From Lathyrus oleraceus (lineage: Eukaryota > Streptophyta > Magnoliopsida > Fabales > Fabaceae), in contig NC_066581.1 of the NCBI RefSeq assembly GCF_024323335.1, forward strand, positions 458,387,197-458,451,196: 64,000 nucleotides of DNA, written 5' to 3'. Shown piece by piece: positions 1 through 64,000 of the stretch. A program made the position numbers and the translations under genes. The notes below the pieces were generated by a model. The model did not search any database. It worked only from the letters and a program-made list of their open reading frames with translations, and was not told the origin of the DNA. The stretch's first letter is position 1. Each line of letters begins with the position of its first letter.

Positions 1-648
1 GGACCCTAAAAACATCTGCTCTTCAACCAGTAGCTGCATACTTGTTGAACAACATGTTCTAACATCACATAGAACATTGGTTCCACCTCCTTGGAACAAC
101 CCTTCCTTGAAGGTCTTCAAGGTCTTCATATACACTACTCAAGAGAGTAAGAGAATCAGTGATTAAGTGACTCTCACCATCCTGAAGTGAGAACATCATG
201 ATAAGTGGGCTTGAGGAGACTCAAGTATCTTTGACATCTTCAGTAGATTATGATGAGCTCTTGAACACAGCAGCCTTTCATCCACATGAGGGGAAACTAC
301 ATCAGAGTTTGAGTTTTGCCATGTATTATGCAGCGGAAATCATAATACAACTCAACCTATGAACACACACTTCACCAGATTGGCCTCCAAGACCATACCA
401 GGTTTGAATGTGATTTAGTACTGGCACAGCTGTCCCACACACAGGCCAATTGCCAACCTCCAGAGACAGGTACACACCATTCCTGTCATGAACAGTCCAT
501 CCACCTACTTCAAGGGACCATTCAGGGAATTACAGAACCTTACACAGGTTCCAGCATCAGTACCAACATAACTCCTTGCCAGCTACCAGAAAGTATCACC
601 CATGGATCTCATCCAGAGACAGAACAGGATGCCCGCTCTGATACCAAT
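1..648 (-). mobile_element. LARD1 second internal region, 5' (PBS-side) part
   Basis: This is essentially identical to 5492-6139 and ends at a PBS. It shows that another internal region follows the 649-2372 LTR, so the structure is a head-to-tail multimer and not a simple two-LTR element. No coding potential was recognised. Confidence 0.85.
635..646 (-). other. Primer binding site, tRNA-iMet type (LARD1 copy A)
   Basis: The minus strand reads TGGTATCAGAGC, the usual copia PBS, two bases from the LTR end (TTTCA). This fixes the LTR boundary at 649. The second copy is at 6126-6137. Confidence 0.9.
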
Positions 649-2372
649 TGAAATTCTGGCGTAGTTAGAGTTCAGATGTTCTACTTCAAGTCATGACATC
701 TGATCTAACATTGTACCTATTACAGCAAGACAGTTATTACCCTCTGTACTAATGTGCAACTTTTCACAGTGTCACGGCCTCTCCTTCTATGTCATCCTAG
801 AATGGAGGGACACCTAGTTATGTGCACCTTATCATTCACTTCTGTTGTTTTCCTACACAGATATCAGCAAGATGTCTCAATCCTGTTTTGGACATTATCT
901 GTTTCATTGTTTCAGTTTGTTGGTCATGTACTTGTATTTCCTAAATTAAAGGTTGTAACAAGTTAAACTAATCTCCACTTATTAAGGAACTAACAAATAG
1001 ATTATTTGCCAGGTTCATTAATTGTAGCTTAGTTGTTAGTTTCCTAGATTTTAGATCAGCTGGTGGATTCCTGAAGAATAGCCTGAGAAAAATCCTGAAA
1101 CAGAAAAACTAACCATCCAACAATGTAGCATGTGCAGTCAGGAGTGAATGTCACAACATCCCGTTTGACATCCAAGTCCAGAACCATATGCTAAGTCTGC
1201 TTGGTTCCTGAAAACAGACTGTGCTAAATTTGCTGTACTGTAAAAGACCAACCAGTCTCTACTTCAGTATCAGCTTACTGGAAGAACTGTCAAGACATCC
1301 AGTTTGACAGTTTCACAATGATCTTTTGGCCAGGTCTGATATGCTTTTGAACTCCAGACTTCACTACATACTGAACTGAAATCATCAACTTATTAAACAG
1401 TATGTGCTGTTGTTGATGAATGTCAAAACATACTGATTGACATTCCAACAGAAGGCTATGTATCAGGTCTGCTATTATCTTGATGAACAGACTGGAATAC
1501 ATGCTTAGTTATGGCAGACATGATTATATCATACAGAAGGAAAACAAACACAGGAAATTGTTAACCCAGTTCAGTCCAACATGACCTACATCTGGGGGCT
1601 ACCAAGCCAGGAAGAAGATCCACTATTAGCAGTATCAATTCAGAGTTAAACTCACCCGTTTACAACTCATCACTTAATCCCTACCCAATGCAATCTATAC
1701 CTAGGAACTCCTAGATAGAAACCTCCAGTTTCCATTCCTATCACTACAATCACAATGTAATGTTACCACACCTTGAACTTGCTTCACAGCTTCATTCAAG
1801 AACAAAATCACTCTTGCCTACAGGCTTCGAGTTACAAACACTCTCAGGTTTTACCACTGAGAAACACATGGTAACCTTCCCACAGATTGGGAGGTTTACC
1901 TTACACACACCCCTAAAAATTCATTCTAAGAGGCTTCCAAAAACTAGATTACAATCAGCTATTTATAACCTAATCACCCAACTGGATTTGGGCCTTCAGA
2001 AAATTGCAGCAGACTTGTTCTTTGCTGTTGCAACTTCAGCAGAAAAATTCTGCTACAAACAAGGTCTTCAAGTTCCTAAACTCTCTCCATATATATCTCC
2101 ATGTTTAGAGCCTATATATATTCTGATTTAGTCTTCAAGACCTCCACATGGGAGTTAGGATATTCACCAGATATCCTTGCTGATCCCATGACATATACTG
2201 AATTAATTTATTCAGTTTCCTACACATGTGCGATGTCACAGACCTGATGTCGTGACATCGTACATGACATGTTGGTCCAGATGTTGAATTTCTTCAACCC
2301 AGCATATTAAAACAACGGAGATGATTACATTATTTGTTTTCTAAAATTACTGCCAATCCTAAGGAATCAACA
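649..2372 (-). repeat. LARD1 LTR, copy A
   Basis: This 1724-bp LTR starts TGTTGATTCC and ends CCAGAATTTCA on the minus strand. It is bounded by a PBS on one side and a polypurine tract on the other. A TATA box (TATAAATA on minus) lies at 1960-1967. Downstream of it in the transcript is the 31-nt stem-loop at 1771-1801. Upstream are 8-12-8 dyads at 1146-1173, 1285-1312 and 1418-1445. The open frame at 1760-2131 lies wholly inside the LTR, matches nothing I know and is not called as a gene. Confidence 0.92.
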
Positions 2373-5300
2373 ATCTCCCCCTTTGGCAAATTTTAGCTAA
2401 AACAAATAAACAATACACTGGACAAAACATCCCAATTTGGGAATGCTCTTCATCTCCGTCATTGGCTCCACCACCACAAACACCAAAGTTGGTGTACATG
2501 GGGAAGAAGAGGGACAATACTCAGTTGTACCAGAACCCTTCCCCTCAATCGGAGAGCTTCCAGAAGAATATGTAATGCTGAGTACATAGACAATATAACT
2601 CAGATCACAAGGCACAACTGTCTTCTTAACTCAGATCACAAGACACAAGTGGAAACCCCAGTTGGTGGATTTTGTGCCTGATGCCAACGTCTGTTTGCTG
2701 CCACATCCACAGTTGGCTTGCTTGCTTCTGGTACATTCTCAACCCCAGGACTATATTTCTCTCCCCCTTTTTAGCTAAACATTTGTAAAGGCACCCTTCA
2801 CAAAACCAGATCCAGGCGCAGCTTGCCCAAACCTTAACATTCCTGCATTCAGCCAGTATTCACCAAGACCTCTGTCATACCTCCAGTAGATACTTGACAC
2901 CTAGCACTGCTACAGCCAACTTTTCACACTTCAGTTGATGGTTACTCCCCATGTACCACACAGCTGTAGCCAACAGGCTTATTCTGGTTTATCAGACTTA
3001 GCCACATCACCCTTATAATTCCTAATGACTTTAAAATTCAAAAGGAATTAACAGCAATGTCCAGGGCAATGTCATGACATCCGGTCAGACATTCTTCTGC
3101 TCACTCAGCCTTGACATACATCACTGCATCCTGATAACTACCTAGTCATCTGAGAACACATAGACCACAAGCTTGGTGATTGCTTGCAGCACAAAGGCAC
3201 AACTCCCCCTGTCATGGACAACCTACTCTCTTGGCGGTCACACATATCCAACCTGGTTGGACCTTCACCTTCTTCCTGATTCAAAAAGAACTCAACCCAC
3301 TTGATGAATGGAAAACATAAGACTCATCTTCATGTCTTCAAGAGCGCACCCTCTGTTCAACCCTCTTGGTTGAACACATCCACACCCTGTGTCAATCTCT
3401 CTTCTAACCAGAACAGAAAGCCACTTCACAAAATGTTCTAACATTCGTTAGGACATCCTTCACACATAACAGGGAACACCATCTGATAGTCTTCAGATAT
3501 CACTGAGTCACCAGCTTGATCAAGAAGAATCCAGACATAAATTGGGACATATACCTTTTCATCCCATTACATGAGATAATCTTCCATAGATGGCTCAGAA
3601 CTCCTACCACAAGCTCCAAGGGATGAATAGAAAACACCTCCTTTTGTCTTCAACTTAATACTTTTCTGCTCAAAAGTAATTTGTCTCAGACTTTCCTCAA
3701 GAATAATCAGCTGCCTTATGTTGATTATCTTGATTCTTCGAACTCACTTCTAAGATAGACCAACTGCCACTGGTTGATTACCTCCTTCATGAATTCTCAT
3801 ATGAAAAGGTCAAATGCTGCTTTTTGACCTCCCCAAGTTTATCAGCCTTCTCCCTAAGATATTCTGACCTCTCAAGTGAGACTAGAACTTCAAGATTTTG
3901 AAGTATCCAATCTACAACCCTGTAGACCTTTCTATCTCAAGTTGATGTGCCACATCACCAACTAAGGGTCTGATGTTGAACCAAATGTCACAACATTGTT
4001 TTTTTGACATCTAGCTGTTGAATTCAGCTCCTTCTTCTGCCACTTGAAAGAACTTCCTCCCTTCACAGAACTAGGGTTCAATGTTCTCATAGACTTGATT
4101 GTGGAACCAAGTTTGAGTAAACAACCTCCATCCTGCTGGTTTGCAGTTAAGTCATCCAAGCTCACACCTTGATGAATCCCTGCTTCTTCTCCAAAGACAT
4201 CAAACACTCTGATGTATGAGTCTTCAGAAGGACCAGTTAGACACTAACCCTTCAGCTCTACCAAGGATTTCACATCCTAAGGCAAGGCTGTTTCCATGAT
4301 GTCAAGATTGCTGCCACTTGTTCTTGACTCCACAGTGTGCATAAGCTAATGCACTTCCTTACCTAGATCAGAAATAAACTGATCCAAGTAACCACCATCA
4401 AGACTATGATGTCTTCTTCTTCTTGTACATACCAAGGCTGAATCAAGTTTCTTGCCAGGAAACCTTTTCAGAGATCATATGCTTTTGCTGCCACCAAGGA
4501 GATAGATCCTACGCCAATGTACTATCCTTCCTGTGATTCTGCACAGGGTCTTGAAGAAGTGATGTTCCAACATCTTTAAGAACATCCGTTATCTTGAGCT
4601 CTAAGGATAATCAATTACACACTTGTACTTGGCACAAGTAGACATTGATCTTAAATCCTTTCCCAATTTTCCTTTCAGATACTTCCACCATAAGAATACG
4701 TTGAAAGTACTCTTCTTGTGTCAACATCTTCTGCTTGCAAGCACCTAGACAATTTTGAAAGTCTTCCCAGATTAAATTCACCCTTAGGAATGCGAGAGAT
4801 GAATTCTTCCTTGCAAATGTGTCACACAACCACCAGAACCCATGTGACACAGGTCAACAGCCAACCAGACCCTAGGCTGACCAGACTTGAGGAGGTTAAC
4901 CAAAACTCCCCCTCAAATTAACAATCATGGATACTCCACACCAATATCCATGCATTGTACACATATGTCTCAACATGACATACACTATCCCTTCCAGTGG
5001 CAACTAACTCCTCCACTCACACCAATCAGACTTCAGCTGACCATAAGTACTAATGAGACAAACAACACCAGTCAATAGTAGATATGCATTGCCAGAGCAT
5101 ATTACCTCAACCAACCACTGAATCTTCATATTCTCACTCCTAGTAAGAACTGCCACTTCTGAACGTGGTGTTTGAATACCAAGATTCATGGTTATAACCC
5201 CCTTAAATGATATCACAGTCAGGTTACCCCATTATTGACTGCCAACTTCCAGGAGACTTGTCTTCCAACACACCATAGTACTTCAGGGAACAACTATCCA

Positions 5301-6139
5301 ACCCTGATCACACTGCAGGGAGATGCCTAACAGCAGGAGATTGCACAATGTCACATCTCAACCAGCTCAACTTCTAGGGATGACCTTCTTGAGCACACAC
5401 CCAGTTGACCCTGCTCTTGTCAACTTAGCACACACAGATGTCTCCTCTTCCAGGTCAGGAGTAGGTTCCAACCAGAATTATCCCATTGTTTGGACCCTAA
5501 AAACATCTGCTCTTCAACCAGTAGCTGCATACTTGTTGAACAACATGTTCTAACATCACATAGAACATTGGTTCCACCTCCTTGGAACAACCCTTCCTTG
5601 AAGGTCTTCAAGGTCTTCATATACACTACTCAAGAGAGTAAGAGAATCAGTGATTAAGTGACTCTCACCATCCTGAAGTGAGAACATCATGATAAGTGGG
5701 CTTGAGGAGACTCAAGTATCTTTGACATCTTCAGTAGATTATGATGAGCTCTTGAACACAGCAGCCTTTCATCCACATGAGGGGAAACTACATCAGAGTT
5801 TGAGTTTTGCCATGTATTATGCAGCGGAAATCATAATACAACTCAACCTATGAACACACACTTCACCAGATTGGCCTCCAAGACCATACCAGGTTTGAAT
5901 GTGATTTAGTACTGGCACAGCTGTCCCACACACAGGCCAATTGCCAACCTCCAGAGACAGGTACACACCATTCCTGTCATGAACAGTCCATCCACCTACT
6001 TCAAGGGACCATTCAGGGAATTACAGAACCTTACACAGGTTCCAGCATCAGTACCAACATAACTCCTTGCCAGCTACCAGAAAGTATCACCCATGGATCT
6101 CATCCAGAGACAGAACAGGATGCCCGCTCTGATACCAAT
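2373..6139 (-). mobile_element. LARD1 complete internal region, noncoding
   Basis: This 3767-bp stretch lies between two LTRs. It has the tRNA-iMet PBS at one end (6126-6137) and a purine tract on minus (about 2375-2386) next to the other LTR. A second purine tract lies near 2757-2773. I find no retroviral enzyme motif on either strand. Much of it is recognisably homologous to the internal region of LARD2 (51375-55520) in opposite orientation, so this is a real family and not random decay. Confidence 0.85.
3962..4207 (-). CDS. Small conserved open frame in the LARD1 internal region, function unknown
   Basis: This 81-codon frame includes the stretch FGEEAGIHQGVSLDDLTA. The same peptide, with few changes, can be read on the plus strand in LARD2 from 53352, where a TAG stop at 53487-53489 breaks it after 45 codons. 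I do not recognise the family. It may be the relic of a longer coding region that the family once had, or chance conservation of sequence that matters as RNA or DNA. Conservation between two LARD copies is seen; expression is not shown. Confidence 0.25.
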   Translation of the reverse strand: MFDVFGEEAGIHQGVSLDDLTANQQDGGCLLKLGSTIKSMRTLNPSSVKGGSSFKWQKKELNSTARCQKNNVVTFGSTSDP

Positions 6140-7863
6140 TGAAATTCTGGCGTAGTTAGAGTTCAGATGTTCTACTTCAAGTCATGACATCTGATCTAAC
6201 ATTGTACCTATTACAGCAAGACAGTTATTACCCTCTGTACTAATGTGCAACTTTTCACAGTGTCACGGCCTCTCCTTCTATGTCATCCTAGAATGGAGGG
6301 ACACCTAGTTATGTGCACCTTATCATTCACTTCTGTTGTTTTCCTACACAGATATCAGCAAGATGTCTCAATCCTGTTTTGGACATTATCTGTTTCATTG
6401 TTCCAGTTTGTTGGTCATGTACTTGTATTTCCTAAATTAAAGGTTGTAACAAGTTAAACTAATCTCCACTTATTAAGGAACTAACAAATAGATTATTTGC
6501 CAGGTTCATTAATTGTAGCTTAGTTGTTAGTTTCCTAGATTTTAGATCAGCTGGTGGATTCCTGAAGAATAGCCTGAGAAAAATCCTGAAACAGAAAAAC
6601 TAACCATCCAACAATGTAGCATGTGCAGTCAGGAGTGAATGTCACAACATCCCGTTTGACATCCAAGTCCAGAACCATATGCTAAGTCTGCTTGGTTCCT
6701 GAAAACAGACTGTGCTAAATTTGCTGTACTGTAAAAGACCAACCAGTCTCTACTTCAGTATCAGCTTACTGGAAGAACTGTCAAGACATCCAGTTTGACA
6801 GTTTCACAATGATCTTTTGGCCAGGTCTGATATGCTTTTGAACTCCAGACTTCACTACATACTGAACTGAAATCATCAACTTATTAAACAGTATGTGCTG
6901 TTGTTGATGAATGTCAAAACATACTGATTGACATTCCAACAGAAGGCTATGTATCAGGTCTGCTATTATCTTGATGAACAGACTGGAATACATGCTTAGT
7001 TATGGCAGACATGATTATATCATACAGAAGGAAAACAAACACAGGAAATTGTTAACCCAGTTCAGTCCAACATGACCTACATCTGGGGGCTACCAAGCCA
7101 GGAAGAAGATCCACTATTAGCAGTATCAATTCAGAGTTAAACTCACCCGTTTACAACTCATCACTTAATCCCTACCCAATGCAATCTATACCTAGGAACT
7201 CCTAGATAGAAACCTCCAGTTTCCATTCCTATCACTACAATCACAATGTAATGTTACCACACCTTGAACTTGCTTCACAGCTTCATTCAAGAACAAAATC
7301 ACTCTTGCCTACAGGCTTCGAGTTACAAACACTCTCAGGTTTTACCACTGAGAAACACATGGTAACCTTCCCACAGATTGGGAGGTTTACCTTACACACA
7401 CCCCTAAAAATTCATTCTAAGAGGCTTCCAAAAACTAGATTACAATCAGCTATTTATAACCTAATCACCCAACTGGATTTGGGCCTTCAGAAAATTGCAG
7501 CAGACTTGTTCTTTGCTGTTGCAACTTCAGCAGAAAAATTCTGCTACAAACAAGGTCTTCAAGTTCCTAAACTCTCTCCATATATATCTCCATGTTTAGA
7601 GCCTATATATATTCTGATTTAGTCTTCAAGACCTCCACATGGGAGTTAGGATATTCACCAGATATCCTTGCTGATCCCATGACATATACTGAATTAATTT
7701 ATTCAGTTTCCTACACATGTGCGATGTCACAGACCTGATGTCGTGACATCGTACATGACATGTTGGTCCAGATGTTGAATTTCTTCAACCCAACATATTA
7801 AAACAACAGAGATGATTACATTATTTGTTTTCTAAAATTACTGCCAATCCTAAGGAATCAACA
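6140..7863 (-). repeat. LARD1 LTR, copy B
   Basis: This is a second copy of the 649-2372 LTR at offset 5491, almost identical (for example T to C near 6402, G to A near 7793). It carries the same TATA box, dyads and stem-loop (7262-7292). Its outer edge at 7863 abuts Athila pol sequence, so this is the true 5' end of the inserted array. Confidence 0.92.
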
Positions 7864-8224
7864 ATCCGGTTAAAGGTTTAGTTATTTTAGAGAAATCTTT
7901 AATGAATCGTCGGTAGAAACCGGCATGTCCTAAGAAGCTTCGTACTTCTCTCACAGTTTTCGGAGGTTGAAGGTTTTCGATTACTTCTATTTTGGCTTTG
8001 TCTACTTCAATTCCTCTATTTGATATGATGTGTCCTAAAACAATCCCTTCTTGTACCATAAAGTGACATTTTTCCCAATTAAGTACTAGGTTTACTTTTA
8101 CACATCGTTCTAGAACTCTTTCTAGGTTTTCAAGACATTCTTCGAAACTTTGCCCGCATACGGAAAAGTCATCCATAAAGACTTCCATGATGTTTTCAAG
8201 AAAATCGGCGAATATGGCCATCAT
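7864..8224 (-). pseudogene. Athila reverse transcriptase, central part with FMDD active site, truncated
   Basis: The frame continues the RT after the TGA. It carries EVFMDDFSVCG, the catalytic YMDD-type box, followed by LNWEKCHFMV, GIVLGHIIS, GIEVDKAKIE and GHAGFYRRFI, all typical Ty3/gypsy RT and thumb motifs. Element homology stops at KPLTG, exactly at the LARD1 LTR edge; the last few residues of the open frame come from the LTR. RNase H and integrase are not in the window. Confidence 0.88.
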
Positions 8225-9601
8225 TCACCTTTGGAAGGTTGCAGGAGCATTGCACAAGCCAAACGGAATTCGTCGATAAGCGAAGGTACCAAAAGGACAT
8301 GTGAACATTGTCTTTTCTTGGTCATCAGGATGACTTGGTATTTGAAAGAAGCCTGAGTAACCGTCTAGATAGCAGAAATGAGAATGCTTGGCTAGTCGTT
8401 CTAACATCTGGTCTATGAATGGTAAAGGAAAATGATCTTTTCGGGTTGCTTTGTTTAGCTTCCTATAGTCAATGCACATTCTCCATCCCGATTCGATTCG
8501 TTTGGTTATAGTTTCTCCTTTTTCATTTTCGATCACGGTTATACCCCCTTTCTTTGGTACTACGTGTACAGGGCTAACCCATTTGCTATCGGATATAGGA
8601 TATATAATACCTGCCTCTAATAACTTCGTTACTTCCTTCTTCACTACCTCACTCAGGATCGGGTTTAGTCTCCTCTGATGTTCCCTAGAAGTTTTACAGT
8701 CTTCTTCTAGCATGATGTGGTGCATACAAATAGAAGGACTTATCCCTTTAAGATCGGTGATGTTGTATCCTAGTGCGGTTGGATATTTTCTTAAGATATG
8801 TAGGAGTTTTTCGGTTTCGAGTTTTCCTAGGTCTGCATTGACTATCACTGGTCGTTCAAGTTCTGAGTCTAGGAATTCATATCTCAGATTTTTGGGAAGT
8901 GTTTTCAGGTCGAGGGTTGGTTTCTTAAGGAATTGTGTAGGATCCGATGTTATTGCTAAACATTGGTTCAGTCTGTCTTCTACACGACAGTCAGACAATT
9001 CGTCATTTTCTAATTTTGTTTCTTTTATGCATTCATCGATGATATCCATGAAGTAACATGCGTCATCTATTGCAGGTGCTTTCAAAAATTTGGAAAGAAT
9101 GAACTCAATTTTCTCTTCTCCTACTTCGAAAGTGAGTCGTCCTCGTTTTACGTCTATGATAGCATCGGCGGTTGCTAAGAATGGTCTTCCCAATATAATG
9201 GGGGTAACTTCATCTTCTCTTATGTCCATAATTATAAAATCGGTTGGGATGTAGAATTGACTTATGCGCACGGGAACGTTTTCAAGAATTCCTACAGGAT
9301 ATCTAACGGAACGATCTGCTAATTGCACAGACATTTTAGTTGGTCTTAATACTCCCATTTCAAGTCTCTTGCATATGGACAAGGGCATAACACTGATACC
9401 GGCTCCTAAATCGCATAGAGCTTTGTCTATGACAAATTTTCCGATGTGACAGGGTATAGAGAAACTACCAGGATCTTTAAGTTTAGGAGGCATATTTTGG
9501 ATTATCACGCTGCACTCAGCAGTGAGTGTAACGGTTTCGCTATCTTCAAGTTTCCTTTTATTAGAAAGAATTTCTTTTAAGAACTTAGCATATGAGGGCA
9601 T
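8225..9601 (-). pseudogene. Athila pol: aspartic protease and N-terminal half of reverse transcriptase
   Basis: This open frame of 458 codons holds the protease, then the RT. The protease site reads ALCDLGAGISVMP, the DLGA form typical of Athila in place of DSGA. RT landmarks in order are WVSPVHVVPKKGG, MCIDYRKLNKAT, YLDGYSGFFQ and FGLCNAPATF. The frame ends at a TGA where relatives carry a cysteine just after ATFQR, and continues in the same frame at 8224. It is in frame with gag too (375 bases from the gag stop), so gag and pol were one long frame. Now inactive: two stops and a truncation. Confidence 0.88.
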
Positions 9602-9979
9602 TTGTGTAATAGCTTCTGTAAAAGGAATGGTGACGTTTAATTGTTTCAGTAGGTCAACAAATTTTTTAAATTGGCCCGCGTCTTTGGTTTTAATTTGCCT
9701 TTGAGGATAAGGGATAGGTGGTTTGTAAGGCGGTGGAGGTACATAAGGTTCTTTCTTTTCTATGGTTTCCTTGTTACACTCTTCCTTTTCCTTAGGTTTA
9801 CTTTCTTCCTCAGTTGACTTTTTAGAGTTTTGGTTCTCAATCCTTGGGTCAGACGGTCCTTCTACCTCTGTTCCACTTCTTAATATAATTGCATGAGCGT
9901 GGCTTTTCGGGTTAGGTTGGGGCTGTCCAGGAAATGTACCAGTTGGGGCAGCAGTAGGCGCTTGTTGTTGAGCTACTTA
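9602..9979 (-). pseudogene. Athila gag-pol linker after an in-frame TAA
   Basis: This stretch stays in the same frame from the gag stop (9977-9979) to the methionine at 9601. It encodes a Pro/Lys/Glu-rich linker with HAHAIILRSG, a segment common in Athila gag-pol between the zinc knuckle and the protease. The TAA stands where a CAA glutamine codon would be expected, a simple C to T change. Confidence 0.7.
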
Positions 9980-11365
9980 TGAGATTTGTGTTTCCAGCAT
10001 TTTGTTATGGGTAGCCAGGGCATCTACTTTACTTGCTAGTTGTTTAATCTTTTCATTAGTGTGTACATTCTGGTTTAAGAACTCTTTATTTGTTTGTTGT
10101 TGAGAAGCTATGAAGTTCTCCATCATGATTTCCAAGTTGGATTTCCTAGGAACGTTATTGTTAGGTGTAGATGGGGTCGGCTTTTGATATCCAGGAGGTA
10201 TAGCTGGGGCTTGACTGGGAGCTTGACCTGGTGCGTATAAAGCATTATTACTCTTATATGAAAAATTAGGATGGTTCTTCCAGTTTGAGTTATAGGTATG
10301 CGAGTAGGGATTTCCTTGAGCATAGTTCACTTGCTCTGCTTGGATTCCTGTTAGGAGTTGACAATCTATAGGAGTGTGACCTTGAATTCCACAGACTTCG
10401 CAATTTTGAGTTACGGCAACCACGGTGGCTGGAGGTGATACATTTAAACTTTCAATTTTCTGGGCAAGAGCATCCACTTTTGCATTAACATGATCAAGGC
10501 TACTTATCTCGTACATGCCTCCTTTTGTTCGAGGTTTTTCTACCATTGTTCGGTCGCTTCCCCACTGATAATGATTTTGGGCCATGCTCTCGATAAGTTG
10601 ATAAGCGACAGCGTATGGTTTATCCATAAGCGCACCACCTGCGGTGGCGTCTATTGTTAACCTTGTGTTGTATAAGAGACCATTATAGAAGGTATGAATT
10701 ACTAACCAGTCCTCTAAACCATGGTGTGGAATCATGTCTTTGTATCTTTCCCATGCTTCGAAAAGAGACTCGTTATCTTTCTGTTTAAATCCATTTATCT
10801 GGGATCTTAACATAGCTGTTTTGCTTGGAGGAAAATAACTGGCAAGAAAGACTTTCTTCAACTCATTCCATGTGGTGACTAAGTTAGAAGGAAGAGACTG
10901 AAGCCATCTTCTAGCTTTATCTCTTAACGAGAAAGGAAAAAGACGAAGTCGAATTGCCTCTGAAGTGACACCATTAGCTTTAACAGTATCAGTGTATTGG
11001 ACGAATACGGATAAATGAAGGTTTGGATCCTCGGTAGGATTTCCAGAAAATTGGTTCTGTTGCACTGCCTGCAACAGCGAAGGTTTAAGTTCAAAGTTGT
11101 TTACTTCGATTACGGGTGAAGCAATACTCGAATGCGGCTCATCTTGTGATGGAGCGGCGTAATCTCGAAGAGCACGAGCTAGTTTTGCCATCTCGGGTAT
11201 CGGCGAAGGAAGAAGATTTTTGAGGTCAGGAATTTCGATTGGAGGAAGATTGTTTGCAGCACGATACTCCCGAATTCGTCGTAAGACTCGGAGATATCGT
11301 TCAACGTCGTTGATTCGTAAGTAGTACGGTTCGCCTTGTGAGCGAGTGTGTGGCATACAAATCAA
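9977..11365 (-). pseudogene. Athila gag (capsid and nucleocapsid)
   Basis: The frame runs 462 codons. The central retrotransposon gag domain includes LRLFPFSLRDKARRWLQSLP and, further on, ASYFPPSKTA and FEAWERYKDMIPHHGL, the classic plant gypsy gag signatures. Near residue 325 a zinc knuckle CEVCGIQGHTPIDC fits C-X2-C-X4-H-X4-C. Gag would build the virus-like particle and bind element RNA. The frame ends at a TAA (9977-9979) after LETQIS, a nonsense change in what was one gag-pol frame. The start is either the first ATG (11365) or MPHTRSQ three codons later; the latter looks like the usual family start. Confidence 0.88.
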
Positions 11366-11443
11366 CGAAAGACAAGGGAAAAATAAAAATTGCCTTAGTC
11401 TCTACAGCGTAACAGAAGAGTTACGATATCAACTAAATAAAAG

Positions 11444-11461
11444 TCCCCGGCAACGGCGCCA
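11444..11461 (-). other. Primer binding site, tRNA-Asp type (Athila)
   Basis: The minus strand reads TGGCGCCGTTGCCGGGGA, an 18-base match to the PBS commonly described for Athila/Tat elements. It lies six bases inside the LTR end at 11468. Confidence 0.9.
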
Positions 11462-11467
11462 AAAACT

Positions 11468-13222
11468 TGATCGCGACTTTATGAGTCTATTGGGGTATTG
11501 ACTGCAAGTGCACAGTCTAATCGCGTAGTTTTAAAAGATATCGATCCCACAGGGACTTAATGAATCGATATACCGTTTTTCTAAGGTTACTTCGTAAAGC
11601 TAAGGCAGATGATACTTTGATGATTAGGAGGAAAAGTAAAACTAAAATCGGATCTAGATTAAATATCAAATACGTGGATATCGGTATGTAGTTCGTCGTA
11701 ATTAGGGAATCAAATCTTCGTTGGTTTCTTAGTTTTAAAATAAGTCTTTTCAGTAGACACTATTGATTAAAAATCTTTTCTCAAACTCTCACTCTATTGA
11801 ATCAGACTATGACTTTATATCAACATACGCTCTCACTATTTAGTTAAGTCTAAAATCACTTTTTGAATACAATAGAATCTATAGAAACTCTTTTTATTAA
11901 AATACTAACCGTTTAAACACCCTCGTCTCAAACTCTCGCTCTGTTGACTTAGATTATATTATTAAACTTAAATGCTTAACTCTCGTTCTCACATTTAACC
12001 TTTAAAAATACTTTTTGAAAATGATTAGAATTTAATTAACTCTAAAAATTGCTTTCGCCCTGATTTAAAGTTAATGTCCAATTTACACTGTCCAGTTAAA
12101 AGCTCAAACCGTCGTTCTATTGATTTTAACTTCTTTATGTTTTTTACTCTCGTACAAAAACTTTGGAATTAACTCTGTAAATTGAGACCATAAAAAGAGT
12201 GACTATATTTTTTTTACATAAATTTAAACCAACTTAGTTTTGATTCCTTTATTCCGCTTACTTTACATACCGATATCTAAGTTTATTTAGCTGGACATGC
12301 TAAACAAGCCTAAACAATAATTATGCTTAAATACAACCATATCAGACAAACAGTATAGATAAACAGCAGTACAGAGCATATATAAATTAAAACAATAAAT
12401 TAATGAACCTGTAAAATTAATAGAAATCTTGGTTGTTCCCTAGCTTCGATGCTTGAACACTCCACCACAAACCGGTTGGATTTGTTCTTCACAATCTTCG
12501 TTCGGAAAGGAAAATAAAGGCGAAGGAATAAAATACTATGACCTAACGTAAGGTTAGATCCAGTAAAAACTACACAATAGTTTCCGGTGTAGAAACTAGT
12601 GTGAAAGAAAATAAATTCAATGCTTTGGAAATTAAATAGAAAAGAAAAGGAAATAAAAATGCTAAGAAAGTAGAATGCTGTAAAATATATTGCTGTAAAA
12701 GCTTGCACGGCGGAAAAAAGGAGAGTAAGAGAGGAGAGCTTCAGGGTTCCACAATTGGATCTATTTATATTCATCCATTTAGTAATCGTTTCCCAAAAGT
12801 TCCTTCAGTAGGTTTTCTAGCGTGTCAACGAGTCAGAGGAAGAATAGGAGAACATGCTTCTGTTACGCGTCAAAGCCAAAAAAAATAGGAATGGGGTGTG
12901 ACGTCCGTCACACAATGTGTTACGCTCGTAACACTTAGCAGAGGGGCGTGACGCTCGTCACACCTTGTGTGGCGGTCATCACAGCATCACAACGCTTCTC
13001 CTTTGTAGTTGTGGGCTGGGCTTTAGTGGAATGCTTTTCCTTGAGAATCCTCTTTTTGCACCCCCTTTTCTTTCTTTTTCACATATGCTTCAAATAACGT
13101 TACCTGAAATAAATAGAAGGAAAATACCAAGTAATATCGAATAATATAAAATAAATCGAATGAAATAATAATATAATTTAATTAAATCAAGTCCAAAAAT
13201 GTGATATTATTTCATGTTATCA
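11468..13222 (-). repeat. Athila 5' LTR
   Basis: This 1755-bp LTR reads TGATAACATG...GTCGCGATCA on the minus strand, with perfect TGAT/ATCA ends. The PBS sits just inside one end and the Maximus gag reading frame resumes at the other. A TATA-like box (AATATAAATAGA on minus) is at about 12760-12771. An array of dyads at 12896-12982 lies upstream of it. The rest is AT-rich and without open frames of interest. Confidence 0.88.
12896..12982 (-). promoter_or_regulatory. Array of four 14-18 bp dyads in the Athila LTR U3
   Basis: Three dyads have arms joined by a 2-bp centre: GTGTGACG-TC-CGTCACAC (12896-12913), GTGTTACG-CT-CGTAACAC (12917-12934) and GTGACG-CT-CGTCAC (12948-12961). A fourth, imperfect one is at 12969-12982. 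Starts repeat with a 50-bp dimer period (12898/12948 and 12919/12969). The second dyad differs from the first and third by paired changes in both arms. TGACG/CGTCA half-sites resemble bZIP (TGA-type) targets; that is an inference. Confidence 0.6.
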
Positions 13223-13224
13223 TA

Positions 13225-14195
13225 GAACTTGAGGAAGACGAGCCTCAAAATAAGATCAAGCTTGTAGCCCTAAAGTCCATATCTGAAAGACGCAAACCAG
13301 AAAGGAACAAAGCCTTCCAAGCTGAAGAGGAAGACAATGACGACTCTGAAAAAGAAGACTCTGACGATGAAGAAGAGTTATCCTTTTTTACCAGAAGAGT
13401 AAAACAACTTTGGAGAAAAAGGAATAATAACTTCAGAAGACTAAGACCCAAGGGAGATCGCTCAGAATCACCTTCTAGAGATAAGTCAAACAAAGAAATA
13501 ACATGCTATGAATGTAAGGAAACAGGTCATTACATAAACGAATGTCCAAAGCTAAGAAAGAAAGCTCCAGAAGAGAAAGTTTCAAGAAAAGCTCATTCAA
13601 AACCAAAAAGGGATTGATGGCCACCTGGGACGATAATGGATCTGATTCCTCTGAATCAGACTCTGAAGAACAGGCAAATGTTGCATTTATGGTTACTACC
13701 TCTGGAAACACATCAGATGGAGAATCTGATCCTGAAGAGGTATTTTCTAATCTTTCTCGCTCTGACCTTGAATCATGCCTTTCTGAAACTCTAAGCTCAT
13801 ATCAGAAACTCAAACAAAAATTTAAAGCTATAAAAGGGGTTCTTTAGGGAACCATCGAAGAATGTGATAAGCTTGAGATGACTGTTTCAGAACTAAAAGA
13901 TGAAAATCAAACTTTGATAAAAGAAAGAGACTCCACAAATAAACAATGTTTAAAACTTGAAGAAGCGTTATCTCAAACCCCACAAACTTCTAACACAATA
14001 ATATATGAATATGAAAAATCTTTTCAAAAGTTTCTGAAAAATGGGATAGAAAGAAGCAGAATGGCATCCATGATTTATGGAGTCAGTCGGAATAATAAAA
14101 GAGGAATAGGGTATATCCCTAGTGAAGATAAGTCTTCTACAGATGACAAACTCAAATCTCTTTTTTCCTATCATTACACACATGCACAAGCATAA
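13225..14195 (+). pseudogene. Maximus-like gag, C-terminal part, frameshifted
   Basis: The first frame (to 13617) has an acidic stretch, then a zinc knuckle CYECKETGHYINEC (C-X2-C-X4-H-X4-C). A frameshift near 13600 moves the reading to the frame with LMATWDDNGSDSSESDSE (to 13847), a Ser/Asp-rich Sirevirus gag tail. After a TAG at 13845-13847 the same frame continues to 14195 with a predicted coiled coil (LKDENQTLIKERDSTNKQ). A further frame change separates this from the protease frame. Gag should bind element RNA; this copy is dead. Confidence 0.8.
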
Positions 14196-14295
14196 CATTT
14201 TGATAATGCTAGAAAACCCAAAGATCTAAGAAACTCTGGGAAAACAAATCACAAAGGACCCAAAAGATTCTGGGTACCAAAGGATAAGACTGTTT

Positions 14296-16157
14296 ATGTT
14301 GCAGATATCTTATGCCGCAGAGTTAAGACACCAATCATGGTACTTGGACTCTGGATGCTCGCGACACATGATGGGAAGAAAGTATATGTTCCAAAACCTA
14401 GAACTTAAAGACAATGGTTGTGTAGGTTTCAGAGGAAATCAGAAAGTAAGAATCAGAGGCTCCGGAACTATTGGTAATGGAACTCTTCCCTCTATATCTG
14501 ATGTTCTCTATATAGAAGGATTAATGCATAACCTATTATCAATAAGTCAATTAAGTGATAACGGTTATGATGTAATCTTCAATCAAAAAATATGTAAAGC
14601 AATTAATCAGAATAATGGAACATTTTTATTCACTGGCAAGAGGAAAAAATATATTTACAAAATAAATCTCTCAGATCTGAAAGATCAAAATGTAAAATGT
14701 TTATTGACTATTCATGAAGAGCAATGGGTATGGCATAGACGCTTGGGCCACATTAGCATGAGAAAACTCTCTCAGCTAAATAAACTCGACTTAGTTAGAG
14801 GTCTACCTAAACTGAAGTATTCTTCAGAAGCTCTGTGTGAAGCATGTCAGAAAGGAATTTTTTTGAAAACATCTTTTAAAAATAAAAATATTGTTTCCAT
14901 CTCTAAGCCTCTGGAACTTCTTCACATTGACCTTTTTGGGCCTGTTAAGACAGCGTCGGTTAATGGAAAGAAGTATGGACTAGTTGATGATTTTAGTCGC
15001 TGGACATGGGTAAAATTCCTAAAGCACAAGAGTGAGTCTCACTATGTATTCACTAGCTTCTGTTCAAAAGAGCAAAATGAGTTTGACTCTAAAATCATCA
15101 AAGTCAGAAGTGATCACGGTGGCGAGTTCGAGAATAAATTTTTTGAGGAACTATTTGATTCTAATGGAATATCCTATGATTTCTCATGTCCTAGAACTCC
15201 ACAACAAAATGGGGTTGTAGAGAGGAAGAATAGGACACTCCAAGATATGGGCAAGACCATGATCAATGAAACAGATGTGGCTAAGCACTTTTGGGCTGAA
15301 GCAGTAAATACAACGTGTTATATTCAGAATAGAGTCTCTATAAGACCTATTCTGGAAAAGACTCCCTATGAGTTGTGTAAGGGAAGAAAATCCAACATTT
15401 CTTATTTCCATCCGTTTGGATGCTCTTGTTTTATTCTCAATACTAAAGAACATATGAACAAGTTTGATTCAAAAGCACAAAAAGGCATTATGTTAGGATA
15501 CTCAAAACACTCTAAAGGCTACAGAGTATACAACACAAAAACCAAAACTATGGAAGGATCAATACATGTTAGATTTGATGATAAGCTTGACCCTGAAAAG
15601 TCAAAGCTAGTTGAGAAACTTGCAGATTTGGAGATCACTCTTGCAGGCTCTGACGAAAAGACTAAAGCACCAAAAGTATCTGACAAACAAAGTCCAGATG
15701 CAACTGAATCCTCAACTATCCAAAAAAGATCAAGAAGTCGCCCCAACATATCTGAAGATTTGATTATGGGAAACAAGGATGAACCTGTCAGAACTAGGTC
15801 AACATTCAAAGTATCTGAAGAAACTCCTCTAGGATTAGTATCTCTAATCGAGCCTACTTCCTGTGATGAGGCACTTCAAGACAATGACTGGGTTCTGGCT
15901 ATGAAAGAAGAGCTAGATCAATTCTCAAAGAATGATGTATGGGATCTCGTCCCAAAGCCTAAAGGAACTCACATTATTGGAACCAGATGGGTGTTCAGAA
16001 ACAAACTGAATGAAAAGGGAGAAGTAGTCAGAAACAAAGCACGACTGGTGGCACAGGGTTACAGTCAACAAGAAGGCATTGACTACAATGAAACCTTTGC
16101 CCCAGTCACCAAGTTAGAATCTATTCGCTTACTTGTTTCATTTGCTATAAATCATTC
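14296..16157 (+). pseudogene. Maximus-like pol: protease, integrase, start of reverse transcriptase
   Basis: The open frame has the copia order. Protease: WYLDSGCSRHMMG. Pre-integrase zinc region: HRRLGHISMRKLSQL with CEACQKG. Integrase core: LLHIDLFGP, VRSDHGGEF and PQQNGVVERKNRT, giving the D, D and E of the DDE triad. RT start: IIGTRWVFRNKLNEKGEV and GIDYNETFAPVTKLESIRLL. The frame is open for 620 codons of element sequence, then enters the Ogre-like LTR at 16158 and stops after five foreign codons. Pol would cut, copy and integrate the element; this copy is split by 15.2 kb. Confidence 0.92.
16153..16157. repeat. Target-site duplication CATTC, left copy
   Basis: CATTC precedes the TGTCATACC end of the Ogre-like element and recurs at 31311-31315 just after its final ACA. 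Removing the insertion and one copy restores the host RT frame, which confirms the site. Confidence 0.95.
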
Positions 16158-16800
16158 TGTCATACCCCAATTTTGACCCTAAATCGCTGACTCAATACAT
16201 TCGTCATAGCTATTGCATGTCTACATAGCATACCATGCATTCCATACCGCATAGTGCCTAAAATATCAGTCGAAAAAAAATTTCGAATCTACAGACAAAC
16301 CGGTTGAATTAATCAACGGATGTGCGTCAAATCAGTGAACGAAAAAAATTTAAAATCAAGCTTCTAGACATCAATTTTATTAATCTACGTTTCGCGTAGT
16401 TTAATCTGGTATGCTCGATTTATTTTTCAGCTAATTTTTTGGCCATTTTTTGATCAGCTCAAGCCTGTTTAACCGATCAAAATTTATTTCAAAATTAAAA
16501 GAAACGTTGTATTTTTCTGAAAAGTTTATTTCACACTGATCATCTTGGTACATTCATTTTAATTTTTTGAGCGTTTTTCACGATCAATTATTATTTATTT
16601 TGAGCCCTTTTATTTTTGTTTTTTTATCAAAATTTCGAAATATAAATAGGATTAATCCTCTTGTTGTTTTAATTTTATCTTATTTATTTTAATTCATATG
16701 ATTTTATTACATTCAATTATTTCTAAACCCTTTTTAATTCATAAAACATCTTATGGGCATTATTGGCATTTGTAAAAAATAAAAACCCTAATTGATACAC

Positions 16801-16807
16801 TATATAA
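16801..16807 (+). promoter_or_regulatory. TATA box of the Ogre-like 5' LTR
   Basis: TATATAA is followed about 50 bases on by the C-rich leader and, 550 bases on, by the captured topoisomerase II fragment in sense orientation. The 3' LTR copy is at 27720-27726. Confidence 0.6.
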
Positions 16808-17352
16808 GTATGGATTTGCTCATGAAAGAAAACATAGATGGTGAATCCTAAGCGGCCTCCTCACACGCCTACCACCACTCACTCTCTCTCCACCACTCAT
16901 TTCCCAAATCCAACCTCACTCCAGTTACCCTCACTCACATTCTCTTCTCTCTAAAGAAAGTAAAAAAATAAAAATAAAAACCCACCGTGAATCTCTTCTT
17001 CCTCACCATTTTCCGCCGTGCGTCACCACCACCATAACCTTCATCTTCTTCATCGTGGCACCACCCAAACCCCTCTCCTTCAAACCGCCGCCACCTTCTC
17101 CGATTCACCTTCCTCCGCCCAAAACCTTCAAATCCGCCGTCACCTCTTACCCTTCCATCCTCGTTGTTCACTCTTTCTCCATCGTCACTCTTCATCTTCA
17201 CTCCCAAACGCCACCAATACTCCCTCCGTCCGCGAAAGCGTTTGCCGCTTTGTCCATACAACTGTCCACCGTCTTCATCGCTCAAAACCCCTCTCTCTGC
17301 TCACACTCAAACACTCAATCATCTTCTTCCCACAAGCACTACCAACCACCAC

Positions 17353-17585
17353 GAAAAACACACTCAGAATCTCTGGGTTTGCGAAAACGATGAAATGGTT
17401 CACCGTGCCGTTCGTAGGTTCCTGGACTCTTCAAGATCTTCGACGAGATCCTCGTTAACACGGCCGATAACAAAGGAAGAGATCCGTCTATGGATTCGTT
17501 GAAGGTTACGATGGATCCGGAAGCGAACGCGGTTTCTGCTTACAACAACAGCGATGGTGTTCCGGTTGAGATTCGTCAGGAGGAG
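17353..17585 (+). pseudogene. Captured fragment of plant DNA topoisomerase II (ATPase domain), in the 5' LTR
   Basis: Two adjacent frames encode consecutive parts of the N-terminal GHKL ATPase domain of type IIA topoisomerase. The first reads EKHTQNLWVCENDEMVHRAV. After a one-base deletion at about 17413-17417 the second reads VPGLFKIFDEILVN and continues through ADNKGRDPSMDSLKV to NNSDGVPVEIRQEE. The E and N of DEILVN..ADN form the N-box that binds Mg-ATP in this family. Homology ends at QEE; the next residues are an unrelated acidic/Arg-rich run. The fragment is a piece of a host gene carried by the LTR and not a working enzyme. The match is from my knowledge of plant TOP2 and was not searched. 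Confidence 0.82.
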
Positions 17586-20108
17586 GACGACGACGAAGGA
17601 GAACAAGCTCAAAGGAGGAGAAACACGGGAAACCTAGGTTGGTGTTTCACATGTTTTAATACTTTCGACTTGTTTGTTGCTGCTGTCCTAGGTTACTGTT
17701 GTAGAAGTGTAATTGAATTTTCAATTAACGTTGCTAAATTTATACATATTACTTTGAAGTGATTCTTTTATTAGCCACATCTTGAAAGTTTCAGTATGTT
17801 GATTGCCAAATCTGAAACTACATGGGTTAAATTAGAGTCAACTGCTGCAGTTAAATCAACTCTGCTGTTAAGCATATGCATATGACGTCTTTAATCATTT
17901 CGATTCAATTATGCATTCTTGTTAAGATCTGGTTATTGGATTCATAGCAATATAATGAGTTTGATTTGTAAATAGCATACTGCTGCCATGATCTGGTTCA
18001 TATGTTGTTGGTTCACTTGTTTGGTTTGATGACTGCAGTGTGCTAATGTGCTTGAGACAGGTTTTAAAGGTTTGGATTGATACAAGCTGGACCTTACAAG
18101 TTTGGTTTGAGTTTAGAACATGTTTGTTGCAGGTTCATAGGTTGCATCAGTTCTGCAACCAGTTCCTTGTTCTGGTTTAGTAAGTTGACTTGGTGTTGAT
18201 TTGTGGTGATGCCGTTAATTTGTACTTCTATCATGTTAATCCTATGTTAAGTTGTTGTACCAAGCATTGGTTAGTGAATGTTGGTTAATTAGATGATGCA
18301 AATATTAATTGGGATTGTTAGATTTATTGATTAGGACTGTTAGATTAACATGCTGATTGATATGCCTAATGGTGATTTTACGGAAAAATCCAACCTTTTA
18401 AACCATTCCAATTTATAAAAAAAAATCAATTAGGTTATTTAATTCATATAACTAATTATTAATCGCCAACATGAGTAATTAAGATCATTGTTTCATTTTG
18501 ATCATAAATTAAATTATTTTTTCAATTTTAATTTATTTTAAAATTCAATTCATTTTAAAACCATTTCAATTTCAATTTAAATCATGTCTAAATTCAATTC
18601 ATTTTAAAACCATTTCAATTTAAATTTAAATTATGTCTAAATTCAATTCATTTTAAAACCATTTCAATTTCAATTTAAATCATGTCTAAATTCAATTCAT
18701 TTTAAACCATTCCAATTTCAATTTAAATCTTGTCTCAATTTATTTGAATTAAACCTTGATCAGGTACCAATTGACCTCTCTTAAACCAAGTGCAATATTC
18801 AATTGTCTTTTTTCTATTTTTTTATTTTTTATAATAGGCTAGTTATTTATATCTTTTATAATTTCTTAACATAACTTACAAAACTCTTTTCTTAAACAAA
18901 CTCGAAAAAAAAGGACCGTTGTAATCTAGCATTCCAGTGTAACCCTTGAACAATTGAGTCCAAAAGCACATGTCTTGTTCTTATTGAGTTTTCATTTTCC
19001 ATTAAACCATTTCAATTTCGACTTCAAATAATTTTTGTAACCAAGTCAAACTGTCTCAAATCATTTATGTAAGTCCATCCTCGATCACATATTGAGAGAT
19101 ATTTCTAAAAATCAAATACAATATCCAAACCTTTTTCTAAATAAACTCGAAAGAAAAGGACCATTGGGATCAAGCATTCTGGCGTAACCCTTTGAACATT
19201 TGATTCTCACCAAGTGTTCGTTGTCCATTAAATAATTTTCTTAAATAATTCGAATGAAAAAGGACCATTGGAATCTAGCATTCCAGTGGAACCCCGAGTG
19301 ATTGATTTTCTGAGGCTCATGTCTCGTTCTCATCAAATATCCGTCTTTCAAACTCAAAAAAAAATACTTGATTCCTACCTAAACACTTTTTCAATAAAGA
19401 TGGAAATGGAACATGGTGTACACCGTGCATTCCTGATATTAAGATTCAAGGTGGATGCCTTGCCTATCTTAGCTCTCGCCATTTTCTTAAAATTGTCAAT
19501 GCGGTTTCTTCAAACCCCTTTCTCAATCAAATTCAAAACACTTAATCTTTATTAAATACTTTTTCCAGTAAGATGGAAATGGAACGTGGTGGATACCACA
19601 CACTCCTGAGACTAGGATTCGAGATGGATATCTCGCTCGTCCAAGTTCTCGCCATTACTCAAAATAAATCCAACCAATCAAACTCTTTCTCGCCGTCGTG
19701 CGACTAATCAAAAACCTTTTTCATAAACGAAAGATATATTGTCTTAAGGTGATGCAAAACAATGTTTCGGCCACGATTGTTGAGTCGAGATAAGTGACGC
19801 TTTTCCGAATGTAGATTTGTAAATCCATTCGATGTGTGGTATACGCCCGCTCCTCATCTGTTTTGGGTAAAACAATGTTTTCGTCGATTAATACAATATA
19901 GCTTTCTCTAAAATCGACCAACAAACAAACATTTTCTACCCAGAACTACGTAAGCCTTGACTTCTCTATTGAGATACATAGGAGCAGGATTTGTAAATCT
20001 TGTCAGGCCCACTAATAAGAAAACTTAGGTTTAATCCTTCATTAAAAATCCAAAAATATCCTCCTCTCTTCTATTTATTCTTTCCCTCATAATAACTTGA
20101 GAAGACTA

Positions 20109-20812
20109 CACCCGAGCTTTGGAAAAAGAAGAGAGAACACATAAGTTTAGAATTGGAAGTTGTGTAGTGTTAGTCCCCAAGGGTCACTCCTTGCGTGTCT
20201 AGCATGAAGACTCCCCTAGAGTAGACCTGTTTGTAGATCTCGTTATAAGACAGCTAGCCTGTCGCATGACGTTGATTCATGAAGGGTCCATGACTCTAGG
20301 AGCCCCTCTTAGAACCAGTTATTATTTTGGTGGTTGCGTAATGATGGACTCCAAGGGCCTCTCCTTTTTGCACCCGATATGAAAACCTCGCTCAGAAGAG
20401 ACCTTTCGTCACTCTTGTCATAAAGCGGCTAGCCTATTTTATGATGTTAATACGATTATGGTCCATGACTCTGGGAACCTTATCAAAAATGTAGAAACTA
20501 TCCCGTGAGTGGGTTTATGGGTAGAAATCCTAGAACTATCTATTAAGGAGCCTACCTAGTAAGATGTTCTGAGTTACTCACATTATCCCAAATCCTAACT
20601 ACCTGGATTGCATTTTATTTGCATACCAAAACATAAAAAAAATACATTGCATCCATTCATATACCATTGCATCTGCATTCGTTATCATGCATTGCATATC
20701 ATTTTCCAAAAATACAAAAAAAACTCATCCATCCTTTGTCCATGTTCAAGCAAAGTGATTCCTGACACACATTTAGAACAAAGAACCATGTCTAAGGAAA
20801 ATTCAAGAAGCA
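20109..20812 (+). mobile_element. Ogre-like internal leader, noncoding
   Basis: This is internal sequence after the LTR deletion point. It holds a diverged direct repeat around 20170-20290 and 20340-20470 (the CATGACTCT / AAGCGGCTAGCCT type) and an AT-rich stretch with repeated CATTGCAT. No gene was recognised. Confidence 0.6.
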
Positions 20813-21241
20813 TTGAAGGAGGAAGGCTCGGGTACATATATCTTGATTTCTGGGCCAAGTAATGTGAAAGGGAAAGGACCCTTGAAACCCCTCAAGGTTT
20901 TGTACCACAAGGAAGAGGTCAAGGATGTGGCTAGTGAGATATCATCATTTCCTGGTAAGAGCATTGAGATATCACCTTGGGTTTCTAATCCTCATAGCCA
21001 ACTTCTACAACCTCTAATTCGAAACTCGTTGGTGGTTCCCAAGTCTCTCAAGCCGGTTCCACAACCTTACCCACCCAGGTATGACCCAAATGTGCAATGT
21101 GGATATCATGCTGGATCAAGAGGGCGTTCAACCGAAGACTGCAACGCTTTCAAAGCCAAAGTACAACAGTTGATTGACAACGGGTACATAGCCTTTCAAG
21201 AAGGAAGCTTGGTGGTAAACATTAACCCATCGACCGGATAA
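20813..21241 (+). pseudogene. Ogre/Tat gag remnant with zinc-finger-like motif
   Basis: The frame has 142 codons. Residues about 96-113 read CGYHAGSRGRSTEDCNAF, the C-X-YH...TE-C arrangement that Ogre/Tat gag proteins carry, followed by KAKVQQLIDNGYIAFQE, also usual there. N-terminally there is a basic/Pro-rich linker (KPVPQPYPPRYDPN). The capsid part of gag is missing and the frame stops after NINPSTG without reaching protease. It is all that remains of coding capacity in this element. Confidence 0.7.
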
Positions 21242-23430
21242 GTGCGAAGATCACAAGGGGTGTCCCCCGAAGTTAATGGATCAAGTTTGAAGAAGTCATT
21301 CCCAAAGTTGGCAATCATTTGGTTGTTTCAGCATCTCTTTTGGAGTTTCCTCGCATGTTGATTGTTAATTGCTTTTAAGCATTGTTGTTTTCTTTGAATT
21401 GGTAAGGTTAATGAAATATTTATGCATCTTTTGAATTGATCCATTCGTATTCACTCGTTTCTCATTTATGTTAAAAACAAAAATACTCCTCTCATTCACT
21501 TTTGTTTATCAAACCGTTGTGTTAACAAAGATTGGAAGGAGGATGATGAAAATGAAACACCTGAAATTGTTGTGGTATGCTTTTGAAGAAAACCTTGTCG
21601 ATGATGTAAGGCATTGTTTCAAATCCCTAAACACTAAAGAGATAAGGAGTTAATCCCTAGTCAACCACTTTGAGCCTAGAAGCTGGTGTTTCTTTCAGAT
21701 CTAAAACCTTTAATCTTAACCTGGGGTTGGGTAGTTGTGTTCAGATAGTTTGACCGTGCATTCGATCTTTCAAAAAAATCGTCCATATGTACACCCTCCA
21801 ATTAGGTTCAACCACATGTTATCCTTCGCGCACATGTTTAAGTGTCGAAGAAGTTGAGAAAAGCTAAAATTAGTGTTGGTTGATCCTCATCCACCAATAA
21901 CCTGGCAGTCAACACGTAAAAAAAATAGAAAAAGTCCGCTAAGTCAAACACCACAAAATGACTTGGGCAAAAGTTAGGGCATCCTGGTGGACCGAAAGCT
22001 TTAAAGAAGCGGTCCAGGAAAAGTTAGGGATAAAATAAGTAAATCAAAAGAGGTCATTAAATCCTCAACAAAAATAAAATAAGGTGACTGCCATTTCAAG
22101 AAAATCTCATCTTGAATCCTCATTTTCACTTTTGCACCTTCGAAGTCGAATGCGTGTATTGAATTAACTGAACATAGGAACTGGAGATCATCAAGAAGAA
22201 GGGGTGGGTAAAAAATAAATTTTGAGCCTTATATCCTTTTTGTTTAGAAAACCGTGAACCAGGCCACATTACAACCCTTAAAAGACCTAATTGAGGCAGA
22301 GTTTATTTTGAAAGCATACTACAACAAGGTTGTGTTAACCTGACTCCAAACGATTTTTGTTAATCATTTGATGGCACCAACTTGCATACTGTGAATGACT
22401 TGATCACCATTGTGTTCTTATCAACGACTCGTTCACTGTATTTCACCCATTCATATCAATAAACTTTGATTTCAAATTTCCGCATAGGCATTGAATTAAA
22501 ATTTCCATTTTTGAATGAACAATCTTATTTGCGAGACAACACTTAGCATCAAAGAAATTCCAAATACAGTTGAGGAACTTGATAAAGTGAAAGAAGTCTA
22601 GTCAAGGGCAAATCACTTTGAGCATCAGTTAATTCGAGCTAATCACCCTAAGGGTCATCTCGCCAAGAGTAATTTGCTTCAAGACTCAGAACAGGGCAAG
22701 CCACCTCAGAGCTCAATAAGTCCAACTATCCAAGGAAAGTCAATCAAGAGTCTACCATTCCAACATTTGGTTAGTCAAGTTCAGACCATTGCAAGTTTCA
22801 AACACTTAGGGCAAGCCATCTCGAGGTAGTCTCATGGCAAATTGTTTCCAAACTCACTTTCAAGGTGAACATGTCCAAAGACCCAACAGACTAGGGCAAG
22901 ATGAGCCACAGAGGGGCAAAACCTCTTTCTTCATGCTTTCAAACTGCTCAAACAAATTCTGTCGTACGTCAAGAACTTTTGAGTTTAAGATGAGTTCCCG
23001 GAAATTATGCTATCACGATTCGTTAATCCTCCAAAAGGATCCCATTGGCTAAGTTGTGGTTGTCAAGCTTGATAGAATTATCCTTTGATAACATCTATCA
23101 TAAAATATTTGGTTGAGTTCTCGGTGTTAAGGAATCATGATCTTCATAAACAGTCTTTACAAACTCCCTGTCCACTCAAGTGTCATCATTTTCATATCAT
23201 GATCATTCATATATCATGCATAAAAGAAAATCCAAACCATGTATAGCCGAAATGTACTTCGTGCTCATTTTGCATTGACCCGGGTCTTGTTGTTGATCCT
23301 ATATCCTTTGACCTCTAATTCCAGTTTGTCTTTGGTGCCCTTAAACCATCATCCAGTTTTCGCAGTCATTTTCAAGTCCGACTCAGTTGGCAATTTTGTC
23401 CAGGAGGTTCAATTTCCTTTTTGGATTATC
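21242..23430 (+). mobile_element. Ogre-like internal noncoding region
   Basis: No open frame with recognisable content was found. Loosely repeated phrases built on GGGCAA and CATCTCGA / CACCTCAGAG occur at about 22600-22930. This takes the place that pol occupies in autonomous Ogres. Confidence 0.6.
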
Positions 23431-23720
23431 CGATGAATTTCCGGATTACTCCTTTGTTTATTGATGTATTTCCATAACTTGTCTGATGTGTTTCCAGATG
23501 TTTCCCCACCTATCTGATGTATTCTTGAATATGTCTATCTTGTATTCTGATGTATTTCCAAAACTTCCTCGATGTATTACCGGATGTGTCTGTATTCTGA
23601 TGTATTTCCAGAATATCACTTATAATTTTGATGCATTTCCAGAATTTGTTTCTTTTACTCTCTGATGAATTCCCAGACATGTCATTTTTGTTCTGATGCA
23701 CTTCCAAAACCCTTATGCCA
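23431..23720 (+). repeat. Degenerate minisatellite, CTGATGTATTTCCAGAA units
   Basis: About eight imperfect copies of CTGATG(T/A)ATTTCCAGAA with variable spacers. It is the first of three repeat domains in the 3' noncoding part of the Ogre-like element. Confidence 0.6.
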
Positions 23721-23929
23721 CTCCCTGGAATTATTTCAAGACTCATTGGTGTCTCCTAAAACCCAGTTGTCACTAGCATTATTCCAAAGCTCAGTTGTTA
23801 CTAGAACTCATTCTAAACCCAATTGTCGTTGGCATCATTGTCACTCTGTTTATAAGTACAATTGTAATTGGTATCTGAATTTTGGTTGTCACCAACATCA
23901 TTTCAAGTCCAATTGTTGTTGGCACAAAT

Positions 23930-24702
23930 CCGTTAAAAGCTGGTTGTAATCCATTGCTTACGGTCAAAGTCCAATTGTTGTTGGCACCTATCTGTTAAAA
24001 GCTGGTTGTAATCCATTGCTTACAATCAAAGTCCAATTGTTCTTGGCAAACTCCGTTAAAAGCTGGTTGTAATCCATTGCTTACGGCCAAAGTCCAATTG
24101 TTGTTGGCACCTATCTGTTAAAAGATGGTTGTAACCCATTGCTTTCGGTCAAAGTCCAGTTGTTGCTGGCAAGCTGGTTGTAACCCATTGCTTTCGGTCA
24201 AAGTCCAGTTGTTATTGGCAAGCTGATTATAATCCATTGCTTTCGGTCAAAGTCCAATTGTTGTTGGCAAAATCTGTTAAAAGTTGGTTGTAATCCATTG
24301 CTTTCGGTCAAAGTCCAGTTGTTGTTGGCAAGCTGGTTGTAACCCATTGCTTTCGGTCAAAGTCCAGTTGTTACTGGCAAGCTGGTTGTAACCCATTGCT
24401 TTCGGTCAAAGTCCAGTTGTTGCTGGCAAGCTGGTTGTAACCCATTGCTTTCGGTCAAAGTCCAGTTGTTACTGGCAAGCTGGTTGTAATCCATTGCCTT
24501 TGGTCAAAGTCCAATTGTTGTTGGCAAAATCTGTTAAAATCTGGTTGTAATCCATTGCTTTCGGTCAAAGTCCAGTTATTGTTGGCAAGCTAGTTGTAAT
24601 CCATTGCTTACAGTCAAAGTCCAATTGTTGTTGGCAAAATCCGTTAAAAGTTGGTTGTAATCCATTACTTACGGTTAAAAGTCCAATTGTTGTTGGCACG
24701 TA
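23930..24702 (+). repeat. Minisatellite array B (45-62 bp units)
   Basis: About fourteen units share GGTTGTAATCCATTGCTT then CGGTCAAAGTCCA(A/G)TTGTTGTTGGCA. Long units add a 15-17 base CTATCTGTTAAAAGCT insert and short units lack it. Diverged copies reach back to about 23760. Units alternate between the two lengths, which suggests higher-order duplication. Confidence 0.85.
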
Positions 24703-24994
24703 CAAAGAGTTTAATTACCCTGTCTTTCCTGATGGTTCCGTGAAAGTCATGTATGACTTATCATCTTGAGGAATTCCCAGAAGCTTGGAGGTTTTTCGTG
24801 TTAGAAAACTCCAATGATGTTGGTTTTGTTTGATTTCTTTGTAAAGAATCATCATAGCCTTTTGCACGGATGATCTACTTATAAGAAGACTCCTGCTTAT
24901 CTTTGTTATGCATAATTTCCCTATTAAGAATCTCCAAAATCTTTGATTGGATGAATTTCTTGTGAGAAATCTCCAGAATTGTCAGATGTATTTT

Positions 24995-26690
24995 AAAGTG
25001 TCAGGTCATGTATGAACCTGTTGATGGAACTTAATATGTATGTTTTTCAGTATTTTCAGGTCATGTATGAACCTATGGTTGAAGTTTCCTTTGTGTTTTC
25101 TAGTTTGTCAGGTCACGTTTGAACCTGTTAATAAATTCTTTGACTTTCTCCAAAACCGTCAGGTCATGTCTGAACTTGTTGTTGAAACACTTTGAATTTT
25201 CCAATATTGTCAAGTCATGTTTGAGCCTGTTGATGGAACTTTTGTTTGTTTATTTTCTAGTATTGTCAAGTCATGTTTGAACCTGTTGATAAAATCTTTT
25301 GATGTCCCCTGACATTGTCAAGTCATGTCTGAACCCGTTCTTGAAATGTTTTGTATATTCCAAGTGATCAGGTCATGTTTGAACCAGTTGTTGAAAATTC
25401 TTTGAATATTCAAGTGTTGTTAGGTCATGTTTGAACCAGTTGTTGAAAATTCTTTGAATATTCAAGTGTTGTTAGGTCATGTTTGAACCAGTTGTTGAAA
25501 ATTCTTTGAATATTCAAGTATTGTTAGGTCATGTTTGAACCTGCTGTTGAAAATTCTTTGAATATTCAAGTGTTGTTAGGTCATGTTTGAATCATTTGTT
25601 AAAAATTCTTTGAATATTCAAGTATTGTTAGGTCATGTTTGAACCTGCTGTTGAAAATTCTTTGAATATTCAAGTGTTGTTAGGTCATGTTTGAACCATT
25701 TGTTAAAAATTCTTTGAATATTCAACTATTTTTAGGTCATGTTTGAACCTGCTGTTGAAAATTCTTTGAATATTCAAGTGTCGTTAGGTCATGTTTGAAC
25801 CATTTATTGAAATTCTTTGAATATTCAAGTGTTGTCAGGTCATGTTTGAACCTGCTGTTGAAAACTCTTCGAATAGTCAAGTGTTGTCAGGTCATGTATG
25901 AACCTGCTGTTGAAAATTCTTTGAATAGTCAAGTGTTGTCAGGTCATGTATGAACCTGTTGTTGAAAATTCTTTGGATGTTCCTGTTTTGTCAGGTCATG
26001 TATGAACCTGTTGTTCAACCTTTATTCCAGTATTACCAGGTCATGTTTGAACCTGTTTTGAAGAATCTTTCTCTATAATTATTTTAGTGTTCTCAGGTCA
26101 TGTATGAACTGTTGATATACTCTTTTTGAACTTTTTCTGAGTTTGTTAGGTCATGTTTGAACTTGCTGTCAGAACCGTTCTTGATATTCCTCAGCATTGT
26201 CAGGTCATGTATGAACTCGTTGTTGTTGAGCCTTTGCTCCAGTATTACCAGGTCATGTCTGAACCTGTTTCGAAGAATCTTTTCTTTGATTATTCCAGTG
26301 TTGTTAGGTCATGTATGAACCTGTTGCTGAACCTTTTGTTCCAATGTTGTCAAGTCAGATATGAACTTGTTGTGGAAATTTTCTCAAAATGTTCAAGTTG
26401 GTCATCAAGTCATGTATGAACCTGTTGATGTACTCTTTTTGAATTTTTCTGAGTTTGTTAGGTCATGTCTGAACCTGTTGTCAGAACTTCTTGATATCCT
26501 CAGTGTTGTCAGGTCATGTATGAACCTATTGTCGAGCTTTCATTCCAGTATTACCAGGTCATGTATGAACCTGTTTTGAAGAATCTTTCTCTATGATTGT
26601 TTCAGTGTTATCAGGTCATGTATGAACCTGTTGTAGAAATTTTTCTTATTCGGGTTTAGTAAGTCATGTGTGAACTTACTGCCGAAATCT
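24995..26690 (+). repeat. Minisatellite array C (about 50-57 bp units)
   Basis: About thirty units centre on TCAGGTCATGTTTGAACCTG followed by TTGTTGAAAATTCTTTGAAT. The block 25400-25800 is the most regular; both flanks are more diverged, as expected for unequal crossing-over acting in the centre. Plant Ogre 3' noncoding regions are known for such arrays. Confidence 0.88.
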
Positions 26691-27062
26691 CTTGTATTCT
26701 AAGTGTCGTTTATCAACTTTCACTTCGATTACTCCCCAGTGTGTGTCTGATTCTCCAGCAGGATTGTCTTCCCTAGCGAGTTGGTTTTTACCATTTGTCT
26801 GTCTCCCTGTGGAGCATTAACATCCCCCATAGATCTTTGTTTCATTTTGCATCCATCATAAAGCATCATGCTAGGGTTTATCTTATGTCTGATCATGTCC
26901 CTAGCAAATCAAATAAAAAGAGTCATTCATTCAGGCATTCATCTCATATCATATCCTATCATTTTCATTTCAGGATCAAAATTCGGGTCTTCTTAGTATT
27001 TAACTATCTCCCACTATGATCATATGAAGAGTGTCCTGCTTCATATTCTCTAGTTGAAGACA

Positions 27063-27078
27063 CTTAAATAGGGGCAAC
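27063..27078 (+). other. Polypurine tract of the Ogre-like element
   Basis: CTTAAATAGGGGCAAC ends immediately before the 3' LTR TG. Near-identical tracts precede the other two Ogre LTRs here (before 37252, and on minus after 63957). Confidence 0.85.
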
Positions 27079-30000
27079 TGTCATACCCCAATTTTGACCC
27101 TGAATCGCTGACTCAATACATTCGTCATAGCTATTGCATGTCTACATAGGAAACCATTCATTCCATACCGCATAGTGCCTAAAATATCAGTCGAAATAAT
27201 TTTTCGGATCTATAGACAAACCGGTTGAATTAATCAACGGATGTGCGTCAAATCAGTGAACGAAATTTTTTAAAATCAAGCTTCTAGACATCAATTTTAT
27301 TAATCTATGTTTCGCGTAGTTTAATCTGGTATTCGATTTATTTTTCACCTAATTTTTCGGCCACTTTTTGATCAGCTCAAGTCTGTTTAACCGATCAAAA
27401 TTTATTTCAAAATTAAAAGAAACGTTGTATTTTTCCGAAAAGTTTATTTCACACTGATCATCTTGGTACATTCATTTTAATTTTTTGAGCGTTTTTCGCG
27501 ATCAATTATTATTTATTTTAATCCCTTTTATTTTTGTTTTTTTTATCAAAATTTAGAAAAATAAATAGGATTAATCCTCTTGTTGTTTTAATTTTATCTT
27601 ATTTATTTTAATTCATATGATTTTATTACATTCAATTATTTCTAAACCCTTTTTAATTCATAAAACATCTTATGGGCATTATTGGCATTTGTAAAAAATA
27701 AAAACCCTAATTGATACACTATATAAGTATGGATTTGCTCATGAAAGAAAACAGAGATGGTGAATCCTAAGCGGCCTCCTCACACGCCTACCACCACTCA
27801 CTCTCTCTCCACCACTCATTTCCCAAATCCAACCTCACTCCAGCTACCCTCACTCACATTCTCTTCTCTCTAAAGAAAGTAAAAAAATAAAAAATAAAAA
27901 CCCACCGTGAATCTCTTCTTCCTCACCATTTTCCGCCGCGCGTCACCACCACCATAACCTTCATCTTCTTCATCGCGGCACCACCCAAACCCCTCTCCTT
28001 CAAACCGTTGTCACCGCCGCCACCTTCTCCGATTCACCTTCCTCCGCCCAAAACCTTCAAATCCGCCGTCACCTCTTACCCTTCCATCCTCGTCGTTCAC
28101 TCTTTCTCAATTGTCACACTTCATCTCCACTCACAAACGCCACCAATACTCCCTCCGTCCGCGAAAGCGTTCGCCGCTCTGTCCATACAGTTGTCCACCG
28201 TCTTCATCGCTCAAAACCCCTCTCTTTGCTCACACTCAAACACTCAATCCTCTTCTTCCAACAAGCACCACCAACCACCACGAAAAACACACTCAAAATC
28301 TTTGGGTTTGCGAAAACGATGAAATGGTTCACCGTGCCGTTCGTAGGTTCCTGGACTCTTCAAGATCTTCGACGAGATCCTCGTTAATGCGGCCGATAAC
28401 AAAGGAAGAGATCCGTCTATGGATTCGTTGAAGGTTACGATGGATCCGGAAGCGAACGCGGTTTCTGCTTACAACAACGGCAACGGTGTTCCGGTTGAGA
28501 TTCGTCAGGAGGAGGAGGACGACGAAGGAGAACAAGCTCAAAGGAGGAGAAACACGGGAAACCTAGGTTGGTGTTTCACATGTTTTAATACTTTTGACTT
28601 GTTTGTTGTTGCTGTCCTAGGTTACTGCTGTAGAAGTGTAATTGAATTTTCAATTAACGTTGCTAAATTTATACATATTACTTTGAAGTGATTATTTTAT
28701 TAGCCACATCTTGAAAGTTTCAGTATGTTGATTGCCAAATCTGAAACTACATGGGTTAAATTAGAGTCAACTGCTGCAGTTAAATCAACTCTGCTGTTAA
28801 GCATATGCATATGACGTCTTTAATCATTTCGATTCAATTATGCATTCTTGTTAAGATCTGGTTATTGGATTCATAGCAATATAATGAGTTTGATTTGTAA
28901 ATAGCATACTGCTGCCATGATCTGGTTCATATGTTGTTGGTTCACTTGTTTGGTTTGATGACTGCAGTGTGCTAATGTGCTTGAGACAAGTTTTAAAGGT
29001 TTGGATTGATGCAAGTTGGACCTTACAAGTTTGGTTTGAGTTTAGAACATGTTTGTTGCAGGTTCATAGGTTGCATCAGTTCTGCAACCAGTTCCTTGTT
29101 CTGGTTTAGTAAGTTGACTTGGTGTTGATTTGTGGTGATGCCGTTAATTTGTACTTCTATCATGTTAATCCTATGTTAAGTTATTGTACCAAGCATTGGT
29201 TAGTGAATGTTGGTTAATTAGATGATGCAAATGTTAATTGGGATTGTTAGATTTATTGAATAGGACTGTTAGATTAACATGCTGATTGATATGCCTAATG
29301 GTGATTTTACTGAAAAATCCAACCTTTTAAACCATTCCAATTTATAAAAAAAAATCAATTAGGTTATTTAATTCATATAACTAATTATTAATCGCCAAGA
29401 TGAGTAATTAAGATCATTGTTTCATTTTGATCATAAATTAAATTATTTTTTCAATTTTAATTTATTTTAAAATTCAATTCATTTTAAAACCATTTCAATT
29501 TCATTTTAAATCATGTCTAAATTCAATTCATTTTAAAACCATTTCAATTTCAATTTAAATCATGTCTAAATTCAATTCATTTTAAAACCATTTCAATTTC
29601 AATTTAAATCATGTCTAAATTCAATTTTAAACCATTCCAATTTCAATTTAAATCTTGTCTCAATTTATTTGAATTAAACCTTGATCAGGTACCAATTGAC
29701 CTCTCTTAAACCAAGTGCAATATTCAATTGTCTTTTTTCTATTTTTTTTATTTTTTATAATATGCTAGTTATTTATATCTTTTATAATTTCTTAACATAA
29801 CTTACAAAAATCTTTTCTTAAACAAACTCGAAAGAAAAGGACCGTTAGAATCTAGCATTCCAGTGTAACCCTTAAACAATTAAGTCCAAAAGCACATGTC
29901 TTATTCTTATTGAGTTTTCATTTTCCATTAAACCATTTCAATTTCTACTTCAAATAATTTTTGTAACCAAGTCAAACTGTCTCAAATCATTTATGTGAGT

Positions 30001-31310
30001 CCATCCTCGATCACATATTGAGAGATATTTCTAAAAATCAAATACAATATCCAAACCTTTTTCTAAAAAACTCGAAAGAAAAGGACCGTTGGGATCAAGC
30101 ATTCTGGCGTAACCCTTTGAACATTTGATTCTCACCAAGTGTTCGTTGTCCATTAAATAATTTTCTTAAATAATTCGAATAAAAAAGGACCATTGGAATC
30201 TAGCATTCCAGTGGAACCCCGAGTGATTGATTCCGAGGCTCATGTCTCGTTCTCATCAAATATCCGTCTTTCAAACTCAAAAAAAAATACTTGATTTCTA
30301 CCTAAACACTTTTTCAATAAAGATGGAAATGGAACATGGTGTACACCGTGCATTCCTGAGATTAAGATTCAAGGTGGATGCCTTGCCTATCTTAGCTCTC
30401 GCCATTTTCTTAAAATTGTCAATGCGGTTTCTTCAAACCCCTTTCTCAATCAAATTCAAAACACTTAATCTTTATTAAATACTTTTTCCAGTAAGATGGA
30501 AATGGAACGTGGTGGATACCACGCACTCCTGAGACTAGGATTCGAGATGGATATCTCGCTCGTCCAAGTTCTCGCCATTACTCAAAATAAATCCAACCAA
30601 TCAAACTCTTTCTCTCCGTCGTGCGACTAATCAAAAACTTTTTTCATAAACGAAAGATATATTGTCTTAAGGTGATGCAAAACAATGTTTCGGCCATGAT
30701 TGTTGAGTCGAGATAAGTGACGCTTTTCCGAATGTAGATTTGTAAATCCATTCGATGTGTGGTATACGTCCGCTCCTCATCTGTTTTGGGTAAAACAATG
30801 TTTTCATCGATTAATACAATATAGCTTTCGCTAAAATCGACCAACAAACAAACATTTTCTACCCAGAACTACGTAAGCCTTGACTTCTCTATTGAGATAC
30901 ATAGGAGCAGGACTTGTAAATCTTGCCAGGCCCACTAATAAGAAAACTTAGGTTTAATCCTTCATTAAAAATCCAAAAATATCCTCCTCTCTTCTATTTA
31001 TTCTTTCCCTCATAATAACTTGAGAAGACTAACATAAGCTAACATTCAAAACGAAACTAACTAAATGGTTCCCGTTGAACACAACGGACGTGAGGGGTGT
31101 TAATACCTTCCCCTTGTGTAACCGACTCCCGAACCCTGATATTGGTTGTGACGACCATAATCATTGTCGTTCTTTCTTGGGTTTTATCGATATTTCCCCT
31201 TTCCTTTTTAGGAATAAATAAAGTTTGGTGGCGACTCTGTTCAGTCCATCATTGCGAGTGTGCGATTGCGCTTCGCTTATAGTCGTGTTCTCATTTTTCG
31301 AGGTGCGACA
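27079..31310 (+). repeat. Ogre-like 3' LTR, complete
   Basis: This 4232-bp LTR runs from TGTCATACCCC to GGTGCGACA. The last 280 bp contain the conserved Ogre end block with GGGTGTTAATACCTTCCCC and GGTGGCGACTCTG. It carries its own copy of the topoisomerase II fragment and four 49-bp AT-rich units at about 29465-29650. It differs from the 5' LTR by scattered substitutions and small indels, so the insertion is not recent. Confidence 0.92.
28282..28514 (+). pseudogene. Captured topoisomerase II fragment, 3' LTR copy
   Basis: This has the same extent and same one-base frameshift as the 5' LTR copy. It reads VNAADNKGRDP where the 5' copy has VNTADNK; the NAADN form is the one conserved in topoisomerase II, so the 5' copy mutated after insertion. 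The NNGNGVPVEI stretch also differs slightly. Since both LTRs share endpoints and frameshift, the capture predates this insertion and belongs to the element family. Confidence 0.82.
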
Positions 31311-31315
31311 CATTC
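31311..31315. repeat. Target-site duplication CATTC, right copy
   Basis: It matches 16153-16157 and directly follows the ACA end of the 3' LTR. Confidence 0.95.
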
Positions 31316-32537
31316 CATCAAACTATATCAGATGGATGTCAAGAGCGCATTCCTTAATGGTTATATATCAGAAGAAGTATATGTCAATCAACCTCCGGGT
31401 TTTGAAAACTCTAAATGTCCATAACACGTTTTTAAGCTAAAGAAATCACTGTATGGACTAAAACAAACTCCCAGAGCTTGGTATGAAAGATTAAGTAACT
31501 TTCTTCTGGAACATGATTTTATTAGAGGAAAGGTCGACTCTACACTCTTCTGTAAAAACATTAGAAATGATCTCATGATATGCCAGATATATGTTGATGA
31601 CATTACCTTTAGTTTAGCTAACCTCTCTGTATGTCATGAATTCTCTGAGCTAATGCAGATAGAATTTGAAATGAGCTTAATGCAAGAACTAAAGTTCTTT
31701 CTGGGAATTCAAATCAATCAAGCTTCAGAAGCTACCTACGTATATCAAAGTAAGTACATAAAAGACATTCTGAAGAAATTCGAAATGGTTGAATGCAAAC
31801 TTGCTAAGACACCAATGCATCCAACCTGCATTCTGGAAAAGGAAGAAACTAGCCAGAAGGTTTGTCAGAAGCTCTATCGTGGCATGATAGGCTCTCTTCT
31901 CTATCTGACGGCCACACGCCCTGATATTCTTTTTAGTGTGTATCTTTGTCCTAGATTCCAATCAGACCCTAGGGAATCTCATTTAACAGCTATTAAAAGA
32001 ATCCTCAGGTATCTGAAAGGAACTCCTAACCTTGGCCTGATGTATGAGAAAACATCAAAGTATAGGCTCTCTGGTTATTGTGATGCAGATTATGCAGGGG
32101 ACAGAATGGAACGTAAAAGTACATCTGAGAACTGTCAGTTCTTGGGAAATAATCTTATATCATGGGCTAGCAAAAGACAATCAACCATAGCCATGTCCAC
32201 TACAGAAGCAGAATATATATCAGCGTCACTCTGCACCACTCAGATGCTCTAGATGAAAAATCAACTTGAAGACCTTCTGATCTTTGAGAGTAACGTTCTT
32301 ATCTTCTGTGATAATACTGCTTCCATTTGTTTAAGTAAGAATCCTATATTGCATTCCAGAGCTAAGCACATAGAAATCAAACATCACTTCATTAGATATT
32401 ATGTTCAGAAAGGGATAATATCTTTAAAATTTATTGATACATACCATCAATGGGATGACATCTTTACTAAACCCTTCGCTGAAGACAGATTCTCTTTTAT
32501 TTTGAAAATTTTGAACATTCAAATCTGTCCAGAATAA
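31316..32537 (+). pseudogene. Maximus-like pol: rest of reverse transcriptase and RNase H
   Basis: The RT resumes with LYQMDVKSAFLNGYISEEVY, then LYGLKQTPRAWYERL, the catalytic QIYVDDITF, and the RNase H residues in GYCDADYAGD, STTEAEYISA and FCDNTAS. The end is typical of Sireviruses (DIFTKPFAEDRF). Two in-frame stops interrupt it: TAA near 31422 after ENSKCP, and TAG at 32250-32252 where a tryptophan is usual (after CTTQML). A terminal TAA is at 32535-32537. Confidence 0.9.
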
Positions 32538-33067
32538 ATGTGCTTCTCTGAAATAGAAAAATAAGACTCTGAATTAAACATCTGGCATCTTGATCTGACT
32601 CTGATGCTTCTACCAGTTAGGAGTCATCTGAATTAGAAATCCTCGAGACCCAACGCTTTGGTATTCCTGAAGATCAGATAAATCGACATGCGGAGCATCA
32701 TACGTCTGACCTTGAATCTTCTAGACAGCTGTCTAGCAGAAATCAAAAGACAAACTCTTGAAATCTCCTCGAGCAGTATGTTGATTTGGGGATTAGACCT
32801 CCATCATGGGTTGTAATCATTTCTCCCCTAAGCGTGTAAACTTGGATAATGTGCTTCATTTAATTTTTAACATCAAAACTACTTCTAATGTTGTCGTTTT
32901 GCATGCATCCAATTAGGTATAAATACATTTCACTCATCACAAGTTCACACTTTACACTCACGCCCTACACAAACCCTCTCTCTCTCTCAGTTCTTCATCA
33001 TCTTCAAGGATATCTTTATCTTCAACAAGTTCATCATCGTTCAAAACCTCCTTCAACTTTGTTCCAC
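32538..33067 (+). mobile_element. Maximus-like region between pol and the additional ORF
   Basis: This 530-bp noncoding stretch contains a TATA-like TATAAATAC near 32920, followed by a CT-rich tract (CCCTCTCTCTCTC) and the first ATG of the additional ORF at 33068. It may hold an internal promoter or splice acceptor for that ORF; this is an inference only. Confidence 0.5.
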
Positions 33068-35468
33068 ATGGATGCTCAATAACAATCTGTCTACAACTAC
33101 TCACAACAGATGGATTCAATGGATCAAACACCTATTTCTACTCAACAAACAACTACAACTACTGGCGTTGTCTCAACCCCTGTCTAAAGGGAACCCCACA
33201 TTCTTGACTGTGAACCTCACATACATCTTGCAACACCATTTGAGAAGCTTGAGGTACTATGTGAGTCGTTGGTGGATTTCGAAAATATGAAGAGAAATGG
33301 CGTAGACCTCACTGAGGAGTTAAGAATGCAAGGGTGGGAAACCTACTTTCAGAGACTCTACGGCCCTGTGTACACATATCTGGTGAAGGAGTTCTGGCGA
33401 TTTCAAGAGTCAAAATATTCATCATTGAGAAATCAATAGCCTCCCTTCTAAATATGGAAAAGACAGGAGGAAGAAGAATCTACAACATCAACCCTAAGGA
33501 AAAATACTTGTCCTAGGAAATAGCCCCCACTATCTTTCAACAGAACATTGAGGGAAAACACTCCAAGAACAAAGAACTCCATCAGAATCTCCGTGTCTGG
33601 ATGAAGATCATCCTAGGCACCATTCATCACCGCCCTGTATCCAACTCTTCTGACTACATCAACACAGATCAGAAGTGCATTCTGTACTGCATCCACAAGG
33701 GGCTGAAACTGAGTCTGCCAGCACTGCTCTTCAAGTATCTCAGAGACTATGTCAAAGATACCATAAATAACATGAAGACCATAAACTACATTCCTCTGGG
33801 AAGACTTATCTCGGATGTTCTAATCGAGATTGGCTTAGTGGATCATCTGATCCGTCACAATCTGATGGAGGATGTCACTATCGACATTGGAAGACCTCTG
33901 AATGCTCGAAATCTAAAGAGTATGGGGATAATTGAGCAAGTCAAAGCTAAACCAACTCTAGACACTTCTTGGTAAGCACTCAAGGATCAGAGGAAGATTC
34001 TCAATGGTCTATATTTGTTCTCCAAGATTGACCCTCCAGAAGTGGTAGCTTACTATCTACAAGATCTTGTAAACCAAGGGGTGGACATTTTTGAGTTCTC
34101 AGTGGACTGGCTACCTGAGCATCCACCAAACTTCATGAAGAGGATGTGAGAGCCTTCTAAGAAGTCCAAGAAGGCGAAGAAGGCAAAGCTGCAACAAACT
34201 TATAGGTCAAGACCTCTAGTCCCTCTGGCTGACTCTCCAAGTAAGTCTATACCTCATTCCCGCTCTTTAAAACTTAAGCTTATTGCTTCTTCTCTTCCCC
34301 AAACCACTCTCATCTACACCTCATCTGAAACACCCCCCTCAACCACCAGAACCTCCAACCCACCATCTCTCAAATTCAACCTTGCAACCACTACACTACC
34401 CATTCCTGAAGAAGAAATGTTGAATGAAACTACCTCACCATCATCATCCTCACCTTCATCCCCACCATACTATATTATTTCATCTGACAACGAACCTTCT
34501 GACCCCTAATCCCCCACTCTAGCTCAACTTCAAGCTCGTGCTCTAGCCTCTCAACAACCATTACAAACTGAACCTGAACCTGAAGTCACTTCCCCACCCC
34601 CTAAATAACAAAATCCACCTCCATCTGATCAACCTAAAACACCACCACCTACACAACCTAATCCACCTCCTGAACAACCAATACCCTCACCATTTGAACC
34701 TTAACCAAATCCTCAACCCGAACAAACAACACCATTTCCCTCTGATATTTCCCCATCACAAACCTTTGTTGTCGTCATCACTCCTATTCAAAATCCATAT
34801 GACACCAACCAAACTCCATCATTCTCTCTAGCCTCTAACTCTGAACCAGAAACTACCTTCCCCATATTAGAAGAAGCAATAGCTGTTTTTGCAGAGTCTT
34901 CAGTGGAGAAGATCAAGTCTCTGTCTGTCAACTCTTGCATCAGTGATGATCCCTCTGCAATAAGGATCCACTGGAACAGAGTGATCATATGGATGACCTC
35001 TGAAGCCTTCAAACTGAAAGGCCTCTCTGAACAAGTCAGCAACGACTTCGTCAGAGATGCTGGAATTAGGCTACAGGCTCACTTGGCCAGAGAGGCTGAG
35101 GAAAAGGCCAGGAAGGAAGTAGAAGAGAAAGCTCGCCTGGAAGAAAAGAAGAGGATCAAAGAAGTTGGAGAAAAGGTTGCTGCTGAAGCTATTGTTGCTG
35201 TCGAGGCTGAGGCAAAAGCAAAAGTTGAAGCGGAAGAAGCAGCACGCATTGCCGTAGAGGAAACTGCCAAGGCAAGTGTTGATGCTTTGACTCGGGGGAG
35301 AAATCTACCTCTGGTTTTTCCCCTCTGGTCTTAAAGACTCTGGAGGAACTGCAAAAGGAACAACAAGTGGTAGGAGCTAGGTTGGATCACCAGGATTCCG
35401 TCAACACCAACATTCAGAATCTGCTGACTCAGTTGCTCCAAAGGATGCCTCCGCCCCCAAACCCTTAG
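33068..35468 (+). pseudogene. Sirevirus additional ORF (env-like position), decayed
   Basis: From the ATG at 33068 a broken coding region runs about 2.4 kb. An N-terminal Gln/Thr-rich start (QQMDSMDQTPISTQQTTTT) is followed, after frame changes near 33250-33400, by one frame kept from about 33390 to 35334. That frame holds a globular part (33601-33975, with LPALLFKYLRDYVKDTINNM), a long Pro/Ser/Thr-rich part (34260-34780) and a charged coiled coil (35090-35280, EEKARKEVEEKARLEEKKR). A last frameshift near 35300 leads to a tail ending at the TAG 35466-35468. Several stops interrupt it, among them the TAA at 33973-33975. Sireviruses often carry an extra ORF here; its role is unknown and I see no convincing signal peptide. 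Confidence 0.7.
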
Positions 35469-35902
35469 GCACTTAGGCTCTTTGTTTGTTATTTTTCCTC
35501 TGATGTTTTTTTTTGCTTTCTGATCTATGCTCTCATTGCTTCTTATTTGTACCTATTTTTCTCTTATATATATGAATGTCCATTTCCTGCTTATCCTTCT
35601 ATGTCTTTTTGATTCTGACAAAAAGGGGAAGAACTAAAACAGCTCTGATGAAAACATATATCTAAAACATCTCAAGGCACTACGAACATTAATAAATCCT
35701 AATGACTTATGACAACTAAAGTTATGCAGGAAAATAGATAAGGTACAAAACCAACTCCACACAAGGAAGGTCCGATAAGAACTTTTGTTAAATCTGATGA
35801 TCTAACTCAGGGGGGGTCCATTCCCTTTATCTGTTTCTGAGATATTATGTATTGTTTCATCATTATTCTGACTTGTTTTGTCATCATCAAAAAGGGGGAG
35901 AT
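35469..35902 (+). mobile_element. Maximus-like 3' UTR with two polypurine tracts
   Basis: It contains GACAAAAAGGGGAAG near 35617 and the main tract CAAAAAGGGGGAGAT just before the LTR at 35903. Multiple purine tracts are a known Sirevirus trait. No gene. Confidence 0.75.
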
Positions 35903-36290
35903 TGTAAGAACATATTTAGTTCTACAATGTATCTCTAAGATTTTGATGATAACAAAGGATGAAACAAAAATGGTACCCTAACGAAATTTTTCTAAGTGTG
36001 AAGGACTTTGATCAAAATAATCAAATAGATAATCATCAAATACAGAATCAAGCGCTAAGACACTACTCAGAAGATACGTGACCAGAAGGCTCTGACTCTG
36101 ATCCAACACAGGCGCTAGCAAAAACTAAAGAAGTCAGACACTCTGAAAGAGAAGAATGAATCCAGACTCTGAAGACGTACGCTCTGAAGAAGTCAAATAA
36201 AGAGAAACTCTGATGAAGTCAGATACAGCATCCTCTGAAGTTTAATATTGCTAAATAAAGACTCTGACTACCGGATCCACTGACTCAAGA
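35903..36290 (+). repeat. Maximus-like 3' LTR, truncated
   Basis: It begins TGTAAGAACATATTTAG directly after the purine tract and shows TTTTGATGATAACAAAGGATG, usual in these LTRs. It runs about 390 bp, then gives way to the tail of another Ogre element near 36290. No LTR end and no target duplication are visible, so the junction is a deletion or rearrangement. The exact breakpoint is uncertain by some tens of bases. Confidence 0.75.
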
Positions 36291-37251
36291 AAACTTAACC
36301 TTGAAGAAACTTGCTTATAGATCCCACTTTCCCCTGCCAAGTCTATCCTTGATATGTTCATTCTAACCGGTGATAAATATTCTCTCTTCGGTATTATATC
36401 CAGTAACTGATAGATATAGTTCTTATTTTCTCCCCGGCAGTATATCCTTGATATGTTCATCTTAACCGATGACGGATATTCTTCCCTTTGAGTTTATCCT
36501 TGATATGTTCACTTTAACCGGTGACGTATATTCTCCCTCTTCGGTCTTCTGCCCAGTAACCGGTAGTTGTAAATCCTATTTGGCTTTTCCCCAGCAGGTT
36601 ATTCTTACCCAATAACCTGTAACGAATACACCTCATATGTCCTTTAGCGAGTCGTCCTTGATATGTTTACCCTAATCGGTAATGGATGTCCTCTCTGTCA
36701 GATTATGTTATCTCCTTACCCAGTAACCGGTAATAGATAATGTGATTCTGGTACTCCTGTGTTGAAGTTCATCCTTCCCCGGTTGAGTTTGGGTGTGTAT
36801 TTCCTCAGTGAAATCTCCATTCCCTGTTTGGTCCGAGTATTTCAACTTTGTTTTGATTTACTCGCTTCCCTTGCAGACTTTCCCCCTTTTTCCCGGCTAA
36901 GTCTTTCCATTGATTTATTTTCATGGAATTACCCTCGTGTCCCCAGCAGTTTTTAAGTCGTAGCCTGGCTTACGCACAACTTTTTATCCCCAGAGTCTCT
37001 GTCTCCCCAGTGATTTTTCCTTACGGAATGCATTATTCTCCTGTGGACTTTCAGTCTCTCCGAATTTCTTTTCCTTTGTGGCAATATTTTCCCCACAAAG
37101 CTTATTTTAGCATTTTCATATCATATGCATCATGAGGTCTCTTAGGGACCAATTTTTTTTTATATGTTGTTATTTGAGTCCATTCTACTGAGTCGATATA
37201 AAGATTTTAACCTTCACATCCTCAATTAGAATGTCCTTAAATAGGGGCAGC
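36291..37251 (+). mobile_element. Second Ogre element, 3' internal tail
   Basis: This stretch carries four copies of CCTTGATATGTTCA...TAACCGGTGACG at about 36348, 36445, 36497 and 36648, mixed with CCCAGTAACCGGTA phrases. It ends with the tract CCTTAAATAGGGGCAGC before the LTR. It resembles the hypervariable Ogre 3' noncoding region. No coding sequence. Confidence 0.72.
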
Positions 37252-38812
37252 TGTAAGACCCCAATTTTGACCCCAAGATCCCTGATACCATCTCATCATA
37301 TGCATTGGCAATGGGATCACACCTTGGTATCCTCCTTACCTTTCACTAATTGGGTTTGAATTCAGAGAGATCACCAAGCACATTTTTTTATTGTATCATG
37401 CTTTGTTTTTCATTATTTACTAACCAAAATACCAAAAATATGTCAATGTATAGTTTGTTGCTTTTGTATGTAGTGTGCATGTTCATCTATGCTCTATCAA
37501 GCTCACTAGGGATTAAGACCCTCAATGCAAGGAGTGAAATCAAGAATTGGTTCACATTGGCTCTAAGCATCATATATGAATCCTCATGATCTTCACATAT
37601 CATTTTGATCAAGAAATCATCAAGAGTTTGGAGTTTTTTTGCCTTGGAAACCCTAATTCATCTAGGTATCTTGTGTGACTTCTTCAACAAGTTTCTTCAA
37701 AAATTGATAAAATATTTCAAGGGATACTTCATATTTCATTATCTTACACATATATTATCCTCCATGGGTCCCAAAAGTCAATAGAACATCAAGCTAGCAA
37801 GTTGGTTCATGGTGGTTGACGAAAGAAAGTCAACTGATCAAAACTGGGGTTCCTTAGACCCTATCTCCTACAAATTTTTGTCATATTAAAATTATTCCAA
37901 GATCCAAGTTATTCAAAATGACATTCCAAACAACTTTCATGTTTAAGTCAAGATCTATTTTTGCTTGGAGGTCAACTTCCCCAGACCATAACTTTCTTAT
38001 TTTTTATGATATGAAATACATTAAAATTACATGATCAAATTCAATATGTCTACTTCAACTTTCATGTTTGGAGGAAGTTCAAATTCAGCTTGCAAATGCA
38101 TGTGCCAAGAGGAAACATTATAGGTCATTTTGGGCCACTACCATTGAACAAGTGATTTTCCTCAACTTCTAAAATGCATAACTCCTTCATTCCAAATCCA
38201 AATGAGGTCAAATTTGTGATCAAATTGAATAGGTTTGAAATATCTACAACTTTGATGAAGGAACGTTTCTCATTTGAAGTCCATAGAAAAAGTTATTCAA
38301 GGTGGAAGAAGTGAACATTTGACTTGGGACTTAGAAAATTTTCAAATATGTTTGATTTTCCAAACTTCCACCTCAAAATTCATCATGATCCAAGCTTCAA
38401 ATGAAAACGTATCCAACATTAAAGTTGTTCCCCTTGATCTCACCTTACCAAAAAGTCCAAGATCACCTCATTTGGCCAAATAATGAAGGACTTGCGCATG
38501 GGTGCAATATGAAGAACCATTTGGATGATTTCTACTTCCACTTCTCATACACGATTACATGACTTAACAACATGATTTCAGCATGATCCTCACTCATTTT
38601 TGGACCTTATTGCATCACTTGATGGGCCTATCACGCGCCCATGCAAGCATGCAAAGAGAATTACTCATTTTTGCCAAATTTGGAAGTGTGTGGAAATGAA
38701 TCTCCTTGGCTATAAATACAATCCTCATTGCTCATAATTAAGGACCTCATGCCCAAGCTTTGAACCTGCAATCCCAAACCCTCACCATTGAAGGATAATC
38801 TTAAAGATTTTC
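37252..38812 (+). repeat. Second Ogre 3' LTR, first part
   Basis: The LTR starts TGTAAGACCCCAATTTTGACC. A TATA box TATAAATA is at 38711-38718. It is interrupted at 38813 by the SIRE element and resumes at 47305. The open frame at 38274-38483 is LTR sequence and is not called. Confidence 0.82.
38808..38812. repeat. Target-site duplication TTTTC, left copy
   Basis: It matches 47300-47304 on the other side of the SIRE element. Confidence 0.92.
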
Positions 38813-40295
38813 TGAAATTCTAGTTATCAGACTTTCGATGTCACACGGGTTGTTATGACATCCGATTTTGCGCAGACAAGAATTATGCAGAACTTAAAAG
38901 TAAGTGCAGTAAATAACACAAGTAATTGTTTACCCAGTTCAGTCCAACATGACCTACGTCTGGGGGCTACCAAGCCAGGGAGGAAATCCACTATTAGTAG
39001 TATTAATTCAGACCTTAAACCAACTATTTAACCCTATCACTTAATACCTACCCAATGCAATTTCAATCTTACACTAAGATCAGAGTTCCTACTCACTCCC
39101 CCTCAATCACCTCAGTGATTACTACCTTTAATCAATATTAAAGACAATTATGAAGTCACACTTCAAACAACTCTTGATTGTGCTTCACAGCTTTAATCAA
39201 GATACACAGCACTCACGCTTAAAAGCTTAGAGTGACACAACACTTACAACTCAATGAACACCCTATACCAATGCAATCATCTATGTGATAATAGCTTGGC
39301 TTACAAGATACGTCTAATACAAGACACAAAAATACAGCAGTGAAGTATGATGGACACACTAAATCTTCACGCCTCAAAATCCCCAGTTCTGAATGAAGGA
39401 TTGCCATCCTTTTATATTGCAGCACTTGGGCCTTGTACTTGTATTTTCCTGAAATTAAGGTCACGCGTGTTCCCTTAAACTCCACATCTAGGTTACTAAC
39501 AAATAGGTTATTTGTTAGGTTCATTAATTGTAGCTTGGTTGTTGGTTTCCTGGATTTTCTCTCAGCTGTTGAATCCCTGAAGAATAGCCTGAGAAAAATG
39601 CTGAAACAGAAAAATTAAACAACCTACAATATAGCATATACTGTCAGGAATGAATGTCACAACATTCAGTTTGACATCCAAATCAAGGACCATATGCTAA
39701 GTCTGTTTTTCCTGAAAACAGACTGTACAAATTTGCTGAACTGTACAGGACCAATCTGTCCATACCTCAGTATCAGCGTACATTAATAAATGTCAAGACA
39801 TCCAATTTGACATTCACACACAGAGCCTAACATCAAGTATGTTATCCTCCTGAAGAACAGACTGAGATACATACTGAAGTGTAGCAGAAAACCACTCTGC
39901 CTATTGTTCAGTATATGTTGTCAATGATGAATGTCATAACATCCAGTTTGACATTCAGACAGTAGGCCTTATGCCAGGTCTGGTATTTCCTTGATAACCA
40001 GACTGAAACTAAATACTGAGTTCTAACAGAACACCAACTGTTCTATTCCTCAGTATCTGCTGACAGGGATGAATGTCATAACATCCAGTTTGACATTCAA
40101 TAAAACCTGTATTAGCTAATCCTGCAGTACACTACTCAGAATGTCATGACATCAGCCAAGACATCAGAGTACAGCTAGATATTCTAACTTACAATGCAGT
40201 CAAACAAACATCTTCACAGCATGTCATGACATCAGTCAAGACATTAGAATCTAGCTAGTGTTTTACCATACAATGCAGCCAATTAAACATTTACA
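38813..40295 (-). repeat. SIRE 3' LTR
   Basis: It reads TGTAAATGTTTAATTGG...AGAATTTCA on minus. The TATA region (AATATAAA on minus) is at 39411-39418. The 31-nt stem-loop is at 39172-39202. U3 dyads are at 39652-39679, 39788-39815, 39929-39956 and 40071-40098, and compact ATGTCATGACAT palindromes lie near 40142 and 40223. Confidence 0.92.
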
Positions 40296-41039
40296 AACTC
40301 CCCCTTTGGCAAATTTTTGGCTAAAACACTTTGCTCTCACAACAGAGTCCATAGCAGCGGAAAACATACATCTAGCGGGAAATTAACCTAGCTAATACAC
40401 TCAGAGTTGCAACACTCTCACACACATGGAAGTTAAATAAAAACTTCACATATCAGTACACATACAGAAGTTAAATAAAAACTTCTAATTGTAGCACACA
40501 CATACATACTCACACTCATTAGAAGTGGAACAGAGGATCTTGAATATTTGTCCTGAATATCTGTTTAGCAATAAGCAAAACAATCTGTTGTCCTGGGGTA
40601 TCACCTGTTACTCCCCCTTTTTGTCAAAAATGTTGCCAAAGCAACACTTTAAATTACAGATCCACATAACATAAACAGAATTACACATAAAAGACTGAAT
40701 TACAGACTTGGTTTTACTTCACAGTTTCAACCAAGTCAACACCCACTTGATCTTGCTTCACAGCTTTGATCAAGTAGTCACACACTCTTGCTTTACAGTA
40801 GGTACCACCATATCAGATGCCATGACTTTGTGTCTGACATCCAGAACCACTCCTGCATGAACATTGTCCTTGAACTCTTGCAGGTGCATAGGCTGCCTCA
40901 AGTTAGGATATCTCCTTAACCTCTTGTTGCCACACTTGTTGTAAGTGACATAGCTATGATCTGTTGACCAATCGAAGCACACTTCCAATTGTTTAATAGG
41001 CAGAGATATTAAACAATACATCCCAAACATCATTGGTTG
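40296..41039 (-). mobile_element. SIRE 3' UTR with two polypurine tracts and two stem-loops
   Basis: On minus, after the pol stop, come two 31-nt stem-loops (40745-40775 and 40706-40736, 39 bp apart), a small hairpin GTTGC-TTTG-GCAAC (40632-40645), a purine tract CAAAAAGGGGGAG (40611-40623), and finally GCCAAAGGGGGAGTT next to the LTR. The 87-codon open frame at 40770-41033 overlaps the first stem-loop and looks incidental. Confidence 0.8.
40706..40775 (-). ncRNA. Pair of 31-nt RNA stem-loops in the SIRE 3' UTR
   Basis: In RNA sense the upstream one has stem ACTTGATC/GATCAAGT (40745-40775) and the downstream one ACTTGGTT/AACCAAGT (40706-40736). Both enclose 15-nt loops: AAAGCTGTGAAGCAA and GAAACTGTGAAGTAA. 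The two stems differ at two positions and each change is matched on the other arm. Starts are 39 nt apart. These are structured elements within the element RNA and not separate genes. Confidence 0.65.
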
Positions 41040-44000
41040 CTATAAGTTCTCAGAGAGACATATTCCCAGTTTGCCCCTTAAGTTTTCAAACTGAGTAGCA
41101 TCCAGAGCCTTTGTATATATGTCATCCAATTGGAGTTCAGTGGCTACATGTTCCAAGGTAATCACTTTGTCTTCCACCAAATCTCTGATGAAGTGATGTC
41201 TAATGTCAATATGTTTGGTCCTGCTGTGTTGGATGGGATTCTTGGAAATATTGATGGCACTGAGATTATCACAGAACAATGTCATGACATTTTGAGAGAC
41301 ATTGTACTCAGTGAGCATCTGTTTCATCCAAACCAGTTGGGAACAATTGCTTCCAGCTGCTATGTATTCAGCATCTGCAGTGGACAGAGATACACAATTC
41401 TGCTTACTGAACCATGATATGAGATTGTTTCCCAAGAAGAAACATCCTCCTGATGTGCTTTTTCTGTCATCAGCACTCCCAGCCCAGTCAGCATCATAGT
41501 ACCCAGAGAGGACAGGCTCAGAACCATGTGAGTACAGCATCCCATAATCACAAGTCCCATTGATGTACTTGAGAATCCTCTTGACTTGATTCAAGTGGCT
41601 CACTTTGGGCTCTACTTGGTATCTAGCACACACTCCAACTGCATAAGAAATGTCAGGTCTACTTGCAGTTAGGTATAGAAGACTACCTATCATGCTTCTA
41701 TACAAGCATTGATCAACACTGGGCCCTCCATCATCTTTGGTTAACTTTAGATGAGTAGGTGCAGGAGTTCTCTTGTGCCTAGCATTATCCATACCAAACT
41801 TCTTAACTATGTTTTTGGCATACTTGCTTTGGGAGAGAAACATAGAATCCTCCATTTGGTTGACTTGCATTCCAAGAAAATAAGTCAGTTCCCCAACCAG
41901 ACTCATTTCAAACTCAGATTGCATTTGGTGAACAAAATGTTTTACCATTTGCTCTGACATTCCACCAAAAACTATATCATCCACATAGATTTGAGCAATC
42001 ATGATTTTGCCATCTTCATCCTTCACAAACAAGGTCTTATCTATCCCACCTTTTCTGTATCCATTTGAGGTCAGAAATTCAGTCAACCTTTCATACCAAG
42101 CTCTAGGTGCTTGCTTCAACCCATACAAGGCTTTCCTCAACTTGTACACATGCTTAGGTTGGTTAGGATCACAGAACCCTTTCGGTTGCTCCACATAGAC
42201 TTCTTCATTTAAGTAGTCGTTTAAGAATGCACTCTTCACATCCATTTGGAACAATTTGAACTTCAGAATGCATGCTACACCTAACAACAATCTGATGGAC
42301 TCAAGCCTAGCAACGGGTGCAAACATCTCATCAAAATCAACCCCTTCAACTTGAGTATATCCTTGAGCTACTAGTCTTGCTTTATTCCTAGTAATTACTC
42401 CTTTCTCATCAGACTTGTTTTTGTAGATCCACTTGGTACCAATGATGTTAGTCCCTTCAGGTCGTGGAACTAGCTCCCATACTTCATTCCTTTTAAACTT
42501 CTCCAGTTCATCTTGCATGGCATTGATCCAATATTCATCAGTCAGGGCTTCTTTCACATTTTTTGGTTCAACCTTGGATACAAAACAGGAATTTGAGCTA
42601 ATTTCCCTTGATCGGGTAGTCACACCACTATTGGGATCTCCTATGATAAGATCCTTAGGGTGGTCTTTCTGAATTCTGATTGATGGCATTTTGGTGGGTG
42701 CATCTACCTTATATTCAGTAGGAGTCTCCTGTACTTCTTCACACTTGACTGGTATGTTTGTTGTAGTATCAAGGAATGTTCCAACATCCTCTATGACATC
42801 GATTCCTTCCTCTTTATCATCCACAATAACATTTATGGATTCCATCAGGAGATTGGTCCTGTAGTTGAACACTTTGTACGCTCTGCTGTTAGTTGAGTAT
42901 CCTAGGAATATACCCTCATCACTTTTGGGATCCATTTTCCTTCTCTGTTCACGATCTGTGAGAATGTAGCATTTACTTCCAAAGATATGAAAGTACTTCA
43001 CAGTGGGTTTTCTGCCTTTCCATATTTCATACAGAGTGGAGGGGGTTCCTTTTCTCAAGGTGACTCTATTGTGAACATAGCAAGCGGTATTCATAGCTTC
43101 AGCCCAAAAGTGCATAGGGAGCTTCTTTGCATGAATCATAGCTCTGGCAGATTCTTGAATAGTTCTATTTTTCATTTCAACTATCCCATTCTGCTGAGGA
43201 GTTATAGGAGAGGAGAACTCATAACTTATTCCTTCAGACGAGCAGAACTCATCAAACTTGGAATTTTTGAACTCCGTACCATGATCACTCCTAATTCGGA
43301 CAACACAACTGTCCTTTTCCCTTTGAAGTCTGATGCACAGGTCTTTGAAGACATCAAATGTATCTGACTTCTCTCTGATGAAGCTTATCCACGTGTATCT
43401 GGAATGGTCATCAACCACCACATATGCATATCTCTTTCCACCCAGACTTTCCACCTGCATAGGTCCCATTAAGTCCATGTGCAGCAGTTCCAGAACTCTG
43501 GAAGTTGTAGGATGTCCCAGCTTCGAATGTGACATCTTGGTTTGCTTGCCCACCTGGCATTCTCCACAGACTCTTCCTTCATCAATAAGCAGTTTTGGGA
43601 TTCCTCTAACTGCTTCCTTGGATATGATCTTTTTCATTCCCCTTAAGTGTAGATGACCAAGGCGTCTATGCAACAGCTTCACCTCCTGTTCTTCCTTGGC
43701 AGAGGAGCACATTGTGGAAAAGTTTGAGAGCTTAGGTTCCCACAGATAACAGTTATCTTTGGATCTGGATCCTCTCATAACTTCTTGATTATCTCCATTT
43801 GTCACAACACATAGCTCCTTAGTGAACTGAACATAGTATCCTTGATCACACAGCTGGCTTATGCTGATGAGGTTGGCCGTCAGTCCTTTTACTAACAGTA
43901 CATTATTCAGTTCTGGGACTCCAGAGCAGTCCAGCTTACCCACACCTTTTATTTTTCCTTTAGCACCATCACCAACGGTCACATAACTGGTAGTGTGCGG

Positions 44001-45122
44001 TTGTATATCCACCAATATATTCTCCATACCAGTCATATGTCTTGAGCAGCCACTGTCAAAGTACCAGTCTTCTCTGGTAGATGCCCTTAGAGTTGTGTGA
44101 GCTAACCTAGCATACCATTGTCGCTTCTTGATGGGGACATAGTGCCTATATGTCTTATGCTTAGGTCTGACATGAGGAGCTTGGTTAGGGTAACCATGAA
44201 GCCTGTAGCAGAAGGCTTTTATATGGCCAAGCCTACCACAGTGGTGACATCTCCATTTCTGGAATTTCCTCTTCTGAAGATTATTCATCCTGGTTCCCTG
44301 ATGTTGAGACATTGGGTGTGACCTCCGCTTGAATTTCTGAACTTTAGCCTTTGGGCGTTTGAGTTTAGCTGAGGATTTTTTCACAAAGCCTAAATCAGAT
44401 ATGGTTCCAGACTTTTGTCCCACCTTTAGGATCTCTTCCAAGGTGTCAGTTCCTTTATTCAACATTCTGATGGATTTAGTCATTTGATCCAGCTTGGAGG
44501 TCAGCAAGGTTATCTCACCATTTAGACCCTCTATGACTATCAGATGCTTCTGTCTCTCATCTTCCAGCTCCTTGATGAGCTTCTTCTGCTTTTCTCCTTG
44601 TACACGCACTTCTGCACTGGTGACACATAGCTTCTTATAAGTTGCAGCAAGTTCATCAAAGGTCAGTTCATATGCACTTGAGTCATCATCAGTGGCACAA
44701 ACACTCGTTAGTGCAGTGACATGTTTAGCAGATTCTCCTTCAGATTCTCCTTCAGATTCACTTTCAGAATCTCCCTCAGACCATGTGACAGCTAGCCCCT
44801 TCTTTTGCATCTTGAGGTAAGTAGGGCATTCAGCTCTAATGTGTCCATAGCCTTCACATCCATGACATTGGATTCCCTTGCCTTGGTTGAACGTTTCTTC
44901 AGAAGTTGATCTTTTCCTGATGTCAGACGAGATGTTCTTGACATTTGGTCTACCTCTTTGATCAATCTTCTTCACGAACTTGTTGAACTGTCTCCCAAAC
45001 ATGGCTATGGCTTCTGATATGCTTTCATTACCTCCAGTATATCCTGCTTCTGACTCCTCTTCAGTATTTGATACAAAAGTTATGCTTTTGTTCTTCTTTT
45101 CAACATTCTCACACAAGCCCAT
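41040..45122 (-). CDS. SIRE gag tail and pol polyprotein
   Basis: The open frame is 1360 codons. Order and rough residues: zinc knuckle CHGCEGYGHIRAEC (86-99); Ser/Glu-rich and coiled-coil region (120-235); second knuckle CHHCGRLGHIKAFC (292-305); protease DSGCSRHMTG (356-365); pre-integrase HRRLGHLHLRG and CGECQVGK; integrase triad D550, D613 and E649 (35 residues between the last two); RT with YVDD (1046-1049); RNase H starting near D1210 (DADWAG). It ends GKLGICLSENL. Some conserved positions show changes that look like transitions, such as FDEMFAPV and LNDYLNEE. The polyprotein would cleave itself, copy and integrate element RNA. The first methionine is not the true start: gag continues upstream in the same frame beyond a TAA. 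Confidence 0.93.
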   Translation of the reverse strand: MGLCENVEKKNKSITFVSNTEEESEAGYTGGNESISEAIAMFGRQFNKFVKKIDQRGRPNVKNISSDIRKRSTSEETFNQGKGIQCHGCEGYGHIRAECPTYLKMQKKGLAVTWSEGDSESESEGESEGESAKHVTALTSVCATDDDSSAYELTFDELAATYKKLCVTSAEVRVQGEKQKKLIKELEDERQKHLIVIEGLNGEITLLTSKLDQMTKSIRMLNKGTDTLEEILKVGQKSGTISDLGFVKKSSAKLKRPKAKVQKFKRRSHPMSQHQGTRMNNLQKRKFQKWRCHHCGRLGHIKAFCYRLHGYPNQAPHVRPKHKTYRHYVPIKKRQWYARLAHTTLRASTREDWYFDSGCSRHMTGMENILVDIQPHTTSYVTVGDGAKGKIKGVGKLDCSGVPELNNVLLVKGLTANLISISQLCDQGYYVQFTKELCVVTNGDNQEVMRGSRSKDNCYLWEPKLSNFSTMCSSAKEEQEVKLLHRRLGHLHLRGMKKIISKEAVRGIPKLLIDEGRVCGECQVGKQTKMSHSKLGHPTTSRVLELLHMDLMGPMQVESLGGKRYAYVVVDDHSRYTWISFIREKSDTFDVFKDLCIRLQREKDSCVVRIRSDHGTEFKNSKFDEFCSSEGISYEFSSPITPQQNGIVEMKNRTIQESARAMIHAKKLPMHFWAEAMNTACYVHNRVTLRKGTPSTLYEIWKGRKPTVKYFHIFGSKCYILTDREQRRKMDPKSDEGIFLGYSTNSRAYKVFNYRTNLLMESINVIVDDKEEGIDVIEDVGTFLDTTTNIPVKCEEVQETPTEYKVDAPTKMPSIRIQKDHPKDLIIGDPNSGVTTRSREISSNSCFVSKVEPKNVKEALTDEYWINAMQDELEKFKRNEVWELVPRPEGTNIIGTKWIYKNKSDEKGVITRNKARLVAQGYTQVEGVDFDEMFAPVARLESIRLLLGVACILKFKLFQMDVKSAFLNDYLNEEVYVEQPKGFCDPNQPKHVYKLRKALYGLKQAPRAWYERLTEFLTSNGYRKGGIDKTLFVKDEDGKIMIAQIYVDDIVFGGMSEQMVKHFVHQMQSEFEMSLVGELTYFLGMQVNQMEDSMFLSQSKYAKNIVKKFGMDNARHKRTPAPTHLKLTKDDGGPSVDQCLYRSMIGSLLYLTASRPDISYAVGVCARYQVEPKVSHLNQVKRILKYINGTCDYGMLYSHGSEPVLSGYYDADWAGSADDRKSTSGGCFFLGNNLISWFSKQNCVSLSTADAEYIAAGSNCSQLVWMKQMLTEYNVSQNVMTLFCDNLSAINISKNPIQHSRTKHIDIRHHFIRDLVEDKVITLEHVATELQLDDIYTKALDATQFENLRGKLGICLSENL

Positions 45123-45129
45123 TTCAAAG

Positions 45130-45671
45130 GTTTAGAGAGAACCAATGAGCTCATCCACCTTCATGTTGCAGATATCTTGAGCCTCTTCTATTGCAATGAC
45201 CTTCATGGCAAATCTCTTAGGTAATGACCTGAGAATCTTTCTTACAAGTTTCTCTTCAGCCATTTTCTCACCTAAGCCACCAGAGGTGTTTGCAATCTCA
45301 AGAATATTCATGTGAAAGTCATGAATAGTCTCATCCTCTTTCATCCTCGGATTTTCAAACTTGGTGGTCAGCATCTGAAGTTTGGACATCTTCACCTTGG
45401 AGGTACCTTCATGAGTTATCTTGAGGGTATCCCAAACTTCCTTAGCCAGCTCACAGTGGTGCACCAGTCTGAAGATGTTCTTACTGATTCCATTGAACAA
45501 TGCATTCAATGCCTTAGAATTTCCAAGGGCTAATGCCTCTTGCTCCTTGTCCCACTCTTCTTCAGGAATCTGCACACTAACTCCATCTTCACCTGTCTTC
45601 GTTGGATGTTCCCATCCTTTGTTGACAGCTCTCCATACTTTGCTATCTAGAGACCTTAAGAAGGCTATCAT
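45130..45671 (-). pseudogene. SIRE gag N-terminal part, with two nonsense codons
   Basis: The frame (180 codons) encodes the capsid-type copia gag domain, with LVHHCELAKEVWDTLKITHE, LTTKFENPRMKEDETIHDF and VRKILRSLPKRFAMKV. It ends at a TAA (45132-45134) followed in the same frame by TFEMGL and the pol frame; related elements have glutamine there. Upstream, another in-frame stop (TAG, at about 45681) follows GSNYDD, where tryptophan is usual; the frame continues back to MLDG and NRPP. Both fit single C-to-T or G-to-A changes. Confidence 0.85.
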
Positions 45672-45802
45672 ACGGGGCTTCTAGTCATCATAGTTAGAAC
45701 CATCCAGCATGGGTGGTCTATTTGAGTGTCCTATATCCTTGTCAATGGTACTAGAAAGTAACTTCCCTAGATCTCACCCAGAAATTAACAGGCAGGGTGC
45801 CT

Positions 45803-45814
45803 GCTCTGATGCCA
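45803..45814 (-). other. Primer binding site, tRNA-iMet type (SIRE)
   Basis: The minus strand reads TGGCATCAGAGC, one base off the common TGGTATCAGAGC, two bases from the LTR end. Confidence 0.85.
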
Positions 45815-45816
45815 AT

Positions 45817-47299
45817 TGAAATTCTAGTTATCAGACTTTCGATGTCACACGGGTTGTTATGACATCCGATTCTGCGCAGACAAGAATTATGCAGAACTTA
45901 AAAGTAAGTGCAGTGAATAACACAAGTAATTGTTTACCCAGTTCAGTCCAACATGACCTACGTCTGGGGGCTACCAAGCCAGGGAGGAAATCCACTATTA
46001 GTAGTATTAATTCATACCTTAAACCAACTGTTTAACCCTATCACTTAATACCTACCCAATGCAATTTCAATCTTACACTAAGATCAAAGTTCCTACTCAC
46101 TCCCCCTCAATCACCTCAGTGATTACTACCTTTAATCAATATTAAAGACAATTATGAAGTCACACTTCAAACAACTCTTGATTGTGCTTCACAGCTTTAA
46201 TCAAGATACACAGCACTCACGCTTAAAAGCTTAGAGTGACACAACACTTACAACTCAATGAACACCCTATACCAATGCAATCATTTATGTGATAATAGCT
46301 TGGCTTACAAGATACGTCTAATACAAGACACAAAAATACAGCAGTGAAGTATGATGGACACACTAAATCTTCACGCCTCAAAATCCCCAGTTCTGAATGA
46401 AGGATTGCCATCCTTTTATACTACAGCACTTGGGCCTTGTACTTGTATTTTCCTGAAATTAAGGTCACGCGTGTTCCCTTAAACTCCACATCTAGGTTAC
46501 TAACAAATAGGCTATTTGTTAGGTTCATTAATTGTAGCTTGGTTGTTGGTTTTCTAGATTTTCTCTCAGCTGTTGAGTCCCTGAAGAATAGCCTGAGAAT
46601 AATGCTGAAACAGAAAAACTAAACAACCTACAATATAGCATATGCTGTCAGGAATGAGTGTCACAACATTCAGTTTGACATCCAAATCAAGGACCATATG
46701 CTAAGTTTGTTTTTCCTGAAAACAGACTGTACAAATTTGCTGAACTGTACAGGACCAATCTGTCCATACCTCAGTATCAGCGTACATTAATAAATGTCAA
46801 GACATCCAATTTGACATTCACACACAGAGCCTAACATCATGTCTGTTATCCTCCTGAAGAACAGACTGAGATGCATACTGAAGTGTAGCAGAAACCCACT
46901 ATGCCTATTGTTCAGTATATGTTGTCAATGATGAATGTCATAACATCCAGTTTGACATTCAGACAATAGGCCTTATGCCAGGTCTGGTATTTCCTTGATA
47001 ACCAGACTGAAACTAAATACTGAGTTCTATAAGAACACCAACTGTTCTATTCCTCAGTATCTGCTGACAGGGATGAATGTCATAACATCCAGTTTGACAT
47101 TCAATAAAACCTGTATTAGCTAATCCTGCAGTACACTACTCAGAATGTCATGACATCAGCCAAGACATCAGAGTACAGCTAGATATTCTAACTTACAATG
47201 CAGTCAAACAAACATCTCCACAGCATGTCATGACATCAGTCAAGAGATTAGAATCCAGCTAGTGTTTTACCATACAATGCAGCCAATTAAACATCTACA
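45817..47299 (-). repeat. SIRE 5' LTR
   Basis: It has the same length as the 3' LTR at offset 7004. TATA (TATAAAA on minus) is at 46414-46420. The stem-loop at 46176-46206 lies about 210 bases downstream of TATA, so it falls in the transcribed leader before the PBS. U3 dyads correspond to those of the 3' LTR. Confidence 0.92.
46176..46206 (-). ncRNA. 31-nt RNA stem-loop in the SIRE 5' leader
   Basis: Stem TCTTGATT/AATCAAGA, perfect over 8 bp. The loop in RNA sense is AAAGCTGTGAAGCAC, matching the 3' UTR loops except for the last base. An identical stem is in the 3' LTR (39172-39202). Confidence 0.65.
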
Positions 47300-47304
47300 T
47301 TTTC
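47300..47304. repeat. Target-site duplication TTTTC, right copy
   Basis: It matches 38808-38812. Confidence 0.92.
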
Positions 47305-49714
47305 TTTGAAAATCGAGTTTCAAATCTCCATTTGTTTTGAGATTGAAACTCCAAGAATCCATACCTTTTCTTGATCCTAATCACTTCCAACAAGCATCTG
47401 AAGCAAGGCCGAGCACAATTGGAAACAAGATCGTGCCAGTTTGAAGCTCCATTGAAGGTGAACTTTCAGAATTTTCTTTTCTTCGATTCTCCCTCAATTC
47501 TTCACCATTCTTTGTGATTTTTGGTTGTCTGAAGTCCTATCAATGTAGGCAAGAATATTGAGTTGCTTTGAGGTCAAATCGAAGCAACTCAGTTCATGAT
47601 CCTCAAAATTCAAATCCCTATATCTTTTTATATACTTGGAATTGGAGAAAATTGAGGCCAGATTTGAGCTCCTGAGCATTTTTTCTTTAAATCCATGTCT
47701 TTGTCTTTCATTTTGGTGATGGTTGATGGTGGAACAGTCCGGTGAGGTCCACCGGAGAAGAAGACCGGAGCCCTAGCTCCAGTGATGTGTTGTCACACAT
47801 CTCAGCCACAGGATCCAATTAAAATGTTTTAATCGCGTCCCTTGCTTTTGATAACCAAGCCTGCAGCGTGTTTGACTCAGGTACTTGTGGGATGCACGCT
47901 TCTGGCCATCAGATCTGCCACCTCAATTAATGAGGGAGATCTGATGGCCTTTGTTTTTTTGATTTTTTGATTTTATGTTTAATCCCTTTATTTTAATTAA
48001 TTCATATTAACTTCATTTTTTATCCAAAAAATATGAGACTTTCACCAAAAATCTTTAAATATTTTCCTCTTTCATTTTCTGAATTAAAATCATTTATTGG
48101 ATTAATTTTGATATTTTTCATGAATTAATTATTTTTGTGCATATTTTTAATTGTTTAAAAATACTTCTGACTTTTCAAAAATTATGAAATTTTTTGTCTA
48201 AGGTCCTTTGACCTTGTTTGACGTAGGATAAATCTCTTGGACATTTATTTGGTGTTTTAAAGAGGTTTTAGGTTTTGACCAAATTAATTTAATTTAAATG
48301 CATTTTTAATTTGATTTTTAATTGATTAATTGTGTAGAAATTATGTTGGTCATTTTTATTGGCTTGTGAAGTTTGACTATATGTTTGTGTCTTGGTCAAG
48401 GTTGATTTGACTTTTGTTGAGTTAAAATCATTGGATTTAGGGGATTGATGAAATGTACATTTCACCTCCCAAAATGAATGAATGATTTTAATTTGATAAA
48501 ATTCCTCCCATAACCAATTTGTGTTTCTCTTATATCCCCTCCCTCTTTATCTTCAATCCCATTCTCTCCCATCCTTTCCATTGACCAATGAAGTCTCAAT
48601 ATCCTAAGGCTAATTGGTTCATCAATAACCTTGTGTTAGATGAACCAATACAAGTATGGATGAGATATGTCCATCCTTTGATATTTTTCTTTTTGTGTAT
48701 GGTATGTTTTAGGAGTATGGTTCATTATACCATACCTCTAACATGCATTAACATCAAAATTTCTATTGCCCGATCTCAGATAGTTGTGACTTCTACATAA
48801 GTCCAATTACGATTGCTTAACATAGAGCTAAATTTTGACCCTAAAGTCATAGCATTCTAGTAAGTGAGATTGTAAGTCTCCCCCCTTTCATGGTATTGTA
48901 TGGAAACTTGGCCTTTTTCCTTCCTTTGGAAGATGTCTTGGTTCAAGGATCCATGCTTTTGAATAGAGGGTTGAGTGTTCTCCAAAGGATGACTTAATCA
49001 ATTGAAAAGCAAAACATCACTAACATCTAATCAACTAACATTTGCCTAACTTTTATCACATTGCTATTATTTTTCAAGTCATTTACTTTATGCAATTTAA
49101 ATTCAAGTTATTTACCATTTCATTTGTCATTTACATACCATTTAACTTGTTTATGTTTATATCATATTCACTTTGCTCATTTGAGCCATATATTGTGATT
49201 GTATATATTTGTTTATGTATTTTGTTTGTGTTTGTGGTCTTAGGACCTTAAAATACTTAATAAACAACAAAAACCCTAAAAAATGTTTGTGTGGACTGTT
49301 GGATTTGATCTGAGCTTTTGGACTTAGAGTTAGGCAACATTCCATATGCAAAAAGGACTTGGCCAATGCCAACATTTCTGAAACCAAGTTATTGTGATTT
49401 GAGCTCTCATCTGATGCAAGCATTGGGATCTTCATGAATTCATCTGCTACATGGTCTTGATGCAACTGTTACTTTGAACTTGTGTCTAAGGCCATATTCT
49501 GAGCTAATCAAGGAGTATGTCATCTGATACTTGAGAAGATAAAGAAGATTGTTAGCTGTAAGTTATTTGCTTGGATGTGACCATCTTTATTTGATGCCTT
49601 GCTCTTCATATTGATATTTGCTTGCTGATTATTGCATGGTTCAAAGTCCAAAGGGAAAATGGGTTTTCTATATGACATTCTTGTCTGTTGGATTTCATCC
49701 CATTGGTCAGATCT
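47305..49714 (+). repeat. Second Ogre 3' LTR, continued and truncated
   Basis: This resumes the Ogre LTR after the SIRE insertion. It is AT-rich without a recognisable gene. The LTR end is not reached, because LARD2 enters at 49715 (flank GATCT at 49710-49714). Hydrophobic open frames such as 49042-49251 are AT-rich shadows. Confidence 0.78.
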
Positions 49715-51374
49715 TGTAGATGTTTGATTGGCTGCATTTTATGTTAAAATACTAACTGGAGTCTAATGTCTTGACTGATGTCATGACATGCTTTGTAGAT
49801 GTTTGATTGGCTGCATGTTGTACTAAAACACTAACTGTACTCTGATGTCTTGACTGATGTCATGACATACTTGAGTAGTATGTTGCAGGTTTAACTAATA
49901 CAGGATTTACTGAATGTCAAGCTGGATAGTATGACATTCATCCCTGATAGCAGATACTGAGGTATAGAATAGCTGGTTGGCTGTTATAACTCAGTATGTA
50001 GTTCAGGCTGTTTATCAAGGGAATAACAGACCTGGCATAAGGCCTACTGTCTGAATGTCAAACTGGATGTTGTGACATTCATCAGTGACAGCATATACTG
50101 AATAATAGGCAGGTTGGTTTTTCTGCTTCAGTTCAGTATTTAATTCAGTCTGTTCTTCAGGAGGATAACAGACCTGGCATAAGGCCCATTGTGAAAATGT
50201 CAAATTGGATGTCTTGACATTTATTACTGTAAGGTGATACTGAAGTATAGACTGGTTGGTCTTTTACAGTACAGCATTTAGCACAGTCTGTTTTCAGGAA
50301 AATAACAGACTTAGCATATGGTCTATGTTCTGGACGTCAAACTGAATGTTGTGACATTCATTCCTGACAGCATATGCTAAATTGTAGGATGGTTAGTTTT
50401 TCTGTTTCAGGATTTTTCTCAGGCTATTCTTCAGGAATACAACAGCTGATCTAAAATCCAGGAAACTAACAGAAGAGCTAAATTCAAGAGCCCTAACAAA
50501 TAGCCTATTTGTTAGAACCCTAATATGTGGAAATTAGGTTAACTTGCCTAACCTTAATTTTAGGAAATACAAGTACAAGGCCCAAATCCAGTTGGGTGTT
50601 TAGGTTATAAATAGCAGATTGTAACCTAGGTTTTGTAAGCCTCATAGAATGAAAATTTAGGGGTGTGTGTGAGGTAAACCTCCCAACCTGTGGGAAGGTT
50701 ACCATGTATTTCTCAGTGTTCAAAGCTAAGAGTTTTTGTAACTCAAAGCCTGTAGGCAAGAGTGATTACGTGCTTGAATGAAGCTGTGAAGCAAGTTCAA
50801 GTTGTTTAGCATTACATTGTATTTGTAGTGATAGGAATGGAAACTGGAGGTTTCTATCTAGGAGTTCCTAGGTATAGATTGCATTGGGTAGGGATTAAGT
50901 GAAGAGTTGTAAACGGGGGAGTTTAACTCTGAATTAATACTGCTGATAGTGGATCTTCTTCCTGGCTTGGTATGCCCCCAGAGTAGGTGATGTTGCACCG
51001 AACTGGGTTAACAATTACCTGTGTTTTTACCTTCTGCACGTTATAATTCTGTCTAGTATAAAATAAGGTAAACCTGTAATGCTGTAACAGGTGATGTTCA
51101 AATCAATGTTGAGACATCATGCTGATAACTGTGCAGGCTCAATAGAAGTAAGTGTTGTGGTTGATCTCTGTTGTGTCTTTGTACCAGATGGACAGAACTG
51201 GGTGTTCTTCCATACTATGGTGATATATTAGCAGATGTCGTGACATCTGTGAATGTGTGCATATCAGTACTGGAATTTAATTTGTATAAATACCTTGTTG
51301 TATTAGTAATATTGTTGGATCAGATGTCATGACTTCGTGTAGAACATCTGAACTCTGACTACGCCAGAATTTCA
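49715..51374 (+). repeat. LARD2 5' LTR
   Basis: This LTR starts TGTAGATGTTTGATTGG, as the SIRE 5' LTR does, and ends CCAGAATTTCA, as LARD1 does. A 79-bp unit is repeated at its start (49715 and 49794). TATA box TATAAATA is at 50606-50613. U3 dyads are at 49912-49939, 50053-50080, 50195-50222 and 50332-50359. A CAGATGTC-GT-GACATCTG palindrome is at 51232-51249. Confidence 0.88.
50772..50802 (+). ncRNA. 31-nt RNA stem-loop in the LARD2 leader
   Basis: Arms GCTTGAAT and GTTCAAGT with loop GAAGCTGTGAAGCAA. As DNA two positions mismatch; as RNA both become G-U pairs, so all eight positions pair. It lies about 160 bases downstream of TATA. LARD1 has the same form at 1771-1801 and 7262-7292 on minus. 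Confidence 0.6.
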
Positions 51375-54300
51375 ATTGGTATCAAAGCAGGCATCCTGTT
51401 CTGTTTCTGGATGAGATCCATGGGTGATACTTTCTGGTATCTTGCAAGGAGTTGTCTTAGTACTGATGTTGGAACCTGTGGAAGGTTCTATGATGTCCCT
51501 GAATGGTCCCTTGAAGTAGGTGGATGGACTATTCATGACAGGAAATGTGTGGACCTGTCTTTGGAGGTTGGCAATTGGCCCTTGTGTGGGACAGCTGTGC
51601 CAGTATTGAATCATATTCAAACTTGGTATGGTCTTGGAGGCTGATCTGGTGAAGTGTGTGTTCATAGGTTGAGTTGTATTATGATTTCCGCTGCATAATA
51701 CCTGGCAAAACTCAAACTCTAATGTAGTTTCCCCTCATGTGGATGAAAGGCTGCTGTATTCAAGATTTCATCATAATCTACTGAAGATGTCAAAGATACT
51801 TGAGTCTCCTCAAGTCCACTCATCATGACGTTCTCACTTCAGGATGGTAAGAATCACCTGATCACTGATTTTGTTACTCTCTTGGGTAGTGTATATGAAG
51901 ACCTTGAAGACTTTCAAGTAGGGTTTGCTCCAAGGAGGTGGAACTAATGTTCTATGTGATGTTAGAACATGTTGTTCAACAAGTATACAGCTACTAGTTG
52001 AAGAGCAGATGTTTTTAGGTGTCAAACAAAGGGATACTTTTGTTTGGAACCTACTCCTGACCTGGAAGAGGAGACATTTGTGTGTGCTAAGTTGACAAGG
52101 GTAGGGTCAACTGTGTGTGTGCTCAAGAAGGTCACTTTTAGAAGTCTGATCTCTAGAAGTGGAGTTGGTTGAGATGTGACATTGTGCAATTTCCTGATGT
52201 TTGTCTTATTCCTGTAGATTGATCAGGGTTGAAGAGTTGTTCCCTGAAGCACTATGTTGTGTTGAAAGACAAGTCCCCTGGATGTTAGAAGTCAATAATG
52301 GGGTAACCTGATTGCTATTTCATCTAAGAGGTTTGGGACCATGAATCTTGTTATTCAAACACCATGCTCTGAAGTGGCAGTTCTTTCAAGGAGTGAGAAT
52401 ATGAAGATTCAGAGGTTGGTTGAGGTAGTATGCTCTGGCAATGCATATCTACTATTGACTAGTGTTGTTTTCTTCACTGGTACTTATGGTCAGGTGGAGT
52501 CTGATTGGTGCGATTGGAGTATGTATAGGTATAACTCATAGAGTTAGTTGCCACTGGTAGGGATGGTGTATGTCATGTTGAGACATTTGTGTGCAATGCA
52601 TGGATATTGGTGTGGAGTCTCCATGATTGTTAATTTGAGGGGGAGTTTTAGTTAACCTCCTCACGTTTGGTCAGCCTAGGGTCTGGTTGGCTGTTGACCT
52701 GTGTCTCATAGGTTCTGGTTGTTGTGTGACACATTTGCAAGGAAGGATTTATCTCTCTCTTTCCTAAGGGTGAATCTAATCTGGAAAGATTCTCAAATCT
52801 ATTGAGGTGCTTGCAAGCAAAAGATGTTGACACAAGAAGAGTATTTTCAAAGTATTCTTGTGGTGGAAGTATCTGAAAGGATAATTGGGAAGGGATTTAA
52901 AATCAATGTCTACTTGTGCCAAGTTCAAGTATTTAATTGATTATCCTTGGATCTCAAGACAATTGATGTTCCTAATGATGTTGGAACATCTCTTCTTCAA
53001 GACCTTGTGCAGAATCACAGGAAGGATAGTACATTGGTTTATGATCTATCTCTTTGGTGGCAGCAAAAGCATATGATCTCTGAAAAGGTTTCCTGGCGAG
53101 AAACATGTTCAGCCTTGGTGTGTACAAGAAGAAGAAGACATCATAGTCTTGATGGTGGTTACTTGGATCAGTTTATCTCTAATCTAAGTAAGGAATTGCA
53201 TTGGCTAATGCACACTGTGGAGTTAAGAACAAGTGGCAGCATTCTTAACATCATGGAAACAGCTTTGCTTTAGGAAGTGGAATCCTTGGTATAGTTGAAG
53301 GGTTAGTCTCTAACTGGTCCTTCTGAAGACTCATGCATCAGAGTGTCTGATGTCTTTGGAGAAGAAGCAGGGATTCATCAAGGTGTGAGCTTGGATGACT
53401 TAACTGCAAAACTGCAGGATGGAGGTTGTTTACTCAAACTTGGTTCCACAATCAAGTCTATGAGATCATTGAACTCTTGTTCTGTGTAGGGAGGAAGTTC
53501 TTTCAAGTGGCAGAAGAAGGAGCTGAATTCAACAGCTAAATGTTAAAACACAATGTTGTGACATTTGGTTCAACATCAGAATCTTAGTTGGTGAAGTGGC
53601 ACATCAACTTAAGATAAAAGGGTCTACAGAGTTGTAGATTGGGTACTTCAAAAAGATCGTTCTCATTGCAGTTCTTTGGAGTTGCTGGATGGAGAAGATG
53701 TTACATGTTCATGTCTTAGAGAATCTAAGTTTTGTTTAACATGTAGCTTGAAGTTCAAGTCTCACTTGGAAGGTCAGAATATCTTTCGGAGAAGTCTGAT
53801 AAACTTGGAGAGGTAAAAAAGTGGCATTTGGTCTATCTCAGAAGTGAGTTCGAAGAATCAAGATAATCAACATATGGCAGCTGATTATTCTTGAGGAAAG
53901 TCTGAGACAAATTACTGTTGAGCAGAAAAATAGTAAGTTGAAGATAAAAGGAGGTGTTTTCTATTCATCTCTTGGAGCTTGTGGTAGGAGTTCTAAGCTA
54001 TCTAGGGAAGATTATCTCTTGTAATGGGATGAGAAAGTATATGTCTCAATTTGTGTCTGGTTTCTTTTGGATCAAGCTGGTGACTCAGTGATATCTGAAG
54101 ATTATCAGATGGTGTTCTTTGTTATGTTGTGAGGATGTCCTAACTAATGTTAGAACATTTTGTGAAGTGGTTTTCTGTTCTGGTTAGAAGAGAGATTGAC
54201 ACAGAGTGTGGATGTGTTCAGCCAAGAGGGTTGAATAGAGGGTGTGCTCTTGAAGACATGAAGATGCGTCTTATGTTTTCCATTCATCAAGTGGTCTGGG

Positions 54301-54940
54301 TTCTCTTTGAATCAGGAAGTATGTGCAGGTCCAACTTTGGGGTGTTGGATATGTTCATGTGTGATCTCCAAGTTTCAAGAGGAGAGTTGGTTGTTCATGA
54401 CAGGGGGAGTTCTGTCCTTGTGCTGCAAGTAATCATCAAGCTTGTGGTCTATGAGTTCTCAGATAACAAGGTATGGCACCTTGTTAGTTTTTGGGATGAT
54501 GTGGTGTGTGTCAAGGTTGAGTGAGCAGAAGAATGTCTGACCGGATGTCATGACATTGCCTTGGACAATATTGTTATTTCCTTCTGAAACTTATATTCAT
54601 AAGGAAATATGGATGTGGTGTGTCTCATTATGATATATTAGAATGAGCCTGTGTGTTACAGTTGTGTGGTACAGGTGTTGGAGTTACTGTTATTTGATGT
54701 ATGCACAGATTTAGGGGGAAGAAAAGTACCCTTGTGCATGTGTGTGTTACTAGTAACCAGAAAGCTAGTAATTGTGTTGCTTCTGTTGCTGTTTAAACTA
54801 CTGTTATGTTGTTTAACTGCTGATAGTTTACCTTGTGAACAAAAAGGAAAGATATATGTTTCAGCCAAAATTTGCCAAAGGGGGAGCAATTTTGGTAAAA
54901 CAAAGACTGTTCACAAGATGTTATGTGTGATGTCTTAACA
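51375..54940 (+). mobile_element. LARD2 internal region, noncoding
   Basis: This is homologous on the plus strand to LARD1 internal sequence on minus. Landmarks include the decayed small frame at 53352-53489 and an internal purine tract CCAAAGGGGGAG near 54876-54887. Short open frames such as 54147-54524 are not supported by LARD1 and are not called. Confidence 0.75.
51377..51388 (+). other. Primer binding site, tRNA-iMet type (LARD2)
   Basis: TGGTATCAAAGC lies two bases after the LTR end. It differs from the common form by one G to A change. Confidence 0.88.
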
Positions 54941-55520
54941 TGAGACAACCTATCTGCCTGCTGGACTTCAAGAAAGTGTTCATGCAGGAGTATGTCAAGA
55001 TGTCAGACTCAACGTCATGGCATCTGATATGGGTGTACCTGCTGTGAAGCAAGAGTGTGTGACTACTTGATCAAAGTTGTGAAGCAAGATCAAGTGGGTG
55101 GTGTCTTGATCAAAGTTGTAAAGCAAGATCAAGAGGGGGTAGTCTTGATTGAAACTATGAAGTAAAATCAAGATTGTGTTTCTGTCAGTTGTGTAATTCC
55201 GTTTATGTTGGTCTGTAATTTAAAGTGTTGCTTTGGCAACATTTTTGACAAAAAGGGGGAGTAACACCTGTGATGCCCCAGGACAACAGATTGTTTTGCT
55301 AAACAGATATTCAAGATCCTCTAATCCAGAGGTTGTGCTGCAACTGATGTTCCACCTCCATGAGTGTGAGTGTGTTTTTGTGTGCTGCTATTAGAAGTTT
55401 TTATTTAACTTCTATGTGTGTGAGTGTGCTGCTACTCTGAGTGTATTAGCTAGGTCAATTTCCCAGCTAGATGTGTGTTTTCCGCTGCTATGTACTCTGT
55501 TGTGAGGCCAAAGTTGTTTT
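54941..55520 (+). mobile_element. LARD2 3' UTR, homologous to the SIRE 3' UTR
   Basis: The segment follows the SIRE 3' UTR closely in order: TGGCATCTGATATGG, the stem-loop array, the GTTGC-TTTG-GCAAC hairpin (55227-55240), the purine tract CAAAAAGGGGGAG (55249-55261) and CTCTGTTGTGAG. It breaks off about 20 bases short of the expected main purine tract, at the Angela-like LTR. Confidence 0.8.
55065..55173 (+). ncRNA. Array of three 31-nt RNA stem-loops in the LARD2 3' UTR
   Basis: Stems: ACTTGATC/GATCAAGT (55065-55095), TCTTGATC/GATCAAGA (55104-55134) and TCTTGATT/AATCAAGA (55143-55173). Loops, each 15 nt: AAAGTTGTGAAGCAA, AAAGTTGTAAAGCAA, GAAACTATGAAGTAA. Starts are exactly 39 nt apart. Each stem difference is matched on the opposite arm. 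Confidence 0.7.
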
Positions 55521-55841
55521 TGAAGGAGAATTTGCGACCCAAAGCGCAGCGGAAATTAAAATTTCTCCTTTAGAGATCCTTACGAATGGTCATGATCAGT
55601 GATAGAATATTTACCTCTTGTGATGATCGAAACCTTTGGTGCAGATCTCTTGTGACAATCAAAACCCTTTGATGCAGATCCACGAAACGATCACGAACGT
55701 TGAACGATGACAACGTCTCTACTCAGTCCACACGAACGGATTCCTTCAATCTCAGTGCTAGCTGGTATGAATGAAGGCTTTGAGTGAGAGAGAGAGAAAG
55801 TGAGAAAACGAAAATAATGCAACCGCCAATTTTTGCTTCTG

Positions 55842-55872
55842 CACAAGGGTTCTATTTATAGAACCACTTGTG
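55842..55872 (-). promoter_or_regulatory. TATA box inside a long palindrome
   Basis: Arms GGTTCTA and TAGAACC flank TTTA, and CACAAG / CTTGTG extend the symmetry with a one-base bulge. The TATAAATA box on minus occupies the centre. Confidence 0.55.
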
Positions 55873-55947
55873 TGGGCTTCAAGCTAAAAGCCCACTTAAG
55901 TGTATTTTGGCCCATATCTTATAATATGCCCAAAATCACTTAAGCTC

Positions 55948-56036
55948 ATGGTACCTTACCATATTTCGTATTCTACTCAAGTACATCGTACCTTACGATG
56001 CTCTATAACTCACTTAAGGGCACCGTACCTTACGGT
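55948..56036 (-). promoter_or_regulatory. Three perfect 15-bp hairpins at 37-bp spacing in the LTR U3
   Basis: ATGGTA-CCT-TACCAT (55948-55962), ATCGTA-CCT-TACGAT (55985-55999) and ACCGTA-CCT-TACGGT (56022-56036). The centre is invariant; arm changes are always compensated. Spacers are both 22 bp and little conserved. Each holds a GTAC core. Confidence 0.7.
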
Positions 56037-57514
56037 ATTCCTTAGTTACTCTATCTCTCATCAATCCGTCCTTTGTGTGTGACCCTGTAGGTTTTCGTGA
56101 CGTTGGCAATTATACTAAATCACACATTTAATATAATAAACAGTGAGCGGTATCTAGCAACACATCACTGCTACCCAAGACACGAAAATGTCATGTGATC
56201 TGACAAAACCTTTCTGTGATAATAATTATGTGTATAATTACCCTTTTGCCCTTATGTCTATATTGAACACAAGGCATAGACCGTGTCATCCTTGTCCAGT
56301 TCAATATTGGGCCCATAGACATTTATCCTGTTATGCAGGATGGGCAAATTCCATCTAGGTCACTCATGTCCCTCAGCATGCTTCGTGGAGTACCCATCAA
56401 CTGCCTTTATGGTTATCCAGTTACGGACAACGTTGGATCAGCAATAAAGCACTCGACTCCACATCTAGGATCCATAGTGGTTTCAGGTCGAAGAGTGGTA
56501 TACACTGTAGCGGTGTATTCGTCGCTATATGATCTATCGATTAAATCATAAGCTAAGAGATACATTGAAATTTCGAGTCGCCACCGCACTTTTATTTATC
56601 CAAAGGACTGGCTAAAAAGCGAACAAAAGCCTAAGAAGTTTTACACGTAGAAAACTAATAAAAAGATCAGAGATTCTGGGTAAGGGGTAAATTACGCAAT
56701 GGGAAGGTGTTAGGCACCCACTACGTCCTAGGTACTCCTAGGGAGCCCTTTTCACACTTGTTGTAAAATATTGTTATTTGTTATGACATAAACATTGTGC
56801 AAACATGATTGAGATGATGAGAAAAGAATATACAATTTTTATTATTATTGGGTTCGAACGGATGAACCCGTTGCCTACGTACCTTCCATCAAAGGTAAGG
56901 ATCAGAACGCCGTAGTTCGGCTAAAAGATTTCCAAAAGTTGGTTAGGTTCAATTTTAAACACAAGCACTGAGGCTTTTCATTATCAATGGGAGAACACTC
57001 GACCAAAAAAACAACATCCACCATGCGAGGATAGCTTCGACGTACTAGAGGGGTTAGCCCTGTTTGAAGTACGGAAGTCTTACTGTCGACTCACTAAGGA
57101 TAGGCAAGATTTACATCAACCACAAAGATAATTGAAACCTATGGCTAATGTGAAAAGATTAATGGACAAAGCCAAAACAAGTGAATGAGTGAAGTTAATT
57201 GATTGTGATTATGAAAATGAAGTCAAAGTATGATTAAGATTAATTCAGATAAGTATTATGAAATGGAGTTTTGAAAAAAGTCAAGGACTTGAGTCCAGGT
57301 TTTTAGTTAGAAAACATGAAGATGTTTGCACAACACTTATGTCAAGTTTGAAAGGTAAAGTGTGAAAAGTCTAGGACATAATGAATGGTGAATGGATGAA
57401 GATGGAAAGTAAGACTTCTTAGAAGGTTCACTTCTTGAGATCATATGGGAGATGATTCAAGTGTGTCCTTTGGAATAGCAATTAATAATAACAAACAAAC
57501 AAAGCAAGCAAAAG

Positions 57515-57725
57515 CGGATATCGGATGCCAATCACTGGTCTTATACCAATCTCCTAAAACAAAATGGGATGTCAGAAGCCACTCAATGGTCTTACACTAA
57601 TCTCCACAGGCAAAGAAATAAAAAGCGGATACCGGATACCAATAGATGGATTTACACCAGTCTCCTAAAACAGAATAGGATATCAGATGCCACTCAATGG
57701 TCTTACACTAATCTCCACAGAAGAA
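57515..57725 (-). repeat. Dimeric repeat in the third Ogre LTR
   Basis: Two roughly 105-bp units, each containing two diverged halves: GGATRYCGGATRCCAAT and CAGAWGCCACTCAATGGTC, with CTCCTAAAACA or CTCCACAG closing each half. Confidence 0.65.
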
Positions 57726-57785
57726 AACAAGAATGAGAAATGGAAGTTAACTGCCAATCTGTCTGGACTTAGGTTAACTCCACAA

Positions 57786-58085
57786 ATATGCTCATAGGAA
57801 TACCAATGCCACGTTGCAGGGACTTACAGTGGATCCTCACATACAAGAACAAAAGCAACAATATGATCACAGGTATGCAAATGCCAACTTACAGGGACTT
57901 ATAATTGCAACCTCTCATACAAACAGATGAACAAACTATGATCACAGGAAAGCAGATGCCAACTTACAGGGACTTATAACTGCAACCTCACATACAACAC
58001 CAAACGGATCAAATTATGATCACAGGATAACAGATGCCAACTTACAGGGACTTATAACTGTATCCTCACATACAAACAGATAAAA
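57786..58085 (-). repeat. 75-78 bp tandem repeat in the third Ogre LTR
   Basis: Four units starting near 57786, 57862, 57937 and 58015 share TATGATCACAGG, then ATGCCAACTTACAGGGACTT and CCTCACATACAA. The first unit is the most diverged. Confidence 0.7.
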
Positions 58086-60229
58086 CAGAAGATATGAGTG
58101 ACCAATGAGGTCTTACACCCTATCCTTCCATATCACAGGAGCAAATGCCAAAGCAATGGACTTACAATTGTCCTCAATGGGCAAATAACAATGATAGCAT
58201 CACAAAACAAATGAGATGATCATGCACTAATGGCAATTGATGATGATGATAAATGCATAGCATACAGGCAAGCAAGTGCATACGAAGCAATCAATCAATC
58301 AATGAATATCAAACAGCACACTCTATAGCCAAACAATGGGGCTCACACAAGAGGGTTTGACTTTGAAAGTCCACTGTAATGGGTGAAGGTCGCTCTTAAC
58401 CTGGCCATTGAGGGGCTCAGGTGAAGCAGATGAATAGGAGATGAGGGGTGTGCCTCATGGCTTCAATCTCAAATCAGAGAGAGCATCAAAGAAAGTGTGG
58501 GAGTTCAGAAGGTAGGAACTCTCTCCACATTATTGACTCGATTAGATCTTGGGTATTTATCTCATTGCTTCAACCATGTAATGGGAGCAAAGAGAGGACA
58601 CACTGAATAGTGGGGGATAGATTGCTTATCCCTACCTTCCACCAATTGCCTTACTTGAAGGACTTTTCCTGCTTAGGACAAATATAAACAAACACAGGCA
58701 TTGCCTCTTAAGGAGGACTTCAGACAGTTTGCCCGGTCAAATAACAGACCGGGTCTCCAGACTACATGAAGAAGAAATGTTTATACCTCAAAAGCAAATG
58801 CTAAATAGCAAAGCAAGCAAGCAAGTTCAAAGAACTTAGGCAACTAAAGTACCTGAAAAAGTCAAACTTATTAGTAAACAAGTCAACAGTCAAAATCAAA
58901 GGCAAATGGATAAACAAAAAGTCAACCACAGAGGGATCAATTGTGCAAGGCACAAAGACTCAAGCATATGAGTCACCTACAAAACAAGTGTTAGCACATG
59001 ATAAACAAACCAACTCAATCAAAATTGAAAGGTCTTTGGGGCATTGGTGCTCAACCTGAAACAGATGAACTCAACATAAGCTTAGAAGACCACTAGGACT
59101 AGCCTAGGGTCAAAGGTGAAAGAAAAAGTCAAGGCAGCAATGAAAAAGTCAACCCAAACCAAGTTTGAACATTCAAGAAGCATTCTCAATTGGGTTCATA
59201 ATTAAATCATGCATCATGGTCATTTCATATGCAAAAGGATGCAAAGCATGGCAAGAGAAGCATACAAAAGTCAACAGCAAAGACTTCATCCAAAAGTCAA
59301 CTCAAACAATCTCAAAAATTATGAAATAAATCGCGCTCAATCCTAACATCTAACATGGTATACATGTAAAATTTCAAGGCATTTGGATGAGAGGAAGGCA
59401 GTCAAATAAAATCATGAAGTCAAATCAAATTCAAGTAAGCATGGTGAAAGTCAACAAGCATGGGTCAACTTCAAAAAATCATATCAATTTGAAAACAGAA
59501 GAGAAATGAATGAGATTAACACCAATGCAAAGCTCAAAGAGTCTAGTTATCACATATGAAATTTCATGATCATACAATAAGATTTGAGAATTTCACAAAA
59601 GATTTGGCAAGGCATAGCACAAAAAGTCAACAAATGACCACATATGGAAGAAAATTCTCAATCAAATGGAAAACAGCAAGATTAATTCCAAGAAAAATCA
59701 TACACAAACTAGACATGTGAAATATCATTCATGCAAAATTTCAAGTGATTTGGATAAGAGGAAGCATGTGAACCAAAATTGGGAAAATGCATGATCATGG
59801 TATAGCACCAAATGTAACACATAACTTCAGAAAATCATAACCCTCAATCCACAAATGATAAATGCACAAACTTTATATGGAAATGAAGGTCAATGTGTCT
59901 AGTTTTACCACAAAAAATTTCAAGCTCATTGGATACAAAATGACAATTTCACAAAAGATTTGGCACAATGTATCATTTATGCATACATGTTGAGAAAATA
60001 ATTGTCAATTAAAAACCAACCAATGGGAAAATTAATTAAAATTCACAATTAAATTCTAGACTCATTTGTGAACATGTGGAAAAAATTTCATAATTTTTTT
60101 GATGAAAATTGAATGAGAAAATGATTTGTGAAATTGGGTGAAATATTGGATGAAATATGAGCAAGCTAGCATGGCAAACAAGTCAACGGGATGGCATTTG
60201 TGTAATTCCGGGTATCACTTAACAAAACT

Positions 60230-61980
60230 GCAGCGTTTTGGCAAACAGAATAAAATGTTGTGATTGGTTGGCTGGCAATACAACAGTACACACGCAGGAA
60301 ATTCTATCAAAACAACCAATTGTGTTTCAAGGTCAAAACCCTTAGGGTTTATGCATCATTGCTCATGGTATTTTCAAGCATGGCAGCAGGTGCTCATCAA
60401 CATCATATCAAACAAAACAACAGCACACGACAGCATATAAACAGCAAGCAGTATTTCATCATTATCATGTTCATCAAAAACAACAGCATGGCGTTGGTAT
60501 CATGTTCTCATGGCAAGCAAACCAACAACAGCACATAAACAGCAGGCAACAATAGCAGTATGTGAACAGGGCAAGTTTGCTGGAAAGTTACTAGTGTTTC
60601 GACAACAACATGGTATTTGCAACATTCAAGCAATCAACATCATGCCAAATTCGACCAAGCAACATCATGCAATCACCATGTAGGCATCAAGCAAACAGAA
60701 AACTTCAATGTGCTTCATGTCATAAACATTAAAACAACACAAGCATGACAAAAAGATTTTGGGCATAGCAAGTAGTTTAACAGCAGCAAAGGTATTCATC
60801 AATAGCAGCATCAATTCCATTGTTTATGGTTCATCAACATCAAACAAGTTTTAAACACAAACACCTAATGTCATGGCCTTGGTACAGCAGGTTCATGTAA
60901 CACACAAGCAGCAGTCAATCAGCTTTGAATTTTATGGGGGTTTCATGCAATACTAGGTTTCACCTACAGCATACAATCCCAACAAGATCATGAGCAAACT
61001 CCGGACAAAGTTATGTTTAAGTAGCAACAGTATTCATGGCATGAACAAAAACATATCCAGCATATGGCAATGAGCATTAACAGCAGAACAACATCATCAT
61101 AACAGCAGCAGGCACATATTCATGTTGTCACCAATCATCAAAACAAAATGACTCGACCAAACCACACAAACAATATGGCATTGGGAAATGGTTAAGGTTT
61201 CAACAGCAGCAGGGCATGTGCAGCAACAACATGTATCATGTATTCTCATGCTTCCAACACAAACAACAGCAGGGCATATAAATGTTCATCAATCATCATC
61301 ATTCGACCAACATTTCAAAAGTAAGGTAACAGTATTCAACTGGTATACTAACACAAACAGAACATGAATCAATATGAATTTCTGAGCATGTTCAAGGTTG
61401 CGATGACAGCAGGGTATTAACAGCATGGTTAAGCATCATTCAATATTTGTCAAAACTGCAGCAGGACTTTAGCAGCATGGTATGATGTGTTCATTAGCAT
61501 CCAAACAAAACAGACAACAGCATAGTAATGGTATGGCAAAATCATTCAGCAACATTTATCAACCATGAACAAAATAAACCTAACCAGCCTCAATGCTCAT
61601 GCAATAACTGACATCAACTAACATCAAAATGACTTAGCACCAACATACATCAGCATGGATTTAGCAAGCAGTCAATAGCAACTTCCAACATTATGAACTC
61701 ATTCAAAAAAATAAGCATCAAGCAAGCAGCATGGCACTCATGTATTCATCATCGATTTGCATTCAAAAACCAATCATGAACAACAGCATACATCATACTC
61801 ATGAGATTTCTTGGCAGGTTTTAGGGTTAGAACAGCAGTAAGCAACATCATGAGCCAAACATCAACCAGTATTAACAAATAATCATGGCCTGGCATAGTG
61901 AGTTTCAAGCAACATGTAACAAATAGCAAACCACACAACATGAATTGGAGTTCTGGAACATAGTATAAGGGTTTATCACA
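60230..61980 (-). repeat. CAG/CAT-rich low-complexity domain in the third Ogre LTR
   Basis: The plus strand is dominated by interspersed AACAGCAG, CATCATCAA and GCATGG words without a fixed period. It lacks a continuous open frame on either strand, so a polyglutamine gene is unlikely. It may be an old trinucleotide expansion that has since scrambled. Confidence 0.6.
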
Positions 61981-63957
61981 ACAGGATATTCATCATCACT
62001 ATGAACTTGAAAAAAATGGACATGCCCAGAACAGCAAATTAAGCACAGCAATAGCATTAGCAGACCTTAAATAACAAAATTCCAACCATGATTGTTACTG
62101 AACCCACCACAAATGAGTAAATCGATGGAAAATAGATTTGTATGCAAAAATAAAAAAACTCAGATTTCTCCCTCATGTCACAACCATTTCCTTCGAAACA
62201 AATTGCATTGAAACTAGCATACCAAGACCTTTCAGAAACATAACATAGCAAGGCATATGAGGGAGGTCGATAACTTACTTGGTTTGGAAGAAATCGTAGC
62301 AACAGTTATGTATTGATGGAATAAGGTGCAAACAGGTGATGCTTATGCTTTGTAGTGAAGGATGTTGAAGCTTTTCTAGCTCGAGAACACTTGGAGCTCT
62401 TCAAATCTCATCTTGCCATTAAAGGTCCTTTGTAAAACAGAGCTTGAAAATGTTGGTCCAGCTAGGATTTTTCAATTGGAAAGCAGTCTATAATGATGAT
62501 GGATGATGAGGAAAGCCAAGAAAGCTCGAGGGTTTACAGCTTTTTGCAGAAAATCTCAGTCAAGCAAAAATGCAAGATGAGAGAGTAAGAGTATTTTTTT
62601 TCTGTATGGCTGCCAAAACTAGGGTTGGAATCAGAAGAATCCCTTAAATATCATCTGTTAATCATCACTTAACCATGTGCTAAGCTAACTTAGTGTAAAT
62701 GCCTTCATTTGCAAAGTTGCTAATTGTGGACAAAGTGGAAGTGGAGGTGTGTTTTTGCTGCGAATTTGGGCTGGGCACAGGCTGGAAACAGACTGCATTT
62801 CTGCTGCTTTGGTTGTACAAGTGAAATGCTGTACTGATTTTTACTTTTGTGAAGCTTCTTTTGCCAAATTGCCAAATTTGCATTTTGATTCAAAATGATG
62901 GGAAAATGGTGGTATGATGATGGTTTTGGGATTGGAACAAGTCACAAATGATGTATGGAACATTCCCCAATTGACCAAATCAAGAAAAAGTCAAAAACTC
63001 AAAAAGTCAAAGTTTGGTCAAACTTTGAATTTAAATGCAAAAGGTCCAAAAATGCCATTTTGATTGGTAAGGTTTTAGGTCATGAAATTTATATTTTTGG
63101 AAAGAGGATGAAAAATGTGGTGTGTAGGAAAAAACCCCACCAAATTTGGCCTTATGGTTTGAGAGTTATGGCTTGTTGAAGTTCAAAAATTGGTGAAAAT
63201 GATTTGATCATATCTTGACAACCACACATGGGATTTGAGAGTTCTTGGACTTTTTGAAAATGGGAAGACAAGATCTTCAACTTTCATGTTGGGCAAAAAT
63301 TCATTTGAAGCTTGTATCATGATGTAAGTTGAGGATCAAGAAGTTTCCATTTTTGGCAGTTAAAATTACAGGTCCACTTTCTATTTCTGGAAAATTTCTG
63401 ATTTGACTTGATTTTCTTCCATGATGAGGTTTGACATGATATATGAGGCTTATACAAGCATGAATGAACTCCTTCAAATCAATTCTATCCATCAAATCTC
63501 TGATTAAATCCTCAGTTGACCAAGTTTGACTTTTCTAGGGTTTTGGACTGACTGAACCACTTCTGATGAATTCCAAACCCTAATTCCTTGAGAAATTGAT
63601 TTCAAATGATGTCATAAGATGTATGAACTCTTGATTATTGATCATGATGCCCAAATTCCACAAGAATGGCCATCATCCATTGCTTTGACTGATCAACGAC
63701 TGATTTTGACCTAATTGCTGATGACTGCTTCAACTGCAAGCAACAAGGTTAGACTGACAATATTTTTGTACTTTTTGAATGATAAACATATGAAAGCAAA
63801 GATATACAAATGCAAAGTATGCTTGGTGATCAAGAAAACAACCCACAAGGCAAACCACCCACTAAGAGGAAAGCAAAGGCATGCATTGATCCTTGAGGTT
63901 ATGATATGAATGATATGGGCCATGAGGGATCTTAGGGCCCAAAATTGGGGTCTTACA

Positions 63958-64000
63958 GATGCCCCTATTTAAGGTCATTCTAGCCGGAGAAGTGAAGTTT
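63958..64000 (-). mobile_element. Third Ogre internal edge with polypurine tract
   Basis: The minus strand reads CCTTAAATAGGGGC just before the LTR, the same tract as in the other two Ogre elements. The remaining element lies beyond the window. Confidence 0.8.

Follow-up and report, generated by a model that had tools for sequence, protein, structure and literature searches.

How plant LTR elements that have no genes borrow the machinery of autonomous ones is, to our knowledge, little understood, and the 64,000 bases of DNA analysed here (the window) raise the question of what such a borrower must share with its donor. The window contains an element of the SIRE type and two coding-free elements (LARD1 and LARD2), and a 31-nt unit recurs in all three. 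We asked whether this unit is an RNA structure, and what its placement suggests about its function.

The SIRE element (38813–47299, minus strand) is bounded by LTRs at 38813–40295 and 45817–47299, which are 98% alike, and its gag and pol domains lie in the Pfam order Retrotran_gag_2, gag_pre-integrs, rve, RVT_2, that is, the copia-type order with integrase before reverse transcriptase that characterises Sireviruses. A PBS-like TGGCATCAGAGC is found at 45803–45814 (minus strand) and the terminal PPT, AGGGGGAG, at 40298–40305 (minus strand), with one further linker copy at 40611–40618 (minus strand). These features fit the Sirevirus description in the accessible text of Bousios et al. 2010 (PMC2829016), in which AGGGGGAG forms the terminal PPT 10 bp upstream of the 3' LTR and recurs in the linker, giving about four tracts per element; the dinucleotide after the terminal PPT is TT here, compared to AT in 20 of their 21 elements. 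The polyprotein frame includes two CCHC motifs, but an in-frame TAA in gag (45132–45134, minus strand) lies ahead of both, and this copy is therefore probably not autonomous and would not supply full Gag. The pol frame ends in TAG CAA CCA (41034–41042, minus strand), which we take to fit the UAG-CAR-YYA readthrough context of soybean SIRE1 env, and continues for 89 codons (40770–41039). Among the best 120 of 1525 gag relatives, those with a named organism were all from legumes; the top-ranked of the matches listed scored 84% and the best named was Trifolium medium (68%), with T. pratense at 65% and T. repens, T. subterraneum, Lotus and Lathyrus also among them. From these relatives the DNA is probably that of a papilionoid legume.

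LARD1 (1–7866, minus strand) is a tandem LTR-internal-LTR-internal arrangement extending past the window edge. Its PBS occurs twice (6126–6137 and 635–646) and positions 1–2375 match 5492–7866 at 99.87% identity, thus it is best explained by unequal recombination or a duplicated unit and not by simple insertion. LARD2 (49715–55520, plus strand) comprises a 5' LTR and internal region, with no 3' LTR found within the window. Neither contains an ORF of 150 aa or more, and the LTRs of both are alike to those of SIRE over parts of their length (76–87%). Set against the definition of a LARD (LTRs, PBS, PPT and no coding internal domain), LARD1 has PBS and PPT in a tandem arrangement, and LARD2 lacks an exact PBS match. 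The LTRs of SIRE and LARD2 begin with a tandem repeat of ~79 nt, seen at 49714–49884 and in the opening part of each SIRE LTR. The window also includes a second Sirevirus-like element, with pol at 14332–16146 and 31251–32552 (35–55% identical in pieces) and a PPT/LTR-like junction at 35893. An LTR-type element nested within this pol interrupts it; its direct repeats are ~3.95 kb long (16157–20108 and 27078–31031, 97% alike), and between them lie two tandem arrays with units of ~49 nt and ~52 nt (23905–24702 and 25266–26096).

An earlier note on this DNA had reported ten copies of the 31-nt unit, and all ten proved to be correctly placed and oriented when checked in the window. Three form an array in the LARD2 linker (hairpins 1–3, at 55065–55095, 55104–55134 and 55143–55173, plus strand) and two lie in the SIRE linker (hairpin A at 40745–40775 and hairpin B at 40706–40736, minus strand; homologues of LARD2 hairpins 1 and 3, respectively), in each case spaced exactly 39 nt apart as the note had said. 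The remainder lie in LTRs: SIRE 5' LTR (46176–46206, minus strand) and 3' LTR (39172–39202, minus strand), LARD2 5' LTR (50772–50802, plus strand), and the right-hand (7262–7292) and left-hand (1771–1801) LTRs of LARD1 (both minus strand). Ten sites do not, however, amount to ten sequences, as the SIRE 5' and 3' LTR copies are identical and both LARD1 copies, also the same in sequence, sit inside the 99.87% identical repeat, leaving eight that are distinct; each identical pair was folded as one. The sample is small, as a single window supplies all three elements and the copies in SIRE and in the LARDs are related to one another.

Searching the 64,000 bases with the pattern CTTGRNYRAARYTGTGAAGYAMRNYCAAG, allowing up to three mismatches, returned exactly these ten copies against an expectation of 0 (0 in 100 dinucleotide shuffles), which is a measure of specificity only because the pattern was derived from the copies. 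A covariance model built from the ten and run over the window with filters off scored them at 49.0–53.7 bits. Of the 60 rows, those below the ten, left out of the count, were antisense matches of seven of the ten copies (15.2–19.3 bits), a site at 37584–37614 on the minus strand (17.5 bits, E 0.044) and others at no more than 14.7 bits. The same scan of the window found no copy in the LARD1 linker. It found none in the second Sirevirus-like element either (whose 5' LTR was not located), which makes it unlikely that Sireviruses as a genus share the hairpin.

The note had proposed an 8-bp stem closed by a 15-nt loop. The stem is present, but in all eight distinct copies the middle holds a 3-bp inner helix and a tetraloop, so that the unit runs, in every copy, from the first arm of the 8-bp stem through RAA, a triplet, the tetraloop, a second triplet and AA or AC to the second arm. 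The two helices are separated by an asymmetric, purine-rich (A-rich) 3x2 internal loop. The two triplets pair with each other throughout (GCU/AGC, GUU/AGC or ACU/AGU), and the tetraloop is GUGA in six of the eight distinct copies, GUAA in LARD2 hairpin 2 and AUGA in LARD2 hairpin 3, conforming to GNRA in seven. Single-sequence folding gave the same structure for all eight, apart from the loss of the outermost wobble pair in LARD1, and folding of the alignment gave the same 11 pairs. Pairs 2–5 (CUUG/CAAG) and the unpaired A10, A11 and A22 are invariant, while both sides change at pairs 1, 6, 7, 8 and 12, the inner stem thus covarying too.

Folding with 30–150 nt of flanking sequence gave a less even picture. 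The outer stem has a low pairing probability in both SIRE LTR copies (0.24–0.58); among the other eight copies, seven stay at or above 0.92 and LARD2 hairpin 2 falls to 0.77 at one flank length. Pairing in the inner helix is weaker for LARD2 hairpins 1 and 2 (0.74, once 0.58), and on the antisense strand, too, the outer stem can form (probability 0.38–0.99).

The compensated stem differences named in the note are real, as are the G-U pairs in the LARD leaders, and the preference for RNA over a DNA dyad is supported. All 88 pair cells of the eight distinct rows are standard pairs (shuffled mean 88.0%), five pairs display double changes (as many in 3 of 500 shuffles), and the covariation score is 0.461 compared to a shuffled mean of 0.212, a value reached in 0 of 500 shuffles, with structures slid along the alignment scoring at most 0.062. 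The number of further pair types was not unusual (9, compared to 7.7 in shuffles; 112 of 500 as high). Six of the 88 cells are non-Watson-Crick, and all six are G-U on the sense strand, which would be A-C on the other. As shuffles ignore relatedness, we also used four homologous contrasts (SIRE A with LARD2 hairpin 1, SIRE B with LARD2 hairpin 3, LARD1 with LARD2 leader, SIRE with LARD1 leader), for which the chance of keeping all 11 pairs is ~0.50, 0.04, 0.30 and 0.02–0.03, respectively. In the second, SIRE hairpin B and LARD2 hairpin 3 differ at five positions, four of which make up two compensated pairs. Joint simulation of the four contrasts under a simple model (transition fractions 0.4–0.75) gave P ~2e-5 to 7e-5 for at least four double-compensated pairs and 1e-5 to 6.5e-4 for the retention of all pairs, although the last two contrasts are incompletely independent because LARD1 is common to both. 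The covariation is strong among these eight distinct copies of three elements, a set drawn from this window alone, and within the window it is well supported that the 31-nt unit is a structure of the sense-strand RNA and not of DNA. Since paired letters changed together, the RNA shape has probably been retained for a reason.

The copies were also said to occupy both leader and 3' UTR of an autonomous element and of LARDs. This holds for SIRE and LARD2, which have both a leader copy and a linker array, but only in part for LARD1, which has the leader copy alone. In all three elements the nearest TATA-like box on the upstream side lies 166–214 nt before the start of the leader copy, as expected of a leader position, and the copy should therefore be transcribed, as predicted from sequence. 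The LARD LTRs hold further TATA-like matches. Between the SIRE and LARD2 leaders, identity is 0.58–0.68 in windows over the hairpin stretch and falls to 0.23–0.32 in windows either side, while a block further downstream is more conserved (0.81–0.84); the leader hairpin is thus a conservation island, but not the only one. The two linkers show 74% alignment identity, with conservation of both the array and a block around the internal PPT, and other leader and linker blocks are conserved as well as or better than the hairpin. A block of 55 nt around the internal PPT is identical between LARD2 (55212–55266) and SIRE (40606–40660, minus strand), and holds a GUUGC-UUUG-GCAAC dyad.

Conservation between LTR and linker copies extends beyond the 31-mer to a cassette of 46–55 nt that includes the stretch just upstream of the hairpin. 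In the leaders this stretch, whose sequence is conserved, contains a possible second hairpin of the same layout, at 50740–50764 (plus strand) in LARD2, where its tetraloop precedes the one in the leader hairpin by 35 nt, at 46214–46238 (minus strand) in the SIRE 5' LTR and at 7300–7324 (minus strand) in LARD1, with inner triplets GCU/AGC in SIRE and GCC/GGC in the LARDs. Folded by itself it forms in all three leaders, and with 45-nt flanks in LARD2 and SIRE; with flanks of 60–150 nt the modelled pairing probability is 0.00–0.53, and in LARD1 it is low at all four flank lengths. After flank folding we therefore regard this second hairpin as no more than possible. In the linkers, the counterpart of this stretch codes for the last part of a short frame whose stop lies within the 5' arm of the first hairpin; in SIRE the TGA in the 5' arm of hairpin A ends the 89-codon frame after pol, and the linker array lies directly downstream of this last reading frame.

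Rfam gave no match at the gathering score across the whole window, and when two stretches were scanned permissively, one yielded a single match far below its cut-off and the other none; a known Rfam family was accordingly rejected. The sense pattern had no exact match in IMG/VR or in GTDB contigs, and a 500-aa integrase/reverse transcriptase piece had no relative in IMG/VR, but these collections are expected to hold few or no plant sequences and the misses therefore say little. Among the titles and abstract beginnings listed from an open-access library, we found neither a description of this hairpin nor a defined RNA signal of such a kind for Sireviruses. In the accessible text of the Sirevirus motif paper (PMC2829016) the words hairpin and stem-loop are absent, though a 'stem loop' is named at the terminal PPT. 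A protein-coding explanation of the array was rejected, as its frames are short and only partly open, and one antisense frame of 74 aa across the LARD2 array had no protein relative. Kissing-loop dimerisation via the tetraloop was also rejected, GUGA not being self-complementary.

What, then, might the hairpin do? The note had suggested packaging, dimerisation or trans-mobilisation, with which the anatomy of the copies is consistent. We propose, tentatively and at somewhat less than even probability, that the unit is a selected hairpin of the sense transcript serving as a Gag-type recognition site, which selects element RNA for particles and allows LARDs to be carried in trans. What the analysis shows is sequence, computed fold, covariation, strand and position, whereas selection as the cause, Gag binding, packaging and trans-mobilisation are inferred. 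The genomic RNA of SIRE and LARD2 would present the hairpin in its leader and an array of two to three units in its linker; a SIRE-type Gag, or a partner bound to Gag, would recognise it, so that the RNA would be chosen for particles, and coding-free LARDs that keep the hairpin could then be carried in trans. If LARD1 is mobilised via the hairpin, the leader copy would be the essential one, since LARD1 lacks the linker array. CCHC knuckles in retroelement Gag bind RNA, and given the two CCHC motifs of the SIRE frame and a borrower that needs RNA signals but no genes, recognition by Gag or a Gag partner is the most economical reading. In its favour is the retention of the leader copy in all three elements, two of which lack any ORF of 150 aa or more. 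Counting against it are the missing LARD1 array, the second Sirevirus-like element without a hairpin, the low in-context pairing of the SIRE LTR copy, the possible antisense outer stem, the TAA in gag, the small sample, the equal or better conservation of other leader and linker blocks and the unremarkable number of further pair types.

It is also conceivable, though on balance doubtful, that the hairpin, with its leader copy and its several copies in the 3' linker, is a shared tag that lets LARDs borrow Sirevirus machinery and may dock its GUGA loop into the invariant CU:AG stem pairs of another copy, the kind of pairs that such loops prefer. Docking of this kind would connect RNA ends, or two RNA molecules, with no need for kissing loops. 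Since the hairpin is common to donor and borrower, Gag recognition of LARD RNA becomes directly testable.

Several other explanations must be weighed against packaging. One, which we consider unlikely, is that a host protein reads the hairpin as a signal for RNA export, stability or translation, with no packaging role. The 3' constitutive transport elements of animal retroelements provide a model, the linker array directly follows the last reading frame, asymmetric internal loops such as that of the hairpin are a usual protein-binding feature, and export or stability would benefit an RNA without genes as well. However, the single leader copy is explained less directly and LARD1 has no linker array, and we know of no host factor.

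A neutral origin, in which a 39-nt (13-codon) tandem duplication near an old 3' coding end was copied to the LTR and its arms were matched by hairpin-templated correction and not by selection, seems improbable to us. It would account for an LTR and linker cassette larger than the hairpin, for the greater similarity of the LARD2 leader cassette to the SIRE linker (78.7% over 47 nt) than to the SIRE LTR (72% over 79 nt), and for a spacing divisible by three with some frames across the array partly open. Yet arm correction would not be expected to leave the 3x2 asymmetry uncorrected throughout, to let departures persist as G-U only, or to yield a covarying inner helix and a GNRA-type loop.

Still less probable is a structure used in reverse transcription, in which hairpins near purine tracts select or expose PPTs or join RNA ends for strand transfer. 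Bousios et al. 2010, in the text accessible to us (PMC2829016), proposed such a role for an inverted repeat that is distinct from the present hairpin and lies at the terminal PPT. Sense AGGGGGAG tracts do follow the linker arrays, 80 nt downstream in LARD2 and 87 nt downstream in SIRE, and octamers in both SIRE LTRs (46100–46107 and 39096–39103, minus strand) lie 68 nt downstream of the hairpin, but the hairpins are away from the terminal PPT, and LARD1 has PPTs yet no linker hairpins. Finally, the unit might act as double-stranded DNA, a dyad to which a transcription factor binds. Its counterpart would be the palindromic RM boxes, which in the accessible account of other Sireviruses also occur in both LTR and linker (PMC2829016). 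This reading is very improbable, as the mismatches are all sense G-U, the arms stand 15 nt apart around a conserved structured middle, and the hairpins lie downstream of the TATA-like box, not upstream, with no CGG-CCG core.

In the accessible text of PMC2829016 RM boxes, like the hairpin, are non-coding repeated dyads of LTR and linker in Sireviruses, and the SIRE element here has the same AGGGGGAG tracts; but RM boxes are palindromic, almost always contain a CGG-CCG core and cluster on the upstream side of the TATA box, whereas no CGG or CCG occurs in the 31-mers. The inverted repeat of the same paper spans the terminal PPT/LTR junction, and neither motif, as described there, has the two helices, the GNRA-type loop, the 31-nt length and the place downstream of TATA that mark the hairpin. 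According to the accessible text of PMC3735527, the plant element BARE2 lacks Gag but is packaged into particles and has conserved dimerisation and packaging signals; the words hairpin, stem-loop and secondary structure are absent from that BARE1/BARE2 account. In Ty1, a member of the copia superfamily, the TIPIRT domain is likewise an RNA structure that acts in cis close to the 5' end, with a role in packaging and dimerisation, but its kissing loops pair mutually (PMC5454406, as far as its accessible text goes), unlike the GUGA tetraloop. The stem-loops of LINEs and SINEs belong to non-LTR elements and lie at the 3' end, but as described in the accessible part of PMC6510757 they share with the hairpin the property of being common to an autonomous element and its non-autonomous partners.
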